From positions 1 through 64,000 of the forward strand of contig WQYI01000006.1 of assembly GCA_009781315.1 (NCBI GenBank): a stretch of 64,000 nucleotides of DNA, read 5' to 3'. Below are positions 1-64,000 of the stretch, in pieces (within the stretch, counting starts at the first letter, position 1; every line of letters begins with the position of its first letter). Source of the stretch: Candidatus Endomicrobium embiratermitis (lineage in GTDB: Bacteria > Elusimicrobiota > Endomicrobiia > Endomicrobiales > Endomicrobiaceae). Under the pieces are notes generated by a model. That model was not told the origin of the DNA. It saw only the letters and a list, made by a program, of their open reading frames with translations, and searched no databases. The translations under genes were made by a program, and so were the position numbers.

Positions 1-86
1 ATGGTACTTGCAATAATATACGCTGTGTCCTTGTTTCCGTAGTTCCATCTCTATATTATACTACAAAGATTCAGGTCTTTATTCCC

Positions 87-225
87 CCACGGGCTCACGC
101 CCGTGGTACCTCTGCGGTTTAATTGAGTTTCGGCTCCGCCGAAACATATTATGGTTTTTGCTGCGCAAAAACACATTATTTTCACTTTTCACTTTTAACT
201 TTCAACTCTGTCTTTACGGATTTTC
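87..225. repeat. Intergenic palindromic repeat cluster at left edge
   Basis: No gene is seen in the first 181 bases. They hold three short hairpins: CCACGGGC/GCCCGTGG at 87-106, GTTTCGGC/GCCGAAAC at 127-145 and GTTTTTGC/GCAAAAAC at 154-172. A tail of CTTTTCACTTTT-type words follows and runs into the 3' end of the next gene. The second and third hairpins and the tail recur in the same order at 55831-55955 with different loop bases. This is therefore a dispersed repeat and not a simple terminator. Confidence 0.7.
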
Positions 226-1438
226 CTGCTAAATAACCGGTTGAAAACGCCGCCTGTAAATTAAAACCGCCGGTAGGAGCGTCAATATCTATTATTTCGC
301 CGCAAAAGTAAAGTCCTTTAACAAGTTTTGACTGCATGGTTTTCTGCTCTATTTCGTCCGTACAAACCCCGCCTCTTGTCACAATTGCTTCTTTTATGTC
401 TTTTACGCCTTTAATTTTAAACCTGAAATCAAAAAGCGAAGCAGCAATCTTTTCCCTTTCAATCCTGCTTATTTGGGAACATTTCTTTGTAATATTAATG
501 CCGCAATAATTTATAAAAGGTTTTACGGCCTGAACCGGCAGAAGCTCTTTGAGCATATCTTTAACCGGATACTGTCCGAATTTATCTATTTCCCGCAACA
601 AACGGAGATTTAACTGCTGCGCTGAAAGCGCGGGCTTAAAATTTATTGACAAAAACAAATCGGTTTTTTTTATTTCTTCGCCGACAAGAGAACTTAAAGT
701 AAGAACAGCCGGACCGTCCGCGCCGAATATCGTAAATTCGGCTTCGCCGAACTCTTTTGCCGATATTTTTTGCGGACTTAACACGGAAACTTCAACATTT
801 TTAAGTTTAAGCCCGTTCAATTCTTTTAAATAAGGGTTTTCCAAAACTATAGGAACAAGAGCCGCGGAAAGCTCTTTTACCGTATGTCCGAAACTTTCGG
901 AAATTTTATATCCGTCGCCCGTAGAACCTGTTGACGGATATGAAAGCCCTCCGCACGCGATTATAACGTTTTTTGAAACAAACGACCCGCCGTCCGAATG
1001 AACTTCAAACAATCCGTCTTTACGTTTCAAAACGGATTTTACCGAAACGCCCGTAATTATTTTTGAAATCTTTTTTAAGCGTTTTGACAAAGCGTCGACA
1101 ATATCCTGCGCTTTGTCGCTTTGAGGAAAATAACGGCCGCCTCTTTCAAGTTTGCAGGGAACTCCGAGGTTTTCAAAGAAAGATATTAATTCATCGTTAA
1201 AAAACGTTTTGAAGCTAGCGTATAGAAACTTTCCGTTTCGAAAGGATTTTACAAATTCGTTAATATCCGCGCTGTTTGTGAGATTGCATCTTCCTTTTCC
1301 GGTAATCGAAAGCTTAATTCCCGGTCTGGATTTTTTCTCCAGCACAACCGTTTTAAGCCCTCTGTCTCCGGCTGTTATAGCGGCAATCATTCCGGAAGGT
1401 CCCGCGCCGATAACCAAAACTTCGAATATTTCAGACAT
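182..1438 (-). CDS. HI0933/BaiN-family FAD-dependent oxidoreductase
   Basis: 418 aa. The N-terminus has a Rossmann FAD-binding loop (IGAGPSG, residues 10-16) and the family motif GKGRCNLTN near residue 48. The C-terminus has the second flavin-contacting motif (CGEIIDIDAPTGGFN, about residues 378-392). These define the HI0933/YhiN/BaiN-like flavoproteins, which are cytoplasmic and mostly of unknown substrate; BaiN itself acts on bile-acid derivatives, and nothing here shows that substrate. Length is normal for the family. The start overlaps the end of the upstream P-loop kinase gene by 8 bases, so the two are probably cotranscribed. Confidence 0.88.
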   Translation of the reverse strand: MSEIFEVLVIGAGPSGMIAAITAGDRGLKTVVLEKKSRPGIKLSITGKGRCNLTNSADINEFVKSFRNGKFLYASFKTFFNDELISFFENLGVPCKLERGGRYFPQSDKAQDIVDALSKRLKKISKIITGVSVKSVLKRKDGLFEVHSDGGSFVSKNVIIACGGLSYPSTGSTGDGYKISESFGHTVKELSAALVPIVLENPYLKELNGLKLKNVEVSVLSPQKISAKEFGEAEFTIFGADGPAVLTLSSLVGEEIKKTDLFLSINFKPALSAQQLNLRLLREIDKFGQYPVKDMLKELLPVQAVKPFINYCGINITKKCSQISRIEREKIAASLFDFRFKIKGVKDIKEAIVTRGGVCTDEIEQKTMQSKLVKGLYFCGEIIDIDAPTGGFNLQAAFSTGYLAGKSVKTELKVKSEK

Positions 1439-1991
1439 AATCTTCGGATATTTTATTCAAAAGTTTGTCAACGCCCGCTTTTAAAGCTTCCAGGTCATTG
1501 TAATCGTTTATAAAAGTTATATCGGACATTTCCGCGGTTTTTACAAGCTGTTGTCCTGATCCTGAAGTTTGCGATTCTTTTTTCTCAAGCTCGATAAATT
1601 TCTCAAGAGTTTCCGGATCTCCCGGCCTTTGTCTTTTTTTCATTCTTTCAAAACGCACGCTTTGAGGCGCGTCGACGTTTATTAAAATAAAATCTTTTCT
1701 TTTTTTAAGTTCCGTAACTTCGTCGGAATGTCTTATGGAAGTAATGCAATAATTTTGTCCTTCTTTCATTAAACTTAAAACTTTTTTCGCAAGAACGCCG
1801 TTGCCGTTTTGCGCGCGCAGGTTAGTTCCGAAAATTATAAGATTTTCTCTCGTAGGCTCTACGCCTTCGCTTTTCATAACGTCTCTTATAACGTCGGAAA
1901 GCGAATAATGCCCGTATCCGTAAGCCTCAACTATATATTCGGCGACCGTATCTTTGCCGGAACAATAAGAACCCGTCAACCCTATAATCAT
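1431..1991 (-). CDS. P-loop nucleotide/nucleoside kinase-like protein
   Basis: 186 aa. The Walker A motif GSYCSGKDT (about residues 7-15) opens the protein. A basic lid-like segment follows (RFERMKKRQRPGDPETLEKF, about residues 112-131), as in dephospho-CoA kinase and nucleoside monophosphate kinase folds. It lacks clear CoaE specificity motifs, so the substrate is open; it may be a dNMP-kinase-like or AAA-type kinase. It sits 2 bases downstream of the PorV-like gene and overlaps the flavoprotein gene, forming a compact minus-strand unit. Confidence 0.75.
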   Translation of the reverse strand: MIIGLTGSYCSGKDTVAEYIVEAYGYGHYSLSDVIRDVMKSEGVEPTRENLIIFGTNLRAQNGNGVLAKKVLSLMKEGQNYCITSIRHSDEVTELKKRKDFILINVDAPQSVRFERMKKRQRPGDPETLEKFIELEKKESQTSGSGQQLVKTAEMSDITFINDYNDLEALKAGVDKLLNKISEDYV

Positions 1992-1993
1992 TT

Positions 1994-3436
1994 TTAGTCT
2001 CCGCTCAAATTATTCACGAACTCTTTTAATTTTCTTTGCGCGTCTGCAAAAGAATCTTTGCTTATGACATTATATTTTTTCATATTTGACGCGTCATCGT
2101 AAACATAAATATTAAAATTCAGATTTCCCTCGTTTTTTGCCACGGTGCAAACTATAAGTTTATCCGCTTTAGTCTTTTTTAATATTGAGGAAATTTCAAA
2201 ATTCGACGGCATCGCATTTTCATTATAAACGTCTTCAACGAATCTTTTGTCTATAGAAAATAAATTATCCGAATCGGCTAAAGCTTTTCTGAGCATTGAC
2301 GAGTACGCATCGCGCTCGCTTTTAGGAATCGATTTTGATATGAAATTCAACACGGCTACATTGTAGTTTTTCTTCGCGTTAACTTCTTGCTTTTTCGGCT
2401 CGGTTTTACGCGTTTCAACGGGTCTTGCATAATTTGACGGTTTGTCTTTTTTAGTTTCATGTTTTTTTTGTTTCTTTTCCTTAACCGTCGCGTCGTCGTA
2501 ATTATTTCCAAACTTCAATCCTATGGAAACCCTGTGTACACTTCCCAAATCGCCGTACGGAGAAAACGCGTAATCAAAAACATAATCCAGATATTTTACG
2601 CCGAAACCGGCGTTAAAACCGGAAAAACCGGGAACGTCTTTCGACTTTCCGTCGTAACCCGCTCTTAAAAATATGTCCGTCTCTTCCGCCGCTTGTATCT
2701 TATATTCTCCGCCTAAAGCCAGAAAAATATTATTGTCCGACGGAAAAATTATATCCCAAGAAACCAAAAAGTCTTCATAAATAATTCTTGACGCGCCGAT
2801 TTTAAACATCAAAGGCAGAGATTCGCTCTCTTCGTTATATTTAAGAGTCGTTCCCATATTTTGCAAAACAGCGCCGAAAGAAGTTAAATTGTCTTTTAAA
2901 GTATACACCGCGCCGGCGTCAAAAGCAAAAGCCGAGGCGGAATTTTCTATTTTGGAATAAACATACTTTAAATTCACGCCGTAGCCTAGGTTTGACGAAT
3001 CGTCGAATTTATGCCCTCTGGCATAAGACAAATAAACCGCCAAATCGTAAGGAGAAAAATCAGATGTTTCAAAACCGTCAGTATCTCTTCCCATGATATT
3101 CCCGTAAGAAAGATACTGAACCGCGGCTCCGAAAACGCCGTAACCCGTAGGCATGGAAAAAGCAGTCCATCCGTAAGAAATGTCCTCAAAATAAGAGGAG
3201 TACATTAGAGTTAAATCTTTTTTCGTATTGTAAGCAAGCTTCGCAGGGTTCCAATATATGCCGTCGGACGAATAGTCCTGCGCCGACGTAAAAGCGCCGC
3301 CCATTGCCGCGGCGCGCGCTCCGGCGCCTAACTTAAGAAAAGCAGCTCCGGAAGTACCGAGTCCCGAATCGGAAAATGCCGCAAAACATAATGACGGCAT
3401 AAATAAAAGCAAAAGCACGGCAGCATTTTTATTCAT
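1994..3436 (-). CDS. PorV/PorQ-type outer-membrane protein with C-terminal extension
   Basis: 480 aa. A Sec signal peptide (cleavage probably after CFA, residue 19) precedes the motif GARAAAMGGAFTS, with GIYWNPAKLAY a little further on. Both are typical of the FadL-like PorV/PorQ barrels common in Elusimicrobiota and Bacteroidetes. The barrel ends near residue 315. A Lys-rich linker (about 315-350) and a soluble domain (about 355-480) follow, the latter beginning YNVAVLNFISKSI and resembling the CsgG/LpoB-type alpha-beta fold. Its start overlaps the end of the YhcH-family gene by 8 bases. The function of the extension is not known to me. Confidence 0.75.
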   Translation of the reverse strand: MNKNAAVLLLLFMPSLCFAAFSDSGLGTSGAAFLKLGAGARAAAMGGAFTSAQDYSSDGIYWNPAKLAYNTKKDLTLMYSSYFEDISYGWTAFSMPTGYGVFGAAVQYLSYGNIMGRDTDGFETSDFSPYDLAVYLSYARGHKFDDSSNLGYGVNLKYVYSKIENSASAFAFDAGAVYTLKDNLTSFGAVLQNMGTTLKYNEESESLPLMFKIGASRIIYEDFLVSWDIIFPSDNNIFLALGGEYKIQAAEETDIFLRAGYDGKSKDVPGFSGFNAGFGVKYLDYVFDYAFSPYGDLGSVHRVSIGLKFGNNYDDATVKEKKQKKHETKKDKPSNYARPVETRKTEPKKQEVNAKKNYNVAVLNFISKSIPKSERDAYSSMLRKALADSDNLFSIDKRFVEDVYNENAMPSNFEISSILKKTKADKLIVCTVAKNEGNLNFNIYVYDDASNMKKYNVISKDSFADAQRKLKEFVNNLSGD

Positions 3437-3893
3437 TATTTAATAACCTCGCGTTTATTTTCACTATGCATTTCCTGACCGGAAATTCGCAGCATAAAGG
3501 CGAATGAGCGTCATGCGGAAAAAACAAAGCAAAGCCGTTTTCAGGCAGTTTTATCTGAAAATCCGACCGATCGTCATAGAATATTATATCTTTTGTCTCG
3601 TCATAATCCGCGTAAAGTTTTTTACAATCGCTTAAACTTTTCCAGCCGATTATGTCGTATCCTTCGACAATATACTGCAAATCTATATAATTTCTGTGAG
3701 CTTCAAGCTTTTGTCCGCTTAAAGGCTTGGGAAGAGAAGTTTCGACAACCGCGTACATTAAAGGATTGATATCAAATCTGCCCTGCATTGAAACAAAGTT
3801 AAATTTATTTTTTTCGACAAAATCAAAAGCGTCCTTAAGGAAAGGAAAATATTTTACATACAATGTAGAATTACTCAATTTATCGGCAATCAT
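3429..3893 (-). CDS. YhcH/YjgK/YiaL family protein (DUF386)
   Basis: 154 aa, the usual family length. It carries the family's metal-binding cupin-like signature: EAHRNYIDLQYIVEG in the middle and FALFFPHDAHSP near the C-terminus, supplying Glu, His and Asp ligands. Members are small cytoplasmic proteins often found with sialic acid or other sugar catabolism genes, but none are adjacent here. It heads the minus-strand unit that continues into the PorV-like gene. The biochemical activity of the family is poorly defined. Confidence 0.85.
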   Translation of the reverse strand: MIADKLSNSTLYVKYFPFLKDAFDFVEKNKFNFVSMQGRFDINPLMYAVVETSLPKPLSGQKLEAHRNYIDLQYIVEGYDIIGWKSLSDCKKLYADYDETKDIIFYDDRSDFQIKLPENGFALFFPHDAHSPLCCEFPVRKCIVKINARLLNNE

Positions 3894-3918
3894 TTCTTTA
3901 CTAATTATACAAAAATAA

Positions 3919-3947
3919 ACAAAAAAAAACGACCTCGAAAGGTCGTT
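3919..3947 (-). terminator. Rho-independent terminator after tRNA-fMet
   Basis: The stem AACGACC/GGTCGTT (3928-3934 with 3941-3947) has a 6-base loop. On the minus strand it is followed by a run of T (3919-3929). It lies 7 bases past the tRNA 3' end. Confidence 0.88.
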
Positions 3948-3954
3948 AATATTA

Positions 3955-4028
<74 letters not shown>

Positions 4029-4046
4029 ATTTATTAAGATTAAAGG

Positions 4047-4075
4047 ATTATACAAACAATTTATTTTTTTGTCAA
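4047..4075 (-). promoter_or_regulatory. Sigma70-type promoter of tRNA-fMet
   Basis: On the minus strand, TTGACA (4070-4075) and TATAAT (4047-4052) are separated by exactly 17 bases. Both are perfect consensus. The tRNA begins 18 bases downstream of the -10 box. Confidence 0.9.
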
Positions 4076-4092
4076 ACTGCAGCATAGAATAG

Positions 4093-4124
4093 TGAAAGCC
4101 CGCGATATAAAACCGCGGGCTTTC
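4093..4124 (-). terminator. Hairpin terminator downstream of barrel gene
   Basis: GAAAGCCCGCG (4094-4104) pairs perfectly with CGCGGGCTTTC (4114-4124) across a 9-base loop. It sits between the 3' end of the outer-membrane barrel gene and the tRNA promoter. The T-run on the minus strand is poor, so efficiency is uncertain. Confidence 0.65.
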
Positions 4125-4156
4125 ATAATTTTTACAAAAAACTGAAAACGGATAAG

Positions 4157-4876
4157 TTAAAAGCTGATTCGCGCCCCGATTGAAAATTGGTGCTGGTAAA
4201 GGCGGTCAGCGACTATGCGCCAGTCGTAGGTTGTAGAAGAATATCCCCAATCCGTATCTGCTTTACCTAAATCAACAAAACGATAACCGATATCCAGAAT
4301 AATATTGTTATTTATTCGATATCCAAGCCCTAGACCTATATTCCACGCAAAGTCTGTCACGGTTACTAAATCAATTTTTTCATTTCCAACAGCGCCTCCA
4401 TCCCAAAGGGCCTCTGCTTCTGTCTTAATAAATCCGGCGCCCAATCCTGCGCCTGCATAGGGGGTAACCTTTGTGCCGGTATTGATGTCGTAATAAGCGT
4501 TCAAGAATAAAGTCTGTATTCTTTTCGACCACTTATAGTCATTAAAATAAGGTATTACTGCTTCGACTTTATAAGATGCTTCGGCTTTAGCTTCCGAATA
4601 GGAATACTCCAATTCGGCGCGGACAGGAGCCTTGACCTTCTCCGATAAATCATATCCGACAGCAAGAGAACCGCCAAAAGCGCTGCTCCGATTATTTCCT
4701 AAATCATCTTTACCACCCGAAGTCTCCACATATTTGGCATCCTTCATAAAAGTTGCGCCATAGATAATTTTTGGCGTAACATAAATATCCGACTTCCCGT
4801 CAAAAGCAAAAGCCTGCGCAGCGCCGAAACCCGACATTAACGCAACCGTCAAAAAACAAACAACAATTTTTTTCAT
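4157..4876 (-). CDS. Small outer-membrane beta-barrel protein (opacity/OmpX type)
   Basis: 239 aa with a Sec signal peptide ending AQAFAFDG (about residue 25). The mature part alternates polar and hydrophobic strands, with GGSLAVGYDL, TPYAGAGLGAGF, NIGLGLGYRINNNIILDIGYRFVDLG and a C-terminal HQFSIGARISF ending in Phe. This matches 8-strand outer-membrane porin-like proteins. A strong ribosome site (AAGGAGGAG) precedes the ATG. It stands alone between the glycine-cleavage terminator and the tRNA. A specific role such as adhesion or pore formation cannot be read from the sequence. Confidence 0.8.
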   Translation of the reverse strand: MKKIVVCFLTVALMSGFGAAQAFAFDGKSDIYVTPKIIYGATFMKDAKYVETSGGKDDLGNNRSSAFGGSLAVGYDLSEKVKAPVRAELEYSYSEAKAEASYKVEAVIPYFNDYKWSKRIQTLFLNAYYDINTGTKVTPYAGAGLGAGFIKTEAEALWDGGAVGNEKIDLVTVTDFAWNIGLGLGYRINNNIILDIGYRFVDLGKADTDWGYSSTTYDWRIVADRLYQHQFSIGARISF

Positions 4877-4912
4877 CTTACTCCTCCTTTTTTATTCTTT
4901 TTGTTGTGTCAT

Positions 4913-4948
4913 AAAAAGAAAAAAGCTTTACGGCGCTTTGCCGAAAGT
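4913..4948 (-). terminator. Terminator of the glycine cleavage operon
   Basis: On the minus strand CTTTCGGC pairs with GCCGTAAAG (one bulged base), followed by CTTTTTTCTTTTT. It lies 84 bases past the gcvPB stop. Confidence 0.7.
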
Positions 4949-5031
4949 CTTTTAAAAAAAAATTATATATTATGTAGTTATTAGTCTGGTCTATAAAAAT
5001 ATTGCTATTCATTTTTCACTCGTTAAAATTT

Positions 5032-6462
5032 TTATTTCCATTTCAAAATCGGATTCCTTGCCGCTTCAACTTCGTTTAATCTTGCAACCGGCGTGTTTAA
5101 CGGAGAGTCTTTAACTCTTTGAGGTTCATCGGCGGATTCTTCTAAAATTATCTTGTTTAATGTTTCTATAAATTTATCCAGAGTTTCTTTAGATTCGGTT
5201 TCCGTCGGTTCTATCATTATGGCTTCTTCCACAATAAGAGGAAAATAGACGGTCGGCGCATAATAACCGTAATCCAAAAGCCTTTTAGCGGCGTCTAAAG
5301 TCCTTACGCCGTTTCCGAGCGCGGCTTTAGGCGACAAAACAAATTCGTGCATGCATCTTGAACCTGCCGGAACAGTTATTTTATCTTTAAATTTCGCAAG
5401 CATATAATTTGCGTTTAATACTGCCTGAGCAGAAGCGTTTTTCAAACCTTTACCACCTAAAGCTTTAACGTACGCGTATGCCCTGAGAATTACCGGAAAA
5501 TTTCCGAAAAAAGATTTTACGCAGCCTATGCTTTTAGTTTTTTTATAATCCAAAACGTATTTATCGTTTTTCTTTTCAACTCTGGGAACCGGCAAAAATT
5601 GTTCCAGAAACGATTTAACTCCCACGGGACCCGAGCCCGGACCGCCGCCGCCGTGCGGAGTAGAAAAAGTTTTATGAAGATTTATGTGCATAACGTCAAA
5701 ACCTAAATCTCCCGGGCGGGCAAAACCCATAAGCGCGTTTAAATTCGCGCCGTCATAATATAAAAGTGTGCCGTTTTCATGGGCAACTTTTGCGATTTCG
5801 GCAATTTCCTTTTCAAATACTCCCAAAGTATTAGGCACGGTAAGCATAATAGCGGCAGTTTCAGGAGTTAATATTTCTTTAACTTTTTGAGCTGAAAGGC
5901 TCCCGTCCGGTTCGGATTTTAACGGAACAATTTCAAAACCCGCAAAAGCCGCCGAAGCCGGGTTTGTACCGTGAGCGGAATCCGGAACTATTATTTTTGT
6001 TCTTTTTTGTTTTAACGATTTAAAATGCGCGGCTATTATTAAAAGCCCGGCAAATTCCCCGTGCGCGCCCGCGGCAGGCTGTAAAGAAAAATAATCCATT
6101 CCGGAAATTTCGCACAAATCTCTTTCAAGACAGTGCATTATTTCCAAAACTCCCTGCATAGTCTCAGCCGGCTGATACGGATGAATTGAATTAAAAGCTT
6201 CGTGTTTTGCAATTCGTTCGTTTATTAAGGGGTTATATTTCATAGTGCAGGAACCAAGCGGATAGAAAGTTGTGCTCAACGCATAATTCATTCTGGAAAG
6301 ATTTGTAAAATGCCTTAACAAATCGTTTTCGGCAACGCTTGGCAAACCCAAATCCGATTTTCTTTTTAAATGTTTGGGAATAAAACAATCGTTTTCAATA
6401 TCGCATTTCACCTCGTAAGAGGGATTAGATTGCGACGATAATTCGTTTAATAGTTTTTCCAT
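5032..6462 (-). CDS. gcvPB: Glycine dehydrogenase (decarboxylating) subunit 2
   Basis: 476 aa, the C-terminal half of the two-chain P-protein. P-protein decarboxylates glycine with pyridoxal phosphate and passes the aminomethyl group to lipoyl-GcvH. The PLP lysine is K264 in NLHKTFSTPHGGGGPGSGP, and the Gly-rich loop follows it. SCTMKYNP (71-78) and DSAHGTNPASA (161-171) are conserved substrate-site segments. It is the third gene after gcvH and gcvPA. No gcvT or lpd gene is nearby, so the T and L proteins must be encoded elsewhere if the system works. Confidence 0.96.
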   Translation of the reverse strand: MEKLLNELSSQSNPSYEVKCDIENDCFIPKHLKRKSDLGLPSVAENDLLRHFTNLSRMNYALSTTFYPLGSCTMKYNPLINERIAKHEAFNSIHPYQPAETMQGVLEIMHCLERDLCEISGMDYFSLQPAAGAHGEFAGLLIIAAHFKSLKQKRTKIIVPDSAHGTNPASAAFAGFEIVPLKSEPDGSLSAQKVKEILTPETAAIMLTVPNTLGVFEKEIAEIAKVAHENGTLLYYDGANLNALMGFARPGDLGFDVMHINLHKTFSTPHGGGGPGSGPVGVKSFLEQFLPVPRVEKKNDKYVLDYKKTKSIGCVKSFFGNFPVILRAYAYVKALGGKGLKNASAQAVLNANYMLAKFKDKITVPAGSRCMHEFVLSPKAALGNGVRTLDAAKRLLDYGYYAPTVYFPLIVEEAIMIEPTETESKETLDKFIETLNKIILEESADEPQRVKDSPLNTPVARLNEVEAARNPILKWK

Positions 6463-6483
6463 ATATTTTTACCTTTCTCTGTC

Positions 6484-6564
6484 CGTCATACTGAGTGTAA
6501 CGAAGTATCCATTTGTTGCTTTCTACTTTCTGGATTCTTCAAGGCTTTGCCTTTCAGAATGGCA
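6484..6564. repeat. Intergenic inverted repeat between gcvPA and gcvPB
   Basis: Two imperfect arms, GTCATACTGAG...GAAGTATCCA (6485-6511) and TGGATTCTTC...TTTCAGAATGGC (6531-6563), face each other across about 20 bases. The same GTCAT...TGGAT style recurs in other gaps of the window, for example 32946-33034 and 61876-61948. It separates two genes that should be translated together. Confidence 0.6.
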
Positions 6565-6578
6565 GTACAGGAAACATC

Positions 6579-7910
6579 TTAAATCTTTACCAATATTTCC
6601 ACAAGTTTATCTATTTCGTTTTTTGTTCTCTGCTCGGTTACGCAAAACAGCAGGCAATTTTTAAATTGCTTTCCGCAGTTTGATAAATCCACAGGCCCTA
6701 AAATTCCGTTTTTAATTAAAGTTTTATTTATCTTCTTTACGTCTTTAATTGTTTCTATTACAAATTCATTAAAAAAAACGGAGTTTTCAAATTTTGCTTT
6801 AAATCCGTCGATATTTTTTATTTTACCGAAAGCATATACGGCTTTTGAAACATTGGTTTCGGCAAGATTTTTAAAACCGTCATTTCCCCAGCCCGACATA
6901 TAAACGCAAGCCGCCAAAGCGTTTAAAGACGCGTTTGTGCATATATTTGACGTGGCTTTTTCTCTTCTTATATGCTGTTCTCTGGACTGCAGCGTTAAAA
7001 CAAAACCTCTTTTATTGTTTTTATCAATAGTCTGACCGACTATGCGTCCCGGCATTTTCCATTCCAGACCTTTACGTACGGACATAAAACCGAAAGTCGC
7101 TCCGCCCGCGCTTAAAGGAATGCCTAAAGGCTGCCCCTCGCCGACGGCTATGTCCGCACCGTATTCCCCTGGAGACTGAAAAACAGCCAAAGATATGGGA
7201 TTGACCACAGCCGCAAACAAAGCGTTTTTTTCTTTGGCAACGGCCGATAAGTCTTGCATATTCTCGACTATTCCGAAATAATTCGGCGACTGGATTATTA
7301 CCGCGGCTGTATCGTCGTCTAAAGAAGCGTCAACAGTCGCTCTCTCTATAGTTCCGTTTGAAGATAAATTAAGTAAAACTATTTTTGCGTTAAAATTTTG
7401 AAGATAGGTTTTAAGCGTTTTTATATATTCGGGATTTAACGCCGAAGAAACAAGAACTTTCTTTTTACCGCTTACGCGCAAAGCAAGAAGCGCGGCTTCG
7501 GCAACGGCACTAGCTCCGTCGTAAAGAGAAGCGTTTGAAACGTCCATACCGGTCAAAGCGCAAATCATGCTTTGATATTCGAATATAGCCTGAAGAGTGC
7601 CTTGGCTTGCTTCAGCCTGATAAGGAGTGTACGCAGTCCAAAATTCGCTGCGGGAAGTAATTTCTCCGACTAAAGACGGTATGTAGTGGTCGTAGATTCC
7701 CGCGCCTCTGAAAGAGACGAGAGTTTTATTTTTAGCGGCAAGAGTTTTAAAATGTTCAAGCAATTCCTGCTCGGTCTGCCCGCCTGAAACGTTTAACGGT
7801 TTTACTCTCAAATCCGCGGGAATCGCGTCAAAAAGATCTTCCTCGCTTTTTATTCCCAAAGCGTCAAACATTTTTTGTTTATCTTGTTTATTTTGAGGAG
7901 TGTAATCCAT
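6579..7910 (-). CDS. gcvPA: Glycine dehydrogenase (decarboxylating) subunit 1
   Basis: 443 aa, the N-terminal, PLP-lysine-lacking half of P-protein that pairs with GcvPB. Diagnostic segments are FRGAGIYDHYIPS near residue 63, EFWTAYTPYQAEASQGTLQ near 89, the G-rich GEGQPLGIPLSAGGATFGF near 257 and the CTNASLNALA region near 323. Length matches the family. It starts 5 bases after the gcvH stop. The two-subunit form is typical of Firmicutes, Thermotogae, Elusimicrobia and similar lineages. Confidence 0.96.
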   Translation of the reverse strand: MDYTPQNKQDKQKMFDALGIKSEEDLFDAIPADLRVKPLNVSGGQTEQELLEHFKTLAAKNKTLVSFRGAGIYDHYIPSLVGEITSRSEFWTAYTPYQAEASQGTLQAIFEYQSMICALTGMDVSNASLYDGASAVAEAALLALRVSGKKKVLVSSALNPEYIKTLKTYLQNFNAKIVLLNLSSNGTIERATVDASLDDDTAAVIIQSPNYFGIVENMQDLSAVAKEKNALFAAVVNPISLAVFQSPGEYGADIAVGEGQPLGIPLSAGGATFGFMSVRKGLEWKMPGRIVGQTIDKNNKRGFVLTLQSREQHIRREKATSNICTNASLNALAACVYMSGWGNDGFKNLAETNVSKAVYAFGKIKNIDGFKAKFENSVFFNEFVIETIKDVKKINKTLIKNGILGPVDLSNCGKQFKNCLLFCVTEQRTKNEIDKLVEILVKI

Positions 7911-7915
7911 GGTAT

Positions 7916-8290
7916 TTAAATTATTTTTTTGTATTCTTCCGCGCTTAATAAATCCGCAAGTTCGTTATTGTCGCTAAACTCCACTGCAAATAAAAAACCT
8001 TTGCCGTAAGGGTCTTGGTTTATAAGCTCGGGGCTTCCCAAAACTTCTTCATTAACCTCGACTATTTTACCGCTTACCGGAGAATATATGTCAAAAGCGG
8101 ATTTAACGGATTCAACTACCGCGGCAGGCTGCGCTTTTTTAACGTTTTTAGAGTTTTCCGGAAGTTCGACGTGAACTACGTCGGTAATTTCGTGCTGTGC
8201 AAAATCCGTTATGCCTACTTTTGCTTTATTTCCTTCAATTTTTATCCACTCGTGGGTTTTGGTAAACTTTAAATCAACAGGAATATTCAT
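7916..8290 (-). CDS. gcvH: Glycine cleavage system H protein
   Basis: 124 aa lipoyl carrier. The lipoylated lysine is K63 in VVESVKSAFDIYSPVSG. HEWIKIEGNKAKVGITDFAQHEI near the N-terminus is the family signature. It shuttles the aminomethyl group between P, T and L proteins in the cytoplasm. It is first in a gcvH-gcvPA-gcvPB unit with its own promoter (8331-8360). No glycine riboswitch-like structure is seen in the roughly 35-base leader. Confidence 0.96.
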   Translation of the reverse strand: MNIPVDLKFTKTHEWIKIEGNKAKVGITDFAQHEITDVVHVELPENSKNVKKAQPAAVVESVKSAFDIYSPVSGKIVEVNEEVLGSPELINQDPYGKGFLFAVEFSDNNELADLLSAEEYKKII

Positions 8291-8330
8291 ATTGCCCTCT
8301 TTTTTAGTTTTAAATTAAAAAGACTTTTGT

Positions 8331-8360
8331 ATTTTAGCATAAAATAAACGCTGATTCCAA
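8331..8360 (-). promoter_or_regulatory. Promoter of the gcv operon
   Basis: On the minus strand, TTGGAA (8355-8360), an 18-base spacer ending in TGC, and TAAAAT (8331-8336). The TGC gives an extended -10. The gcvH start is about 40 bases downstream. Confidence 0.65.
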
Positions 8361-8370
8361 ACGACAGACA

Positions 8371-8456
8371 GATGCTTGGAAGTTTGGATGCATGGACGCA
8401 TAGCAAAGACAAACGCCATTAATACGCATCCGCGCATCTATGCATCCATGCATCAT
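8371..8456. repeat. ATGCATCC-word palindromic repeat, copy 1
   Basis: The left arm is built of GATGCTTGGA/GATGCATGGACGCATAGC words and the right arm of ACGCATCC/CTATGCATCCATGCATC words. The centre is AAAGACAAACGCC. Close relatives are at 37018-37101 and 57579-57659. It lies in the divergent gap between gcvH and the thioesterase gene. Confidence 0.8.
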
Positions 8457-8467
8457 TTTTTCAAAAA

Positions 8468-8476
8468 TGTTATAAT
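8468..8476 (+). promoter_or_regulatory. Extended -10 promoter of thioesterase-tadA
   Basis: TGTTATAAT is a perfect extended -10 element 27 bases before the chosen ATG. No good -35 box is visible, which is usual with extended -10 promoters. Confidence 0.6.
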
Positions 8477-8503
8477 TTGAAAAATTTTTGCAACGGAGAA
8501 AAC

Positions 8504-8923
8504 ATGAACATATTGCAATTAAGAATAGCCTATGCGGACACAGATCAAATGGGAATGGTTTATTACGGAAATTATCTGACTTTTTTTGAAAGAGGCAGAA
8601 CCGAATTTTTAAGAGAAGTCGGGTTTGAATATAAGACTATTGAGGAAAGAGGTTTCTTTTTTCCGGTAATTCACGCGGAATGCGATTATTATTATCCGGC
8701 TAAATATGACGACTTAATAACCATAGAAACAAAACTTACGGAACTTACGGCCGCAAGCATAACCTGCTCTTACAAGGTAAAACTCGTGGATAAATTGCTG
8801 GCTGTCGGAAAAACAAAACACCCTTTTGTAAACAAAACGCTAAAACCAGTTCGTTTTCCGAAAGATATAAGGGAAATGTTTGAAAAACACCTTGAAAACG
8901 ACAAAGTGGAAAGTGAAAAGTGA
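8504..8923 (+). CDS. YbgC/FadM-family acyl-CoA thioesterase
   Basis: 139 aa from the ATG at 8504, preceded by ACGGAG at 7-base spacing. An upstream in-frame TTG lies inside the promoter region and was rejected. The hotdog-fold signature YADTDQMGMVYYGNYLTFFERGR is present with the catalytic Asp. Members hydrolyse short acyl-CoA or hydroxybenzoyl-CoA-type thioesters, and YbgC links to the Tol-Pal region in proteobacteria. No tol genes are nearby. Its last codons are repetitive (GTGGAAAGTGAAAAGTGA) and overlap the tadA start by 4 bases. Confidence 0.88.
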   Translation: MNILQLRIAYADTDQMGMVYYGNYLTFFERGRTEFLREVGFEYKTIEERGFFFPVIHAECDYYYPAKYDDLITIETKLTELTAASITCSYKVKLVDKLLAVGKTKHPFVNKTLKPVRFPKDIREMFEKHLENDKVESEK

Positions 8924-9390
8924 AAAGTTCAAATAATGAGTATTTCATTAAAGAAGCTTTAAAAGAAGCTCAAAAAGCTCAAGAGCTTGGAGAGGTGCCT
9001 GTGGGAGCGGTTATCGTAAAAGACAATAAAATAATCGCCAGAGGGTTTAACAGATGTATAACCGATAAAGACCCTACAGCCCATGCGGAAATCATCGCCT
9101 TAAGAAAAGCAGCAAAAAAAACAGGCAATTACCGTTTGAACGGCTGCGTCGTATATGTTACAATAGAACCGTGCGCGATGTGCGCGGGCGCTTTAGTAAA
9201 CGCGAGAATAGAAAAAATATTTTTCGGCGCATACGACAAAAAAGCCGGCGCGTGTAAAAGCGTATTTAAAATCGTAAACAATAAAAAACTCAATCACAGA
9301 ATAGAGTTTAAAAGCGATATACTAAAAAGCGAATGCGCCGGTATAATAAAAAAGTTCTTTGAAAAGAAGAGAATAGAGAACAGAGAATAG
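8920..9390 (+). CDS. tadA: tRNA-specific adenosine deaminase
   Basis: 156 aa beginning at GTG 8920, in a GTGA overlap with the previous stop. It is a zinc-dependent deaminase that makes inosine at the wobble position of tRNA-Arg(ACG). Zinc and catalytic residues are seen as H55-A-E57 (TAHAEIIALR) and C85-x-x-C88 (EPCAMCAGAL). The RIEKIFFGAYDKKAG segment is typical of TadA. A repeat-like GAGAATAGAGAA tail at its 3' end runs up to ssrA. Confidence 0.94.
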   Translation: MKSSNNEYFIKEALKEAQKAQELGEVPVGAVIVKDNKIIARGFNRCITDKDPTAHAEIIALRKAAKKTGNYRLNGCVVYVTIEPCAMCAGALVNARIEKIFFGAYDKKAGACKSVFKIVNNKKLNHRIEFKSDILKSECAGIIKKFFEKKRIENRE

Positions 9391-9400
9391 AGAAATTTGT

Positions 9401-9791
9401 GGGGGTGAACAGGGTTCGACGGGAGTGGACAGAGGCACAGACAGCAGGCCGGAGTTGGTCGATGGCTCCGTAAAAATCGACCAAAAATAAACAACGATAA
9501 AATCGTTCCAGTGCAGCACTTCAAACCCTTTATGGGTTTTGGAGTAATGCCAATAGCCGCTTAACGCGGCTTCGTTTTACCTGGGATACTCGCTATCGGG
9601 ATAAAACGTCAATGAGCGGGTTAGTTTTAAACGGCTTGTGCCGTCAGTTTAAGATGAAACCAAAACGGCGCTGGTTTATAACGTAATCCCGTCCGGTGAC
9701 GGCGTTATAAACGAGAAAAAATTTCCGGACTAAGCCTGTAGCGGTCTTGCCAAAACATTTTCGGACGCGGGTTCAATTCCCGCCACCTCCA
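9401..9791 (+). ncRNA. ssrA: Transfer-messenger RNA (tmRNA)
   Basis: The 5' end GGGGGTGAACAGGGTTCGAC and the 3' T-arm GGGTTCAATTCCC with CACCTCC close a 7-bp acceptor stem (9401-9407 with 9784-9790), followed by discriminator A9791. The open tag frame at 9490-9561 reads NNDKIVPV at its start and GVMPIAA at its end, then TAA (9562-9564). The exact resume codon (ATA 9487 or AAC 9490) cannot be fixed by eye. A perfect 3' CCA is not encoded (CCC is read). The gene's 3' end is the insertion site of the genomic island and is overlapped antisense by the recombinase gene. Confidence 0.95.
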
Positions 9792-11249
9792 CCCAACGGG
9801 ATTTTCAGTTAAAGCAGACTTAAAACTGCTTATAAAATGAGGCGTTTCTTTGATTTCAATAACTTTTTCTTTAAAAGTAAAGCCTTTTGGGCTTATTAAA
9901 CTCTGAACGCCTCTTTTTATTTCCAAATTTCCTACTTCCCAAATAATAGCAGCATTATTTATAAAAAATTTTACGAAGTCCCAACAATCTTCCGTAATCT
10001 TGTTTATTTTAGCTTCGTCCATTAAACAACCTTTCTTTTGCTGGATTTGAGTTTCCAACATTTCCATTTCTTTTTCGCCTAATTTTTTTATCGTAATATC
10101 TTCTTTGTCTCTCATTAAGCGGAGCGTGTCTAATTGCTGTTTTTCTAATGCGACAATCTCTGTTTCCAATCTTTTATTTTGCTCTGCAACATTAGCCGTC
10201 TTCTGCTCATAAATATCAAGTGCCATTTGCCTAAGCATTTCAAGGTGATCTTCTTTAACTTTTAATGTTTCTAAATAATTTGAATAGGCTTCTTCTACTT
10301 GCTGTTTTGGATAGCGACTGCACTTACTTTGACAATGATAATAAGCATATTTTTTCTTAGCCATACTTCCGGTCATTTTATGTTCTTTGTCACCGCAGTA
10401 AACATAATCTATCAATGGGAATACAGGGTTTTCATAGTTTCTATTTTTGTTATTACTGCTTCTTTTATCTAATCTATTTTGAACAGACCAAAACAATTCT
10501 TCTGAAATAATAGGCTCGTGAATGCCTTTTATTAACTTTCCTTCAGTGTTATACGTTAAACCACAATACAAAGCGTTTTTTATGCGTTTCTCAAACGTTT
10601 GAGGTGGTATTTTAATACCTGTTTCCTTTTTCATAATTTCTATAACTTGAACCTGATTATACCCGTCATTTAATAATTCAAAAATCCTCTTTACTTTAGG
10701 AGCATCATTGTTAGGATAAATTTGTTTTTTATTTGTAAGCTTATTTATGCCTATAGAATACCCGAATGTCTTATGGTAATAGCGTCCGCTGTTTTTAGCG
10801 GCTCTTACGCCGTCATTAATTCGCTCGCCTATTCTGTCGCTTTCAAACTCGGCAAAGCCTGCTTCTATGGTTTTCATTAATTTACCAGTGCTTGTATCTG
10901 TTTTTACGCCGTCAGTAAATATAATTTCAATGTTCTTCTTTTTAAAGGCGTTAGAAAGATAAGCATAATCACCAGCATTTCTTGTAAATCTGTCTAACTT
11001 ATAACAGATAATAGCTGAAACATTGTTATTTTTATCATAGCAGTATTCAGTCAATAACTTTAATTGCGTTCTATCTGTAGTCCTACCGCTTGCCCCCTCT
11101 TCTCTGAATACAGCAACGACATTAAAACCATTCCTCTTAGCAAATTCTAAACACATATTTTCTTGATGAACTAAACTTTCACCACCTTTTGCCTGTTCTG
11201 GCGTTGAAACTCTTGTATATACAACAACATTTCTATGTTCTCCATTCAT
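9705..11249 (-). CDS. Large serine recombinase (site-specific integrase)
   Basis: 514 aa. The resolvase domain carries the catalytic Ser in YTRVSTPEQ (S15), with REEGASGRTTDR and YKLDRFTRN following. A recombinase domain, a zinc ribbon (YVYCGDKEHK...YYHCQSKC, about residues 280-310) and a coiled coil (about 335-405) complete the large-serine-integrase layout. It catalyses integration and excision of the island. The last 32 residues after ALTENP are encoded by attL and by the reverse strand of the tmRNA (WRWRELNPRPK...), so they exist only in the integrated state. In the predicted circle the frame would close after about six residues (VRWRGK). Confidence 0.93.
   Translation of the reverse strand: MNGEHRNVVVYTRVSTPEQAKGGESLVHQENMCLEFAKRNGFNVVAVFREEGASGRTTDRTQLKLLTEYCYDKNNNVSAIICYKLDRFTRNAGDYAYLSNAFKKKNIEIIFTDGVKTDTSTGKLMKTIEAGFAEFESDRIGERINDGVRAAKNSGRYYHKTFGYSIGINKLTNKKQIYPNNDAPKVKRIFELLNDGYNQVQVIEIMKKETGIKIPPQTFEKRIKNALYCGLTYNTEGKLIKGIHEPIISEELFWSVQNRLDKRSSNNKNRNYENPVFPLIDYVYCGDKEHKMTGSMAKKKYAYYHCQSKCSRYPKQQVEEAYSNYLETLKVKEDHLEMLRQMALDIYEQKTANVAEQNKRLETEIVALEKQQLDTLRLMRDKEDITIKKLGEKEMEMLETQIQQKKGCLMDEAKINKITEDCWDFVKFFINNAAIIWEVGNLEIKRGVQSLISPKGFTFKEKVIEIKETPHFISSFKSALTENPVGWRWRELNPRPKMFWQDRYRLSPEIFSRL
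9796..9827. other. attL of the ssrA island
   Basis: Left copy of the 32-bp direct repeat, 4 bases past the tmRNA discriminator base. It is also coding: antisense to the tmRNA direction it encodes SFKSALTENP of the recombinase C-terminus. The crossover dinucleotide within the core cannot be fixed from one sequence. Confidence 0.85.
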
Positions 11250-11267
11250 AAAAACTCCAATACAATT

Positions 11268-11648
11268 TTATTTTTCTCTTTTATCTTCAGGTAATTTGTC
11301 ATATTTGCCTGCCAAAAATATTTCTAAAAAAGCATAGTTTTTATCGTCGCTGTCTTTAATTTCAATATCTCTATTTCTTTGCCGCATTGCTATATACATA
11401 TCAACGATACTACTTATAGCCTTATGACTTTCTTGTATAAGTTTTGCTTTTTCTTCATCACTGCCATTTTTAAGATACTTGCTATATTTGGGTATCCGCT
11501 TATTATTTTCTTCATTTTCTCTAAGTTCCTTTTGAACCTCATCAACAACATTTATTTTCTTATGCGTGCAAAACTCAATATCATTGCCTTTTTCAGCAGG
11601 CAATTTTTTTGAATTTAAAATAGAAAAATCCTTTTTCTGCTTAACCAT
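11268..11648 (-). CDS. Hypothetical island protein
   Basis: 126 aa, highly charged and mostly helical, with no signal peptide or membrane segment. It begins MVKQKKDFSILNSKK. A helical section (VDMYIAMRQRNRDIEIKDSDDKNYAFLEIFLAGKYDKL) occupies the C-terminus. It ends 18 bases before the recombinase start on the same strand, so it could be cotranscribed and act as an accessory or directionality factor. That role is only a positional guess. I do not recognise the family. Confidence 0.6.
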   Translation of the reverse strand: MVKQKKDFSILNSKKLPAEKGNDIEFCTHKKINVVDEVQKELRENEENNKRIPKYSKYLKNGSDEEKAKLIQESHKAISSIVDMYIAMRQRNRDIEIKDSDDKNYAFLEIFLAGKYDKLPEDKREK

Positions 11649-11699
11649 TTGAAAGCATTAAACAAAAACAGGATTAAAACTTAGATGTCAGAAAGTTAG

Positions 11700-12521
11700 C
11701 TAACTTTTTGTCCCTTTTTTGGCTCTGACACTAAAGATATAGTTTGCCCTTTGGTATGCCTTAAATACATTTTCTTTTGTATATACGAGAGAATCAGCAC
11801 TACCATTATAATATTTATCACTCATAGCTTCTGCAATATATTCAAATTTTTTACCTTCTTGCCGAAGCCTCACAATTTCTAAATGTTTTTTAGATATTTT
11901 AAAATTGTCTCTTTTAATCATTTCTGTTTTGCTTTTGACAAGATTACTTCGTTTCTTTAAAAAATCTATAACAGCTCCTGCCGTAATGTTAGAGGATATT
12001 TGGATATTTACAGTATTATAATTTTCTTCATCGGGAATGTTTTTATCTTTAATTACTATTTTATCTGTTTCGGTATCAGTAGTTATTTTTATGTCGGGTT
12101 GTATCAAAGGAAGAAATATAGCATTGTAATAAGAGATAAAGGGTATTTGTTTAAATAGCTCCTTATGGACTACATATTTTTCATTTATTGTTGCTCGCGA
12201 TATTCTTATTCCAAAAGCAGAACTATTAATTTGTTTAACTAAATCCGGCGGGGAAATAAGCGTCGAACGCTTTAAATCGTATTCATTGAGGATAGGTTGT
12301 TCAAATAATCCCTTATTTTTTCTAAACCATAGTATAAATTTTTCAAAGTCAGCATTATACTCAAGAGCTTTTGCCATATTTAGTGCGGTTTGGTATTCGT
12401 CTTTTAATTCTTTGTATGCGATTTTATTAGGTATAAGACGATAAATATTCTCAATGGTTTTTGTAGCTGAGGTGGGTTGATATTTGTAATTTAGCGTGTG
12501 AGATATGAAGTCTAATTTCAT
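11700..12521 (-). CDS. Hypothetical island protein with C-terminal HTH-like segment
   Basis: 273 aa, soluble, not recognised. Residues about 207-245 (KKHLEIVRLRQEGKKFEYIAE...) have the spacing of a helix-turn-helix and are followed by a basic tail ending RAKKGTKS. The N-terminal 120 residues are helical and aromatic-rich. It lies upstream of the recombinase and the 126-aa gene on the same strand, so it could regulate the element or start its replication. Both are inferences from position. An about 180-base AT-rich gap separates it from the ADP-ribosylglycohydrolase gene. Confidence 0.55.
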   Translation of the reverse strand: MKLDFISHTLNYKYQPTSATKTIENIYRLIPNKIAYKELKDEYQTALNMAKALEYNADFEKFILWFRKNKGLFEQPILNEYDLKRSTLISPPDLVKQINSSAFGIRISRATINEKYVVHKELFKQIPFISYYNAIFLPLIQPDIKITTDTETDKIVIKDKNIPDEENYNTVNIQISSNITAGAVIDFLKKRSNLVKSKTEMIKRDNFKISKKHLEIVRLRQEGKKFEYIAEAMSDKYYNGSADSLVYTKENVFKAYQRANYIFSVRAKKGTKS

Positions 12522-12704
12522 AAAACCCCCATTCAGAAGTTAAATTTTATACAAATATTTTACAAAATTTAAAAAGCCGAATAGTATGGGGTGACCTTTT
12601 TAACTTTGTGCTGTTCTTATACACATTGAATTTTCAATGCTTTTAGACGGATTTTGCGAAAATATTATTTTCACTCGGTGTTTTGGCTTTTTTTAACATA
12701 TACT

Positions 12705-13508
12705 TTACAGCAAAATTTTAGGAGTATAAATCTTTTCAAAGTCTAATAAAATTTGTTTTAAAGGCTTATCAAGGTAGGTTAATGCTTTTTCTCTTATATC
12801 GTTTGTAATGCCGTAATAAGCTTCCGCTATACTGCCCGTAATAGCCCCTATTGTATCGCTGTCCCCACCAATAGATATTGCTTTTCTTATAGCGTCTTCA
12901 AAACTTGTTGATTCCAAAAATGCCGTTATTGCTTGCGGAACTGTTCCCTGACAAGTTTCGTCAAATTTATAATCTTCCCTTATTTCGTCAAGTGTAAAAT
13001 CTAAATCGTAATAATTATCGTCAATGTATTTTCTAATTTCAAATACTGTTTTGCCTTGCCTAGCCATAAAAATAGAAATCGCTGTTGCCTCTGCCCCTTT
13101 TAATCCTTCCTCGTGGTTATGAGATATTTCTGTTACTTTTTTAGACAAAAGTTTTACTTCTTCAAGCGTTTTAGCTGCCCAACCGCACGCACTTACTCGC
13201 ATTGCCGCACCGTTTCCATAGCTGTTATAAGGTTTTGGGTTATCATAATGAAAAATCCAACGATAAAAATAATCGCCATAACCGCAATTTGGATAGTTGC
13301 GTCCTATGCTTTGCATATATTTTATCGTTGTATCGCTTAAATGCGAGTAATCGCCTTTACTTTCAATAATAGCTTTCGCTATTGCAATCGACATAACACT
13401 ATCATCGGTAAAAAAGCAATCTGCTGAAAACAAATCAAATGCTTTTACTTTTTCGTCATCAAATTCAAAACGAGAGCCAACAATATCCCCAACAATTGCA
13501 CCTAACAT
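12705..13508 (-). CDS. ADP-ribosylglycohydrolase family protein
   Basis: 267 aa from the ATG at 13508, chosen because AGGGAG lies 8 bases upstream; an in-frame GTG is 9 bases earlier. It has the DraG/ARH fold signatures: MLGAIVGDIVGS at the N-terminus, FTDDSVMSIAIAKA (metal-binding Thr-Asp-Asp) near residue 35, and SIGGDSDTIGAITGSIAEA near 213, which carries the second metal site. The family removes ADP-ribose from proteins or nucleic acids. It is placed 63 bases after the restriction enzyme gene on the same strand, inside a mobile island. It may reverse a toxin-type modification or be a general cargo enzyme; no ADP-ribosyltransferase is visible. Confidence 0.88.
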   Translation of the reverse strand: MLGAIVGDIVGSRFEFDDEKVKAFDLFSADCFFTDDSVMSIAIAKAIIESKGDYSHLSDTTIKYMQSIGRNYPNCGYGDYFYRWIFHYDNPKPYNSYGNGAAMRVSACGWAAKTLEEVKLLSKKVTEISHNHEEGLKGAEATAISIFMARQGKTVFEIRKYIDDNYYDLDFTLDEIREDYKFDETCQGTVPQAITAFLESTSFEDAIRKAISIGGDSDTIGAITGSIAEAYYGITNDIREKALTYLDKPLKQILLDFEKIYTPKILL

Positions 13509-13571
13509 ATTAACCACTCCCTTTTATCTGCTGTTTAAGCCGTGAAAACGCTGTTTTTAGCCCGAAAATAC

Positions 13572-16500
13572 TTAATTTTGACCATTTGTCCTGACTAAGT
13601 TGTAAAACTCCGATTTTTCGCAATATAATTTTATATCCTCTGCCTTATTTAGACCTAGACTTTTAATAGGGATGCCAAAGTATAATGCAAATACCAAGTC
13701 GTCAATATACGACTTTATTTTATCTTGGTAATCAGTATCAACAATTTTTAAATTTTTAAGTTCCGATAAAGATATACGCCTTTCGCTTAATAGTAAGCCA
13801 TATTTATCCTCTATTGCTTTGCTTACTGCCGATAATAATTCTTTTGGTATTTGTAAGGCATACTCACTATCGTTTAAAACTAATTTTTCATTTTTTATCT
13901 CTACCGAATCAAACTGTTGTTTTGTTATTTTTGAAAAGTCTAATATATCCTTTAATAATAAATTTTCTTTGGATAATAATGAAGTAATTTGATTTATTAC
14001 CTCGACTTTAATGTGTTGATTCTCTTTTGAGATTTTAGGAATGCGAATATATTGCTTTATAGATGTAATACTTGCAATTAGCAAGGCTTCGCTATCTATT
14101 TTAAGGAAATTGTTTAATAATAAAATATTTATAGGGCTATTTAGCAACGATAATAAATATAATATTTCTTCTTTATTATCTGAGGATATTATTAACCAAT
14201 TTGAACCAACCATAAGGTTTTTATAATCAGAAAAGTAAAACTTTAACTTTGTATAACTCCATACAATTTTATACTGCTTTTGAAAAACTGGTAAGCCTTG
14301 TGAGCCTTGTGGAATTACAAAGTTTTTTCTGTTTATAAAATATTCCTCATACCCTACATTATATTGCTTAGACGATTTTGCAATTTTAAAGTTATCTGCG
14401 TTATTACTATCTTCTCTATTGTTTCTATCAAACACAAAACCTTTGTCCAAACAAATTTCGTCATAGTTTGCTAATACAGTTCTTCTGTAGTCTTCTATAG
14501 AATATGAGTTGTTCTTATATACCTCATAAAAGTTAATAAACTCTTCGTTTTGTTTTATAAAATTCCAATTTTCAACCTTTTGTAAAAGCTCTTCTTGCTC
14601 TACATAATTGACACTCTTTTTCCTGGAATGTAAAAACTTTTCAAAGTCAACATCGTCATAGTTATCATAATTTACTACTTTAACTTTATGATTATTTTTA
14701 GGCTCTTTCCTTGTCAAAATAAAAATTAGAGAACTTGTTGAAACAGGCTTTTTCTGCTTTAGCCCTCTACCTACAAACATCTTGCCTGCGAAAGTGATTA
14801 TGGTATCAATGGTGGTGTGTTTTGCAAAAAAATATCTCAAAACATCTAAATCATTCGCGGTTAAAATTGTTTGTGGAATTATGTAGCATATTTTACCGCC
14901 CTCTTTTAACAAACCTAGACCTAGAGCACAAAAGAAAGAATAAAGATTTGGTTTTGGAGAATAAGGCTTTATTCTATTAGGAACAGTATTAAGATTTATC
15001 CCATACATATTATTCATAGACATCTTTTTTTCTTTTATTAATTGCGTAAATAATATTTTTTGTTTGCAACTTTCGTTATATCCTATGTATGGTGGATTGC
15101 CAATTACAAAGTCAAAACGCCGCCTATATGCATCAACTAAACTTTCTTTCATTTCTTTTAAATCATCTTCGTCTCTTATATAGCTTGCATATCCGATTTT
15201 TGTTATATTCCTAAATAGTGGCAAGTCATTTTCTTTTGAGTTTAATTTTGTGTCTGAAAATTCGGCTATACTGTCATTTGTTTTGAATAGTTTAATTTTC
15301 TTATCAATAGGATTGTTGTATTGTTCATTTACAATTATCGGTAGAAGCCTCATTAGTATGCTCATTTCTGCCAAATATAACGGAAATTCTGCTATATCCA
15401 ATCCAAAAATATTATTATTCACTAAATCTTCTATTAGTTTTGCCTTGCTTTCGCTTTCATCATATATGGAATCTATTAACCTATCAACCGCACTATACAA
15501 AAAAGTTCCACTTCCGCAAGACGGATCTATCAAAGATATATTTTTATCGTCTGCCTTGTTTTTATATCTCTTTAAAATCTCATTTTTTGTAAACCCTATC
15601 TCGTCCAACATAAAATTCACTACCGCTGGGTCTGTAAAAAATTGTCCCTTATTTGTATCTTCGTATAGTTCCTTTAAATAGTTTTCATAAATATACCCAA
15701 AGATATCGTTTTTAATTTTTGAAAAATTATATTTTTTTATAAAAACGACTATATCCAGCCAAGGGGAAACATCAGCTACTGTTTTTTTAGGGCTTTTAAG
15801 GATATTCTCTAATTTGCTTGAAATGAATTCCTGTTCTTCTAAAAAAGGGCGGTATATCTTGTCAGATATAAATTTTGAAATGCTCGAAACTTGGTTTAAT
15901 ATTTCGCCGTATATGCCACTTTTTAAACCCTTATGTATTTCTTCAAGCCGTTCTTTAAACTCACTGTCAAAATTGCTATAACAATTATCAACCAGAGTTT
16001 TGTATAGAATGAATTGTATAAAATAGGCATATGTTATTTCGGTAGCTTTTTTAGAAGCTTCTTTTTTATCAAAAGCGTTAAAATAACCTTCAATATTTAA
16101 CTTATTTTTAAAATTTGAGATTAGCTTTGTGATATCTTCAAAAAATAGTTGTCTGTCTTCCTCTATGTTAATGCTATCGTAGGGAGAGTTAAATAATGAC
16201 TGTTGTCCCTGACCTTCGAAATATGACAAGTAGTAGTTTTCAGGTTTTGTGTATTCTGACCAAAAGGTTTGAAAGACATCGTTATTTTCAATTATGTCGT
16301 TAAGATAAAATTCTTTGAAAGCTGTGTTGTTGTAAAATCTCCATTTTTCGCCGTCGGTTAAAATGCCATATTTTTTATCTCTTTCAAGCTGATACCTGTA
16401 TAGTTGCTTTTCTCCTGCTTTAATATTGCCGTATTTTTCAACTTCAACAGGTATTTCTATGTCATTGTTGTGTGCCCATAAAACAAAATCAGCTTGTCCG

Positions 16501-16706
16501 CCTTTTCCGATTTTTCTTGCTTCCCGTATAAATTCGTTTTTTCTTTTATCTCTTTTTGTTGATTCTTTGCCTTCATCAAGCCCAAAAATATCTTTACATT
16601 CAAAAACTTTTTGGACAAAGTTTTGCAATCCGCCAACTTCTTTACGCGCAAAACTGCTTTTTTCCTGTGTCCAAAGAGCGCTTAGTTCTTCCATTGTATA
16701 AGGCAT
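13572..16706 (-). CDS. Type IIG-like restriction-modification enzyme (N6-adenine methylase fused to nuclease)
   Basis: 1044 aa from the ATG at 16706, which has AGGAG 5 bases upstream; the longer TTG reading has no such site and lies in a structured leader. In order: a nuclease-like N-domain (ADFVLW at about 72, then PVEVEK at about 86-91, a PD-(D/E)xK-type arrangement), a helical region, the SAM motif DPSCGSGTF (394-402), the catalytic NPPY (537-540), and a C-terminal target-recognition region. One chain would both methylate and cut DNA. No separate specificity subunit is present. The island's ADP-ribosylglycohydrolase follows on the same strand. Confidence 0.88.
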   Translation of the reverse strand: MPYTMEELSALWTQEKSSFARKEVGGLQNFVQKVFECKDIFGLDEGKESTKRDKRKNEFIREARKIGKGGQADFVLWAHNNDIEIPVEVEKYGNIKAGEKQLYRYQLERDKKYGILTDGEKWRFYNNTAFKEFYLNDIIENNDVFQTFWSEYTKPENYYLSYFEGQGQQSLFNSPYDSINIEEDRQLFFEDITKLISNFKNKLNIEGYFNAFDKKEASKKATEITYAYFIQFILYKTLVDNCYSNFDSEFKERLEEIHKGLKSGIYGEILNQVSSISKFISDKIYRPFLEEQEFISSKLENILKSPKKTVADVSPWLDIVVFIKKYNFSKIKNDIFGYIYENYLKELYEDTNKGQFFTDPAVVNFMLDEIGFTKNEILKRYKNKADDKNISLIDPSCGSGTFLYSAVDRLIDSIYDESESKAKLIEDLVNNNIFGLDIAEFPLYLAEMSILMRLLPIIVNEQYNNPIDKKIKLFKTNDSIAEFSDTKLNSKENDLPLFRNITKIGYASYIRDEDDLKEMKESLVDAYRRRFDFVIGNPPYIGYNESCKQKILFTQLIKEKKMSMNNMYGINLNTVPNRIKPYSPKPNLYSFFCALGLGLLKEGGKICYIIPQTILTANDLDVLRYFFAKHTTIDTIITFAGKMFVGRGLKQKKPVSTSSLIFILTRKEPKNNHKVKVVNYDNYDDVDFEKFLHSRKKSVNYVEQEELLQKVENWNFIKQNEEFINFYEVYKNNSYSIEDYRRTVLANYDEICLDKGFVFDRNNREDSNNADNFKIAKSSKQYNVGYEEYFINRKNFVIPQGSQGLPVFQKQYKIVWSYTKLKFYFSDYKNLMVGSNWLIISSDNKEEILYLLSLLNSPINILLLNNFLKIDSEALLIASITSIKQYIRIPKISKENQHIKVEVINQITSLLSKENLLLKDILDFSKITKQQFDSVEIKNEKLVLNDSEYALQIPKELLSAVSKAIEDKYGLLLSERRISLSELKNLKIVDTDYQDKIKSYIDDLVFALYFGIPIKSLGLNKAEDIKLYCEKSEFYNLVRTNGQN

Positions 16707-16736
16707 TCTAACTCCTAAAGGTGCCTTAAAAAAGAA

Positions 16737-16866
16737 GGCGACCTCTTTATTTATGCGGTTATCAGTCCCACAAATAAAAAAGGTCGCCAAGGTTTCGTAT
16801 GCCGTCCGAAGACGGCATACTACTCCCTATAAACATAAGCGACTTTTTTTGGGCTGATAACCGTAT
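16737..16866. repeat. Nested inverted repeats in the leader of the restriction enzyme gene
   Basis: Three pairings are seen. GGCGACC (16737-16743) faces GGTCGCC (16782-16788) and the arms extend as TCTTTATTT/AAATAAAAAA. CGGTTATCAGTCCCA (16756-16770) faces TGGGCTGATAACCG (16850-16863) with one bulge. GTATGCCGTC/GACGGCATAC (16797-16820) forms a perfect 10-bp stem with a CGAA tetraloop. The first two pairings are crossed, so in RNA they would be alternative folds or a pseudoknot. The block lies between the divergent restriction enzyme and Mrr-like genes. In the 396-base gap nothing coding is seen. Confidence 0.8.
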
Positions 16867-17102
16867 CTGTATTGCTACAAATAGGAGAAAGGCATTGTAA
16901 AACAACCCTTTCCACCAAAAAAGTCAATATTAAGTTTTAAGCCTTTTACAGCTTACACATACGACAAATATTCCTCAAATTTAACTTGCTTGTATTATAT
17001 AAAACCAACCCCATAATTACAAATTTTTAATCCTGTAAGATTTATTTATAAAAGCTTAAATGATATACTTTATAAAATCTATGTTATATACAGGAGTTTT
17101 CT

Positions 17103-18023
17103 TTGCAGCCATTAGAAGAATTAGCAATTAGCGAATTATCGGATATCTTATATGATTTTCTACCCGGACAAGCCCATCCTTATGCTAACCAAAGCATATC
17201 TTTCAAGGGTATTGCTGATAAGATAGGGTTGTCAAAGTTTTGGCAAGGTGGGAGCAAAAGACCATCAATAAACATCTTGCTATCCCAGACTTTTGATTGC
17301 GAAAGAGGAAAATTTTGTCAGCTTATACTTGAAATAGTCAAAACCTCTATAAAATATAAACCGAAAGAATTATACAGGGAAAAAATCTCTAAAGTTAATG
17401 ACTCACTATTAAAACTCAAGTTTAAAATTCCGGAATTACACGATAGAACTTTTTTAACGTCATTGCCTACTGAGAAAAAAGACGCTAACATAAAACATCC
17501 AATAGAAGTAGATAGAAAAAAAATATACTCTGATTTAATGGCGTTATCGAATTTAGAAGATACTCCGCAGAAAAGAGGTTTTGAATTTGAGAAGTTTTTA
17601 AATAATATGTTTTTAGTATTTGGGCTTAAGCCTCGTGAATCTTTTAGAGTTGTCGGAGAGCAAATAGACGGAAGTATAGAATTGGATAATGAAATTTATT
17701 TAATAGAAGCAAAATGGCATAATAGTCAGACATCAGTCAGTGAATTAGACGCTTTCTCTGCAAAAATCAAACGTAAAGCAGATTGGACAAGGGGGCTTTT
17801 TATCAGTTTTAATGGATTTACACAAGAAGCTGTAACTGCCTTTGAAAAAGGAAATGTTAATTTAATTACTATGACGGGTCAGGATATCTATTTCATTTTA
17901 GAAGGTAGTAATAACAAATATATAGATTTATTGGAGTGTTTAAGGCATAAATGCCGATATACTGCAGAAACGGGTAATATAATTTGCTCTGCTTTAAATA
18001 TAATAGAACTGAATTCTAAGTAA
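17103..18023 (+). CDS. Mrr-like PD-(D/E)xK restriction endonuclease
   Basis: 306 aa starting at TTG 17103 with CAGGAG 7 bases upstream. The C-terminal half is a restriction_endonuclease (Mrr_cat) fold: E161/E163 in RGFEFEKFL, D189 in EQIDGSIEL, and E202-A-K204 in YLIEAKWH are the expected catalytic set. A strand and helix (RGLFISFNGFTQEA) follow. The N-terminal 130 residues are not recognised and may sense the target. It is first of a two-gene plus-strand pair with the helix protein 18 bases downstream. Likely a DNA-targeting defence nuclease. Confidence 0.8.
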   Translation: MQPLEELAISELSDILYDFLPGQAHPYANQSISFKGIADKIGLSKFWQGGSKRPSINILLSQTFDCERGKFCQLILEIVKTSIKYKPKELYREKISKVNDSLLKLKFKIPELHDRTFLTSLPTEKKDANIKHPIEVDRKKIYSDLMALSNLEDTPQKRGFEFEKFLNNMFLVFGLKPRESFRVVGEQIDGSIELDNEIYLIEAKWHNSQTSVSELDAFSAKIKRKADWTRGLFISFNGFTQEAVTAFEKGNVNLITMTGQDIYFILEGSNNKYIDLLECLRHKCRYTAETGNIICSALNIIELNSK

Positions 18024-18041
18024 TTGTTATAAGGATTGTAT

Positions 18042-18881
18042 ATGAGTGAAAATGAAGAAAATGCGTCAATTGAGAATATCAAAGCAGAATTACAACAATA
18101 TACGCCTAATACAAAAAAGAGAATTATTGAAAAGGTAATATTAGCGTTATTAGGAAGTATTCCTTGGATTGGTAATTTTTTGAGCAATGCTGCAACTTTT
18201 AAGACAGAAGAAAGTAGTATAAAAACATCAAGTTTGCAAACAATGTGGCTTGAAGAACACGAAAAAAAATTTAAAAAACTTCTTGAAACATTGTCTGAAA
18301 TTGATAGGCGATTTGCACTTATGGGAGATCAGATAGAAGAAAGAATCAATAGCGAAGAATACCTTTCACTTGTTAGAAAATCATTTAGAGTGTGGGAAGA
18401 TTCGGAAACTGATGAAAAGAAAAGATATGTTGCAAATTTGCTCACAAACTCTGCTGGAACAAAATTATGCTCTGATGATGTTATAAGATTATTCATTGAT
18501 TGGCTAAACATATATCACGAATTACACTTTGCTGTTATAAGGGCTATTCATAAAACACCTGGTATGACAAGGTATTCTATTTGGTGTGAATTAAAAGATA
18601 GTAATTTGCCAAGAGAAGATTCTTCAGATGCGGATTTATTTAAATATATAATTAGAGAATTAAGCACAGGTGGAGTGATAAGGCAAGCGAGAGATACTAC
18701 CGATGATGGAAGATTTATAAAGCATAAACCTGTAAAAAGTTCTTTTAAGACTGGAACAATGAAATCGGCATTTGATGATTCAGAACAATATATGTTAACA
18801 GGATTAGGTCAGCAGTTTGTTCATTATACTATGAATGAAGCAGTGAGCAAGATTGAGGGTAGAAGTAATACTGATTTATAA
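18042..18881 (+). CDS. Hypothetical membrane-helix protein paired with Mrr-like nuclease
   Basis: 279 aa from the ATG at 18042 (AAGGA 8 bases upstream; an in-frame TTG 6 bases earlier is less well placed). Residues about 29-50 (IEKVILALLGSIPWIGNFLSNA) form one hydrophobic helix. Residues 65-120 look coiled. Residues about 160-270 look like a winged-helix domain (ELHFAVIRAIHKTPGMTRYSIWCEL...YIIRELSTGGVIRQ...LTGLGQQFVHYT). I do not know the family. Placed directly after the nuclease it is probably a membrane or regulatory partner. Confidence 0.68.
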   Translation: MSENEENASIENIKAELQQYTPNTKKRIIEKVILALLGSIPWIGNFLSNAATFKTEESSIKTSSLQTMWLEEHEKKFKKLLETLSEIDRRFALMGDQIEERINSEEYLSLVRKSFRVWEDSETDEKKRYVANLLTNSAGTKLCSDDVIRLFIDWLNIYHELHFAVIRAIHKTPGMTRYSIWCELKDSNLPREDSSDADLFKYIIRELSTGGVIRQARDTTDDGRFIKHKPVKSSFKTGTMKSAFDDSEQYMLTGLGQQFVHYTMNEAVSKIEGRSNTDL

Positions 18882-18924
18882 TTGACTTTAAATTTATACC
18901 CTGTTGTAGTTATATTACCCTGGC

Positions 18925-19488
18925 TTACCCCTTATTGCTCTTTTCTGCATAGACTTTAAGAGATAATGCAAATTGATCGATAAAGCCGTCGTAAACTGGC
19001 GGAGAAGCAAGTGGACGCGCTGCGCTAAATTGCGAAAGCTTCATAAATTGTTCTGGTGTAAAACTACTCTGTAAGCTAATGACGCTTCCCACCCATTCGT
19101 TGGCATATCTAAATCGTGTAAAAACACTTGAAATGGCTTCTAAATTATCATAGAACATCTTTCTTGTGTAATCACAAGCAATAATGTTTTCGCCTGCATT
19201 TTCACGCCATATATCAAAAATTTCTTCTTTAATTTCTGTCGAAAACCTTTCGAAAATTTTATAAAGATTATGCCCTTTTACCACACCAACACATTTATTT
19301 TCTGCTATGGCTTTTAGGTATAACTCACAAGCAAAAGACATATTTACCATTTTGGGTATATATAATGGCTCATTTTCTCTTGTTATCTGCTTGTTTTCCA
19401 GTTTGTCGATTATACGATCCCAACTGCACCGTTTTGCCGCTTCAAAGAAATCATTGGCATTTTCCAATAATCCCGCAAGTCTTACCAT
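18925..19488 (-). CDS. HEPN-domain-like protein
   Basis: 187 aa, all-helical. FACELYLKAIAENK followed by KGHNLYKIFERF (about residues 52-82) matches the HEPN family pattern seen in nucleotidyltransferase-associated and defence proteins. A clear R-x4-6-H RNase motif is not obvious, so it may be a non-catalytic or sensor version. AAGGGG lies 8 bases before the ATG. It converges with the helix protein and is the last gene before the right end of the island. No MNT partner gene is adjacent, which is unusual for the toxin-antitoxin type. Confidence 0.62.
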   Translation of the reverse strand: MVRLAGLLENANDFFEAAKRCSWDRIIDKLENKQITRENEPLYIPKMVNMSFACELYLKAIAENKCVGVVKGHNLYKIFERFSTEIKEEIFDIWRENAGENIIACDYTRKMFYDNLEAISSVFTRFRYANEWVGSVISLQSSFTPEQFMKLSQFSAARPLASPPVYDGFIDQFALSLKVYAEKSNKG

Positions 19489-19566
19489 TGCTTACCCCTT
19501 TTAGTCCCTTTAAAAGATACAAATACATTATATCATAGAAGAGTATTTGGGGTTATCCACCCAAAC

Positions 19567-19595
19567 TTCCATTGTTCCGGTATTTTATGTATAAT
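19567..19595 (+). promoter_or_regulatory. Shared promoter module, copy 1 (orphan)
   Basis: TTCCAT (19567-19572), 17 bases, TATAAT (19590-19595). The sequence from here to about 19665 is similar to 21516-21615 upstream of the FIST gene, and its core to 27691-27730. No gene follows; it points out of the island across attR. Confidence 0.6.
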
Positions 19596-19684
19596 TGTTG
19601 AATAAAAGGGTGAGTTGAAAGACGATAAATGCCGTTTAGCTCATTGTAAAGATTTCGATAAAATTCTACTTGCCTCTCCACCTC

Positions 19685-19716
19685 ACGGGATTTTCAGTTA
19701 AAGCAGACTTAAAACT
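19685..19716. other. attR of the ssrA island
   Basis: Right copy of the 32-bp direct repeat. To its left, TGCCTCTCCACC resembles but does not match the tmRNA end CCACCTCCACC. To its right lies a recombinase remnant instead of plain chromosome. Confidence 0.82.
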
Positions 19717-19828
19717 TTTTTTATTTCTAAATTCTCTACTTCTCAAATGCTATCAGCGCAATTCATAAAAAATTTTACGAAATCCCAATACTTTGAAATA
19801 GTCCGGTTTTAAAATTTAAATAACAACC
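19685..19828 (-). pseudogene. Remnant of a second, related serine recombinase gene (3' end)
   Basis: After the 32-bp repeat, 19717-19795 aligns by eye with 9916-9998 of the intact recombinase gene, sharing TTTTTATTTC and ATAAAAAATTTTACGAA in the same order. About 88 bases present in the intact gene (9828-9915) are missing. Frame is lost and the match fades near 19828. This is the scar of an earlier element at the same site. The rest of the 19489-19884 gap holds only the orphan promoter and attR. Confidence 0.75.
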
Positions 19829-19884
19829 TGTGCCTGTCACCCTAAGCAAAGCGAACGGGTCTGCCGTTAATTGCATTATTGAAA

Positions 19885-20958
19885 CTATTCAGTACGTCCG
19901 TCAGCGTTTCCTTTTTTCCTTTCCTTATAATATCCGGCAGCCCAAGCATTCACTTTTTCTTCATCTGCAATATTGCGACGCAGCACACCTATCTGTTGAA
20001 TAATTTTTTTATTCAATTTCGTGTCCGTAGAAACGCGAAGCAATTCGTCAAGCATCAAAAGCGACTGCGCGGAATCGCCGATAATAGACATCAAAATCGC
20101 CTGATTGTAGCCCGCGGCAGGATTCCCTGTAGTTGTATATATTCTTTCATACAACTCGTAAGCTTTATCATACATTCTTTGTTTGACAAACTCGGCCGCG
20201 GTTTTCATTTCCGGGTCTTTTGAAGAATCTTTTTCAAGAGTAAATGAAATCTCAGACTGCCACGGAGCTATTTCCTTAGTAATTCCGGCGGTCAATTTGT
20301 TCACAATTTCAGATGCAAGAGAATACGTTGTTCTCAATGAGGAAACATAAGATTTCACGTCTTTGAGCGAGCCTTTTTTTTGCGTTTGATATAAAACTTG
20401 GCCGTCTATTCCGACTATTCTATAATCGATTGCAAGAACAACTTCACGGTAGGGCTCTTTGATTGTATATTCAACATCTACTTCTCTTGTACCCGATTGC
20501 CATGTCCCCTCTTCATCATAATAAGAATAGTTTTCTGTTTCCTTCCTTATCTCACTCCTTACCTCAATGCCATCGCGGGTAAAATACTCAATGATATCGC
20601 CCACAAGCGTCACGCCAATTTTTTTAGGCGCTTCGACGTGTGGATACAAAACTACAACCTTGTAAAGGTTTACAGACTTGATATTTTTTATAAGCGCGTT
20701 TGTAATATACTGCGCGGTAATATACTCGTCTTCGACATAAGGTTTGCCCGCTAAACGCAGATAGGTTACGATAGCTTTCTGATAAATAGTATCGGGCTTA
20801 TAGTTATTTTCAAAAGGGACTACGGCTATTCTTTTAACTCCCGGAATGTTTGCAATCGGAGGATGATTTACTACGGTTTTTGCGACCGGCGCCGACGCAC
20901 AGGAAAAAATCAAACAGCTAAAAAACGCAAGACAGGCAAACTTAAAAAATTTTAACAT
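19885..20958 (-). CDS. Lipoprotein with C-terminal TPR-like repeats
   Basis: 357 aa. The lipobox IFSC (Cys at about residue 20) follows a hydrophobic signal. GVKRIAVVPFENNY (about 39-52) is the opening strand of a CsgG/LpoB-type domain. The middle part contains LVGDIIEYF and VVLAIDYRIVGIDGQVLY, and residues about 255-335 contain two TPR-like helical pairs (MYDKAYELYERIYTTTGNPAAGY). Likely a periplasm-facing, membrane-anchored assembly or stress lipoprotein. GGAGG lies 4 bases before the ATG. It stands alone. The exact role is unknown. Confidence 0.72.
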   Translation of the reverse strand: MLKFFKFACLAFFSCLIFSCASAPVAKTVVNHPPIANIPGVKRIAVVPFENNYKPDTIYQKAIVTYLRLAGKPYVEDEYITAQYITNALIKNIKSVNLYKVVVLYPHVEAPKKIGVTLVGDIIEYFTRDGIEVRSEIRKETENYSYYDEEGTWQSGTREVDVEYTIKEPYREVVLAIDYRIVGIDGQVLYQTQKKGSLKDVKSYVSSLRTTYSLASEIVNKLTAGITKEIAPWQSEISFTLEKDSSKDPEMKTAAEFVKQRMYDKAYELYERIYTTTGNPAAGYNQAILMSIIGDSAQSLLMLDELLRVSTDTKLNKKIIQQIGVLRRNIADEEKVNAWAAGYYKERKKGNADGRTE

Positions 20959-21140
20959 ATCGCCTCCATAATAGCTTATACTTTTCTAATATATCTAATA
21001 ACGTTTTAAGCAGACAAAACATTGCGTTCTTATGCTAATTTTTCTGCATTTTTTGATTACTATTTTGCTTCCATAATCAATATTAAGTTTTTATTTAAGC
21101 ATTTTTAACGCTTCATTTCCAACGCTACTCCTTGAATTCC

Positions 21141-21457
21141 TATCAGGGACATAAGGCGTTGAAAGGTCTTAAAAACCAGAACCTCCGCGACCACATGAGC
21201 GAAGCCGGCTGATATTTACGGCGCTTGCAGAACTTTCAACACGCCAGATAGCCGAAACTTCAAATGCTCGCGGAGTGGAAGAAAACAAAACTGCAGGCAA
21301 GAAAGGCGGGAAAACAGCTAAACAGGCTAGGCTTGTTTATGAAAAGAATACCGGACAAAAAGTGGTTACCGACAAGAACTTCTTGGCGGACGAGACAGAA
21401 AGAAACTTGAATATAAGTAGGCAGCGGCGCAATGGGTTCGACACATCTACCTGCTAA
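21141..21457 (+). pseudogene. Broken dinD-like gene (C-terminal part, frameshifted)
   Basis: Two frames together encode YQGHKALKGLKNQNLRDHMS, then a stop at 21210-21212, and after a frame change LIFTALAELSTRQIAETSNA and GKKGGKTAKQARLVYEKNTG up to 21457. This is the conserved C-terminus of DNA-damage-inducible protein D (BRO-N/DinD family). The N-terminal BRO part is missing and the frame is broken near 21205, so it is a pseudogene. It occupies most of the 677-base gap between the lipoprotein and the FIST gene. DinD genes are often carried by mobile elements. Confidence 0.75.
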
Positions 21458-21515
21458 TTACTAAGTTCTACTACCACTACCTACCTTATAACAGGGCTTG
21501 TATATGGATGAAAAC

Positions 21516-21544
21516 TTCCATTATCCCTGTATTTTGTGTATAAT
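21516..21544 (+). promoter_or_regulatory. Shared promoter module, copy 2 (FIST-kinase operon)
   Basis: TTCCAT (21516-21521), 17 bases, TATAAT (21539-21544), followed by GCTGAATAAAAG. About 90 bases of leader separate it from the FIST start. Copies are at 19567 and 27691. Confidence 0.68.
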
Positions 21545-21635
21545 TGCTGAATAAAAGACTTGTTTTTTAGGCGGTAAATGCTGGTTAGTTCGTTGGATAA
21601 AGTTCGATAAAAAACATTTTAGAGAGGTGACAGAA

Positions 21636-22790
21636 ATGATTAAATCTTATTCCGCGTTCACAAGCGAAATTGATAATGTTGAACTTGCCGTATCCGAAAT
21701 ATTGGAACAGCTTAATCCGGAAAAAAATTGTTTAAAAAGCACGGTAGCCGTTGTCCTTTGTTATCATGAATTCGCGACAAACGGCATAATTGCGGAGCTT
21801 TATAAAAAGCTTAAATTTCCTATCATCGGAACCACCACTACCGCAATCTCAACAAACCGCGGCTTTGGCCAGCTTGATTTCTCGATCCTGATGATCACCT
21901 CCGATGACGTCGTATTTACCGCCGCTTGCTCATCGTCTCTTGAAAACGGGCTGGAAGAGCCGTTTGTACAAATGTATAAAAATGCCCTCACGGGACATGC
22001 CGAGGCTCCGAAGCTTATCATCAGCGCCGCCCCGTTAATGCTTAATTATGCGGGAGATAATTATGTCGATGTGCTTGATAAGGTTTCGGGCGGAGTGCCT
22101 AATTTCGGCACACTTGCCATAGACAATACGGCGGATTATTTAGACAGTTATGTCATGTTCAATGATAAGGTTGGAAGAGATTTTTACGGCATTATTGTCG
22201 CAAGCGGAAACATTGAACCGAAATTCATTTATGCATCGTTTTCACCCGAATACATTTTTGCGCAAACAGCGACAATCACCAAGACCGACGGAAACATTCT
22301 AAAAGAAATCGACGGTTCTTCAGCCATTAACTATATGGAAAAGATCGGGTTGGCCGAAAACGGAAAAATCAAAGATGTGACCCACGCCATACCGTTTATC
22401 CTTGATTATGCCGGCGAAGGCATTCCTGTGTCCAGAGTCATATTGTCATGGAAAGGAGACGGGCACGGCATATGCGGCGGTCTGATACCGGAAGGAACAA
22501 AATTTAATCTCGGAATGTGGGACAAAACAGACGTTCTTGGAACTACCGTGTGCACTATTGAGAACATATTGCAAAACGAAAACATAAGCACGCTTATACT
22601 GCACTCATGCGTTGCAAGAAGCTACGCGCTAGGTACTGAGATTTTATCGGAAGCGGAAATAGCAAATAAAACTATTGCTAACAAAATCCCGTATATATTC
22701 GGGTATTCCGGAGGAGAAGTTTGTCCTGTTAAAAACGCAGCAAACGCAAACAGTTTCCACAACAATACGGTTATCGCTTGCGTATTTTAA
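21636..22790 (+). CDS. FIST-domain sensor protein (FIST_N plus FIST_C)
   Basis: 384 aa from the ATG at 21636, 8 bases after AGAGAGG; an in-frame GTG overlaps that ribosome site and is less likely. The N-terminal part (IIGTTTTAI, GQLDFSILMI, GVPNFGTLAIDN) and the C-terminal part (HAIPFILDYAGEGIPVSRVI, IFGYSGGEVCPVKN) are the two FIST modules. They are predicted to bind small ligands such as amino acids and to feed two-component or cyclic-nucleotide output. It has no signal peptide, so it is cytoplasmic. The histidine kinase follows 31 bases downstream, so the FIST protein likely controls that kinase. Confidence 0.9.
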   Translation: MIKSYSAFTSEIDNVELAVSEILEQLNPEKNCLKSTVAVVLCYHEFATNGIIAELYKKLKFPIIGTTTTAISTNRGFGQLDFSILMITSDDVVFTAACSSSLENGLEEPFVQMYKNALTGHAEAPKLIISAAPLMLNYAGDNYVDVLDKVSGGVPNFGTLAIDNTADYLDSYVMFNDKVGRDFYGIIVASGNIEPKFIYASFSPEYIFAQTATITKTDGNILKEIDGSSAINYMEKIGLAENGKIKDVTHAIPFILDYAGEGIPVSRVILSWKGDGHGICGGLIPEGTKFNLGMWDKTDVLGTTVCTIENILQNENISTLILHSCVARSYALGTEILSEAEIANKTIANKIPYIFGYSGGEVCPVKNAANANSFHNNTVIACVF

Positions 22791-22821
22791 ATTTACTAAC
22801 ACACCCTAGGGAGGTAGATCC

Positions 22822-24588
22822 TTGGAAGAACGGTTCTGTACGATTGAAATTGAAAAATTAGCCGAAGAAAATAAACATCTTCGGATGGAAAATAAAAAAC
22901 TGACACGCCAGATTAAGCTGGCGAGTGACAATATGATAAAGTACAGAAACGTTATAGGCGTTAAGGAAAACCTCAACACGGTTATTGCCGTAGAAAAATT
23001 AAAGCAGGGAAAGCAGCTTCAAGTCATTATAGAGAACACTCCGGACATCATCATTCTCATTGACGGCGCGATGAAGTTTCTGCTGTCCACAAAAAGTTTT
23101 TTAACGCTCGCCGGCATACCCAGTATCGGATTTTTGCAACACAAATCTTTCAGGCATGTATTTTCCTTATTTGCCGATGATATATGGCTTGAACATATGG
23201 AAAATATCTTTAAAAAAGTTCTTAAAACAAGCGAAATTCACTCATCTGACGAAAAACTCTATTTCGGTCCATCGCGTAATACGCGAAACTTTTCCATAAA
23301 CGTTATTCCCTTTGCTTATGACAGCGAAGCAAATGACGGACTTCTTATAAGTTTTCATGATATGACCGAGCGTATAGAAATGGAGGATAAACTAAAAGAG
23401 GCGCTTAATAACGCGACATCTGCAAATAAGGCAAAAAGTAATTTTCTTGCTAATATGAGCCACGAGATACGTACGCCGATGAATGCTATTATCGGCATGA
23501 CAAATATAGGTATATCCGCCGCAGATATAGAGCGGAAGAATTACAGCTTTACTAAAATTAACGACGCTTCAAGATATCTGCTTGCTATTATTAATGATAT
23601 TTTAGATATGTCTAAAATTGAAGCCGACAAATTGGAACTCTCGCCGGTAGAATTTTATTTTAAAAAAATGCTTCAGCAGGTCGTAAATGTTATTGACTTC
23701 CGTATGAAGGAAAAGAAACAAAAGTTTACCGTAAATATAGACAAAAATATCCCGCAAATCATGTTCGGCGACGACCAGCGCTTGGCACAGGTTATAACAA
23801 ACTTGCTTGCAAACGCTGTAAAGTTTACGCCGATAGAAGGGTCCATCAGCCTTAATGCTTACTTTTTAGGAGAGGAAAACGGAATCTGCCGTATAAAAAT
23901 AACTATAGCCGATACAGGTATCGGCATAAGTGAAGAGCAGCAAATACGTCTTTTCCAGGCTTTTACACAGGCTGAAACCGATACGACGCGCAAATTCGGA
24001 GGAACAGGTCTCGGGCTTGTAATTTCCAAGGCTATTGTTAAAATGATGGGCGGAGAACTATGGGTTGAATCCCAAATCGGCAAAGGAGCCACTTTCGCCT
24101 TTACCACTAAAATGAGACGCGTTGAAATAAAAAAACAAGGGCTTACGGATGAATATCTCAAAGCACCGGAGCAAGACACTGATAAGGCGGCAGATATTTC
24201 AGGCATCTTTAAAGGACACAGCGTTTTACTTGCGGAGGATATAGATATTAACCGCGAGGTTGTAATGGCATTGCTTGAACCGACATCGTTAAACATAACT
24301 TACGCCGTAAACGGCGCAGAAGCTGTCCGTATGTTTTGCGAAGAGCCGGATAAGTATGAAGTAATTTTCATGGATTTGCAAATGCCCGAGATGGACGGTT
24401 TTGAAGCCACGCGCCGAATTCGGGATTCTGACAATCCAAGAGCCAAAAAGGTGCCGATAATAGCCATGACCGCGAATGTATTTAAGGAAGATATTGAGCA
24501 TTGTCTTGAAGCCGGTATGAACGGACATATAGGGAAACCGCTTAATCTTAGCGAAGTTATAAAAACGCTTCGTATGTATATATCGTAA
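22822..24588 (+). CDS. Soluble hybrid histidine kinase (PAS-HisKA-HATPase-REC)
   Basis: 588 aa starting at TTG 22822 with a strong AGGGAGGT 6 bases upstream. Order: coiled coil (about 8-60), PAS domain (about 66-185), HisKA with phospho-His H214 in [11 protein letters not shown], HATPase with N box NLLANAVKF (about 327-335), DTGIGIS (364-370) and GGTGLGL (393-399), then a receiver domain with acceptor D518 ([15 protein letters not shown]) and K572. There is no transmembrane segment, so input is cytoplasmic, probably from the FIST protein. No separate output domain or HPt is present; phosphate must pass to a protein encoded elsewhere. Confidence 0.94.
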
Positions 24589-24597
24589 ATACCGTAA

Positions 24598-24653
24598 TAA
24601 ATAACAAAAGCCGTTTGAGGGTTATAAAACCCTCAAACGGCTTTTGTTATTTA
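24598..24653. terminator. Bidirectional terminator between convergent operons
   Basis: A near-perfect 24-bp stem (arms 24599-24624 and 24629-24652; core AAAAGCCGTTTGAGGGTT facing its complement) has a very short loop and A/T-rich flanks. It lies between the kinase stop and the 3' end of the minus-strand cluster. Confidence 0.92.
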
Positions 24654-24703
24654 TAAATTCCCCGTTTTCTAAATGCTATCAATGGTTAACCGATTCCTCC
24701 GTA

Positions 24704-25435
24704 TCATCCATATCCTCCGCTCGACTCCTCCGGCACCATCCCTCCGAACCCGCCTGCCGGGTTTCGCCTAAGCCCCATTATAACGCTGAATCGGTAAAAC
24801 AAATTTCTGAATTTGGACGGCTTTGAAACTTTAACAGCTCTGCGGATTACTCCGTCATCCATATAAATAGTAATTCCCAAAGATTGGTACTTGTACAAAA
24901 TATGTTCTAAATCATTGCGCATTATGTCAGTGCGTACAATGACATTGCGAATTCCTTTGCCAATCAAGTAAGAAGCGGAAGGCATATCCTGCGGGAATAT
25001 GCTCCAGCGGTTGTCATATTCGCCTGATATTACACGGCCGCTCATTCTGTTTGAATCAAGCAGAAATGCCGGCGGCGCGTCTAAGCTGATTCTCAACCCG
25101 GACAGCTCGACAGCGCCGTTATAAAGAGCATCCTCTATCTCATGCACAGGAACAATCATTTTCGACGCATTATAGTAGCGTACGCCGTTGTAAAGCGGAA
25201 CCGGACGGTATCCTATATGCGCCAAAGCTAATCCTTCAAGCACACCATCTTTACCCGGCAAATCTACGATTATAGCCGCAGACCTGTCGGATTGTAAAAC
25301 CCAGTCCGCTTTCGGAATACTTAAACCTTCAAAATTTTTTCTCCGCATATTAGCAAACGATACGGGTTTCACCCACTCTGTCCAAAGCGCGTTGTCTTGA
25401 GCCCAAATCTTATATACCTCGACATTGCTCAGCAT
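24704..25435 (-). CDS. Uncharacterised partner of ATP-grasp ligase
   Basis: 243 aa, no signal peptide or clear membrane segment. A segment near the middle (SASYLIGKGIRNVIVRTD...DLEHILYKYQSLGITIYMDDG) looks like an alternating strand-helix fold. The C-terminus is Gly-rich (NPAGGFGGMVPEESSGGYG). The ATG overlaps the stop of the ATP-grasp gene by one base (TAATG), so translation is coupled and the two proteins probably work together. I do not recognise the family and assign no activity. Proximity suggests that it prepares or binds the ligase substrate. Confidence 0.7.
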   Translation of the reverse strand: MLSNVEVYKIWAQDNALWTEWVKPVSFANMRRKNFEGLSIPKADWVLQSDRSAAIIVDLPGKDGVLEGLALAHIGYRPVPLYNGVRYYNASKMIVPVHEIEDALYNGAVELSGLRISLDAPPAFLLDSNRMSGRVISGEYDNRWSIFPQDMPSASYLIGKGIRNVIVRTDIMRNDLEHILYKYQSLGITIYMDDGVIRRAVKVSKPSKFRNLFYRFSVIMGLRRNPAGGFGGMVPEESSGGYG

Positions 25436-26628
25436 TAATCGTTCTCCTTTCTTACCAATATCGGTATGTCTTTTGCATTTTTATCCATTCGCGCATAAGG
25501 GTTGATTCTGCCGTAAAACCCGGCACTTTTCCCGTCAACTGTAAATACTCCGACGCACAAATGATAGTGTTCCCCTGATTCCGTAGCAAGCGGACAACTG
25601 TGAAACATGCGCTGGGCTATCCAGTTTTCAGGATGTTTTTTGGCAGCTTTTTCAATAAGACGAAGTTTCTTTTCGGACATCGTTCCTTTGACAGAAATAT
25701 CTTCGCCAACCCTTCCCAATGCCGGCTTAAGTATCCAATCGTCCGTTTGCCGGTCCACATACCTTGGGTCCGTAGTAATAGGCAGAAAGCTTTTCCACGC
25801 CGGTATATCCAATCCCAGTTTATCCCATATCAAAGGCAGACGTTTGGACTGCGCAAATGCCGCAACAGGGTGATTGCACGAAGGAGTCTTACAGTTAAAA
25901 TATTCGATCCAATCTGACTTTTTGGACAAGTTTGTAAACCATTCCAGCGGATAAAAGCGGACTATGCCGTCTATGTTGCATGCTGAGCCTCTATCCCACT
26001 TGACGTTATCCGGCGCGACGTATAACGCATGGTACCCTGCATTTTCAAAGTAATCCCCCAGGAATTGCATAACCTGACGGTCATCCGAATATGACGTTGC
26101 ATGTACAAACGCAATTGTGCCGCCCGGTTTGACTTTGGTTTTAAAAGCGTTCAAAAGCGAGTTTGCAAAATGCCGGCGCGGCTCAAATCCGTTAAAATAC
26201 TTGCCGGCGATGACAGGAGCGACGGATGCTTCGGCCAGACCTCCGGGCACATCGCTGTTCACCTCTGATAAAGCCCATCCGTTTTCGGTCGGATGAAAGT
26301 CAAATCGCATAAGCCTGATATTTTGGCTTTTGTCATAACTAATCTGCCGGCTCAATGCCTTTAATATTTTTTTCGGTAATCCCAGATTTTTTGACAGGTC
26401 GGGCCTTTGGAGCAAAGATTCTTCCATTGCCATGGTTTCAGCCGACAACTGCTCCGCCCACAGTTCTAATTGTTCAGCCGTGCCTGAATCCATAAGAAGA
26501 GCGTGTCTTGCAATTGTGTTGCTATCACCTACTTGCGGATCCCATTTATAAGCATTGAAAATAATTTCGTATCTATAATCAGAATAGCTTTCGTCAGGGA
26601 TTACTCCCAATTTTATTCCTTTATCCAT
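25435..26628 (-). CDS. Glutathionylspermidine synthase-like ATP-grasp ligase
   Basis: 397 aa. The sequence follows the GSP_synth C-terminal ATP-grasp family (YgiC/YjfC type): RLMRFDFHPTENGWALSEVNSD in the middle, IDGIVRFYPLEWF, WILKPALGRVGEDISVKG (nucleotide-binding strand) and NWIAQRMFHSCPL near the end. The family forms amide bonds between a carboxylate and an amine with ATP. The amidase half of true glutathionylspermidine synthase is absent. Context with a DUF350-like membrane protein and an unknown partner is the YjfC-type gene neighbourhood, not spermidine metabolism. Confidence 0.82.
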   Translation of the reverse strand: MDKGIKLGVIPDESYSDYRYEIIFNAYKWDPQVGDSNTIARHALLMDSGTAEQLELWAEQLSAETMAMEESLLQRPDLSKNLGLPKKILKALSRQISYDKSQNIRLMRFDFHPTENGWALSEVNSDVPGGLAEASVAPVIAGKYFNGFEPRRHFANSLLNAFKTKVKPGGTIAFVHATSYSDDRQVMQFLGDYFENAGYHALYVAPDNVKWDRGSACNIDGIVRFYPLEWFTNLSKKSDWIEYFNCKTPSCNHPVAAFAQSKRLPLIWDKLGLDIPAWKSFLPITTDPRYVDRQTDDWILKPALGRVGEDISVKGTMSEKKLRLIEKAAKKHPENWIAQRMFHSCPLATESGEHYHLCVGVFTVDGKSAGFYGRINPYARMDKNAKDIPILVRKEND

Positions 26629-26632
26629 AGTT

Positions 26633-27559
26633 TTATTTTCCGAACATTGAAGGCAATATGGTTATGCTGATGACTGCGATTATTATAAGCGTAATTCCCC
26701 ATAGAACAGAACTCACAAGTATAGATATATCAACATCAGAGCCGGATATATTGTTTTTCCCGCCGGTTATTACGTTGTGCGGCAACGGATATGCGCCGAA
26801 GACAGAATCCGACGGATTGTTGACTGGGGTATTGTTATATTTTCCATTGATTATAAATAATAGTTCTGCAATAATTGCCATTAAGGTTAGCGGAATAGCA
26901 GGCCATCCGACCATAAACTCGACAATTGTCATGTAAGCCGAAGTCCAGTCGCCCGACGATGCTCTGCCCAAAATAATTCCGATTGCAAGCAGGAAGCTTC
27001 CAAGCCGGATACCGCATGACACGTCGCGCTCTATCGTTACCCGTTCGAACGCTTGCGTAAAAAGATTCATGATCAAAGCAAGCAGAATCCAGGATATCAA
27101 GCCGAGAGCGCCCGCAAAGACAACACACCCCCAGCCCGGACCGTCGCCGATATTTGCCGCCGCGTAAATGACAGTCAGACCAAGAAAACCGCCGGTAAAC
27201 GCAAATAAAGCGGCTTTGTTGTTCATATTCAAAATGTCGTCAACCCAAGACAGGTTGAAAAAAATGCTCATAACAATTACGCCTAAATAAAGCCATGCGA
27301 AACCAAGCGCCAGATAAAAATTAATGTAATACCGATCATTGACAACATCATGCGACGCAGCCGTTTCTAAAATATATAAAATCATGAAAAAGACAAGAAC
27401 CGGAAGTACTCCCAATACGAGCTTTGCCGATTTACCGCGATTTACCGGCCAAGCGGAAAGTATCCGTCTATACCATGTAAAAAGAAAAAATGCCGCAACT
27501 ATTGCGGATACAATCAAAACTATTGTCTCTAATTCATTCAGTGCTTCCATTATACCCAA
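26633..27559 (-). CDS. Polytopic membrane protein, DUF350-like
   Basis: 308 aa with about seven or eight hydrophobic helices (starting near residues 12, 46, 85, 118, 148, 185, 215 and 283). Helix 6 region ERDVSCGIRLGSFLLAIGIILGRA resembles the repeated core of DUF350 (YjfL) proteins, which are genomic partners of YjfC-type ligases. The start may be TTG 27559 (GGGAG 9 bases upstream) or ATG 27550; the first has the better ribosome site. The ligase gene follows 4 bases downstream. Its likely job is to place the ligase product at or across the membrane; this is inferred. Confidence 0.72.
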   Translation of the reverse strand: MGIMEALNELETIVLIVSAIVAAFFLFTWYRRILSAWPVNRGKSAKLVLGVLPVLVFFMILYILETAASHDVVNDRYYINFYLALGFAWLYLGVIVMSIFFNLSWVDDILNMNNKAALFAFTGGFLGLTVIYAAANIGDGPGWGCVVFAGALGLISWILLALIMNLFTQAFERVTIERDVSCGIRLGSFLLAIGIILGRASSGDWTSAYMTIVEFMVGWPAIPLTLMAIIAELLFIINGKYNNTPVNNPSDSVFGAYPLPHNVITGGKNNISGSDVDISILVSSVLWGITLIIIAVISITILPSMFGK

Positions 27560-27690
27560 TTCGAGTATCTCCCTGTAGTGAATTTTCTGCCGAAATACGA
27601 TTTATTTTTCTGTATTTTAACACGCAATTTATTATATAAAATTCAAAAAAATTGTGCTATAAAATATTGTTTTACAATCCTCGGTATATC

Positions 27691-27719
27691 TTTCATTGTT
27701 CTTGTATTTTATGTATAAT
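27691..27719 (+). promoter_or_regulatory. Shared promoter module, copy 3
   Basis: TTTCAT (27691-27696), 17 bases, TATAAT (27714-27719). The spacer TTGTATTTTATG and the following GCTCTATAAAAGG match the copies at 19567 and 21516. The gene start is 35 bases downstream. Confidence 0.65.
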
Positions 27720-27753
27720 TGCTCTATAAAAGGCTTATTGCGGAGAAGGTAAT

Positions 27754-28143
27754 ATGAAAAAAACATTGATGTTACTTATCGCATTTGCGCTTTATTTCAC
27801 AATGGCGGCACCTTGCATATACGGAGAACAAAAATCCGATCCCATACCTATAGATTCTCTCTTTAACGATTTAAAAGCCGGAACAATTTCATTTGAGTTT
27901 GACGATCCTGTAACTGTGACAGGTTATGTATTAGAAACCGGCATAAGCAAATACCTCACTCCGTATGTTTCGCTTTCGAATGAAAAAGGCGGGCGGCAAT
28001 ACGCCGTGTGCGTTTTGCCGAGAGCCGATTCCCTGAAATTAAAAGATTTTGCCAAAGACGAAAAAGTGGTTATTGAAGGCAGCTTTTATGCTTTCAGAGA
28101 AGACAAAGTAGTAATTAAAAAATGCAGAAAGATAAATAAATAA
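27754..28143 (+). CDS. Secreted OB-fold protein (tRNA_anti-like)
   Basis: 129 aa. A Sec signal peptide ends near residue 24 (CIYGEQ). The mature part, VTVTGYVLETGISKYLTPYVSLSNEKGGRQYAVCVLP and VVIEGSFYAFREDKVVIKKC, is a small five-stranded OB-like barrel of the tRNA_anti-like group. Despite the name this group is usually envelope-located and does not bind tRNA. AGAAGG lies 5 bases before the ATG. Single-gene unit with its own promoter. Function unknown. Confidence 0.72.
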   Translation: MKKTLMLLIAFALYFTMAAPCIYGEQKSDPIPIDSLFNDLKAGTISFEFDDPVTVTGYVLETGISKYLTPYVSLSNEKGGRQYAVCVLPRADSLKLKDFAKDEKVVIEGSFYAFREDKVVIKKCRKINK

Positions 28144-28154
28144 ACATCTGCTGC

Positions 28155-28262
28155 TGTCAATTCTGCGAGTTTATCCTGCGCGAAGTCGCAGGACAGAATC
28201 TATGGATTTATAGACCCTGCGACGGAGTTTACACTGCACGTAGCTGCAGGGCGCAGGGTGAC
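28155..28262. repeat. CCTGCG hairpin repeat
   Basis: TCCTGCG/CGCAGGA (28174-28193) is followed by CCCTGCG...CGCAGGG (28215-28258) enclosing GAGTTTACACTGCACG. A related string, GGAGTTCGCTCTGCGTGAAG, lies on the minus strand at 54240-54290. Located between the OB-fold gene and the DUF2157 gene. Confidence 0.6.
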
Positions 28263-28286
28263 AAATTATAGGTTGACAAATAAATT

Positions 28287-29465
28287 ATGAAAAAATATAT
28301 TTCAAAATGGCTTGACGAAGGGTTGATAAACGCAGAGCAGGCAAAGCGGATGCTTTCTGATGTTGAAAAAAATTCTTCGCAGTCAAATTCCAACAAAATA
28401 ATTTACGTTTTTTCCACGATAGGCGCGGCGTTTGTCGGCGTGGGGCTTATTTTGTTTACCGCGGCTAACTGGCAGGCCATACCTTCAATAGTAAAAATAC
28501 TGATGTTTATGGGACTCGCATTCGCAAGCGCTTTCGGCGGATATTACCTTGAATATGTAAACAAAAATTACCAAAAAACAGGCTCGTCTCTGATTTTTCT
28601 AAGCGCGATACTTTTCGGCGCTCTGATTTTTTTATTGGCGCAGATATACCATACCGGGTCAAATGAAGGTTTGCATTGGCTCGTGCTGATATGGACAATA
28701 TCCGTTTTCCCGTACGTCTATATTTTCCATTCCCGTTCGGTTTCCTACCTTGTTTGCGCGCTTTTAATAATATGGTTCAGTATTTTTATTTTCGCTAACA
28801 ACGATATAGAACGCACAATGAAGTTTTTACCGGTTTTTTATTATCTGTCCGGCATTTTTCTTTTTTCTTTCGGAAAAGTAAATGAATTTATAAAAGACTT
28901 TTCAAAAGTATCGGACGTTTTTGAAAAATCCGGTTTTTTTGTAATTATGCTAAGCCTGTTTATACTTACTTTCTCATATTCATATTTTACTTTCGACGAA
29001 GAATTTATACTGTTTGATTTTATGGCAAAATTTAAATTTTTACCTGTAATGCTGGCTCCTTTGATTATAATTTCATCCGTGTTCATGTTTCTCGCGTCTT
29101 TCTTTTTCAATCCCGCTAAAAAAAATAATTTAAGCGAAAACATACTTGTAACCGCGATATTGTCTTTCTGCATTTTAATTTTAGGGTACAGCTTTATGCC
29201 TAAACTCGTTACGAATTTATTTTTCGCCGCAGTAACTCTTATCGCGATTTTTACCGGATATATTAAAAAAGAAATGTTCTATAAGGCCTTGGGAATATTC
29301 TGGCTTATAATTTTTATGATAGTAAAATATTTCGACATGTTTTGGAATCTGCTTCCGCGTTCGATTTTTTTTATCGCGGGCGGAATAATTTTGGTTTCCG
29401 CGGCGTTATTTTTTGAACGCAAAAGAAAAAGCTTAAAAACGGAGATAAAAGTTTATGAACCGTAA
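28287..29465 (+). CDS. DUF2157 multi-pass membrane protein
   Basis: 392 aa. A short cytoplasmic helix segment (KWLDEGLINAEQAKRMLSD) is followed by about ten hydrophobic helices. The opening part and the NWQAIPSIVKI motif near residue 70 define DUF2157. The next gene encodes a GDYXXLXY protein and overlaps by 11 bases; this pair is a known neighbourhood in many Gram-negative bacteria. Biochemical function is not known. The ribosome site is weak. Confidence 0.82.
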   Translation: MKKYISKWLDEGLINAEQAKRMLSDVEKNSSQSNSNKIIYVFSTIGAAFVGVGLILFTAANWQAIPSIVKILMFMGLAFASAFGGYYLEYVNKNYQKTGSSLIFLSAILFGALIFLLAQIYHTGSNEGLHWLVLIWTISVFPYVYIFHSRSVSYLVCALLIIWFSIFIFANNDIERTMKFLPVFYYLSGIFLFSFGKVNEFIKDFSKVSDVFEKSGFFVIMLSLFILTFSYSYFTFDEEFILFDFMAKFKFLPVMLAPLIIISSVFMFLASFFFNPAKKNNLSENILVTAILSFCILILGYSFMPKLVTNLFFAAVTLIAIFTGYIKKEMFYKALGIFWLIIFMIVKYFDMFWNLLPRSIFFIAGGIILVSAALFFERKRKSLKTEIKVYEP

Positions 29466-30015
29466 AAAAGCTTTCTTAATTTTAATGTCCGCCTGGTTTT
29501 TGCTTGCCGCGTCTTTTGTTATTTACAAAGAATACAATCTGCGGTTCGGGAAAAGCGTAATGCTTAAAGTCGTTCCGGTTGACCCGAGAGATTTATTCCG
29601 CGGAGATTATGTTATTTTGGACTATGAAATAAGCCGCAAAACGCCCGAACAGAAAATTTTAGGCCATTATGGAGAATATATTGAAGATGAAGAAGTTACT
29701 AACGGAGGCACGGTTTACGTTTCTCTTATTAAAGACGGTAAATTTTATAAAGGCGGAGACATATATAGAAAAATGCCCGAAGAAGGTCTTTTCATAAAAG
29801 GGAAAATCGACAAAAAGCGCAATAATTTTACTATAATTTATGGTATCGAAAATTTCTTTGTTCCCGAAAATAAAGGATTGGAACTTGAAAAAGAAAGAAA
29901 CGCAAACAACATGTCCGCGGAAATAATAATAACTTCCCGCGGAGCGCCGGCAATAAAGAATTTGTATGTCAACGGCAAAAAAGTAGATTTTAAAAACAAT
30001 GAAAAAAACAATTAA
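29455..30015 (+). CDS. GDYXXLXY family membrane-anchored protein
   Basis: 186 aa. One N-terminal hydrophobic helix (residues 6-24) anchors the protein. The family motif GDYVILDY is at 50-57 after PVDPRDLFR. The C-terminal part ends with a second strand-rich section (AEIIITSRGAPAIKNLYVNG). It overlaps the DUF2157 gene upstream and the amidase gene downstream (17 bases), so the three are cotranscribed. It is probably an extracytoplasmic partner of DUF2157; the role is unknown. Confidence 0.84.
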   Translation: MNRKKAFLILMSAWFLLAASFVIYKEYNLRFGKSVMLKVVPVDPRDLFRGDYVILDYEISRKTPEQKILGHYGEYIEDEEVTNGGTVYVSLIKDGKFYKGGDIYRKMPEEGLFIKGKIDKKRNNFTIIYGIENFFVPENKGLELEKERNANNMSAEIIITSRGAPAIKNLYVNGKKVDFKNNEKNN

Positions 30016-31756
30016 ATTATTTTTTATTTCCGTTTTATCGCTTTTTATCTCTTACGCTTGGGCGGCGGAACCGGTAAAAGCCCCGAAGTCAAAGCCCGTC
30101 AACGTCATTATAGACGGAGAGTATTTTCCCGGAGTAAGCATTTACACTGTTTCGGAAAACACTTATTTTTTCTCAATAAGAGAAGCCGCCGAAATTTATA
30201 ACGCCATATTAGAATGGAAACCCGTAAGCTCTCTGGTTTCAATGTATTTCAACAATAAAAAAATAGATATAAAAACAAACAGTAATATTGTTACTTTCGG
30301 AAAGACCGAAAAAAGAATGTCTTTGCCTTCAAGGCTTATAAAAGGCGAACTTTATGTCTCCCCGGAAATATTTACCTCGCCGGAATTCTCCGATATAGCC
30401 GAGACCGACACTACATGGAATCAGAATGCTTTGATATTAAACGTTACGAATCGTTCCAACATTTCATCCATAAGATATTTTACGACTCCTCAAAACACTC
30501 AGGTTATAATACAGCTTACAGAACCTCTTCCTTATACGGTTTCAAAAACAACCGGAGCTATTGCCCTCGATATCCACCGCGGGAAACTACAAAGAGACTT
30601 TATATACGCCAACAACGGAGCAATACGCGACATTCTTTACGATACCGAAGGAAAATCGGCAAAAGTAACAATCAATTTACAGCAATCTCCGAAATTTGTA
30701 AAAACTATGAGGCTTAAAAACCCGGACAGAATCGCTATAGACATAGAGCATTCCGAAGATATAGATTTATCGTACCTTGCCGAAACGACCATACCCGAAA
30801 GAGAAGAAATCGACTCGTCGCAAAAAGAAACAGCCGACTCGCCGGACCCCACTCCTCAGGCATACGGACAATTACAGATAAGCGAAGAAATAGCCCCCAT
30901 AGAATTGGGCGAAGACAATCTTGACCTGGCAAAAGTTCCTGTGGTAAAATTTGACGAAGTAAACATTATAGACGACAGTTATGTAATTATAGACGATACG
31001 ACTACAATCACCGAAGTTATGCCGCTAAAAGCGGTTACGGCGAAAAAAGATTTTAAACGCAAAAGAATAATAGTTGTGGACGCCGGCCACGGCGGAGAAG
31101 ATCCCGGAGCAATCGGTCCCAACGCAACCAAAGAAAAAGACATAAATCTGGCCATAGCTTACGAACTGCAAAAGCTTCTTGACGCGGACGACAACTATGA
31201 AGTAATCCTCACGAGAAAAGACGACACGTTTATACCTCTGGTTGAAAGAACAAATATAGCAAACGAGCATAATGCGGATTTATTCGTTTCAATACACTGC
31301 AACGCGAATTTTAACAGAGCCTCCAGCGGATTTGAAATTTATTTCTTATCGGAAAAAGCCACTGATTCGGAAGCCGCGGCCACGGCGACTCTTGAAAACT
31401 CCGTTTTAGAGCTTGAAGGCAAACCTACAAAAAAACGCGCGCGGCTCCAGGATATGTTGTGGTCTATGATGCTAAACGAATATATTAACGATTCTTCGGA
31501 ACTTGCCAGCTTTATCGCGGCAGAAACTCCGGGAAGGCTTAAAATACCGAACAGAGGCGTAAAACAGGCAAGCTTATATGTTTTAAGAGGCGCGCAAATG
31601 CCTTCTGTGCTTATCGAGGCCGCGTTTTTAAGCAATTATGCCGAAGAAGCTAAATTGAATACCGACAGATTCCAATCGGCCGTGGCAGATTCTATTTACG
31701 AAGGAATAAAAAAATTCTATGCAAGAAAAGATAAAAAACAAACCGTTAAGAAATAA
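29999..31756 (+). CDS. N-acetylmuramoyl-L-alanine amidase with AMIN domain
   Basis: 585 aa. A Sec signal peptide (about residues 1-22) is followed by a copper-amine-oxidase-like N-domain (about 33-120), an AMIN domain (about 155-250, ending RIAIDIEH), an acidic linker, and an Amidase_3 zinc peptidase from about 350. Zinc and catalytic residues are seen in VVDAGHGGEDPGA, the Glu of TKEKDINLA, SIHCNA and LIEAAFLSN. It cleaves the bond between MurNAc and the stem peptide during cell separation. murI overlaps its 3' end by 38 bases. Confidence 0.93.
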   Translation: MKKTIKLFFISVLSLFISYAWAAEPVKAPKSKPVNVIIDGEYFPGVSIYTVSENTYFFSIREAAEIYNAILEWKPVSSLVSMYFNNKKIDIKTNSNIVTFGKTEKRMSLPSRLIKGELYVSPEIFTSPEFSDIAETDTTWNQNALILNVTNRSNISSIRYFTTPQNTQVIIQLTEPLPYTVSKTTGAIALDIHRGKLQRDFIYANNGAIRDILYDTEGKSAKVTINLQQSPKFVKTMRLKNPDRIAIDIEHSEDIDLSYLAETTIPEREEIDSSQKETADSPDPTPQAYGQLQISEEIAPIELGEDNLDLAKVPVVKFDEVNIIDDSYVIIDDTTTITEVMPLKAVTAKKDFKRKRIIVVDAGHGGEDPGAIGPNATKEKDINLAIAYELQKLLDADDNYEVILTRKDDTFIPLVERTNIANEHNADLFVSIHCNANFNRASSGFEIYFLSEKATDSEAAATATLENSVLELEGKPTKKRARLQDMLWSMMLNEYINDSSELASFIAAETPGRLKIPNRGVKQASLYVLRGAQMPSVLIEAAFLSNYAEEAKLNTDRFQSAVADSIYEGIKKFYARKDKKQTVKK

Positions 31757-32567
31757 ACCTATCGGCATATTTGATTCGGGACTCGGCGGCCTTACCGTAA
31801 TGTCCGAAATAAATAAAACGCTGCCTGATGAAAGCATTATTTATTTTGGAGACACCGCCCGCGTGCCTTACGGCTCAAAATCAAAAAACGCCGTAATTAA
31901 CTTTTCAAAAGAAATCTCAGGGTTTCTTGTAAAAAACGGCGTAAAAATGATAGTTATAGCATGTAATACGGCATCGGCTTTCGCTTTATACGAACTTAAA
32001 AAGAATTTGGATATTCCGGTTATAGGCGTAATAGAACCCGGAGCGGAAATTGCCGTTTCAGCGACAAAAAATAAAAAAATAGGAATTATAGGCACGGAAG
32101 GCACGGTAAAAAGCGAATCTTACGTCAAAGCAATAAAGAAAATATCAAATTCTTCCGTATATCAGCAATCCTGCCCGCTTTTTGTTCCGCTTGTAGAAGA
32201 AGGCTGGACTAAAAACGAACTGACGGATTCTATCGTTAAATATTATTTAAAACCGCTTTTAAGCAAAAATATAGACACTCTCGTTCTCGGCTGCACGCAT
32301 TATCCGCTTTTAAAAAACGCTATTCAAAAGAATACCGGAAAAAACATAGTTCTTATAGATTCGGCAAAAGCCACGGCGCAAAAAGTAAAAAATATTTTAA
32401 TAAACCGCAATATGCTTGCGGATAAAAACAATTCAAAAAAGCTTAGCTTCTACGTAAGCGACAATCCCGAAAAATTTAAAAGAATAGGAAGCCGTTTTTT
32501 TTCGGGAAAAATATCGCGTGTTAAAAAAGAAAATCCGGAGCAAAAATGCAATACAAACTTTCGGTAA
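31719..32567 (+). CDS. murI: Glutamate racemase
   Basis: 282 aa. It makes D-glutamate for peptidoglycan. Catalytic Cys residues lie in ACNTASAFAL and LGCTHYPLL, and the substrate loops GIFDSGLGG and GDTARVPYG are present. It overlaps both the amidase upstream (38 bases) and queD downstream (22 bases). The first eight residues are extra-basic, so initiation slightly downstream is possible but no better ATG is seen. Pairing with an amidase makes a small peptidoglycan unit. Confidence 0.95.
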   Translation: MQEKIKNKPLRNKPIGIFDSGLGGLTVMSEINKTLPDESIIYFGDTARVPYGSKSKNAVINFSKEISGFLVKNGVKMIVIACNTASAFALYELKKNLDIPVIGVIEPGAEIAVSATKNKKIGIIGTEGTVKSESYVKAIKKISNSSVYQQSCPLFVPLVEEGWTKNELTDSIVKYYLKPLLSKNIDTLVLGCTHYPLLKNAIQKNTGKNIVLIDSAKATAQKVKNILINRNMLADKNNSKKLSFYVSDNPEKFKRIGSRFFSGKISRVKKENPEQKCNTNFR

Positions 32568-32923
32568 CAAAAGGTTTCGCCTCGGCTCACTGCTTGAGGG
32601 AATATAAAGGCAAATGCGAAAATGTCCACGGTCACAACTGGAAAATCCGCGCGGCTTTCAGCGGCGCTGAGCTCGATAAAACAGGAATGCTCATGGACTT
32701 TACGGACATCAAAGCGCATCTCGATAAAATTATGGCGTATCTTGACCATAAATTTCTAAATGAAACGCCGCCTTTTGACAAAATCAATCCGACTGCCGAA
32801 AACATAGCGTTTTATATATTAAACGAACTAAAAAAATTTGAAACTTCAACGGCTAAAGCCTGCGAAGTTGAAGTCTGGGAAAGCGAAACGTCATCCGCAA
32901 CAGTAACGGCAGAGAACAGATAA
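32546..32923 (+). CDS. queD: 6-carboxytetrahydropterin synthase
   Basis: 125 aa. Zinc ligands H15, H28 and H30 (SAHCLREY, ENVHGHNW) and catalytic C24 match QueD. It converts dihydroneopterin triphosphate to 6-carboxy-tetrahydropterin in queuosine biosynthesis. GGAG stands 5 bases before the ATG inside the murI 3' end. queC and queE follow; the GTP cyclohydrolase needed upstream is not in the window. Confidence 0.93.
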   Translation: MQYKLSVTKGFASAHCLREYKGKCENVHGHNWKIRAAFSGAELDKTGMLMDFTDIKAHLDKIMAYLDHKFLNETPPFDKINPTAENIAFYILNELKKFETSTAKACEVEVWESETSSATVTAENR

Positions 32924-32945
32924 AAGAAAACAGCTAACGGCTTTG

Positions 32946-33034
32946 TTGTCATACCGGCGAAAGCCGGTATCAATGTTGTCTTTAAATTTATACTACAACA
33001 ACAAAAATGGATTCCGTTTTTCAACGGAATGACA
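32946..33034. repeat. GTCAT...TGGATTCC paired hairpin repeat
   Basis: GATACCGGC-type hairpin ATACCGGC/GCCGGTAT (32951-32970) and ATTCCGTT/AACGGAAT (33010-33031) flank an AT-rich middle with TTGTC. Related two-hairpin elements occur at 58764-58860 and 61876-61948. It separates queD from queC. Confidence 0.75.
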
Positions 33035-33044
33035 CTACACAACA

Positions 33045-33707
33045 ATGAATAAACAAAAAAAAGCTATTGTATTATTTTCAGGCGGGTTAGATTCAACTAC
33101 GGTTTTATATTACGCGTTGTCTAAAAAATATAATTGCCTCTGCCTTATTTTCGATTACGGACAAAGGCATAATAAGGAAATAGCCTCTGCAATAAAAACA
33201 GCAAAACGGCTTAAAGTAAACTATTCCGTAGTCCGGCTTATGCTGCCATGGTCAAAAGACGTTTTAACGAATAAAAACAAAAAAGTTCCCTCGCATAAAA
33301 AAATATCGGGTACCATACCGCCAACATATGTTCCGGGAAGGAACACTCTTTTTCTTTCTTTCGGATTGTCCTGCGCGGAATCAATAAACGCCGAAAAAAT
33401 TTTTATAGGCGCGAACGCTCTTGATTTCAGCGGATATCCTGATTGCAAACCGCAGTTTATAAACGCATACAATGACCTTCTAAAATCTCTCGGACTTAAA
33501 ATTAAAGTCGAAGCTCCTCTTGTGCGCATGACAAAAGCTCAAATAATAAAACTGGGAACAAAATTGAAAACGCCTTATCAACATACATGGTCGTGTTATA
33601 ACGGCTCAAAAAATCCTTGCGGAGTATGCGATTCGTGTAAATTAAGGGCAAAAGGGTTTCATGAAGCAGGGATAAAAGACCCGATTTTAAAAAACAGTGA
33701 GGAGTGA
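33045..33707 (+). CDS. queC: 7-cyano-7-deazaguanine synthase
   Basis: 220 aa. The PP-loop motif LFSGGLDSTTVL is at the N-terminus, and the zinc site is CYNGSKNPCGVCDSCKLR near the C-terminus. It makes preQ0 from 7-carboxy-7-deazaguanine with ATP and ammonia. The stop codon lies inside a GGAGTGA word repeat that also supplies the ribosome site and start of queE, 3 bases later. The ribosome site of queC itself is weak. Confidence 0.95.
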   Translation: MNKQKKAIVLFSGGLDSTTVLYYALSKKYNCLCLIFDYGQRHNKEIASAIKTAKRLKVNYSVVRLMLPWSKDVLTNKNKKVPSHKKISGTIPPTYVPGRNTLFLSFGLSCAESINAEKIFIGANALDFSGYPDCKPQFINAYNDLLKSLGLKIKVEAPLVRMTKAQIIKLGTKLKTPYQHTWSCYNGSKNPCGVCDSCKLRAKGFHEAGIKDPILKNSEE

Positions 33708-33710
33708 GGA

Positions 33711-34442
33711 GTGAGGAGTGAGGAATTAAAAGCAACGACAATAACAGCGCCGATATATGAAGTTTTTTTTTCATATCAGGGCGAGGGATTATACACGGGA
33801 CTTCCGCAGATTTTTGTAAGACTCGCGGGCTGCAACATAAAATGCGGGTATTGCGACACGGCTTATTCGCTGAAAGTTTCAGATAAAGCGAAATATTACA
33901 CGCTAAAACAACTTTTACATAAAATCGAACAAATCTATGTTAAAAATAAAAAATATTTTTTCGATAAACCTTCGGTTTCTATAACCGGCGGAGAACCTCT
34001 TATATACGCTGATTTTTTGGCAGCAATGCTGCCTGAATTAAGAAAAAAAAGGTTTGGAATTTATTTGGAAACAAACGGCACTTTTCCGGACAATTTAAAA
34101 AAAGTTATGGGTTTTTGCGATATAATATCAGCGGATTTTAAATTCGCCTCGGAATGCGGGAAAAGTTTTTGGAAAGAACATAAAAAATTTCTGGAAATAT
34201 CAGTAAAAAAAGATGTTTTTGTGAAATGCGTTATAACAAACAAAACGCTTTTGGGCGAAATAAAAAACAGCGCGAAAGTAATAAAATCAGTTTCAAAAAA
34301 TATACCGGTAATCCTGCAGCCGTCTATCGATAAAAATATTCCGCATATAAAAAATCTTTATCTTTTCCGTTCGGAACTGAAAAAAATACTAGCCAACGTA
34401 TACGTAATGCCCCAAATGCATAAAATATTGAATTACAAATAA
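33711..34442 (+). CDS. queE: 7-carboxy-7-deazaguanine synthase (radical SAM)
   Basis: 243 aa starting at GTG 33711 within the repeat GAGGAGTGAGGAGTGAGG. The Fe-S ligands are C41, C45 and C48 (GCNIKCGYCDT), the CX3CX2C pattern of QueE. SYQGEG and SITGGEPLIY are substrate/SAM segments. It turns carboxytetrahydropterin into 7-carboxy-7-deazaguanine. The exact start is uncertain because the repeat offers several in-frame GTG codons and SD-like words. It converges with dusB, with only 6 bases between the stops. Confidence 0.92.
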   Translation: MRSEELKATTITAPIYEVFFSYQGEGLYTGLPQIFVRLAGCNIKCGYCDTAYSLKVSDKAKYYTLKQLLHKIEQIYVKNKKYFFDKPSVSITGGEPLIYADFLAAMLPELRKKRFGIYLETNGTFPDNLKKVMGFCDIISADFKFASECGKSFWKEHKKFLEISVKKDVFVKCVITNKTLLGEIKNSAKVIKSVSKNIPVILQPSIDKNIPHIKNLYLFRSELKKILANVYVMPQMHKILNYK

Positions 34443-34448
34443 TAAAAT

Positions 34449-35414
34449 TTATGATATATAATCGTTAAAAATTTTATTGAATTCCGACAAGGTTTGCGTT
34501 TTGTTAAACATATCCCTTATTTTTGCGGCGTTAGGCAAATCTTTTACGTAATAATGACAGACTTTTCTCATCATTATAAGACCTTTCGGTTCCCCGTAAT
34601 ACTCTGCGGACATTTCAGCGTGTTTTTTGAACCAGTTTATTCTTTCCCCTTTACCCGCTTTGGGGAGTTTCTTCCCTTTATTAAAAAAACTGTCTAATCC
34701 TGAAAATATACTGTAATTTCCTATCGCGCCTCTGCCTATCATAAGCCCGGAGCAGTTCGGAATTTTCATAAAACGCTCCGCGGTTATTTCGTCAATTATC
34801 CCGCCGTTTGCGACAATCGGTATTTCAGCGCCTGCGCAAGTTTCGGCAAAAGCCTGTAAATCAGGTTCTCCGGAATGCCCTTGCGAAGCGTATCTCGCGT
34901 GAACGGCAGCCATTTTTACTCCATTGTCCGCGGCAATTTTAATTATTTCGGGAGCGACGTTTTGACCCGGAACAAGCCCTATGCGTATTTTGATTGTAAC
35001 CGGAATTTCAACATTTTGTACTACAGCCGCAAGAATTTTTGAAATAAGTTTTTCATCTGCAAGAAGTTTTGCTCCGGCTCCCGCTTTAGCTATTTTTCTC
35101 ACCGGGCAGCCAAGATTTATATCTATAATATCAGCGCCTAAACCTTGGACAATTTTTGCGGCCTCGCCCATACTATGCGCGTCACCGCCGAAAATCTGAG
35201 CCGCGACAGGTCTTTCGGCGTCATTAATTTTTAAAAGTCTTTTTGTTTTATCATCGCCGTAAACCAAAGCTTTAGCCGAAGCCATTTCCGTGTAAACAAG
35301 CCCGGCACCGTTTTCTTTTGCGAGTATTCTTAACGGCAGATCGGTTATACCCGCCATAGGCGCAAGCATTAAATTATTTTTAAGTTCAATTTTTCCGATT
35401 TTGATTTTTTTCAT
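34449..35414 (-). CDS. dusB: tRNA-dihydrouridine synthase B
   Basis: 321 aa flavoenzyme that reduces uridines in the tRNA D-loop with NADPH. LAPMAGITDLPLR at the N-terminus, the catalytic Cys in INLGCPVRKIAKAGAGAKLL, and IPIVANGGI plus LMIGRGAIGN for FMN binding are all present. Length is typical. It is downstream of tsaD on the minus strand, across a 125-base repeat gap. Confidence 0.94.
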   Translation of the reverse strand: MKKIKIGKIELKNNLMLAPMAGITDLPLRILAKENGAGLVYTEMASAKALVYGDDKTKRLLKINDAERPVAAQIFGGDAHSMGEAAKIVQGLGADIIDINLGCPVRKIAKAGAGAKLLADEKLISKILAAVVQNVEIPVTIKIRIGLVPGQNVAPEIIKIAADNGVKMAAVHARYASQGHSGEPDLQAFAETCAGAEIPIVANGGIIDEITAERFMKIPNCSGLMIGRGAIGNYSIFSGLDSFFNKGKKLPKAGKGERINWFKKHAEMSAEYYGEPKGLIMMRKVCHYYVKDLPNAAKIRDMFNKTQTLSEFNKIFNDYIS

Positions 35415-35429
35415 AACGTCAACAACAAC

Positions 35430-35536
35430 CCCTCACCCTCTGTTCGCTACGCTCACAGCCCCTCTCCCGCAAGGGGCGAGGGAAATAACTGCAAAAAAGC
35501 CTTTGCCGTTCACTACTCACTACTAACTACTCACTG
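35430..35536. repeat. CCCTC/GAGGG hairpin plus ACTCACT words
   Basis: CCCCTCACCCTC...GGGGCGAGGG forms a long imperfect stem with an inner TTCGCTACGCTCACAG section. A tail CACTACTCACTACTAACTACTCACTG follows at 35509-35536. The tail is the complement-type counterpart of the GTGAGGAGTGAGG words at 33705-33725. Confidence 0.65.
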
Positions 35537-35539
35537 TTT

Positions 35540-36565
35540 TTAAAGCCAATTTTCAAGCTGCAGAGACGGTTTTGGTTTTAAACTTTCCGAAGAATATTTA
35601 AGACCGTAATATTTCTGCTTTAGGTATGCGGCGCAGCCTATCATCGCGGCGTTATCCGTGCAGTACAGAAGAGAAGGAATGGAAACTTTTATTTTTTTGC
35701 TTTTTCCGGTTTGGACAAACATTTTTCTTATACGCGAATTTGCTGATACCCCTCCGCCTAAAACTATTTGTTTTAATCCGAATTGCCCGGCCGCTTCAAA
35801 CGCTTTAAAACATAATGTTTCGGCGATTGACTCTCTGAAAGAAGCGCATATATCATTTAAATGTTTATCGTTTTTTACGGGATTTTGTTTTAGATAATTC
35901 AAAAGAGCTGTCTTAATACCTGAAAAAGAAAAATCCCACGAGCCTTTAAGATAAGGTCTTGTAAAATGAATGCTTTCGGGATTACCTTTCCCGGCTCTTT
36001 TATCTATTACCGGTCCTCCGGGATAAGAAAGCCCTAACATTTTCGCGGCTTTATCAAATGCTTCCCCTGCCGCGTCGTCCCTTGTCGCGCCCAAAAGCTT
36101 ATATTTGCCGAAATCTTCGACGATAATAAGTTCCGTATGTCCGCCGGAAATAATGACGCTCAAAAAAGGAGGTTTTACGGACTTATTTTCGATTAAAGAA
36201 GAATATAAATGACCTTCTATGTGATTTACCGGAATCAGCGGTTTGGAATAAACCGAAGCCAAAGATTTTGCGGCAAGCGTCCCTACAAGCAAAGCTCCGG
36301 CAAGGCCGGGACCGGCCGTAAAAGCTACGGCGTCTATTTTATTTGCAAAATTATCAAAACTTATGCCTGCGTCGTTTAAGGCTTTCAATATTACGCCGTT
36401 GATATTTTCTATATGCGCCCTGCTTGCAAGTTCAGGAACAACGCCGAAAAATTTAGAATGGATGTCAATCTGCGAAGATATTACAACGGACTTGACGTTA
36501 AATCCGTTTGAAACAACCGCAGCAGACGTTTCATCGCATGAAGTTTCTATGGCAAAAATGTTCAT
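35540..36565 (-). CDS. tsaD: tRNA N6-adenosine threonylcarbamoyltransferase
   Basis: 341 aa. The ASKHA fold with the metal site HIEGHLYSS (His pair) and FAIETSCDETSAAV at the N-terminus define TsaD, which completes t6A37 in tRNAs reading ANN codons. GGGVSANSRIRK near the C-terminus is also conserved. Its start overlaps the preceding small membrane protein gene by 4 bases. TsaB, TsaC and TsaE are not in the window. Confidence 0.96.
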   Translation of the reverse strand: MNIFAIETSCDETSAAVVSNGFNVKSVVISSQIDIHSKFFGVVPELASRAHIENINGVILKALNDAGISFDNFANKIDAVAFTAGPGLAGALLVGTLAAKSLASVYSKPLIPVNHIEGHLYSSLIENKSVKPPFLSVIISGGHTELIIVEDFGKYKLLGATRDDAAGEAFDKAAKMLGLSYPGGPVIDKRAGKGNPESIHFTRPYLKGSWDFSFSGIKTALLNYLKQNPVKNDKHLNDICASFRESIAETLCFKAFEAAGQFGLKQIVLGGGVSANSRIRKMFVQTGKSKKIKVSIPSLLYCTDNAAMIGCAAYLKQKYYGLKYSSESLKPKPSLQLENWL

Positions 36566-37002
36566 TGTATACTGTTCTTTTTAGGAGAATTGACAAAAGT
36601 TATGTTTGAATAGTGTCTGTCAGGAACAAAAAACTTATAAGCGATTGAACCGTCGGGATTTTCCGTTTTGCTCAGACCCACTTCCATAGAACGCGCTATA
36701 GCTCTGAAAGGTATCTCAAAATTTTCCGCCTTCTTATCCTCTTTCAGCCTTATTTTTTTATAAAACTCGTTCCATTGCGCACGGGAAGTCGTCCTTTCCC
36801 TGACGTACTGGCTCAATATGTCTTCCTGCGTAACGCCTCCGGCAACCAAAGAGTCTACAACTCTTCTTTCAAGTTCCACGTCGATCGATATTTTTTGTTT
36901 AGGATGCGGCTGAATCGCGAACCACAATCCTATTCCGCAAAAAAATAATACGATTATATATAATTTTATAAGAGGATTTTCCTGTTTTGTTTCTTTGGGC
37001 AC
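36562..37002 (-). CDS. Hypothetical single-pass membrane protein
   Basis: 146 aa from GTG 37002 (GAGG 7 bases upstream). One hydrophobic helix (about 11-28, IKLYIIVLFFCGIGLWFAI) is followed by a soluble domain with conserved-looking ELERRVVDSLVAGGVTQEDILSQYVRER. Topology suggests a short cytoplasmic N-terminus and a periplasmic domain. It overlaps tsaD by 4 bases and follows ctpA. Family not recognised. Confidence 0.66.
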   Translation of the reverse strand: MPKETKQENPLIKLYIIVLFFCGIGLWFAIQPHPKQKISIDVELERRVVDSLVAGGVTQEDILSQYVRERTTSRAQWNEFYKKIRLKEDKKAENFEIPFRAIARSMEVGLSKTENPDGSIAYKFFVPDRHYSNITFVNSPKKNSIQ

Positions 37003-37017
37003 CTTTAAACCTCATTA

Positions 37018-37101
37018 GATGCATAGAAGTATGGAGGCATAGAGGCATGGTAGAGACAAACGTCGTTACTATGCATCCATACATCAATACATCTATGCAT
37101 C
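37018..37101. repeat. ATGCATCC-word palindromic repeat, copy 2
   Basis: Left arm GATGCATAGAAGTATGGAGG... and right arm ...ATACATCTATGCATC pair over about 30 bases around ACAAACGTCGTTACTATGC. The centre matches the copy at 57579-57659. It lies between ctpA and the small membrane protein. Confidence 0.82.
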
Positions 37102-37106
37102 ATTTG

Positions 37107-38423
37107 TTATTTGCCTTTTTTGTCGTCTTTTTTAACTTCTTTGGCGGCGGCAGCCTCTAATGCTTTTGACTCTTTTATCATATCAAAAACTCTGCCTTCT
37201 CTTATTATTTCTATGGCTTTATTTAAAACCGCGTCCTCGATTTTATTTTCGTCCGCGACCTCGGGTTTCGGATTTTTATCTTTTGAAAAAATCATATCGG
37301 ATTGGGCGTACAGTTTTATTTCGTCTTCTATCGTAACTTTTATTTCTATGTCCGGATTAATTCCGTTTTTGGTAAGATTGTCATCTGAGCGGTTAATGGG
37401 CCTTCCCGAAGGCAGATAATATTTGGCTATCGTAAGCCTTAAAGCCGTACCGTCGGACAAAGGAATAACGGTCTGAACGCTGCCTTTACCGAAAGTGTTG
37501 CTTCCTATTATCAACGCTCTTCTAAAATCCTGCATTGCGCCGGCAACAATTTCCGAAGCAGACGCGGAACCTCTGTTGACAAGTATTACTAAAGGAATAT
37601 CGGAAAATTCTCCGCCGCCTCTGGTAAAATATTCTTTTTTCATTTCTTCGCTTCTGCCTTTGGTTGTAAGAGCCAGCGTTTTATCTTTTATAAACATACT
37701 TATGATATCTATAGCGGAATCCAAAAGCCCGCCGGGATCATTTCTTAAATCTAAAATTACGGCCGTCATTCCCTGTTTTGAGTAATCCGTAAGCGTTCTG
37801 TTTAAATCCGTCGCGCTTTGGGCATTAAATTCGGAAAGCCTGACATAAGCTATACCGCCGTCCAAAAGGACGGATTTTACGGTTTCGATTTTAATTTTTT
37901 CCCTTACGAGAGTAAACTCTAAATCTTCCAAAACATTGTCTCTTGAAATCGTAAGTTTTACTTTTGCGCCGGCTTTTCCTCTCATCAAATCTACCGCTTC
38001 GTCGCTTGGCATTCCTATCGCGGATTTCGAGTCTATTTTAATAATCCTGTCGTCCGGAAGAATACCGGCCCTGTATGCGGGAGTGCCCGGCAAAGGCGAA
38101 ACCACGGTTATAAAATTATTTTTTACCATAATTCGCAAGCCCACGCCGCTATAAGCGCCTTCCGTTTCATTTCTCATATCTTTATAAGCTTTTTCTTCCA
38201 TGTATTGCGAGAAAGGGTCGAGCGTTTTCACTACGCCGTGGATTGCGCCTGTCACCAAATTTTTAGCGTCTGTTTCGGAAACATAATTGGCGTTTATTAT
38301 TTCCATTATGTCAACCATAAGCTTGAGTTTATCGTACGTCTCGTCGGACGCGGCAAAAAGATTAACGGTACATAAAGAACAGACAATAAAAGCCGTCAAA
38401 AACATTTTTAAAATATTTTTCAT
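37107..38423 (-). CDS. ctpA: C-terminal processing peptidase (S41 family)
   Basis: 438 aa from the ATG at 38423, preceded by GTGGAG; the in-frame GTG four codons earlier is that ribosome site. Signal peptide to about residue 24, PDZ domain (about 85-165), then the S41 protease with Ser in RGSASASEIVAGA and Lys in FGKGSVQTVI. It trims periplasmic substrates from the C-terminus, often peptidoglycan hydrolases. Its position next to an EnvC-like factor and ftsX supports a role in controlling cell-wall hydrolysis. Tail is Lys-rich (KEVKKDDKKGK). Confidence 0.94.
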   Translation of the reverse strand: MKNILKMFLTAFIVCSLCTVNLFAASDETYDKLKLMVDIMEIINANYVSETDAKNLVTGAIHGVVKTLDPFSQYMEEKAYKDMRNETEGAYSGVGLRIMVKNNFITVVSPLPGTPAYRAGILPDDRIIKIDSKSAIGMPSDEAVDLMRGKAGAKVKLTISRDNVLEDLEFTLVREKIKIETVKSVLLDGGIAYVRLSEFNAQSATDLNRTLTDYSKQGMTAVILDLRNDPGGLLDSAIDIISMFIKDKTLALTTKGRSEEMKKEYFTRGGGEFSDIPLVILVNRGSASASEIVAGAMQDFRRALIIGSNTFGKGSVQTVIPLSDGTALRLTIAKYYLPSGRPINRSDDNLTKNGINPDIEIKVTIEDEIKLYAQSDMIFSKDKNPKPEVADENKIEDAVLNKAIEIIREGRVFDMIKESKALEAAAAKEVKKDDKKGK

Positions 38424-38450
38424 TTTTTTCTCCACTTTAACTACAGATTA

Positions 38451-38542
38451 TAGAGAAGAGAGTATAGAGAATAGCTAACAACACTGCTTTATTTCCAACT
38501 CTTCGCCGTTAGCTATTCTCTTTTCTCTATTATCTATTCTCT
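38451..38542. repeat. AGAGAATAG-word palindromic repeat with GTTGTCGTT core
   Basis: Left arm TAGAGAAGAGAGTATAGAGA and right arm ending in TTCTCTATTATCTATTCTCT pair, with AGCTAAC/GTTAGCT as inner pairs (38473-38479 with 38508-38514). GTTGTCGTT follows at 38546. Located between ctpA and the EnvC-like gene. Confidence 0.8.
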
Positions 38543-38559
38543 GCCGTTGTCGTTAATTC

Positions 38560-39747
38560 CTAATTGCCTTTTATAAGCCACAGCATCGGATTGTCCGGAA
38601 CATTGTCATGCCTTATTTCAAAATATAAGACACTTTCGTCGCCCGAACCTAAAACCGCCAAAACAGTTCCTTTTGAAACTTTCTGCTCGTCCTTTACTAA
38701 AATTTTATCAAGCTGGCCGTAAACGCTAAAATAAGAATCGCTATGTTCTATTATAACAACTTTTCCGTAAGAACGGAAATTACCGGTAAAAACAACGACT
38801 CCCGAATCCACGCTTTTAACCTGCGCAAAATCTTTGGCTTTTATTTTTATGCCGTTGCTTATAACGTAAGTATCAAGCTCTTTGTGCTTATTTTTTCCGA
38901 AATTGACGGCTACTATGCCTTCAACAGGCCACGGAAGAGCTTTTCTGTATTTCGCTTCGCGAACAGGCGTCCGCGCCCGCGCCGTTTCTTTTTGTTTTTT
39001 TTGCTGCTTTTGCTGTTGTTGCATTTGCTGCTGCTGTTGCTGTTCCTGCTGCCTTTGTTTTTGAGCCTGCGATAACTTTTTTATAAGATCCTGTAAATCT
39101 TTGGCGCTTTCGTTTAAAGATTTGATTTCGGCTTCCGCGACGGCTTTTTTTCCCAAAGTGCTTTTAAGAAGTTCGTTTTTTTCAAGCATAAGATTTTTTC
39201 TTTCTAAAACGAACTTATTTTCTTTCCCTTTAAGGTCCAAAAGCTCGCGTTTTGCTTTTTCCCATTTTTTTACGTCAAAAGAATACGTATCCGCGACTTT
39301 TTTTTCTTTATCAAAATTTTCTTTTTTACTTCTAAAGGCTGCCTCCATAATTTTATATACGAACGGCTCCTTTTCATAAGAGATAACAAAAGTCGCCTTA
39401 TGAAAAAGCTCGAATTCGTCAAGTATGGATTGATTCCATTCAGCGCTTTTTGAAAAAGCGCTGTTATATTGCCTTGAGGCGTTATCAAGATTTTTTTGCG
39501 CCGTTTTTATTTCATTTGCAATCTGAGCAAGGTATTTTTCGTTTCTTTCTATTAAATCGTTGAGATTTTTAAGTTCTCTTTTAAAAACCTTTTCCTGAAG
39601 AGCAAGCTTATCTTTTTCAATTTGTTTGGCTTTAATTGTTTTATTTACTTCGGAAAGCTGCTTGGATTGGCTTTTTATATCGGGTTCCTGGGCAAATGAT
39701 AAAACAAACTGTAAAAGACATATGATGACTGCCGTGTATTTTTTCAT
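38560..39747 (-). CDS. EnvC-like murein hydrolase activator (degenerate LytM)
   Basis: 395 aa. A signal peptide (about 1-19) is followed by a long coiled coil (about 22-225), a Gln-rich linker (Q-tract about 226-245) and a LytM/M23 fold (about 285-390). The usual zinc ligands are changed: HxGxD is SNGIKI, YxHL is YGQL, and LHFEIR is LYFEIR. This loss is characteristic of EnvC, which activates amidases and does not cut. ftsX lies directly upstream (1-base gap), giving a FtsX-EnvC unit. The likely target is the AMIN-domain amidase at 29999. Confidence 0.9.
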   Translation of the reverse strand: MKKYTAVIICLLQFVLSFAQEPDIKSQSKQLSEVNKTIKAKQIEKDKLALQEKVFKRELKNLNDLIERNEKYLAQIANEIKTAQKNLDNASRQYNSAFSKSAEWNQSILDEFELFHKATFVISYEKEPFVYKIMEAAFRSKKENFDKEKKVADTYSFDVKKWEKAKRELLDLKGKENKFVLERKNLMLEKNELLKSTLGKKAVAEAEIKSLNESAKDLQDLIKKLSQAQKQRQQEQQQQQQMQQQQKQQKKQKETARARTPVREAKYRKALPWPVEGIVAVNFGKNKHKELDTYVISNGIKIKAKDFAQVKSVDSGVVVFTGNFRSYGKVVIIEHSDSYFSVYGQLDKILVKDEQKVSKGTVLAVLGSGDESVLYFEIRHDNVPDNPMLWLIKGN

Positions 39748-39748
39748 T

Positions 39749-40489
39749 TTAGTCTTTAAAAATAATTCCGCAAACCGCGGTAAAAGGTATTATGTAAAAA
39801 ACGGCTCCCTCTTTTACGGACAAAGGATATTGAACAAAAACGCACACCGTCCACAAAATGACAAATCCCGCCGCAGACGCAAGCAGATAAGCGGAAAATC
39901 CGACGGCAAGTTTCCTTGCGTTTGATTCATTTTCCGCGACAAACAAAACCGACTTGAAAACAAAAAAAACAAATATTATAATCGCAAAAATAAGACACGC
40001 GTTGAAATAAAAATCAATAACGTTTTTAATTTTCACGTATTCGCCGTAACTTGTAAAATCAATAACAACTTCGTCAATCCCTTCGATTTTTAAAAGCCCG
40101 TTTTTAATTGAAAGCAGATTATCCTGCGCAGGAAAACCTTTCGGCAAAACTTTTAAATACGCCTGAAAAGATTCTTTGTCTCCTGGGACGGAAACGTCTT
40201 TGAGAAAAGGATGTTTTTCTATGGTTTTTAAATAAGCGTCTTGCGCGGATACAAACTCCTTCGTTAAAACAAGACCGGATGACTCGACGGCTTCCCAAAT
40301 CACGTCTTTATCTTTATGGTTTTTATCGAGAAAAACGGTTATGGATAAACCGGAAATAATCTTGTCCGCGTCGCTTTGCAGGGAATAATAATAGTTTGAC
40401 AAGAGAATGAAGAAAGCGCAAAAAACCGCCAGAGAAACGAGTTTTAAAGCTTTAGAAATAACGTTTATATGATTTATATTTGCATCCAT
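39749..40489 (-). CDS. ftsX: FtsX-like division permease
   Basis: 246 aa from the ATG at 40489 (GGAG 7 bases upstream; an in-frame TTG at 40507 overlaps the glgA stop). One N-terminal helix (about 16-34), an extracytoplasmic domain (about 40-150) and three C-terminal helices (about 160-245) match FtsX. FtsX transmits FtsE ATPase activity to EnvC in the periplasm. No ftsE gene is next to it, which is unusual since ftsE normally precedes ftsX; here glgA does. Confidence 0.85.
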   Translation of the reverse strand: MDANINHINVISKALKLVSLAVFCAFFILLSNYYYSLQSDADKIISGLSITVFLDKNHKDKDVIWEAVESSGLVLTKEFVSAQDAYLKTIEKHPFLKDVSVPGDKESFQAYLKVLPKGFPAQDNLLSIKNGLLKIEGIDEVVIDFTSYGEYVKIKNVIDFYFNACLIFAIIIFVFFVFKSVLFVAENESNARKLAVGFSAYLLASAAGFVILWTVCVFVQYPLSVKEGAVFYIIPFTAVCGIIFKD

Positions 40490-40503
40490 ATACCGGCTCC
40501 GCG

Positions 40504-41976
40504 TCAACTCCGGACAAACACGGTTTCGTAACGCTTTTTGTCCATAAGATTACTATACATACTGTCGTATTCCAAAACGGATTTATCCCACGAAAAATCG
40601 CTTTTGAAAGCGTTCTGCACGAGAGTATTCCAACTCTGTTTGTCGTTAAATATTTTTTCCGACTTAAGAATGGTCTGCACAAAATCTTCGCCGTAAGTTA
40701 TGTTAAACATAAAACCGTTACCCTGTTTTATGTAATGATTGTAATAAACTATCGTGTCCGACAAACCTCCGGTGCGGTTGACAATGGGAATTGTTCCGTA
40801 AGCCAAAGATATAATCTGGCTTAAACCGCACGGCTCGAAACGCGAAGGCATCATGTATGCGTCGCATCCCGCGTATATTTTATGTGCCAAAGGTTCGTCG
40901 TGTCCGAAAAAAACAGCGACATTTTTAGGCATTCTTTTTTTTGCTTCCTGCAAAGCGTACTGTATATATTGGTCGCCCGAACCTAAAATCACAAACTGCA
41001 TATTTTTGCCGGAAAGCTTATAAACAGCGTCCGTTATTATGTCAAAACCCTTTTGATTGTCAAGGCGCGAAACGCAGCCGAATAAATACGCGTTTTCGTC
41101 AACGTCAAAGCCGCACAGTTTCTGGAGTTCGGCTTTGCAGATTTTTTTTCCCGAAACATTGCCTTTTGAATAATTCGCAGCGATATATTTATCGACCGAG
41201 GGATTCCAGTATTCGTAATCTACTCCGTTTAGTATGCCGTAAATCTCATCCTTCCTGGAATTTAAAACAATTTCCATCCCTCTTCCGTTAAACTCTTTTA
41301 TTTCCAAGGCATAAGTCGGGCTTACAGTGGAAACCGCATCGGCAAGCTGTATGCCGCATTTCATGCAATTCAAATTATTATGGAATTCAAGTTTGTCCGG
41401 AGTAAAATCTTCCCATGAAAATCCGGCGGTTTCAACCGTCTCGGCCGGAAACATACCCTGATAAGCTATATTGTGTATGGTAAAAACCGAAGATGTATTC
41501 CAAAAAAATCCGTCGTTTTTCAAATTGGTTTTTAAGTAGGCCGGTATCAGCCCCGTTTCCCAGTCGTGGCAATGTATAATATCGGGACGAAACATCAAAG
41601 CTTTTACGGATTCTAAAGCGGCCCGGCAGAAAAAAATAAATCTTTCTCTGTTGTCGCCGTAATCCATGCCGCTGTCGCCGTAGGTGCCGGGGCGGTTAAA
41701 AAAACGCATATTTTCTATAAAATAAACAATTATACCGTCATATTCGCAATATTTTATTCTGAAACTTTCCGTATCTTTTCCGACTTTTACCTGAAGCCTG
41801 TATGGCAAAGTCTGCAAATCGTACTTTTTACCGTCAACGGTCCTGTATTTGGGAATGATAACTCTTACATCATGCCCGAGATTTTTAAGATATTTCGGCA
41901 AAGAACCGACAACATCCGCCAACCCCCCCACTTTGACAAAAGGAACGCATTCGGAAGCGACCATTAATATATTCAT
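40504..41976 (-). CDS. glgA: Glycogen synthase (ADP-glucose type)
   Basis: 490 aa from the ATG at 41976, which shares bases with the galT stop (TAATG). The longer reading adds 24 Arg-rich residues from the galT frame and was rejected. GT5 signatures are KVGGLADVVGSLPK (ADP-glucose binding), HCHDWETGLIPAY, and RFEPCGLSQIISLAYGTIPIV. It extends glycogen from ADP-glucose. Coupling with galT suggests a shared hexose-phosphate pool feeding storage. Confidence 0.95.
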   Translation of the reverse strand: MNILMVASECVPFVKVGGLADVVGSLPKYLKNLGHDVRVIIPKYRTVDGKKYDLQTLPYRLQVKVGKDTESFRIKYCEYDGIIVYFIENMRFFNRPGTYGDSGMDYGDNRERFIFFCRAALESVKALMFRPDIIHCHDWETGLIPAYLKTNLKNDGFFWNTSSVFTIHNIAYQGMFPAETVETAGFSWEDFTPDKLEFHNNLNCMKCGIQLADAVSTVSPTYALEIKEFNGRGMEIVLNSRKDEIYGILNGVDYEYWNPSVDKYIAANYSKGNVSGKKICKAELQKLCGFDVDENAYLFGCVSRLDNQKGFDIITDAVYKLSGKNMQFVILGSGDQYIQYALQEAKKRMPKNVAVFFGHDEPLAHKIYAGCDAYMMPSRFEPCGLSQIISLAYGTIPIVNRTGGLSDTIVYYNHYIKQGNGFMFNITYGEDFVQTILKSEKIFNDKQSWNTLVQNAFKSDFSWDKSVLEYDSMYSNLMDKKRYETVFVRS

Positions 41977-42977
41977 TATTCGCTTTCCCTCAGATATTTG
42001 GCGGCGTCTTCGGGAGACACGGGATTTACATAAAGTCCCGTTCCCCATTCAAAACCCGCGGTCTTGATAAGTTTTGGGATTATTTCAATATGCCAGTGGT
42101 AATGCGGCATATTTTTTTCTTTTAAAGGCCCCATATGTATTAAAGCGCTGAACGCCGAATCGTCCAAAACTTTAGAGATTTTTGAAAAAACAGATTTTGT
42201 TATCCGCGCGCAGCTTGAAATTTCAGCCGCGGATATCGTATCAAAATCCGAAGCGTGGTTTTTCGGCAAAATCCATGTTTCAAAAGGATATCTTGCCGCG
42301 TACGGGCAAAACGCCGTAAAGAATTCGTTCTCGTCAACTATCCTTATTTCGGAGGAAAGTTCCTGGGAAATCATATCGCAGAAAACACATCTTTCTTTAT
42401 AAGAAAAATATTCTTTCGCGCCGTTTATTTCTTCTCTGACCCTTTTCGGGACTATGGGCATAGCTATAAGCTGCGAATGAGGATGCTCGAAAACCGCATT
42501 TGCAAGAATGCCGTAATTTTTAAAAACAAGGATATACTCGAGTCTTAAATCGTTTCTTAAATCCTTGATTCTTGCTATGGCGGCTTCATATATAGTTTCA
42601 TAGTATTGCGGGGTAATTCTATCCTGCTTAATATCGTGTTCCGGCGTTTCTATAATTATTTCGTGCGCGCCTATTCCTTCCATCTTGTCATACATGCCTT
42701 CGCCGCGCCTTTTTAAATTTCCCTCTATTGCCAAAACAGGCTGATTATTGGGAATAACCCTTAATGTCCAGCCTTTGGAGTTAGGCATCCTGCCGGAAAT
42801 TTTTGAATAAGCCAGAATTTCAGGCCTTGTCATATATTCGTTTCCCGGGCAAAACGGACAGGCGGAATGATCTTTAGGATACGACTCCGTTTCCGAAGGA
42901 TCACTTTTATTAAACCTTCTGTCGGAATCTATTATAACCCACCTGCCGATTACCGGGTCGCGTCTGAATTCAGGCAT
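41976..42977 (-). CDS. galT: Galactose-1-phosphate uridylyltransferase
   Basis: 333 aa. The catalytic HPH lies in VFEHPHSQLIAMP. Zinc ligands sit in CPFCPGN and CVFCDM. HWHIEIIPKL is the C-terminal HIT-like motif. It exchanges UMP between UDP-glucose and galactose-1-phosphate in the cytoplasm. Its start shares a base with the PorV-TPR gene stop and its stop with glgA, so it is part of one long minus-strand transcript. Confidence 0.94.
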   Translation of the reverse strand: MPEFRRDPVIGRWVIIDSDRRFNKSDPSETESYPKDHSACPFCPGNEYMTRPEILAYSKISGRMPNSKGWTLRVIPNNQPVLAIEGNLKRRGEGMYDKMEGIGAHEIIIETPEHDIKQDRITPQYYETIYEAAIARIKDLRNDLRLEYILVFKNYGILANAVFEHPHSQLIAMPIVPKRVREEINGAKEYFSYKERCVFCDMISQELSSEIRIVDENEFFTAFCPYAARYPFETWILPKNHASDFDTISAAEISSCARITKSVFSKISKVLDDSAFSALIHMGPLKEKNMPHYHWHIEIIPKLIKTAGFEWGTGLYVNPVSPEDAAKYLRESE

Positions 42978-45214
42978 TACAATCCTCCTAAAAATTTTAT
43001 TCTTTCAAGAGTTTTTGCAACATCGGTTCTGTTAGGATTATATTCCAAAGCTTTTTCCATAAGTTCAACTGCTTTTTTTCTATTTCCGGAAGAATACGCC
43101 TTAAGACCCGCGTCGTAATACTGCTGGGCTAAAGCAGCCGAAACATTTTCTTTTTCTTTTATTGCCGACTGAAACTTAGGATTATAATTTATGGCGTCGG
43201 TAAATTTAACCAAAGCTTCGTCAAATTTTCCTTGTTTAACAAACGCTTGCCCTTCCCTGTAAAAACCTTCGGCAATAGCTTCCCTTGCTTTGTTAGAATA
43301 ATCTTTTATGGATTGGTTTAAATCGTAATAGCTGTTTTTTATTGATTTTTCCCTGAGGCTTACAAAAGCCCTTAAAGCTTCTTCGTATCTTCCGTTGTTA
43401 AAATAATCCACAGCCTGGTTATAATACCGCTCCATTTCTTTCTGGATTTTCTGATTTGAAGATAAAACGGAATCGTCTTTATCGGCAAGCCTTGTAACCT
43501 GTTTTTGTTTTGATTGCGCCTGCGCCGATTTGGCGTTTTTTTCAGTTTCTTCGGAATACGCGATATTTAAAGCTTTTTTTGAAAGTTCGTAATATTCTTT
43601 CGCGTCCGCGCGGTTCGGATCAGCGGTATGAACCGCGCTAAAATGCTTTGCGGCCCTGTCGTAATCCGCCATATTGTAATATTCCATGCCCTGGGTAAAC
43701 AGTTTATCCGCCTGCATTGAATTTATTTTGGATATGCGTACATTAATTGTGCTCATATATTTCAGAGCACCGGCGTTTTCCGGATCTATATCGAGAATTT
43801 CCCTGAATTTGTCTTTTGACGCTACAAAATTTCCTTCGTCAAACAACTTAATCGCCTCGTTCCACAATTGTATGATTTCTTTTTCATATTTCTTTCTGTT
43901 CGCCCGAATTTCAGCCTGATAAAGCTTTTTGCTTAACTCGGAAAGACCCGCTTCCGCTTCAGCGTTTTCAGGTTCAATGCTTAAGACTCTGTAATAATAG
44001 TCTCTTGCTTTTATAAGGTTGTCTCTGTGAAGTTCCAAATCCGCTCTGCGCAGATATTTGTTCACTTGCAGTTCAAGGTTTCTTTCATAGATGTCAAGGT
44101 CGTAAATTATTTTTTTCAAATATTCTTTAGACGGGGCATGATTAGGATATATAGCCAAAATCTTTTCAAATTCCTGCCTTGCGTTTATAAAATCTCTTTT
44201 ATCGTAATATTCTTTGGCTTTATTGAAATTAGATCCTAGATAATAATCAAAAGCTTTTTTATCATCCGTAACGCCTCCGAACATAAACCCTAAACTCACG
44301 AGGTGATAAGCGTCGTAGCCTTCCGCCATAGCGGAAAAAGAATAACCTATATTAAACGAATCGAAATTTAAAAACATACCCGCGGTAAAACCTTCGTTTA
44401 TTTCATCGTCTAAATCCCTATAACCCGCCTTAAAAGTTACCGGATAGACAGGCGAGATTTCGACTCCCGCAGCTACTCCCGTGCCGTAAGAAAAAAATTT
44501 CATAACGTCGCCGGTAAACGCAATGCCAAGCGGACTAACAGGAATCTCATACCTTAAAGCAAAATTGAAGCTTGCGGGAATTTCAAAAGACTCGGCGCCG
44601 GTTATTTCAACCGAACTTCCCAAATTTTTTAAAGCGACAAACGCCCAAAGCCCGCTTATAAACGAGCCAAGAGTGTAATGTACGCCCAAATCCGCCGTAA
44701 AAACCATTTTAGACGTATCGCTTGCCGACAACTGGTATCCTTTAACAGTTAGTCCTAAACCGCCCTTATCCGCGTAAACCGGAACCTCCGTCGAAAACGG
44801 CAAAACGAAATTAATAAAAACAGAACTGTCGGAAGAAAGAGCTTTGCCGTCGGGAGTAATAATATCCACGGAATCGAATCTGTCATAAGTTCCGCCGATA
44901 GTGAGATTTCCGTATTCCAAAGGAAGCATTAACGCGCCGGCTGTGCCGTAAAGACCGCCGTAAGCGGCAATTCCGGAAAAATCGAGCCTTTTTGACAATA
45001 CGCTGAAATTAGAGGAAGGATTTGCGGTAAAACCGAGAGAATTCAATGAAAAAGACGCAAGAGTACCGCCCATGGCCTGCGAACCCGCGTCGTAATTTAA
45101 AATAAAAATATTAGACGCCGGAATTTTATTTGCCGCAAAAACCGTTTTATGAAGAACAACGGAAAACAGAAAAAACAGAGCAAAACAAACGCATATTTTT
45201 ATTTTTTTTTTCAT
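42977..45214 (-). CDS. PorV/PorQ-type barrel fused to long TPR domain
   Basis: 745 aa. A signal peptide (about 1-27) is followed by a PorV-type start (NYDAGSQAMGGTLASFSLNSLGFTANPS), a barrel to about residue 325, then at least eight TPR units (about 330-740; for example EYYDKRDFINARQEFEKILAIYPNHAPSKEYL). The barrel would sit in the outer membrane and the TPR part in the periplasm as a scaffold. The start overlaps the response regulator stop (ATGA). It is the distal gene of the kinase-phosphatase operon, so it may be a target or output. Confidence 0.82.
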   Translation of the reverse strand: MKKKIKICVCFALFFLFSVVLHKTVFAANKIPASNIFILNYDAGSQAMGGTLASFSLNSLGFTANPSSNFSVLSKRLDFSGIAAYGGLYGTAGALMLPLEYGNLTIGGTYDRFDSVDIITPDGKALSSDSSVFINFVLPFSTEVPVYADKGGLGLTVKGYQLSASDTSKMVFTADLGVHYTLGSFISGLWAFVALKNLGSSVEITGAESFEIPASFNFALRYEIPVSPLGIAFTGDVMKFFSYGTGVAAGVEISPVYPVTFKAGYRDLDDEINEGFTAGMFLNFDSFNIGYSFSAMAEGYDAYHLVSLGFMFGGVTDDKKAFDYYLGSNFNKAKEYYDKRDFINARQEFEKILAIYPNHAPSKEYLKKIIYDLDIYERNLELQVNKYLRRADLELHRDNLIKARDYYYRVLSIEPENAEAEAGLSELSKKLYQAEIRANRKKYEKEIIQLWNEAIKLFDEGNFVASKDKFREILDIDPENAGALKYMSTINVRISKINSMQADKLFTQGMEYYNMADYDRAAKHFSAVHTADPNRADAKEYYELSKKALNIAYSEETEKNAKSAQAQSKQKQVTRLADKDDSVLSSNQKIQKEMERYYNQAVDYFNNGRYEEALRAFVSLREKSIKNSYYDLNQSIKDYSNKAREAIAEGFYREGQAFVKQGKFDEALVKFTDAINYNPKFQSAIKEKENVSAALAQQYYDAGLKAYSSGNRKKAVELMEKALEYNPNRTDVAKTLERIKFLGGL

Positions 45215-45576
45215 TTCAAAAGCCTGTTCATATACAAAACGAGCTTGTCAATATCCAGAGGCTTAAACACACAGTCGTCTGCGCCTTCCGCAAAAGCCTT
45301 ATCTACATGGACCGTCATATCGCCGGTTATAAGTATAATCGGAATATTTGAAAAATCTTTGCTCGCTTTTACGGTCTTTAAAACTTCAAAGCCGTTTATA
45401 TCGGGAAGATTTACGTCAAGCAGTATTAAATCCGGTTTGTCGGCCGACAAAGCTTCATAAGCGCTTTCCGCGCTTAAAGCCTTTATAATTTGAAAGTTTT
45501 TAGTCTCCAAAATACTTTCCGCGGAATCTAAAAATGCCGCGTCGTCGTCAACAATCAGAATTTTCTTCTTTTCCAC
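45211..45576 (-). CDS. Single-domain response regulator
   Basis: 121 aa, CheY-like. The acceptor is D54 in ILLDVNLPDINGF, with acidic pair D10-D12 and K near residue 105 (CVFKPL). No output domain. It begins with GTG (GGGGG upstream) just 2 bases after the PP2C gene and overlaps the next gene by 4 bases. No histidine kinase is adjacent. The orphan kinase at 22822, which itself ends in a receiver domain, is far away, so the phosphate donor is unknown. Confidence 0.92.
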   Translation of the reverse strand: MEKKKILIVDDDAAFLDSAESILETKNFQIIKALSAESAYEALSADKPDLILLDVNLPDINGFEVLKTVKASKDFSNIPIILITGDMTVHVDKAFAEGADDCVFKPLDIDKLVLYMNRLLK

Positions 45577-45578
45577 TT

Positions 45579-47015
45579 TTATTCCCCCGCTTTTTCAGGA
45601 AGCATTATTATATTTTTTTTCTCTAATTCTCCGGAAGGTTCCACATCCAAATCTACGGAATCGACAAGATAATATGTTTTTTGATCTAAAATTTTATACC
45701 CCAGAAATTTTAGCGTCATAATATAAGAGCCTTTAGGGATTTTTATGCCCAAAGGATCCTGCGAAGAAAAGCCGGCAAACACAACAGCCCCGTTTTCCTC
45801 TATTACGACATGAACGTTTGATAACGGATTTGTATAATTTTCCCAGTTATTAACAATATCTTTGAAAATCTCGAACCTATACGCTTTAGGCACTTTATCG
45901 TCTACAGCTTTAAAAATACGCTTAATTTGTTCGTCGTTTGCCGTTCTCACATCTAAAGAAATACCTGAAACAGTTCCGGTAATTTCATGCAGTTCTTTTG
46001 CGCTTTTTTTATGTTTCTGTGAAAACGATATTAAAAACCCTGCGCTTACCGTCGCCAAAACAACTAAAAACCCTATAAAATAAATACTTGTAAAAAAATT
46101 TCTGTCTCTGGCGGATTTAGGAATACACACGTTAAAATCGTATTTGGCTAAAAATTTATCCTCCGCGGAAGACTGAAGAGAAGTATCATCGGCTACCGTA
46201 ACAGGACTGAAAACATAATCTTTTGTAGGATTATAAAAAGTGTTATCTTCGTCTACCCTTAGCGCCAATGCCGTGGTATTGTCTCTCCCGCCGGCATTAT
46301 TGGCCGCCGCTATAAGCTCTTTCGTAACAACGTTAATATCTTTTCCGTGGATATCTACTATGTCTTTTATAACGGAATCTTCTATTTCGCCGTTTAAACC
46401 GTCGCTGCACATTATGTAATAGTCGCCGGGTTTTACCTCAACGGCTCTGTAATCAATTTTAATTACCGCTCCCGTTCCCAGAGCCCTTGTTATCATGCTC
46501 TGTATTTCGACCGTTTTTACGTCTTCTTCTCTCATTTTTCCTTCTTCAATCAGCTCATTAACTTTGGAATGGTCTTTGGTGAGAAGCTCTATAATGCCCG
46601 CTCTTATTCTGTAAAGTCTGCTGTCTCCCGAATGATATATGTGCAGAAGTCCCTTTTCAGCCTCAACTTTCGTCGCGACTACGGTAGTTCCCATACCCGC
46701 GAGTTTCGGATACTTAAGGGTAAGATTATATAACATTTTATTAGTAAGCATTATTGAAGCTATAGGACGAAGTATTTCGATATTTATATGGCTTAACTTG
46801 CTGCCTACGATACTTTTTATCTGGGCATCGTTAAGCTTATCGGAAGAGTTCAGCATAACTTCTACGGCGCACCTGCTGGCAAAATCGCCGGCGGCCCCGC
46901 CGCCCATTCCGTCGCATACTATAAAAAAATCTTTCGCGGAATTTATTCCGTAAGCGTCCTGATTTTCTTTTCTTACTAAACCGGTGTCTGTCCTGGCAGA
47001 ATATAGAATCTTCAT
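45579..47015 (-). CDS. PP2C-type protein phosphatase with membrane anchor
   Basis: 478 aa. The PP2C domain (1-about 245) has metal-binding Asp in KENQDAYG, CDGMGGGAAGDFAS, CSDGLNGEI and RDNTTAL. A single helix follows (about 312-332, SIYFIGFLVVLATVSAGFLI) and then an extracytoplasmic strand-rich domain ending in ILDQKTYYLVDSVDLDVEPS, resembling a PEGA-like fold. It should dephosphorylate targets of the adjacent Ser/Thr kinase. Overlaps the FHA gene stop by 4 bases. Confidence 0.9.
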   Translation of the reverse strand: MKILYSARTDTGLVRKENQDAYGINSAKDFFIVCDGMGGGAAGDFASRCAVEVMLNSSDKLNDAQIKSIVGSKLSHINIEILRPIASIMLTNKMLYNLTLKYPKLAGMGTTVVATKVEAEKGLLHIYHSGDSRLYRIRAGIIELLTKDHSKVNELIEEGKMREEDVKTVEIQSMITRALGTGAVIKIDYRAVEVKPGDYYIMCSDGLNGEIEDSVIKDIVDIHGKDINVVTKELIAAANNAGGRDNTTALALRVDEDNTFYNPTKDYVFSPVTVADDTSLQSSAEDKFLAKYDFNVCIPKSARDRNFFTSIYFIGFLVVLATVSAGFLISFSQKHKKSAKELHEITGTVSGISLDVRTANDEQIKRIFKAVDDKVPKAYRFEIFKDIVNNWENYTNPLSNVHVVIEENGAVVFAGFSSQDPLGIKIPKGSYIMTLKFLGYKILDQKTYYLVDSVDLDVEPSGELEKKNIIMLPEKAGE

Positions 47016-49216
47016 AGAAATTCAACCTTAACCTTTTTAGAACTTTCCCTCATGGCAAGCCTTACTTTAATAACTAAAAATACGACTAAAAGCGATATTC
47101 CTACAAATAACATTTTCCTGTATTTTGACTTGTAAGCGTCAAGCCCGTCAAAACCGGTATGCGACTGATTTCCCAAAAACATAGGCCATACGCGGAAGTT
47201 TTTCATAGTTCTCGCATTAGTGTCGATTACCTGAAGCGCATCCGTGGAATTTGCAAATAAAATATTTAAAAAACCTTTCCCGAATAAATCGGCAATAACA
47301 GGCGAAGAAGTAATCGGGCTGTTGCTGGCTCTTATTTCAGCCATTACTTCAAACTCTTTGCGTCTGGGGTTACTTTTAATAACCATTATTCTTCCGTCTT
47401 CCGTGGCTATTACGAAATCCATTAAACCGTCTTTATCAAAATCATACATTGCCGGCGAAGATATCATCCTTCCGGCGCCGGGAATTTGAAGCTTCCACAA
47501 AAGCTCTCCGGTCGGATATCCGATTTTTCCGCGCAAACCTAAAACAGAACCGTTTGCGGAAACAACAAACACGTCGCCTGTGCCTTTCCCGGTAAGATCC
47601 GCTACAAGCGGCGAAGCATTGCGGGACAGACCCGCGGGAGGAGTAGGTTCGACAAAATACGTCCAGCTGACGTCAAATTTACTGACGTCTATTGCGGAAA
47701 TATACTGAGGAACGTTTGACTGCACTATAACGGCCGGAATGCCGCTGCCGTTAATATCGCCGACGACCGGAGCTCCGGCTATAAGATGCGGTTTGTTGGT
47801 TTTTGCAAACAAGTCCACGGTCTTTTTTGTCCTGGACTTGCCGTCTATAAAATACACCTTGCTGGCGTAATTAGCCACTACTACCATCGGAGCAATGTCT
47901 TTTGTCTGGTAAAGAACGGGGCTTGCATATATAGGAGCTTCCACATATTCGGTATATTTTTCATACAAACTGTCATAACCGACGTTATAAAGGAAGTGTA
48001 CGGCGCCGTCTTCTGAACATACGACTATGTCCATTTTTCCGTTACCGGTCAAATCCGCTACAAGAGGAGTCATTTCAGACACCACGCCGCCTAACATTTC
48101 TTTTCTTATAAGGGTGCCGGACAGTCCGTCAAAAATAAAAAGCATTGAGGAATCCGACAAAACTATTATATCTTTGGTCCCGTCGTTATTTACGTCGGCA
48201 AGCATCGGCGAAGTCTTGCCTGAATTGAAAATTTCTATCTGGCGCCATAACGGGTCTCCTGTTCTGGCATCCCATGCGTATAAAAACCCCGACGCGGTAA
48301 GCATAGCTATGCTGTTTCTGCCGGTTCCGGTCAGGTCTCCCACAGCCGGAGTGGAAGTAATATCAAATTCCTCGAAATTTCTTAACGGAATATCTTTTCT
48401 AAAATCCTGATTAAGGCTCAAAGACAATTTCCAGCCTTTAGATTCCGGCGATAATAAAGAAATTCCGCTCCAGCCGGCCACTATATAAAACAGAGATACG
48501 CCTAAAACCGTCAATGTAAACAGCAAAGACAAAGGCCTTATTATTTTCAGCAAAAATATGCGCTGCTTAGCCGGGAGCGAATAATTTTCGTTTTTCGAAC
48601 TTACAAACCTGAATATCGTCCTGCCTATTGAAATTTCATCGCCCGGTTCTATAATCATACTGTTAAGCTGTCCGACTTTTTGCCCGTTTACCGCAACTCC
48701 GCCAGTGCTTCCGACGTCGGTAATAAAAAACTGGCTGCCGTTTACGGAAATTTTGGCATGTCCCTTCGAAGCCGTCATATCGCCGGAAAGAACTATGTCA
48801 TTTTCAATACCGCGCGGAGACTGCTGTTCCCTGCCTATAAAAGTATCGCCGTTTTTTACGGAAAATTTCTTTCCGAAAAATTTCCCGAAAATTCCTATAA
48901 GATAATAATCCGGCGCCTCCGGCGAAACATCGGGCGCCATAACTATGTAGTACTGCCCTATACCTATTATATCCCCGATTTTAAATTCGGATTCCGAAAC
49001 TGTTTTACCGTTTAATTTTGTTCCGGTTATTGTATTCTGGTCCTTGACCGAATACCCTCCGTCTTTAAAAATAATCGAACAATGATGATCGGAAATATTA
49101 CTGTCTTTTATGAGAATATCATTGCCCTTTTTGCTTCCCACAAAAATTCTGGATTTACGTTTGAGCACGTATTCGCCTAATATTTCTTCTTTTTTCTTCA
49201 AAAACAGCCTTGGCAT
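47012..49216 (-). CDS. FHA-domain protein with extracytoplasmic FG-GAP propeller
   Basis: 734 aa. Two N-terminal FHA domains (about 20-95, with SNISDHHCSIIFKDG; and about 120-210, with DMTASKGHAKI) bind phospho-Thr. A membrane helix (about 229-247) leads to a beta-propeller (about 265-690) with repeated FG-GAP/VCBS units such as TPAVGDLTGTGRNSIAML and MLADVNNDGTKDIIVL. A second helix lies near the C-terminus (about 709-725). The FHA part would read kinase output inside the cell and the propeller would act outside. Confidence 0.88.
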   Translation of the reverse strand: MPRLFLKKKEEILGEYVLKRKSRIFVGSKKGNDILIKDSNISDHHCSIIFKDGGYSVKDQNTITGTKLNGKTVSESEFKIGDIIGIGQYYIVMAPDVSPEAPDYYLIGIFGKFFGKKFSVKNGDTFIGREQQSPRGIENDIVLSGDMTASKGHAKISVNGSQFFITDVGSTGGVAVNGQKVGQLNSMIIEPGDEISIGRTIFRFVSSKNENYSLPAKQRIFLLKIIRPLSLLFTLTVLGVSLFYIVAGWSGISLLSPESKGWKLSLSLNQDFRKDIPLRNFEEFDITSTPAVGDLTGTGRNSIAMLTASGFLYAWDARTGDPLWRQIEIFNSGKTSPMLADVNNDGTKDIIVLSDSSMLFIFDGLSGTLIRKEMLGGVVSEMTPLVADLTGNGKMDIVVCSEDGAVHFLYNVGYDSLYEKYTEYVEAPIYASPVLYQTKDIAPMVVVANYASKVYFIDGKSRTKKTVDLFAKTNKPHLIAGAPVVGDINGSGIPAVIVQSNVPQYISAIDVSKFDVSWTYFVEPTPPAGLSRNASPLVADLTGKGTGDVFVVSANGSVLGLRGKIGYPTGELLWKLQIPGAGRMISSPAMYDFDKDGLMDFVIATEDGRIMVIKSNPRRKEFEVMAEIRASNSPITSSPVIADLFGKGFLNILFANSTDALQVIDTNARTMKNFRVWPMFLGNQSHTGFDGLDAYKSKYRKMLFVGISLLVVFLVIKVRLAMRESSKKVKVEFL

Positions 49217-49237
49217 TGTTTACTCCCTTATTAACCA

Positions 49238-49289
49238 AAAGTGAAGAGCGCTAAGTGATTGCATAGTAATCACTTTTACTTCTCACTTT
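49238..49289. repeat. AAGTGA-word palindrome
   Basis: AAAGTGAAGAG...AAGTGATT pairs with AATCACTTTTACTTCTCACTTT around GCATAGT. It is a short copy of the intergenic word-palindrome type, between the coiled-coil gene and the FHA gene. Confidence 0.75.
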
Positions 49290-49296
49290 GCCTTTA

Positions 49297-51201
49297 TTAT
49301 CTGGCTATAAAAAATTTATACATGTCATTCAATCTGTTTTCCACTCTTTCAATATCCGAACGCATTTCGTCTTGCGATTTTCTTATTTCGCTTTTCATAT
49401 CGCCCGCAGTAGGCATTTCCGAAATGATTTTCCTTAATTCATTAAGCTGGTCTATAATAAAGTCCGTACCGACCGAAGAACCTTTCCCTTTTGCAGGCGA
49501 CGCGGCAACAGTCCCTCCCCCGGAGTCAAGCTCATCAAGTTTTTTAGACAACCGCACATAGTTTGTCTGTATCTGTTCAAGAGTTCTTTTTATTTCAGTT
49601 ATATCTGATGAAAACGAATCGCGCACATAAGAAGTCTTGTTTAAACTTGTTACGGTTGATTCCATGCTCTCAAGTCTCTTTGACAACGAATTAAGCTTTT
49701 CGTTAATAATGTTTATCCCGTTAGCATCATAAGAAACTTCGGAACCTTTATTTCTGGATTTTGACAACCCCGCTATCTGATTTTCATTTAAATCAATTCT
49801 CTTTGCAAGCAAATCAAGTTTTGAAATAACGTCCGCCTCTGTGCTGCTAAATGTTTTTGAAAATCCCGCTATTTGATTTTCATTTAAATCAATTCTCTTC
49901 GAAAGTAAATTAAATTTTAAGATGACGTCGTTTAAGTCCTTTGAAGAAATTTCGGAACCGCTGCCTTTAGAAACCGTTTTTGACAGTCCTGATATTTGAT
50001 TTTCATTTAAATCAATTCTCTTTGCAAGCAGATCAAGTTTTGAAATTATGTTATTTATGTCCTTTGAAGAAAATTCAGGACCGCTGTTAGAAACTGTTTT
50101 TAACAGCACTGCTATCTGGTTGTCATTTGAATCTATTCTTTTAGCAAGCAGATCAAGTTTTGAAATTATGTTATTTATATCCTTTGAAGAAAATTCGGAA
50201 TCGCCGCCTTTATTAGAACCTATTTTTGACAATCCTGCTATTTGATTTTCATTTAAATCAATTCTCTTTGCAAGCAGATCAAGTTTTGAAATTATGTTGT
50301 TTATGTCCTTTGAAGAAAATTCGGAATCGCCGCCTTTATTAGAACCTGTTTTTGACAATCCTGCTATTTGGTTATCATTTGAATCTATTCTCTTCGAAAG
50401 CAAATTAAGTTTAAAAACGATGTCGCTCATGTCCTTTGAAGAAAATTCGGAATCGCCGCCTTTATTAGAACCTGTTTTTGACAATACTGCTATTTGGTTA
50501 TCATTTGAATCTATTCTCTTCGAAAGCAAATTAAGTTTAAAAACGATGTCGCTTATGTCCTTTGAAGAAAATTCGGAATCGCCGCCTTTATTAGGACCTG
50601 TTTTTGACAATCCCGCTATTTGGTTTGAAGTTAAATCCATCCTCTTTGAAAGCATATCCACTTTCACATTTAAAGAATCTATATTTTTTAACAAGGAAGC
50701 CGAACCTTTGAAGCCTGAACCGCCTCCGGATTCAACCTGCTGCTGCAATTCTCTGAACACCTTAGAATTTTTTAAACTGCTGTCCAAAAGCATCGGCATA
50801 TTAGGCGTTAAATCGGAAATGAGCTGAACTATATCCACTCCGTCCGACGATTTACCGCCTTTTTTTTCAAAAGAAGAAATCTTGTTTTTTAAACTATCGA
50901 ATTCCTGACGGGTTATAAACGTTTTAGACGCATCAGCGGACAGCGAGGCAACAGCACTTCTTGTCCTTTTGTCGTATTCATAAAGAGCCTGAAGCAAAGA
51001 TCCTCTGGTTACAGGCTCTTCCTCGACAAAAACGGTTTCCCCGTACCTATCGATAAATTTGGGCATTTTTGTACTGAACTCATTGATTATCTCCCTTAAA
51101 ACAGGATCATTAACGTCGCGTTTTACGGCTGAAAACACGGGAGCGGCGTTTACTGTCATAACTGCGGCAACAAACAAAGAAATCATCTTTTTAATTTTCA
51201 T
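49297..51201 (-). CDS. Secreted repeat coiled-coil surface protein
   Basis: 634 aa from the ATG at 51201 (AAGAGG 6 bases upstream). Signal peptide to about residue 25 (APVFSA). The N-domain (about 28-115) contains ITRQEFDSL and an SLH-like GSLLQALYEYDKRT stretch. About eight repeats of up to 42 residues follow, each with KLNLLSKRIDSNDNQIA and a Ser/Gly-rich SNKGGDSEFSSKD hinge. The C-terminal part is again coiled. It should form a long periplasmic or surface rod. It lies between the kinase and FHA genes in one operon. Confidence 0.82.
   Translation of the reverse strand: MKIKKMISLFVAAVMTVNAAPVFSAVKRDVNDPVLREIINEFSTKMPKFIDRYGETVFVEEEPVTRGSLLQALYEYDKRTRSAVASLSADASKTFITRQEFDSLKNKISSFEKKGGKSSDGVDIVQLISDLTPNMPMLLDSSLKNSKVFRELQQQVESGGGSGFKGSASLLKNIDSLNVKVDMLSKRMDLTSNQIAGLSKTGPNKGGDSEFSSKDISDIVFKLNLLSKRIDSNDNQIAVLSKTGSNKGGDSEFSSKDMSDIVFKLNLLSKRIDSNDNQIAGLSKTGSNKGGDSEFSSKDINNIISKLDLLAKRIDLNENQIAGLSKIGSNKGGDSEFSSKDINNIISKLDLLAKRIDSNDNQIAVLLKTVSNSGPEFSSKDINNIISKLDLLAKRIDLNENQISGLSKTVSKGSGSEISSKDLNDVILKFNLLSKRIDLNENQIAGFSKTFSSTEADVISKLDLLAKRIDLNENQIAGLSKSRNKGSEVSYDANGINIINEKLNSLSKRLESMESTVTSLNKTSYVRDSFSSDITEIKRTLEQIQTNYVRLSKKLDELDSGGGTVAASPAKGKGSSVGTDFIIDQLNELRKIISEMPTAGDMKSEIRKSQDEMRSDIERVENRLNDMYKFFIAR
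49790..50660. repeat. In-frame 126-bp minisatellite inside the coiled-coil gene
   Basis: The same 126-bp block (42 codons) recurs in tandem, clearest between 50040 and 50640, with copies nearly identical in DNA. Outer copies are shorter (about 117-120 bp and less) by loss of the Gly-rich hinge. Length is a multiple of three, so copy number changes keep the frame. Confidence 0.88.
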
Positions 51202-51244
51202 ACCGCACCTCTTAAAATAAAAATTCAACTAAATTTTATTTGAC

Positions 51245-54157
51245 TTATTTAAGCGGTTTTGCGCAATTCACGCAAAATCTAAGTTTTCTTCCGGCCGGCA
51301 CTGTATTTATATAACCGCAATAAGGACATAATATTACCTGAACGTCACCTTCTTTTTCTTCCGGAGAAGTAACGACAGGCGTCCTAGGTTTGTCAGGTTC
51401 AGGTTTGTCAGGCGCAGGAGGAATAACAACTATCGGTTCTGTCTCTTCAGCAGGAGCTTCAGCCACCATAATTATTTTATGACTATATCCCCTGCCGGGA
51501 GCTAAAACAACGTCAAACTGCTGTTCTATATAACCTTGCGCGACAACTTTTCCTATTACCTGACCCGGGTCAAAAGTGTCAGTCCACGCGCCTTTATTAT
51601 TTGTTTTTCCGGCGATTTTATCGTCAATCCAGACAAAAACGCTTTCAAGCGGAATTTCTTTTCCTTCACCGTTTAAATACACTACGGATATATTGAGAGG
51701 CACTTTTGCATAAACCATTTCCGCTTTTACGGAATTTATTTTTTCTATATCGACATTGTTTCTCACGTAAGGTTCAAATTCGTCCGCGGTAAAAGTAAAT
51801 TTATAAACACCGCTGGGAAGAGGAACGGTAACCGGCTTGCCGGTGCCGACTTCTCTTGTAGTCTGAAATTCTTTGCCTTCAATTTTAAGTTTAGCTACAA
51901 AAGATTCGGCTCTGCTTTGGCTTGATTGAACCCTGAAAGTAATATATTTATTCATTTTAACAAAAAGTTCCGACGCAGACGCAGCCGAAATCTCAACTTG
52001 TTTTACAGACTCGCCGTAGCGGCCTTCAGGATCCATAAATCTTACTTTGTAATTTCCGGCTACCATATTTGTAGTTAAAGGAGTAACTCCTCTGGGCTTG
52101 CCTTCGCCGTCAACATGAACCGTCATTTTTGACGGAACGGAAGTAAATTTAAATTTCTTAAACATTCTGCCTTTTATGGTAAATATATTTTCTCCGTCTA
52201 TGTTTTTAAGTCCGGTTTCCCAGAAACGTTTATCGACATCGCCGAATATTTCTTCTTTGGTAGATCTTGAAAAATCTATGTTGCAAAACCCGTCTTCGTG
52301 CCCTTTGGATTTTGAACCCAGATCTTCAAACCCGGCAAGAGCAAGCCTTACGGTATGCTCTCCGGCGCTTAACTGTATTTTACACGGAGTAACGCCGAAC
52401 TTATTGCCGTCTATATAAACATCGGCTCCCTGAGGGTCGGAGTTTACGTCGAGATCAAAATCGAAAACAAGCTCTATCTTTTCATTTTTCCTTCTGTCGG
52501 ACCTTGACGTTCTTTCTTCAATTTTGACAAGACGCCGCACCGGTCTGAAACCTTCCTTCAAAGCCACAATATCATAAGTCTGCGGCTGTATTTTTCTTAA
52601 AGGAATAGGCATATTCGAACTTTCGCTCTGAAGGATTATGGTGCCGTCTCTTGCTTTCATGGTTACCATGGCTCCTGCCGGAACCGTGGTTATTACAATG
52701 TCCGGCGGATACATTCTGGCATACACGGCTTTTCCGAAAGGAGTAATTTGTTTAAAAATATCTATGCCGAAAAATAAGAGCGCCGCGAAAACTATAAAAA
52801 TCGCAGTTTTTATTATCCTGCCTTTAAGCGCTTTAAATTGCTTTACAAACCAGTCCCCGACTTCTTCAAAAACCGTTTTACCTTTGGCTTCTTCCTGAAC
52901 CTGCGAAGGCGTTTTTGCAACCTTTTGCGGCTGTGCAAAATTATCAGACGGAGGTTTATCATACTGCTGGGCCGCATTCTGGGACTCAAGAATAACGCCG
53001 GCTGCTGCGACTGTTTCAACATTATTTTGATTTTGTTCGTTTTGGAAAGGAGTACTTTGAGACTGAATGTCCGACGGAGCTGTATTGATTAAATCTCCGA
53101 CCATAAAATCATGACAAATTATCCTCTGGATTGAGGTATTATTCTTTATTTCCTGCCTGTCTACGGACTTTATAATGTTGACTACACTGTCGGAAGCATT
53201 CAGATTGTTTTCCATAACTTTGGAAATAAAAGACGCTAAATCCACAGACAATTCTTCGGTCTCAACGCCTTTCAAAAGCCTTCTTAAATCGCGGTACATT
53301 TCTATGGCTCTTTCGTATCTTACGTCTTTTTCCTTTTCTAAAGCCTTAGAAAGTATTTCCTTTATTTCATAGGGAAGTTTAAAACCTTTAAGCAAGGCTA
53401 TGTCGAATTTCTCGTTCATAACCTGTTCTTTTATCTCATGATTTGTACCGTTGTAAAGCTGTTTGCCCGTAAGCATTTCATACAAAACAACGCCTATGGA
53501 AAAAATATCGGAGCGGTGGTCTATGCTAGATTCGCCTCTTATCTGTTCCGGAGACATATACGGATATTTTCCGGTTACTACGTTTTGTTTTATGCCGTCT
53601 TTTATTTCGTCGGCGGTTTTCGCGATTCCGAAATCGCTGAGTTTTACGTTTCCGTCAAATGAAATCAAAACATTTCCCGGAGATATGTCGCGGTAAACTA
53701 TCCCGAAAGGCTTGCCTGTTATCGAATCTCTCGCCACTCGGTTGGCGTAATCAATTGCCTTAAGCACGCTTATGCATATTAAAACGGAAAGTTCCCAGGG
53801 GATTCTTATCTGAAGTTCATTACATCTTCTTATTACGTCTTCTAAATCAACGCCTCTTACAAAGTCCATTGCAATATAATAGGCGCCGTTGTTTCCTTTC
53901 CAGAAATGCTGTACCCTTACGATATTGTCGTGGATAATATTTTTAGCTATTAAAGCTTCTTTATAAAACATTTCCACAAATTTCTGTTCCGAATATTCTT
54001 TGCGGAGTTCTTTGACGGCAATAAAATTTCTGAGGCTGAAATCGTACGCCTGCCATACGACGCCGAAACCGCCCTGTCCTATTTTTTTCACGGTTACATA
54101 TTGGTCATTAATAAATAAACTTAAATCCAAGCCGTTAAGAGATTTACTTTCAGCCAT
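51245..54157 (-). CDS. Membrane Ser/Thr protein kinase with PEGA domains and zinc ribbon
   Basis: 970 aa. The Hanks-type kinase domain (about 20-290) has the Gly loop GQGGFGVVW (28-36), K49, the catalytic loop YRDISPGN (155-162; Tyr replaces the usual His), D175 in SDFGIAK and SPEQ in the activation segment. A Pro/Gln-rich linker leads to one membrane helix (about 445-465), then several PEGA-like domains (starting near 488, 575, 675), and a C-terminal CPYCGYIN...FCVNCAKPL zinc ribbon. It heads the signalling operon behind its own promoter. Confidence 0.92.
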   Translation of the reverse strand: MAESKSLNGLDLSLFINDQYVTVKKIGQGGFGVVWQAYDFSLRNFIAVKELRKEYSEQKFVEMFYKEALIAKNIIHDNIVRVQHFWKGNNGAYYIAMDFVRGVDLEDVIRRCNELQIRIPWELSVLICISVLKAIDYANRVARDSITGKPFGIVYRDISPGNVLISFDGNVKLSDFGIAKTADEIKDGIKQNVVTGKYPYMSPEQIRGESSIDHRSDIFSIGVVLYEMLTGKQLYNGTNHEIKEQVMNEKFDIALLKGFKLPYEIKEILSKALEKEKDVRYERAIEMYRDLRRLLKGVETEELSVDLASFISKVMENNLNASDSVVNIIKSVDRQEIKNNTSIQRIICHDFMVGDLINTAPSDIQSQSTPFQNEQNQNNVETVAAAGVILESQNAAQQYDKPPSDNFAQPQKVAKTPSQVQEEAKGKTVFEEVGDWFVKQFKALKGRIIKTAIFIVFAALLFFGIDIFKQITPFGKAVYARMYPPDIVITTVPAGAMVTMKARDGTIILQSESSNMPIPLRKIQPQTYDIVALKEGFRPVRRLVKIEERTSRSDRRKNEKIELVFDFDLDVNSDPQGADVYIDGNKFGVTPCKIQLSAGEHTVRLALAGFEDLGSKSKGHEDGFCNIDFSRSTKEEIFGDVDKRFWETGLKNIDGENIFTIKGRMFKKFKFTSVPSKMTVHVDGEGKPRGVTPLTTNMVAGNYKVRFMDPEGRYGESVKQVEISAASASELFVKMNKYITFRVQSSQSRAESFVAKLKIEGKEFQTTREVGTGKPVTVPLPSGVYKFTFTADEFEPYVRNNVDIEKINSVKAEMVYAKVPLNISVVYLNGEGKEIPLESVFVWIDDKIAGKTNNKGAWTDTFDPGQVIGKVVAQGYIEQQFDVVLAPGRGYSHKIIMVAEAPAEETEPIVVIPPAPDKPEPDKPRTPVVTSPEEKEGDVQVILCPYCGYINTVPAGRKLRFCVNCAKPLK

Positions 54158-54189
54158 TATTCATCACCTTTAACAATATTATTAGGCAT

Positions 54190-54219
54190 ATTATAATATA
54201 TTACATATTGATTTTACAA
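54190..54219 (-). promoter_or_regulatory. Promoter of the kinase operon
   Basis: On the minus strand TTGTAA (54214-54219), an 18-base spacer, TATAAT (54190-54195). It lies 33 bases upstream of the kinase ATG and downstream of scpB. Confidence 0.7.
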
Positions 54220-54290
54220 TAGTTTTTTAAAAGATTGAAATTCGAAGGCCCGGCCTGCCCTGCAACTTCACGCAGAGCGAACTCCGACAT

Positions 54291-54986
54291 CTAAACTTCC
54301 GTAATCGTTTCAGTATTATTACCAACGGTTTCAAAAGCCTGTTTATCGACAATTGCAGGTTCGGTTTGCAGCTGCTGTGCGTACTGCGAATCAACGGTTT
54401 CTTTTTCTCCGCTATTAAAAGGCAGTTCCGGTTCCGGGAGATTTTCAGTCTGCTGCGCTTCTTTAGGCACATTATCTATCAGCGGAAGTTCGCTTAAATG
54501 CGCAAGACCGAAATGTTTTAAAAACTCCTGCGTCGTGCCGTAAAGCAAAGGCCTTCCGAGCGTCTCTTTTCTTCCGACTATTTTTATTAACTTTCTTTCA
54601 AGAAGCGTATCTATTACGCCCGAAGATTCCACGCCTCTTACTTCGTCGATTTCAGCTCTGGTTATCGGCTGTTTGTAAGCTATCATGGCAAGCGTTTCAA
54701 GCGCCGAAGGAGAAAGTTTTAAAACATTTTTTTCTTTGAGAAGCTTTTTTATCCACGGCGAAAAATTTGTTTTTGTCGCGAACGTCCATCCTTCCGCCAC
54801 GAATTTAATTTCATAGGGCTTATTCATATTTTCATATTCGGTTTTTAATTCGTTTAAAAGATTTTCAATATTTGCCGTATCGGAATAATCTTCTTTGATT
54901 ATGTCTTTAAGCTCTTTCAGGCTCAAAGGCCTTTCCGACACAAAAAGCAAAGCTTCCAAAACTTGTTTAACTTCAGATATTTCCAT
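54291..54986 (-). CDS. scpB: Segregation and condensation protein B
   Basis: 231 aa from the ATG at 54986, one base after the scpA stop; a longer reading would extend into scpA's basic out-of-frame tail. Two winged-helix domains: MEISEVKQVLEALLFVSERPLSLKEL and LETLAMIAYKQPITRAEIDEVRGVESSGVIDTLLERKLI. The C-terminal 50 residues are acidic and disordered, longer than in many homologues. It binds ScpA and Smc in the condensin complex. Confidence 0.94.
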   Translation of the reverse strand: MEISEVKQVLEALLFVSERPLSLKELKDIIKEDYSDTANIENLLNELKTEYENMNKPYEIKFVAEGWTFATKTNFSPWIKKLLKEKNVLKLSPSALETLAMIAYKQPITRAEIDEVRGVESSGVIDTLLERKLIKIVGRKETLGRPLLYGTTQEFLKHFGLAHLSELPLIDNVPKEAQQTENLPEPELPFNSGEKETVDSQYAQQLQTEPAIVDKQAFETVGNNTETITEV

Positions 54987-54987
54987 C

Positions 54988-55815
54988 TTAATCCTCTCGA
55001 TTTTCCTGTTCTGTTTCAGGTTCAAGTTCAAAATCGGGCGCCGGAACTTCCGTACTGAGCGGCTTTTCTTCTTCAATTAATCCCAATTCTTCTTCCTGTT
55101 CCTTTACGTTATCTTCGACTTCCTCATTATAAACTTTGTAAATCCTTATATCCTGAAACAGCTCCGACTGTTTCGCGGCAACTTGCCTGTTTTTTATAAG
55201 TTCCAAAACGGCCATAAAACAAACAATCAAAGCCATTCTGGTTTTTTGCATTTTTAAAATTTCGGTGAAAGAAATGTACTGTTTTCCTTCAAGTATATCA
55301 AGTATTTCTCTTATTTTTGTTTCTATCGGAATTTCCTGATACATTATTTCTTTGATGTCGTCAGGCAGAGCCGTCAACGCTTCGCGGAAACTTTCCATTA
55401 AATCAAAAATCGTCGCTTCCAAAACAAAATCGGTTTTATTTACCACGGGCGCGGGTCTGTAATAAATCTGGGAATTTTCTATAGCCTTATAAGATAAAAG
55501 TTTTCCTATCTCTTTATATTTTTGGTATTCAATCAATTTATTTTTTAAATTGTCAAACGGGTCTTCTTCTCCGTCTTTTCCGATTTCCGACGGCAAAAGC
55601 GTTTTAGCTTTTATCTGCATTAAAGTTGACGCCATAACGAGAAATTCGCCCGCGATATCTATGTTAAGCTCTTTCATCAAATCGAGATAAGAAAGATATT
55701 CGGAAGTTATATCGGCTATTTTTATCTCGCTGATTTCCAAATCGTTCTTTTTTATTAAATGCAAAAGAAGGTCTAAAGGACCTTCAAAAGTATCTAAATG
55801 AATATCGTATGACAT
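54988..55815 (-). CDS. scpA: Segregation and condensation protein A (kleisin)
   Basis: 275 aa. FEGPLDLLLHLIKKNDLEISEIKIADIT is the kleisin N-terminal Smc-contacting part, and the C-terminal winged helix ends in LELIKNRQVAAKQSELFQDI. An acidic tail of about 40 residues follows. It bridges the Smc heads during chromosome segregation. scpB follows directly. Confidence 0.94.
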   Translation of the reverse strand: MSYDIHLDTFEGPLDLLLHLIKKNDLEISEIKIADITSEYLSYLDLMKELNIDIAGEFLVMASTLMQIKAKTLLPSEIGKDGEEDPFDNLKNKLIEYQKYKEIGKLLSYKAIENSQIYYRPAPVVNKTDFVLEATIFDLMESFREALTALPDDIKEIMYQEIPIETKIREILDILEGKQYISFTEILKMQKTRMALIVCFMAVLELIKNRQVAAKQSELFQDIRIYKVYNEEVEDNVKEQEEELGLIEEEKPLSTEVPAPDFELEPETEQENRED

Positions 55816-55830
55816 AATTTCCTTTTAACA

Positions 55831-55955
55831 ACAAAGTTCAAAGTGAAAAGTGTAAAGTGCAAATATTGTGTTTCGGCAAAGCCGAAACGAATTTTAGGTT
55901 TTTGCAAGGCAAAAACACATCATTTCAACTTTTAACTTTGCACTTTAAACTTTGT
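55831..55955. repeat. Palindromic repeat with two nested hairpins, trpS-scpA gap
   Basis: Outer arms ACAAAGTTCAAAGTG... and ...CACTTTAAACTTTGT pair over about 35 bases. Between them are GTTTCGGC/GCCGAAAC and GGTTTTTGC/GCAAAAAC hairpins, the same pair as at 127-172 but with loops AAA and AAG in place of TCC and TGC. Confidence 0.88.
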
Positions 55956-55958
55956 CTT

Positions 55959-56933
55959 TTAAAATTTCAGGGCTTTCCTTATTTCCGTCATCGTCGCATG
56001 CGCGGCTTCTCTCGCCTTTAAGCAGCCGCTTTCAAGTATCTTTTCCAAATACGCTTTATCGTTCATTAAATCTTTTCTTTTATCTGCAAGAGGCTTCATA
56101 AACTCCGAAAGCATTTCCATAATCTGTTTTTTGCACGCCACGCAGCCTATTGTTCCGTCTTTACATTCCTGTTCTCTAGTTTTATAATTTTCGTTAAATA
56201 TTTCGTGAAAAGCAAAAACCACGCAGCCGTCCGGATGCCCGGGGTCGTCTTTTTTTATTTTCTTCGGGTCGGTAAACATACTACGGACTTTTTCTTTTAT
56301 CGAATCGTCGTCTTCACCCAGAAAAATAGAATTCCCGTACGATTTCGACATTTTTCTGCCGTCAAGTCCCGGCACCCGCGCGGATTTAGTGAGTTTTTCT
56401 TTCGGTTCAATAAGTATCTCGCCGTAAAAATTATTAAAACGTCTTGCGATTTCTCTTGTAAATTCCAAATGAGAAAGCTGGTCTTCGCCTACGGGAACAA
56501 GATCCGCTTTATAAAGAAGAATATCCGCCGCCTGAAGCACCGGATAACCTAAAAAACCGTAATTGTTTAAATCTTTATTTTGTATCTGGGCAATCTGTTC
56601 TTTATATGTGGGACATCTGTAAAGCCAGCCTAAAGGAGTTATCATCGACAATATCAAAAAAAGCTCGCTGTGCTGATACACCTGGGACTGCTTAAAAATA
56701 ACGCTTTTTTCAGGGTCAATGCCCGCGGTAAGCCAGTCGGCGATCATCTCCAAAGTATTTTCGCCGATTTTGGAAGTGTCGGCATAATCGGTAGTCAAAG
56801 CATGCCAGTCTGCCGACATATAATAACAATCGTATTCGTTTTGAAGCTCAACCCAATTTTTCAACGCGCCGAAATAATGCCCCAGATGAAGTCTCCCGGT
56901 AGGACGCATTCCAGACAGTACTTTTTTTCGCAT
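55959..56933 (-). CDS. trpS: Tryptophanyl-tRNA synthetase
   Basis: 324 aa class I synthetase. The HIGH motif is GRLHLGHYFG near the N-terminus and the KMSKS motif is GRKMSKSYGN near residue 192. GDTG-type SADWHALTTDY and QAADILLYKADLVPVGEDQ line the active site. Length is normal. It lies 10 bases after the M50 protease gene on the same strand. Confidence 0.96.
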   Translation of the reverse strand: MRKKVLSGMRPTGRLHLGHYFGALKNWVELQNEYDCYYMSADWHALTTDYADTSKIGENTLEMIADWLTAGIDPEKSVIFKQSQVYQHSELFLILSMITPLGWLYRCPTYKEQIAQIQNKDLNNYGFLGYPVLQAADILLYKADLVPVGEDQLSHLEFTREIARRFNNFYGEILIEPKEKLTKSARVPGLDGRKMSKSYGNSIFLGEDDDSIKEKVRSMFTDPKKIKKDDPGHPDGCVVFAFHEIFNENYKTREQECKDGTIGCVACKKQIMEMLSEFMKPLADKRKDLMNDKAYLEKILESGCLKAREAAHATMTEIRKALKF

Positions 56934-56943
56934 TTTCCCCTCG

Positions 56944-57573
56944 TCAAGAGCCGATAATTAATTTTATGAAAAAGTTTATAACAGGGCCCACAAAACGCCA
57001 TAGTATACCCGAATACAACAAAACGACCAAAATCAAAAAACCCGTATACGGATTCAAATTCATATATTTGACGGCAAGTTCTTTAGGCAAAAAATAAGTT
57101 ATGACTTTCGAGCCGTCAAGAGGAGGAACAGGCACAAGATTTATAACCAAAAGAACTATGTTAATCAAAACCATTATGTACAAAAAAGTTTCTATCGAAG
57201 CGCCAAAACCCGCTTGAAAATCCGGAAAAATTCTAATAAGCCTTATTCCCAAGCCAGACACTACGGCAAGTAAAACATTTGATAAAGGCCCGGCCGCCGA
57301 AACCAGAGGTATATCGGTTTTTGGATTCTTAAGCCTGTAAGTATTTATGGGAACCGGCTTTGCCCAACCAAAAAGAATGCCTGTGTTCATCAAAAGTAGT
57401 ACTCCCGGAAGAATAATAGTGCCGAACAAATCTGTATGCGGAACGGGATTTAAAGTAATTCTTCCGGCCATTTTCGCGGTATCATCGCCCCTTAAATTAG
57501 CAACATACGCATGCGCGACTTCATGCACGATAACAGAAAAAACCAGAACTACTATATATATGAATATTGTCAT
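56944..57573 (-). CDS. Site-2-type membrane metalloprotease (M50)
   Basis: 209 aa. The zinc motif HEVAHA (17-22) sits in the first hydrophobic helix and the third ligand is in NLVPVPPLDGSKV. Five or six membrane helices. This short group (YwhC/RseP-fold without PDZ) is common but its substrates are mostly unknown. It precedes trpS by 10 bases. Confidence 0.88.
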   Translation of the reverse strand: MTIFIYIVVLVFSVIVHEVAHAYVANLRGDDTAKMAGRITLNPVPHTDLFGTIILPGVLLLMNTGILFGWAKPVPINTYRLKNPKTDIPLVSAAGPLSNVLLAVVSGLGIRLIRIFPDFQAGFGASIETFLYIMVLINIVLLVINLVPVPPLDGSKVITYFLPKELAVKYMNLNPYTGFLILVVLLYSGILWRFVGPVINFFIKLIIGS

Positions 57574-57578
57574 TTTTA

Positions 57579-57659
57579 GATGCTTGGAAGTTTAGATGCA
57601 TGGACGCATAGCAAAAACAAATTCCGTTACTATGCATCCATGCGTCTATGCGTCCAATC
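57579..57659. repeat. ATGCATCC-word palindromic repeat, copy 3
   Basis: GATGCTTGGAAGTTTAGATG... pairs with ...CATGCGTCTATGCGTCCAATC around ACAAATTCCGTTACTATGC. The left arm is almost identical to the copy at 8371-8456 and the centre to that at 37018-37101. Confidence 0.84.
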
Positions 57660-57699
57660 TTCCGCCTTTACAAAATTTTATATTTTTTCCGTTTTTTTG

Positions 57700-58044
57700 T
57701 CAATCTGGCATTTTACATTGATTTTTGAAGCTTTTTCTTATAAAATTGCGGCTTATAAAAGCGCTTGCGATAATAATAATAACCGTACCCTCTATTATGT
57801 ACTTGCGGTATTTAACAAACATTTCTCTGTCATAATACTCTCCGCAAAGGAATGCCCCTGCAAACAAAGCTACCCATGAAAGCAAGTATAAACCTAATCC
57901 GATAAAATAGTAACTTTTCTTACGCCTGACTTTTGCAAGATGAATAAAAAACGCAAGGCCTGCCCATCCGAGCGGAAAGTTTATAATTATTAAAAATAAT
58001 CCGATTATTACCGAAGCAGGCAGGCTGTTAATAAATTCAATCAT
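57700..58044 (-). CDS. Hypothetical small membrane protein
   Basis: 114 aa with three hydrophobic helices (about 10-36, 45-66 and 83-98) and a basic C-terminus. Its start overlaps the stop of the CpXC gene by 8 bases, so both are made from one mRNA. Family not recognised. Confidence 0.66.
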   Translation of the reverse strand: MIEFINSLPASVIIGLFLIIINFPLGWAGLAFFIHLAKVRRKKSYYFIGLGLYLLSWVALFAGAFLCGEYYDREMFVKYRKYIIEGTVIIIIASAFISRNFIRKSFKNQCKMPD

Positions 58045-58696
58045 TATTCAGCCTTTTTTTGACGTCTTCAAACATTGATTTATTTTTGGAAAGGCGGTCG
58101 AAAAGTTTCGCGTAATGCAGCAGGCTGGAATTATGCTTAAGTAAAATTTTTAAAGCGGAAGTTATACTGTTTGCGTCAATCGTCTTACTGCCCTTTAAAA
58201 CGGGCAAAACTTTTGGTATGGAAAACTTTCTTGCTATGCTTGGCGAAATTTTTAAAGCGCCGATTCCTATTTTTGAGGCCGTATACTTCAAAACGGATTC
58301 TTCATCTTCTACTTCCTGCTCGGATTTTAAAATCAAAACTAAATCTTCTATTCCGAAAATAAGAAGAGGCTCATAATTGATTTTTTGTTTCTCCGCAAAA
58401 TTGTCAAGAGCCGAACGGAATTCCTTCAGCATTTTTTCCCTGCACCGCGCAGCCTGATTTTGGAAAGTCAAAGGATACACAAATGCGATAAGTTCATTTT
58501 CGCTGTCGTGGTAAAGAATGAAACATTCGGCATAAAACATCTCGCCGCACTGGGGACAGGAAACGAGATTTATTTCACCGGCTATCAAAGCTTCTTTAAG
58601 CTCCGGATTATCCGCGACGCTTATGGCGGAAATTAAATCCGCATCAAAAACATTGCCGCAAGGACAAGTTATTTCCTCAAGATTTGAAATAGACAT
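58037..58696 (-). CDS. CpXC-domain protein
   Basis: 219 aa. The N-terminus has two zinc-type Cys pairs: CPCGNVFDAD (10-12) and SCPQCGEMFYAECF, the CpXC layout. The remaining 130 residues are helical with no recognised motif. Cytoplasmic by sequence. CpXC proteins are widely distributed but of unknown function. A small membrane protein gene overlaps downstream. Confidence 0.8.
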   Translation of the reverse strand: MSISNLEEITCPCGNVFDADLISAISVADNPELKEALIAGEINLVSCPQCGEMFYAECFILYHDSENELIAFVYPLTFQNQAARCREKMLKEFRSALDNFAEKQKINYEPLLIFGIEDLVLILKSEQEVEDEESVLKYTASKIGIGALKISPSIARKFSIPKVLPVLKGSKTIDANSITSALKILLKHNSSLLHYAKLFDRLSKNKSMFEDVKKRLNND

Positions 58697-58763
58697 ACGG
58701 AAATTTTACTATTTTCAAAATAAATTATCAATCGACAAAAGAAAGTTGTTATTCCGCTCTTTT

Positions 58764-58860
58764 GTCGTCCCCGAGTGTTTTAAGAGTTTTTTCAAAACTC
58801 TGCCTTTGGCAGTTACGGGGATCCATGTTAAACTTGGATTCCCGCTTTCGCGGGAATGAC
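58764..58860. repeat. GTCGTCCCC/TGGATTCCCGC repeat element
   Basis: GTCGTCCCCGAG...ACGGGGATCCA and TGGATTCCCGC/GCGGGAATGAC form two hairpin units, with GAGTTTTTTCAAAACTC between them. It occupies the 278-base gap between divergent CpXC and reductase genes. No other gene is seen there. Confidence 0.72.
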
Positions 58861-58974
58861 AGACAAAGGCAACTCAATTAGGCGCCAAAGTAAATAAAAC
58901 AAAAAAACATTTTTTGCCAAACGTCATAGTTTTTTATAAAATAGAAAAAATTTGATACACGGCGGAGGCGCTCG

Positions 58975-60222
58975 ATGAAAAGACGCGAATTTATAGTCAA
59001 CTCTTTGTTAACCATAGGAGGAGCAGCTTTGCTTGGCGGCTGCGACGTCAAAAACAAAACAAAGACCGGCGCAAAAAACAACGGTAAAGTAGTAACAAGA
59101 AAATTTCAAAATCTGGACATTCCTTTGCTTTCATTCGGCTGCATGCGCCTACCCACAATAAACGGACAAATCGACATGGAACAGTTTGAAAAAATGGCGG
59201 ATTACGCTATGCGCCACGGCGTAAATTATTTTGACACAGCTTATATGTACCACGGAGGGGAATCCGAAAACGCCGTAGGAAGAATACTAAGCAACTATAA
59301 AAGAGACAGTTTTTTTCTTGCGACTAAAAACCCGCTGCGCGCGCTGATTACTAAAGACGACGTCAGAAGAATCTTTGAAGAGCAGTTGAGAAAATGCCGC
59401 GTCGACTATTTTGATTTTTATCTTGCCCATAATATTTCCGTATTAACAATAGATAACTTCCGTAATTTTGGCGTGTATGAAGAGCTTATGAAACTCAAAG
59501 AAGAAGGGTTGGTAAGACACGTCGGGTTTTCCTATCACGGTTCTTACGAACTTCTTGAGGAAGTGGCCAGCGAATATCCCTGGGAATTCTCCCAGATACA
59601 GCTGAATTTTCTCGATTGGACTGCAATGAATATCAATAAAAACTATGAAGTTTTGACAAAAGCCGGCATACCGGTACTGCCGATGTCGCCTTTAAGAGGA
59701 GGCGCTTTGACCAGACTTACCGGCTCTGCGGCGAAGGTTCTTAAATTCGAAGCTCCGAATGACACGCAGGCTTCTTTTGCTCTCCGCTGGGTAGCAGGAA
59801 GAGAACACAATTTTACCGTTTTAAGCGGAATGAGCAGTTTGCAGCAGATGCAAGAAAATGTTGAAACCTTTATAAACTACCGCCCTTTTACGGAAAAAGA
59901 AGAACAAATCGCGGAAAGAATATCCGCAATCCTTCAAAAAAAAGGCGAAATAAACTGCACTACTTGTAATTACTGTGCAGATTGCCCTAGAGGCATACAA
60001 ATAGCGATTATTTTTGACGCATATAATAATTACAGAGCAACGGGAAATACAGAAGCATTCCTTAAAAGATACGACGCTCTCAGGGACAGGGAAAAAGCGG
60101 ACAGATGCATAAAATGCGGGCTTTGCAATGAAAATTGCCCGCAGTTGCTTGATATTCCCCCGCTTTTGGCAATGGTCGATGAAACTGTAAAAAATCTAAG
60201 AACAAAAGAAACGGTGGCATAA
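58975..60222 (+). CDS. Tat-exported ferredoxin-type aldo/keto reductase lipoprotein
   Basis: 415 aa. The N-terminus MKRREFIV is a twin-arginine motif followed by a hydrophobic stretch and the lipobox LGGC (C23). The AKR barrel (about 40-320) has the expected Asp and Tyr (YFDTAYMYHGG), Lys (LATK) and His (YLAH). The C-terminus holds CTTCNYCADCP and CIKCGLCNENCP, two [4Fe-4S] sites. A folded Fe-S enzyme with an RR signal needs Tat, and tatA/tatC are two genes downstream. GGAGG lies 6 bases before the ATG. Substrate unknown. Confidence 0.9.
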   Translation: MKRREFIVNSLLTIGGAALLGGCDVKNKTKTGAKNNGKVVTRKFQNLDIPLLSFGCMRLPTINGQIDMEQFEKMADYAMRHGVNYFDTAYMYHGGESENAVGRILSNYKRDSFFLATKNPLRALITKDDVRRIFEEQLRKCRVDYFDFYLAHNISVLTIDNFRNFGVYEELMKLKEEGLVRHVGFSYHGSYELLEEVASEYPWEFSQIQLNFLDWTAMNINKNYEVLTKAGIPVLPMSPLRGGALTRLTGSAAKVLKFEAPNDTQASFALRWVAGREHNFTVLSGMSSLQQMQENVETFINYRPFTEKEEQIAERISAILQKKGEINCTTCNYCADCPRGIQIAIIFDAYNNYRATGNTEAFLKRYDALRDREKADRCIKCGLCNENCPQLLDIPPLLAMVDETVKNLRTKETVA

Positions 60223-60223
60223 A

Positions 60224-61507
60224 ATGGCTATGAAAAAAAATACTTTTTACCGTATCAGACTTATTACCGCTGTTTGCGTCGGAATTTTATCTTTGGCGGC
60301 ATTTACGGGACTTTTTTACGCCGTAAAAATTTTTGACTTACAGCTCGGGGCGCTGCTGCAGAGAGTATTCGTTGATTTCTCGATAATAGCTTTAGTTTTA
60401 CTCGCGTTTATACTGATAATGACTTTTCTTTTCGGGAGATTATACTGCTCCGCTTTATGTCCGCTTGGAATTTTGCAGGAATTTATCGGCGTATTTAAGA
60501 AGAAAAATTCCGGAACGCAGAAAAACCTTTTCTTCAAGTACATAATTGCCGCCATAGTATTCGGAACTTTAGCCGGCGGTACAGCCTGTATACTTCGTCT
60601 GGCGGAACCTTATACTTATTTCGGTTCGGCTTTTACTTTGTCTGCCTTAGGAATAATCGCGGTTATCGTAATAATTGTAATCATATTTATAAAAGACAGA
60701 TTTTTCTGCACAAACATTTGCCCCGTGGGCACGGTTCTGGGATTAATATCAAAATTTTCCGTCAATAAAATATATTTGCAAAAAACTACATGTACGTCCT
60801 GCGGAATTTGCGGAAATATCTGTCCGGCAGGCTGCATAAACACAAAAGAAAAAACCGTAGACAATGAAATCTGCATAAAATGTTTAAAATGCCTTAACGT
60901 ATGCCCCGTAAATTCCGTAAAATACGCAATGAGTCCTAAAGAAAAAGAAGAAGTGAAATTCAGCCCGAAAAGACGCCAGTTTGTTTTAGCGGTTTCAACC
61001 GTCGCCGTTTTTGCCGCCGCGGCAAAAGCCGGAGCCGTAATAAAAAAGATTTTGTCGGAAAAATTTTCAGACGTAATCCTTCCTCCCGGAGCATGGAATG
61101 AAGAGAGATTTTTAAATAAATGTTTAAACTGCAATCTCTGCGTTAAGGTATGCCCGACAAATATCATAAAAAAAGCCGACGCTAAATACGGAGCCGTAAG
61201 CATTGATTTCAGCAAAGGGTTTTGCGAATTCAATTGTATAGAATGTATTAAGGCGTGTCCTGCCGGAGCATTGCAAAGAATCTCATTGCCTGAAAAACAA
61301 AGGATGAGAATAGCCATGATTACTCCTCCGGAAACAGAAGCTCCTAAAGCCGTGGAAGCGTGTCCGACGCAAGCGCTGGTTCAAAATCCCAAAGGCGCAA
61401 GACCGTTGTTTTCTGCTTCAAGATGCATAGGCTGCGCGGCATGCAAGATAAAAAGTCCGGAAACAAATATTCGGATTTACGGCGTTAAAATTCAAAAAAT
61501 TTTGTAA
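60224..61507 (+). CDS. Polytopic ferredoxin (NapH-like) with internal twin-arginine segment
   Basis: 427 aa. Helices near 13-35, 50-70, 104-125 and 136-157 carry the NapH-type CSALCP and CTNICP motifs. A double ferredoxin follows (C190-C200, C217-C227). Then SPKRRQFVLAV (247-257) begins a fifth hydrophobic helix, followed by a second, separate set of ferredoxin cysteines (C300-C310, C334-C345, C401-C407). The internal RR before the last helix resembles proteins inserted by Sec and finished by Tat. It starts 1 base after the reductase stop and likely passes electrons to it. Confidence 0.86.
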   Translation: MAMKKNTFYRIRLITAVCVGILSLAAFTGLFYAVKIFDLQLGALLQRVFVDFSIIALVLLAFILIMTFLFGRLYCSALCPLGILQEFIGVFKKKNSGTQKNLFFKYIIAAIVFGTLAGGTACILRLAEPYTYFGSAFTLSALGIIAVIVIIVIIFIKDRFFCTNICPVGTVLGLISKFSVNKIYLQKTTCTSCGICGNICPAGCINTKEKTVDNEICIKCLKCLNVCPVNSVKYAMSPKEKEEVKFSPKRRQFVLAVSTVAVFAAAAKAGAVIKKILSEKFSDVILPPGAWNEERFLNKCLNCNLCVKVCPTNIIKKADAKYGAVSIDFSKGFCEFNCIECIKACPAGALQRISLPEKQRMRIAMITPPETEAPKAVEACPTQALVQNPKGARPLFSASRCIGCAACKIKSPETNIRIYGVKIQKIL

Positions 61508-61607
61508 GAAGATGAGCAGTTGGGAGGATGGGAAGTTGAGTAAAGGCAGAGTTTTTTGGTCGTTGTCGTTGCGTCTCTTCTCAACCTCTCAACTTCTCAT
61601 CATCTGT
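61508..61607. repeat. AAGTTGAG-word palindromic repeat with GTCGTTGTCGTTG core
   Basis: Left arm GATGAGCAGTTGG...GGAAGTTGAG, right arm CTCAACCTCTCAACTTCTCATCATC, centre GTTTTTTGGTCGTTGTCGTTG. A copy in opposite orientation is at 62679-62778. It lies between the ferredoxin gene and tatA. Confidence 0.84.
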
Positions 61608-61624
61608 AGTTAAAGGAGGCCGTT

Positions 61625-61864
61625 ATGTCTTTGGGAATAGGCGAAATAGTCGTAATTATCATTGCGATAGTAATTTTATTCGGCGGAAAAAAAATACCCG
61701 AACTTGCAAGAGCATTGGGAAGAGCTTCTTATGAATTTAAAAAAGCAAGAGAGAGCATAGAAAAAGAAATAACCGCGGCTGAAAGCGAAGCTAAAAAAAT
61801 TGAAAACGCCGTAAAAGCCGGCGCGACTACGGAAACAAAAGAAAGTGGCAAAAGCAATTCTTAA
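61625..61864 (+). CDS. tatA: Twin-arginine translocase TatA/E
   Basis: 79 aa. One short membrane helix (GEIVVIIIAIVILFGGKKIPELARALGRA) with the conserved FGGKKIPEL hinge, then an amphipathic helix and a charged tail. It forms the Tat pore with TatC. AAAGGAGG gives a strong ribosome site. No TatB homologue is present, so this is a minimal TatAC set. Confidence 0.95.
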   Translation: MSLGIGEIVVIIIAIVILFGGKKIPELARALGRASYEFKKARESIEKEITAAESEAKKIENAVKAGATTETKESGKSNS

Positions 61865-61875
61865 TTCCTCTCTTT

Positions 61876-61948
61876 TGTCATCCCCGAAAGTTGTAATCGG
61901 GAATCCATTTTCAAAAATAACGTGGATTCCCGTTTTTACGGGAATGAC
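61876..61948. repeat. TCATCCCCG/TGGATTCCCG repeat element
   Basis: GTCATCCCC...TCGGGAATCCA and TGGATTCCCG/CGGGAATGAC. Same type as 58764-58860. Between tatA and tatC. Confidence 0.72.
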
Positions 61949-61976
61949 AAGAAGATTGATGACATAGGCTAATAAT

Positions 61977-62687
61977 ATGACGGATAAAGAAGAAAGTTTA
62001 ACGCAGCACCTGGAAGCGTTAAGAAAAGCGCTTATACGGAGTTTTGCCTGTATTGCAATACTCCTTCCTTTTGCGTTTTGGGTATCGCCGAAAGTTTTGG
62101 ATTTTTCCATAAAAGTGCTGCTTGGCGACAGCGGCATACACTTAAATTATTTCTCGCCATTGGAAGTGTTCATACTCCAGATGAAAATCGCTCTTTTTAT
62201 CGCTTTAATCGTTTCTTTTCCATACATTGCCAAAAATATCTGGGATTTTATCATGCCGGCATTGCACAGCAAAGAAAAAAAGTTTATTAAATCGATAGTA
62301 TTTTTCTCATCTTTGCTGTTTTGCTTCGGAATAGCTTTTTGTTTTTTTATAATACTGCCTATTATAATCCGATTCGGCATGAGTTTTGCCTCGCCGCAAA
62401 TGCAGCCTGTTTTTGGAGTATCAAATATCATTACGCTTTCTTTAAGCCTGTCAATAGTTTTCGGCATTATGTTCCAGTTTCCTTTAATAACTTACGCGCT
62501 TATAAAATCAAACATTATTTCTTATGAAAGCGTAAGCTCGAAACGTTCTTACATTATAATAGGTATTCTGATCATGGCAACCCTGCTTACGCCGCCTGAC
62601 GTTTTAAGCCAGATTCTGCTGTTTCTGCCTACTTATATGCTTTTTGAACTCGGACTTCTGTTCGCGCGCAAAAACAACAGAAGATGA
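61977..62687 (+). CDS. tatC: Sec-independent translocase TatC
   Basis: 236 aa with six helices. The N-terminal LTQHLEALRKALIRSF and the SPLEVFILQMKIALFIALIVSFPYI segment are TatC signatures that bind the RR signal. Its stop codon lies inside the first arm of the following repeat (GAAGATGAG). Together with TatA it serves the reductase and ferredoxin encoded upstream and probably others. Confidence 0.95.
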   Translation: MTDKEESLTQHLEALRKALIRSFACIAILLPFAFWVSPKVLDFSIKVLLGDSGIHLNYFSPLEVFILQMKIALFIALIVSFPYIAKNIWDFIMPALHSKEKKFIKSIVFFSSLLFCFGIAFCFFIILPIIIRFGMSFASPQMQPVFGVSNIITLSLSLSIVFGIMFQFPLITYALIKSNIISYESVSSKRSYIIIGILIMATLLTPPDVLSQILLFLPTYMLFELGLLFARKNNRR

Positions 62688-62778
62688 GCAGCTAAGAAGT
62701 TGAGAAGCTGAGCAACGACAACGACAAAAAAATATTTGTTTTTGCTCAACTTCTCAGCTGCCCAGTTTCTCATCTTCT
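62679..62778. repeat. AAGTTGAG-word palindromic repeat with CAACGACAACGAC core
   Basis: Left arm AGAAGATGAGCAGC...AAGTTGAGAAGCTGAG, right arm CTCAACTTCTCAGCT...CTCATCTTCT, core CAACGACAACGAC (62713-62725). It is the best-paired copy, and may also end transcription between tatC and the convergent lipoprotein gene. Confidence 0.86.
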
Positions 62779-62782
62779 TTTT

Positions 62783-63274
62783 TTACCGGTCAAATTTTTC
62801 CTTTAATATTTTATACGCTTCTTCCGGATCGTCAATATCAGAAACAGTCTTTTCCATAGGACATTTATCATCGCCGGATTTGTTAGTTATATAATCCACA
62901 ATTTTGTCCGCGGAATATTTCACATTATATTTTTCCAAAACCGGTATGGCTTCCTTTGAAAGAATTCCCGTATAAAGTTCCGCAGCTCCTCCGTAAACCA
63001 AAATAAGAGAAGAAGCCTTTCCGGTAACTTTATCAAAAACATAAGCATTTTTAAAATTTCCGTTTTCAAGATGCTTAAAAAGCGGCTTTATCCCGTTATC
63101 GTCGTAAGTTTTAACAACGCCGCCATTATAAGCCACGACTAAAGCGTGGTTTTGCGACAATTCTTTTAACTCATTCAACGATATGCTTTTCTTATTCGCA
63201 GCCGCGCAGCCCGAAATTATTGCTGCAAAAAACAATAATACAACCGAAAAAATCAGAAAACTTTGCTTTTTCAT
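62783..63274 (-). CDS. Small lipoprotein
   Basis: 163 aa from the ATG at 63274 (AGAAGG 7 bases upstream); an in-frame TTG 27 bases earlier would prefix the signal with a basic stretch and was rejected. The lipobox ISGC follows a hydrophobic signal of about 20 residues. The remainder is a soluble alpha-beta domain (ALVVAYNGGVVKTYDDN...YVFDKVTGKASSLILVYGG) without a family I recognise. It precedes the convergent tatC end and follows the ligase-like gene. Confidence 0.72.
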   Translation of the reverse strand: MKKQSFLIFSVVLLFFAAIISGCAAANKKSISLNELKELSQNHALVVAYNGGVVKTYDDNGIKPLFKHLENGNFKNAYVFDKVTGKASSLILVYGGAAELYTGILSKEAIPVLEKYNVKYSADKIVDYITNKSGDDKCPMEKTVSDIDDPEEAYKILKEKFDR

Positions 63275-63344
63275 TTTTTTCCTTCTCTTATAAATTTTCA
63301 ATAATTATAACAATTTTTCAGTCAACTGCATTTGAAAAACTTTA

Positions 63345-64000
63345 TTATTCTGCGGCTGTCTTGCGCATAAATTGATTAAATTTGTCGTAGCTTCTTGCAA
63401 GCTCGGCATACTCTTTGGCTTTAGTTTCATCGCCGGATTCCCTATATAACCAGGCAAGTCCGCCTTTTATCCCGGCTGAGTGATAGTAGTATTGCTCGGC
63501 TTTTAAACTGCTGTCAACGGCTTTTTGCAAATACATTCTCTTTTGTTCAGGGTCAGTCTGTTTTGTGGACAGAAAATATAAATATTCCGAAAGAGCATTC
63601 CAATAAACAGGGTTCTTTTTATCACTTATCGTTGCTTTTTCGTACATTTGCACAGCCTGTTCGTACTTACCTTGTTCGCGTAAAAAATCACCCTCTTCAT
63701 AATAGTTTTGGGCAATAACCAAAGATGCAAAAATATAAATAAAGCATAAAACCGGTATAAAAATCAGAAGAGCCGGAATGCGCGTTTTTCTTTCGGCGAT
63801 TGTAACGGTAAAAGCCGTGCCGGCTATAACATAAAAAACAAGCATATTTGCCGGAATAAAAAAGTTGTAATCAATTAAATTTAAACATATAAAAACAACA
63901 GCCGAAATAAACGCTGCCTTGATATACGGCTGTTCTTTGTCTTTGATTTTTATGCGGTTAAAAATATTTTTCGTAACCGCAAAAGCGGCGGCCGTAAAAG
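63345..64000 (-). CDS. O-antigen-ligase-like membrane protein with TPR C-terminus (partial)
   Basis: The frame is open from the stop at 63345 to the window edge, so the 5' part is missing. An internal Met at 63845 is not the true start. The upstream codons read AAFISAVVFICLNLIDYNFF then IPANMLVFYVIAG, like the last helices of Wzy/WaaL-type O-antigen ligases. After another helix come TPR repeats (EEGDFLREQGKYEQAVQMYEKA and KGGLAWLYRESGDETKAKEYAELA). It probably polymerises or transfers surface polysaccharide. Confidence 0.7.
   Translation of the reverse strand, partial: FTAAAFAVTKNIFNRIKIKDKEQPYIKAAFISAVVFICLNLIDYNFFIPANMLVFYVIAGTAFTVTIAERKTRIPALLIFIPVLCFIYIFASLVIAQNYYEEGDFLREQGKYEQAVQMYEKATISDKKNPVYWNALSEYLYFLSTKQTDPEQKRMYLQKAVDSSLKAEQYYYHSAGIKGGLAWLYRESGDETKAKEYAELARSYDKFNQFMRKTAAE

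Follow-up and report, generated by a model that had tools for sequence, protein, structure and literature searches.

A six-gene operon of Candidatus Endomicrobium embiratermitis, in which a membrane Ser/Thr kinase, a phosphatase and a phosphopeptide reader lie among envelope proteins, raises the question of whether Ser/Thr phosphorylation controls a machine that spans the cell envelope. The operon lies in a 64,000-nucleotide stretch of contig WQYI01000006.1 (assembly GCA_009781315.1), hereafter the window, and a first-pass annotation, made from the letters alone, had read it as a complete phospho-signalling operon built into envelope proteins, with the look of such a machine. That a Ser/Thr kinase, a phosphatase and an FHA protein can together control an export machine is established from the type VI secretion system (T6SS), and regulation of type IX secretion (T9SS) is established via two-component systems and sigma factors. 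To our knowledge, almost nothing is known of the surface biology of Elusimicrobiota, of which Endomicrobiales are a little-known order of gut bacteria. A search of a limited set of papers found no relevant one joining FHA, FG-GAP and PEGA domains, or type IX secretion and a Ser/Thr kinase; a search within Mies 2024 gave no match for adhesins or secretion. If the reading proposed below is true, a conserved cassette coupling Ser/Thr control with T9SS-type surface parts would bring two fields together, and Elusimicrobiota would gain a first testable surface organelle.

The Operon and Its Signalling Proteins

All six ORFs are intact on one strand (42977-54157), in the order first annotated: kinase (KIN), coiled coil (CC), FHA-propeller (FHAP), phosphatase (PP2C), receiver (REC) and PorV-TPR (PORV/TPR) (Table 1). 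The four very close junctions that had been described agree with the measured distances: FHAP and PP2C overlap by 4 bp, PP2C and the receiver are 2 bp apart, the receiver and PorV-TPR overlap by 4 bp, and the single shared base of PorV-TPR and galT extends the tight linkage past the six genes. The spacing is wider from the kinase to the true ATG of CC (43 bp) and from CC to FHAP (80 bp). The inverted repeat in the latter interval has no counterpart at the same position in the related locus L051; it was rejected as a multicopy element, the genome having one full copy only. Pfam and NCBIfam agree with the initial domain calls for kinase and PEGA, FHA and FG-GAP, PP2C, receiver and TPR.

Table 1. 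Features of the operon and its flanks, in window coordinates.
Feature	Position	Strand	Evidence or remark
galT-like gene	41976..42977	-	overlaps PorV-TPR by 1 bp; opens 3' flank
PorV-family outer-membrane barrel with C-terminal TPR (PORV/TPR), 745 aa	42977..45214	-	Pfam TPR_2 2.4e-27
Stand-alone CheY-like receiver (REC)	45211..45576	-	Pfam Response_reg 7e-25
PP2C phosphatase	45579..47015	-	Pfam PP2C_2 4e-7; NCBIfam Stp1 6e-60
FHA-propeller reader (FHAP)	47012..49216	-	Pfam FHA x2 1.6e-27, FG-GAP 8e-20
Inverted repeat between CC and FHAP	49229..49293		folding -16.7 kcal/mol (z -1.84)
Exported coiled-coil rod (CC), 634 aa	49297..51201	-	alignment and DNA comparison
126-bp tandem repeat, 6.5 copies	49852..50658		encodes the repeated coil segment of CC
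Deletion scar, kinase stop to CC ATG	51202..51244	-	sequence comparison with PORV0
Membrane Ser/Thr kinase (KIN), 970 aa	51245..54157	-	Pfam Pkinase 1.6e-41, PEGA 5.9e-25
scpB and scpA	54291..55815	-	conserved 5' flank of cassette

The kinase has a cytoplasmic catalytic domain (residues 20-281), one transmembrane segment (448-466) and PEGA-type domains outside, according to Pfam and transmembrane prediction. It ends in a Cys4 zinc ribbon, predicted to be extracytoplasmic, which is conserved in relatives with the exception of genomes G068 and G030. The catalytic residues K49, D157, N162 and D175-F-G are invariant in an alignment of 15 sequences. A Pfam scan found PEGA instead of PASTA domains, and the PASTA-kinase model PknB_PASTA (NF033483) scores 214 bits, far under its cut-off of 450. 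FHAP is predicted to carry two cytoplasmic FHA domains, a transmembrane segment (220-238), an outside FG-GAP/PQQ-type propeller, a second transmembrane segment (702-720) and a short, conserved, basic cytoplasmic tail; FHA2 retains the invariant R129, S150, H153 and N177, while FHA1 lacks the Arg. PP2C is predicted to combine a cytoplasmic catalytic domain, a transmembrane segment (311-329) and an extracytoplasmic alpha/beta domain (residues 352-478). Its AF2 model (mean pLDDT 85.8) matches PP2Cs in Foldseek, among them PppA of T6SS (6jkv). The outside domain resembles KIN residues 745-830 (hhalign 94%; 12 controls at or below 3%), which indicates a related extracytoplasmic domain common to kinase and phosphatase. 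Writer, reader and eraser thus each join a cytoplasmic signalling domain to an extracytoplasmic one, bearing out the claim that all three cross the membrane. The receiver has D10/D11, D54 and T84; the deepest branches have a tandem double receiver instead (e.g., L066). The intact catalytic and phospho-binding residues count in favour of the switch proposed below.

An Ancestral Nine-Gene Cassette and Its Losses

In Endomicrobiales the cassette has the order KIN-FIB-CTD-PORV0-CC-FHAP-PP2C-REC-PORV/TPR, where FIB is a fibre protein, CTD a protein with a T9SS sorting domain and PORV0 a PorV/Q barrel. This order is found in L051, L052, L061-L066, L068 and others, including deep branches, usually between scpAB and the conserved 3' flank galT-glgA-ftsX-envC-ctpA. 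Conservation of gene order, which had been proposed as a check, is thus observed across Endomicrobiales, above chance. The window keeps KIN, FHAP and PP2C in order at the scpAB/glgA site and has no FIB, CTD or PORV0 between KIN and CC; a genome search found FIB absent from the whole genome (G000). L051 carries FIB-CTD-PORV0 at the point where the window has a scar, in which a stretch of approximately 37 nt corresponds to the 3' terminus of PORV0 from Ca. Endomicrobium macrotermitis (NKI*LNFYF* against NKISLSFYF*). The true start of CC is the ATG at 51201, since the TTG at 51228, with which the ORF opens, falls inside the relic of the deleted gene. An alignment and a survey of tails indicate that the window CC also lacks the C-terminal hydrophobic tail of its orthologues (..ISLGITMIAALFVAR).

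These comparisons indicate that the nine-gene cassette is the ancestral form in Endomicrobiales, and that the window holds an eroded copy, from which FIB-CTD-PORV0 and the tail of CC have gone while the switch is retained. A misassembly is unlikely, because a diverged PORV0 relic persists and CC lost its tail independently. The operon can therefore no longer be called complete, three surface genes and the membrane tail of CC being missing relative to its relatives; reading a complete machine from a single genome can mislead, as this copy with its visible scar illustrates.

The window is one case among several. On the FHAP tree PORV0 was lost five times independently, with CC gone in three of the losses and tail-less in two, and every tip with PORV0 retains the CC tail (23/23). 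KIN, FHAP and PP2C remain in all five lineages. FIB, CTD, PORV0 and the tailed CC thus behave as a single unit in these losses, and these coupled losses with a surviving core identify the surface genes as a module that the phospho-core can outlive. At the cassette site of G068 (L070) only kinase, FHA-propeller and PP2C are left, with no coiled coil, receiver or PorV-TPR, and four Endomicrobiellum species have the core, receiver and PorV-TPR without FIB, CTD, PORV0 and CC; such gene contents show that the core is separable from the surface module. The first-pass annotation had named as refuting its reading either relatives with the genes scattered or relatives that keep the kinase set without the surface genes. 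These genomes show the second situation in part. In G018, G040 and G052 the whole set is decaying together, and in the complete genome of the cultured, free-living E. proavitum the whole cassette is missing from a clean empty site with intact flanks. Within one family of termite-gut symbionts the partial losses run from nine genes to six, five, three and none, and so provide natural deletions in which the switch can be told apart from the machine.

Surface Proteins and Type IX Parts

In FIB of the relatives an N-terminal sandwich is followed by variable repeats and then by a C-terminal domain, and no sorting domain was recognised in the protein. In its N-terminal sandwich and variable repeats it resembles the mosaic adhesive trimer (MAT) fibres of Bdellovibrio, but the N-domain scores 18.1 bits with the MAT model, below the cut-off of 60. 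The best Foldseek matches of the C-domain, whose fold is similar to that of lambda gpD-type trimers, are the phage capsid cement/decoration proteins of HFTV1, TW1 and lambda (gpD), with probability 1.0 but a weak best E of 3e-3 (mean pLDDT of the model 64.6). The C-domain also matches the Phage_cement_2 HMM, although a sequence search against the PDB gave no match. Pfam and NCBIfam rule out a type IV pilus or T2SS as the identity of the three extra genes.

PORV0 of the relatives matches PorV_fam at 4e-18 (66 bits against a cut-off of 90), and their CTD gene passes the cut-off for FlgD_ig/Por_Secre_tail in L061 and L066; the window operon has no CTD gene, and elsewhere in G000 only weak CTD-like matches occur. 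Family models detect no PorV barrel in the window PorV-TPR protein itself, but a profile of its family (A4) matches TPRs and the solved PorV 6h3i_F (4e-11) in a PDB search, which upholds the claim that the set includes a PorV-type outer-membrane protein. A paralogue passes the PorV/PorQ cut-off (105.7 against 90 bits). It sits in HK-RR-sigma-PORV/TPR-CTD loci, after the HK-RR-sigma genes and before a stand-alone CTD protein of about 130 aa. Of 36 genomes with intact FHAP, 33 have this paralogue, and it was found in none of the 11 Endomicrobiaceae of at least 90% completeness that lack an intact FHAP. The two PORV/TPR loci thus co-occur across genomes, in counts uncorrected for phylogeny. A putative, distant SprA/Sov homologue of 1783 aa is encoded elsewhere in G000, and this type is found in most of the class. 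It matches TIGR04189 at 1.5e-34 but with 118.6 bits, under the curated cut-off of 200; phmmer against the PDB gave no match, so that this NCBIfam profile is its only support. The first-pass idea of an envelope-spanning machine is strengthened by relatives that add a fibre, a T9SS-sorted protein and a second PorV barrel, while the window set is incomplete.

Relation to Known Systems

The threonine phosphorylation pathway of T6SS (PpkA-PppA-Fha) likewise has an operonic membrane Ser/Thr kinase with an extracytoplasmic domain, a PP2C structurally near the one described here, and an FHA reader, and it is attached to an envelope machine, as is proposed here. It differs in that the reader of the cassette sits in the membrane and bears a propeller outside, that the phosphatase likewise has an extracytoplasmic domain, and that the linked machine parts are T9SS-type; a search for the T6SS sheath protein VipB (PF05943) found none in G000, whereas the E. 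coli control was positive. With Porphyromonas type IX secretion the cassette shares PorV-family barrels and a C-terminal sorting-domain protein, a putative SprA/Sov homologue is encoded elsewhere, and the paralogous locus matches the HK-RR-sigma-PorV-CTD parts list of the PorXY-SigP-PorA path of P. gingivalis (PMC7712824). In contrast to that path, the operon relies on a Ser/Thr kinase, a phosphatase and an FHA reader and has a stand-alone receiver; its PorV protein bears a long TPR domain, and SprA is distant. PknB/Stp1 clusters and the CHASE2-like kinase-PP2C-FHA clusters of the class (L045-L047) also have adjoining kinase, PP2C and FHA genes, with an Stp1-like phosphatase; here, however, PEGA replaces PASTA, PknB-type cell-wall polymerase neighbours are lacking, the reader as well as the eraser spans the membrane, and surface genes are linked.

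Proposed Mechanism and Alternatives

The best reading, to which we give a probability of about one half, is that the cassette encodes a phosphorylation switch that spans the envelope and is attached to a type IX-like module for surface display. This switch, like that of the T6SS pathway, would govern whether a surface fibre of T9SS type is displayed; the anatomy is seen in the genes, and the control link is what we infer. Phospho-control of the envelope machine might then work as follows. The outside domains of kinase and phosphatase would sense envelope or secretion status, and both enzymes would set the level of phospho-Thr on a partner to which FHA2 in the propeller protein may bind. The propeller, with CC and PorV-TPR, would pass this state outward, or inward, switching display, and the receiver may relay signals of a histidine kinase whose gene lies elsewhere. 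CTD and possibly FIB would cross the outer membrane via the SprA/Sov homologue with PorV-type barrels as partners; FIB may be a trimeric fibre capped by its phage-cement-like trimer domain, and the tail-anchored CC may bridge the periplasm to the surface module. A fuller version is doubtful: that this is the first type IX-like fibre display under Ser/Thr phosphorylation, with a membrane-spanning reader, coupling through tail-anchored CC and PorV-TPR, and a trimeric fibre for host or substrate binding that is lost as symbionts become intracellular. The window organism is left with switch, PorV-TPR and a soluble coil, and its system would therefore serve something other than the lost fibre, signalling from or acting on another target; survival of the core without surface genes, there as in G068 and Endomicrobiellum, argues that the targets cannot be the fibre alone.

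That same survival of KIN-FHAP-PP2C alone in G068 suits a general envelope or cell-wall Ser/Thr core of the PknB-Stp1-FHA kind, with growth or wall enzymes as outputs and the fibre module as a freely lost passenger, as do the Stp1-like phosphatase and a setting amid scpAB, an ftsX-like gene, an envC-like M23 protease and ctpA. We consider this rather unlikely, in view of the missing PASTA domains and the low PknB_PASTA score, the coupling of CC tail loss to PORV0 loss, and a nine-gene order retained through deep branches; moreover, its absence from free-living E. proavitum indicates that the cassette is not essential for growth. Less probable still is a sensor that carries the state of type IX secretion from outside to inside, in which PorV-TPR and CTD would sense and the Ser/Thr core would report to transcription or metabolism. 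The paralogous PorV-TPR locus, the PorA/PorV precedent for PorXY-SigP and the receiver within the operon fit such a sensor, but the Ser/Thr operon has no sigma factor or DNA-binding protein, and the window retains the core after losing CTD and PORV0. Phospho-control of fibre display is also preferred to a fortuitous packing of genes in a small genome, with co-transcription as their only shared function. The tight spacing that runs on into the unrelated galT/glgA would be expected from packing, which is nevertheless very improbable given an order kept across several families, clean empty sites after whole-cassette loss, the joint decay in three genomes and the five coupled losses.

The operon of the window and its products

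The six ORFs of the operon are all intact and lie in the order described by the first-pass annotation, which read them as a complete Ser/Thr phospho-signalling operon built into envelope proteins and looking like an envelope-spanning machine. Pfam and NCBIfam models identify the Ser/Thr kinase, which bears PEGA domains, as well as the receiver and the Stp1-like PP2C; in the FHA-propeller protein (FHAP) they find FG-GAP repeats along with two FHA domains, and in the PorV-TPR protein TPRs. The PorV barrel of the PorV-TPR protein was undetected by family models; a 22-sequence profile of its family matched the solved PorV 6h3i_F at 4e-11, and a PorV-TPR paralogue of the same genome passes the PorV/PorQ cut-off. 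The membrane topology originally proposed agrees with the transmembrane segments predicted from hydropathy (one in the kinase, two in FHAP, one in PP2C) and with the signal peptides predicted for the coiled coil and PorV-TPR.

The catalytic residues of the kinase (K49/D157/N162/D175), the metal ligands of PP2C, D54 of the receiver and the phospho-binding residues of FHA2 (R129/S150/H153) are conserved. FHA1 lacks the binding Arg, and FHA2 is therefore the likelier phospho-reader. The outside domain of PP2C (AF2 pLDDT mostly above 90) is related to kinase residues 745-830, with an hhalign probability of 94% against at most 3% for twelve control segments, so that writer and eraser may read related cues.

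Location of the features discussed
Feature	Location	Strand	Remark
PEGA kinase	51245-54157	minus
Zinc ribbon	51251-51310		conserved Cys4, kinase C-terminus, predicted extracytoplasmic
PORV0 relic interval	51202-51244		kinase stop to coiled-coil ATG
Coiled coil	49297-51201	minus
Inverted repeat	49229-49293		hairpin-forming, coiled coil/FHAP interval, site of the coiled-coil tail deletion; missing from nearest relative
FHAP	47012-49216	minus
PP2C	45579-47015	minus
Receiver	45211-45576	minus
PorV-TPR	42977-45214	minus
Low-GC region	10000-18000		GC 0.29-0.33 vs about 0.40
SprA/Sov homologue	G000:C14 (L121:2022-7373)		1783 aa
HK-RR-sigma-PorV-TPR locus	G000:C8 (L041:7030-12593)
PorV-TPR gene of a distant family	L048:6764-11851 (G010)		adjoins a weakly FIB-like 942-aa repeat protein, outside operon context

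The ancestral nine-gene cassette

The window belongs to contig C6 of a 1.9-Mb genome. FHAP genes, intact or partial, occur in 46 of the 96 genomes of the class, a count in which a few of the weakest matches span the FHA part only. In a scan of 84,980 species they are restricted to Endomicrobiales, bar one contig filed under Paludibacter (L105, JAQUWU010000065.1). This contig bears the operon of Endomicrobiales, flanks included, and its placement is probably a binning error.

In most relatives, including locus L051 of the nearest named one, the congeneric Ca. Endomicrobium macrotermitis (G057, L051/L077), three extra genes lie between kinase and coiled coil: FIB, CTD and PORV0. FIB contains repeats and a conserved domain at its C-terminus; the likeness in fold of this domain to trimeric phage cement/decoration proteins (E 3e-3, probability 1.0) comes from a model of mean pLDDT 64.6 and is suggestive only. 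CTD has a FlgD_ig/Por_Secre_tail sorting domain at its C-terminal end (the L061 and L066 matches exceed the Pfam cut-off), and PORV0 is a PorV/PorQ protein (4e-18). The order KIN-FIB-CTD-PORV0-CC-FHAP-PP2C-REC-PORV/TPR is kept from genus to genus in family f1 and also in f3 and f6, two deeper families, in most cases with scpAB at the 5' flank and, in f1, with galT/glgA-ftsX-envC-ctpA at the 3' flank. The receiver is a tandem double one in L066 and about 250-280 aa long in the remaining deep branches.

The window holds a reduced copy of this cassette. About 37 nt between kinase and coiled coil match the PORV0 3' end (..NKISLSFYF* in L051 vs ..NKI*LNFYF* in the window); the relic is the direct scar of a deletion that ran from just past the kinase to within PORV0. 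Elsewhere in the genome, CTD gave weak matches only, and FIB gave none, in a search that had no positive control. The coiled coil, lengthened by a 126-bp tandem repeat, has lost about 30 in-frame codons from its end, including the hydrophobic tail ISLGITMIAALFVAR common to orthologues. The secreted rod described earlier is thus a derived form, and hydropathy suggests that the relatives' proteins are tail-anchored. The complete envelope machine does not hold for the window copy, where FIB-CTD-PORV0 and the tail are lost, and the claim is strengthened for the relatives; the observation was confirmed and its interpretation borne out in part.

Coupled losses

On a tree of FHAP, PORV0 was lost five times: in the window, in G091 (L067), G068 (L070) and G086 (L096), and in the Endomicrobiellum clade L091/L095/L099/L103. 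The coiled coil is absent in three of these lineages and tailless in two, while the tail is present in 23/23 tips with PORV0 (including L110, where a frameshift leaves it on a second piece). Kinase, FHAP and PP2C are kept in all five, FHAP by selection, since the tree was built on it. G068, which has lost the surface genes, also lacks the receiver and PorV-TPR at the cassette site, and its kinase has lost the zinc ribbon. Several cassette genes are in fragments between intact flanks in G018, G040 and G052, and the site is cleanly empty in E. proavitum, G012 and G013 (scpB then directly glgA) and in G069 (scpB then directly galT-glgA). These partial, coupled and whole-cassette losses mark the cassette as a unit of two layers: the phospho-core, which can be separated, and the surface layer, made up of interdependent parts. 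Elsewhere in the class, other families have smaller clusters (L045, L046, L047) in which a CHASE2-like transmembrane kinase is joined by PP2C and an FHA protein; these may be ancestral to the phospho-core or cousins of it.

The type IX link and a proposed mechanism

A SprA/Sov homologue (1.5e-34, below the curated cut-off) is encoded in the window organism and in most of the class, in a phylum where T9SS is hardly described. A conserved histidine kinase-response regulator-sigma-70-like factor locus ends in the PorV-TPR paralogue in the same genome (L041) and in L042, L043, L040 and L050. In L041, L040 and L050 the paralogue is followed by a protein of ~130 aa, little more than a sorting domain; the small protein of L043 matches this domain weakly. 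The arrangement resembles PorXY-SigP-PorA of P. gingivalis, in which PorA, a CTD protein, passes a surface signal to PorXY-SigP (PMC7712824). In raw genome counts, uncorrected for phylogeny, the paralogue is found in 33/36 genomes with intact FHAP and in 0/11 Endomicrobiaceae genomes of 90% or higher completeness that lack an intact FHAP.

Gene content, order, hydropathy topology, residue conservation and coupled loss are the observed elements of the mechanism. Most likely, the kinase and the phosphatase together govern the phosphorylation of a putative Thr target bound by FHA2. The membrane-spanning FHAP would then couple this state, in the presumed direction of signalling, to periplasmic/outer-membrane parts displaying a candidate fibre of T9SS type, exported by a presumed route. 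The nearest working analogue of the Ser/Thr cassette is the T6SS threonine phosphorylation pathway; VipB was not found in the window organism's genome, and identity with that pathway is therefore ruled out. Elsewhere in the window, the low-GC region holds a 1072-aa ORF and is possibly acquired.
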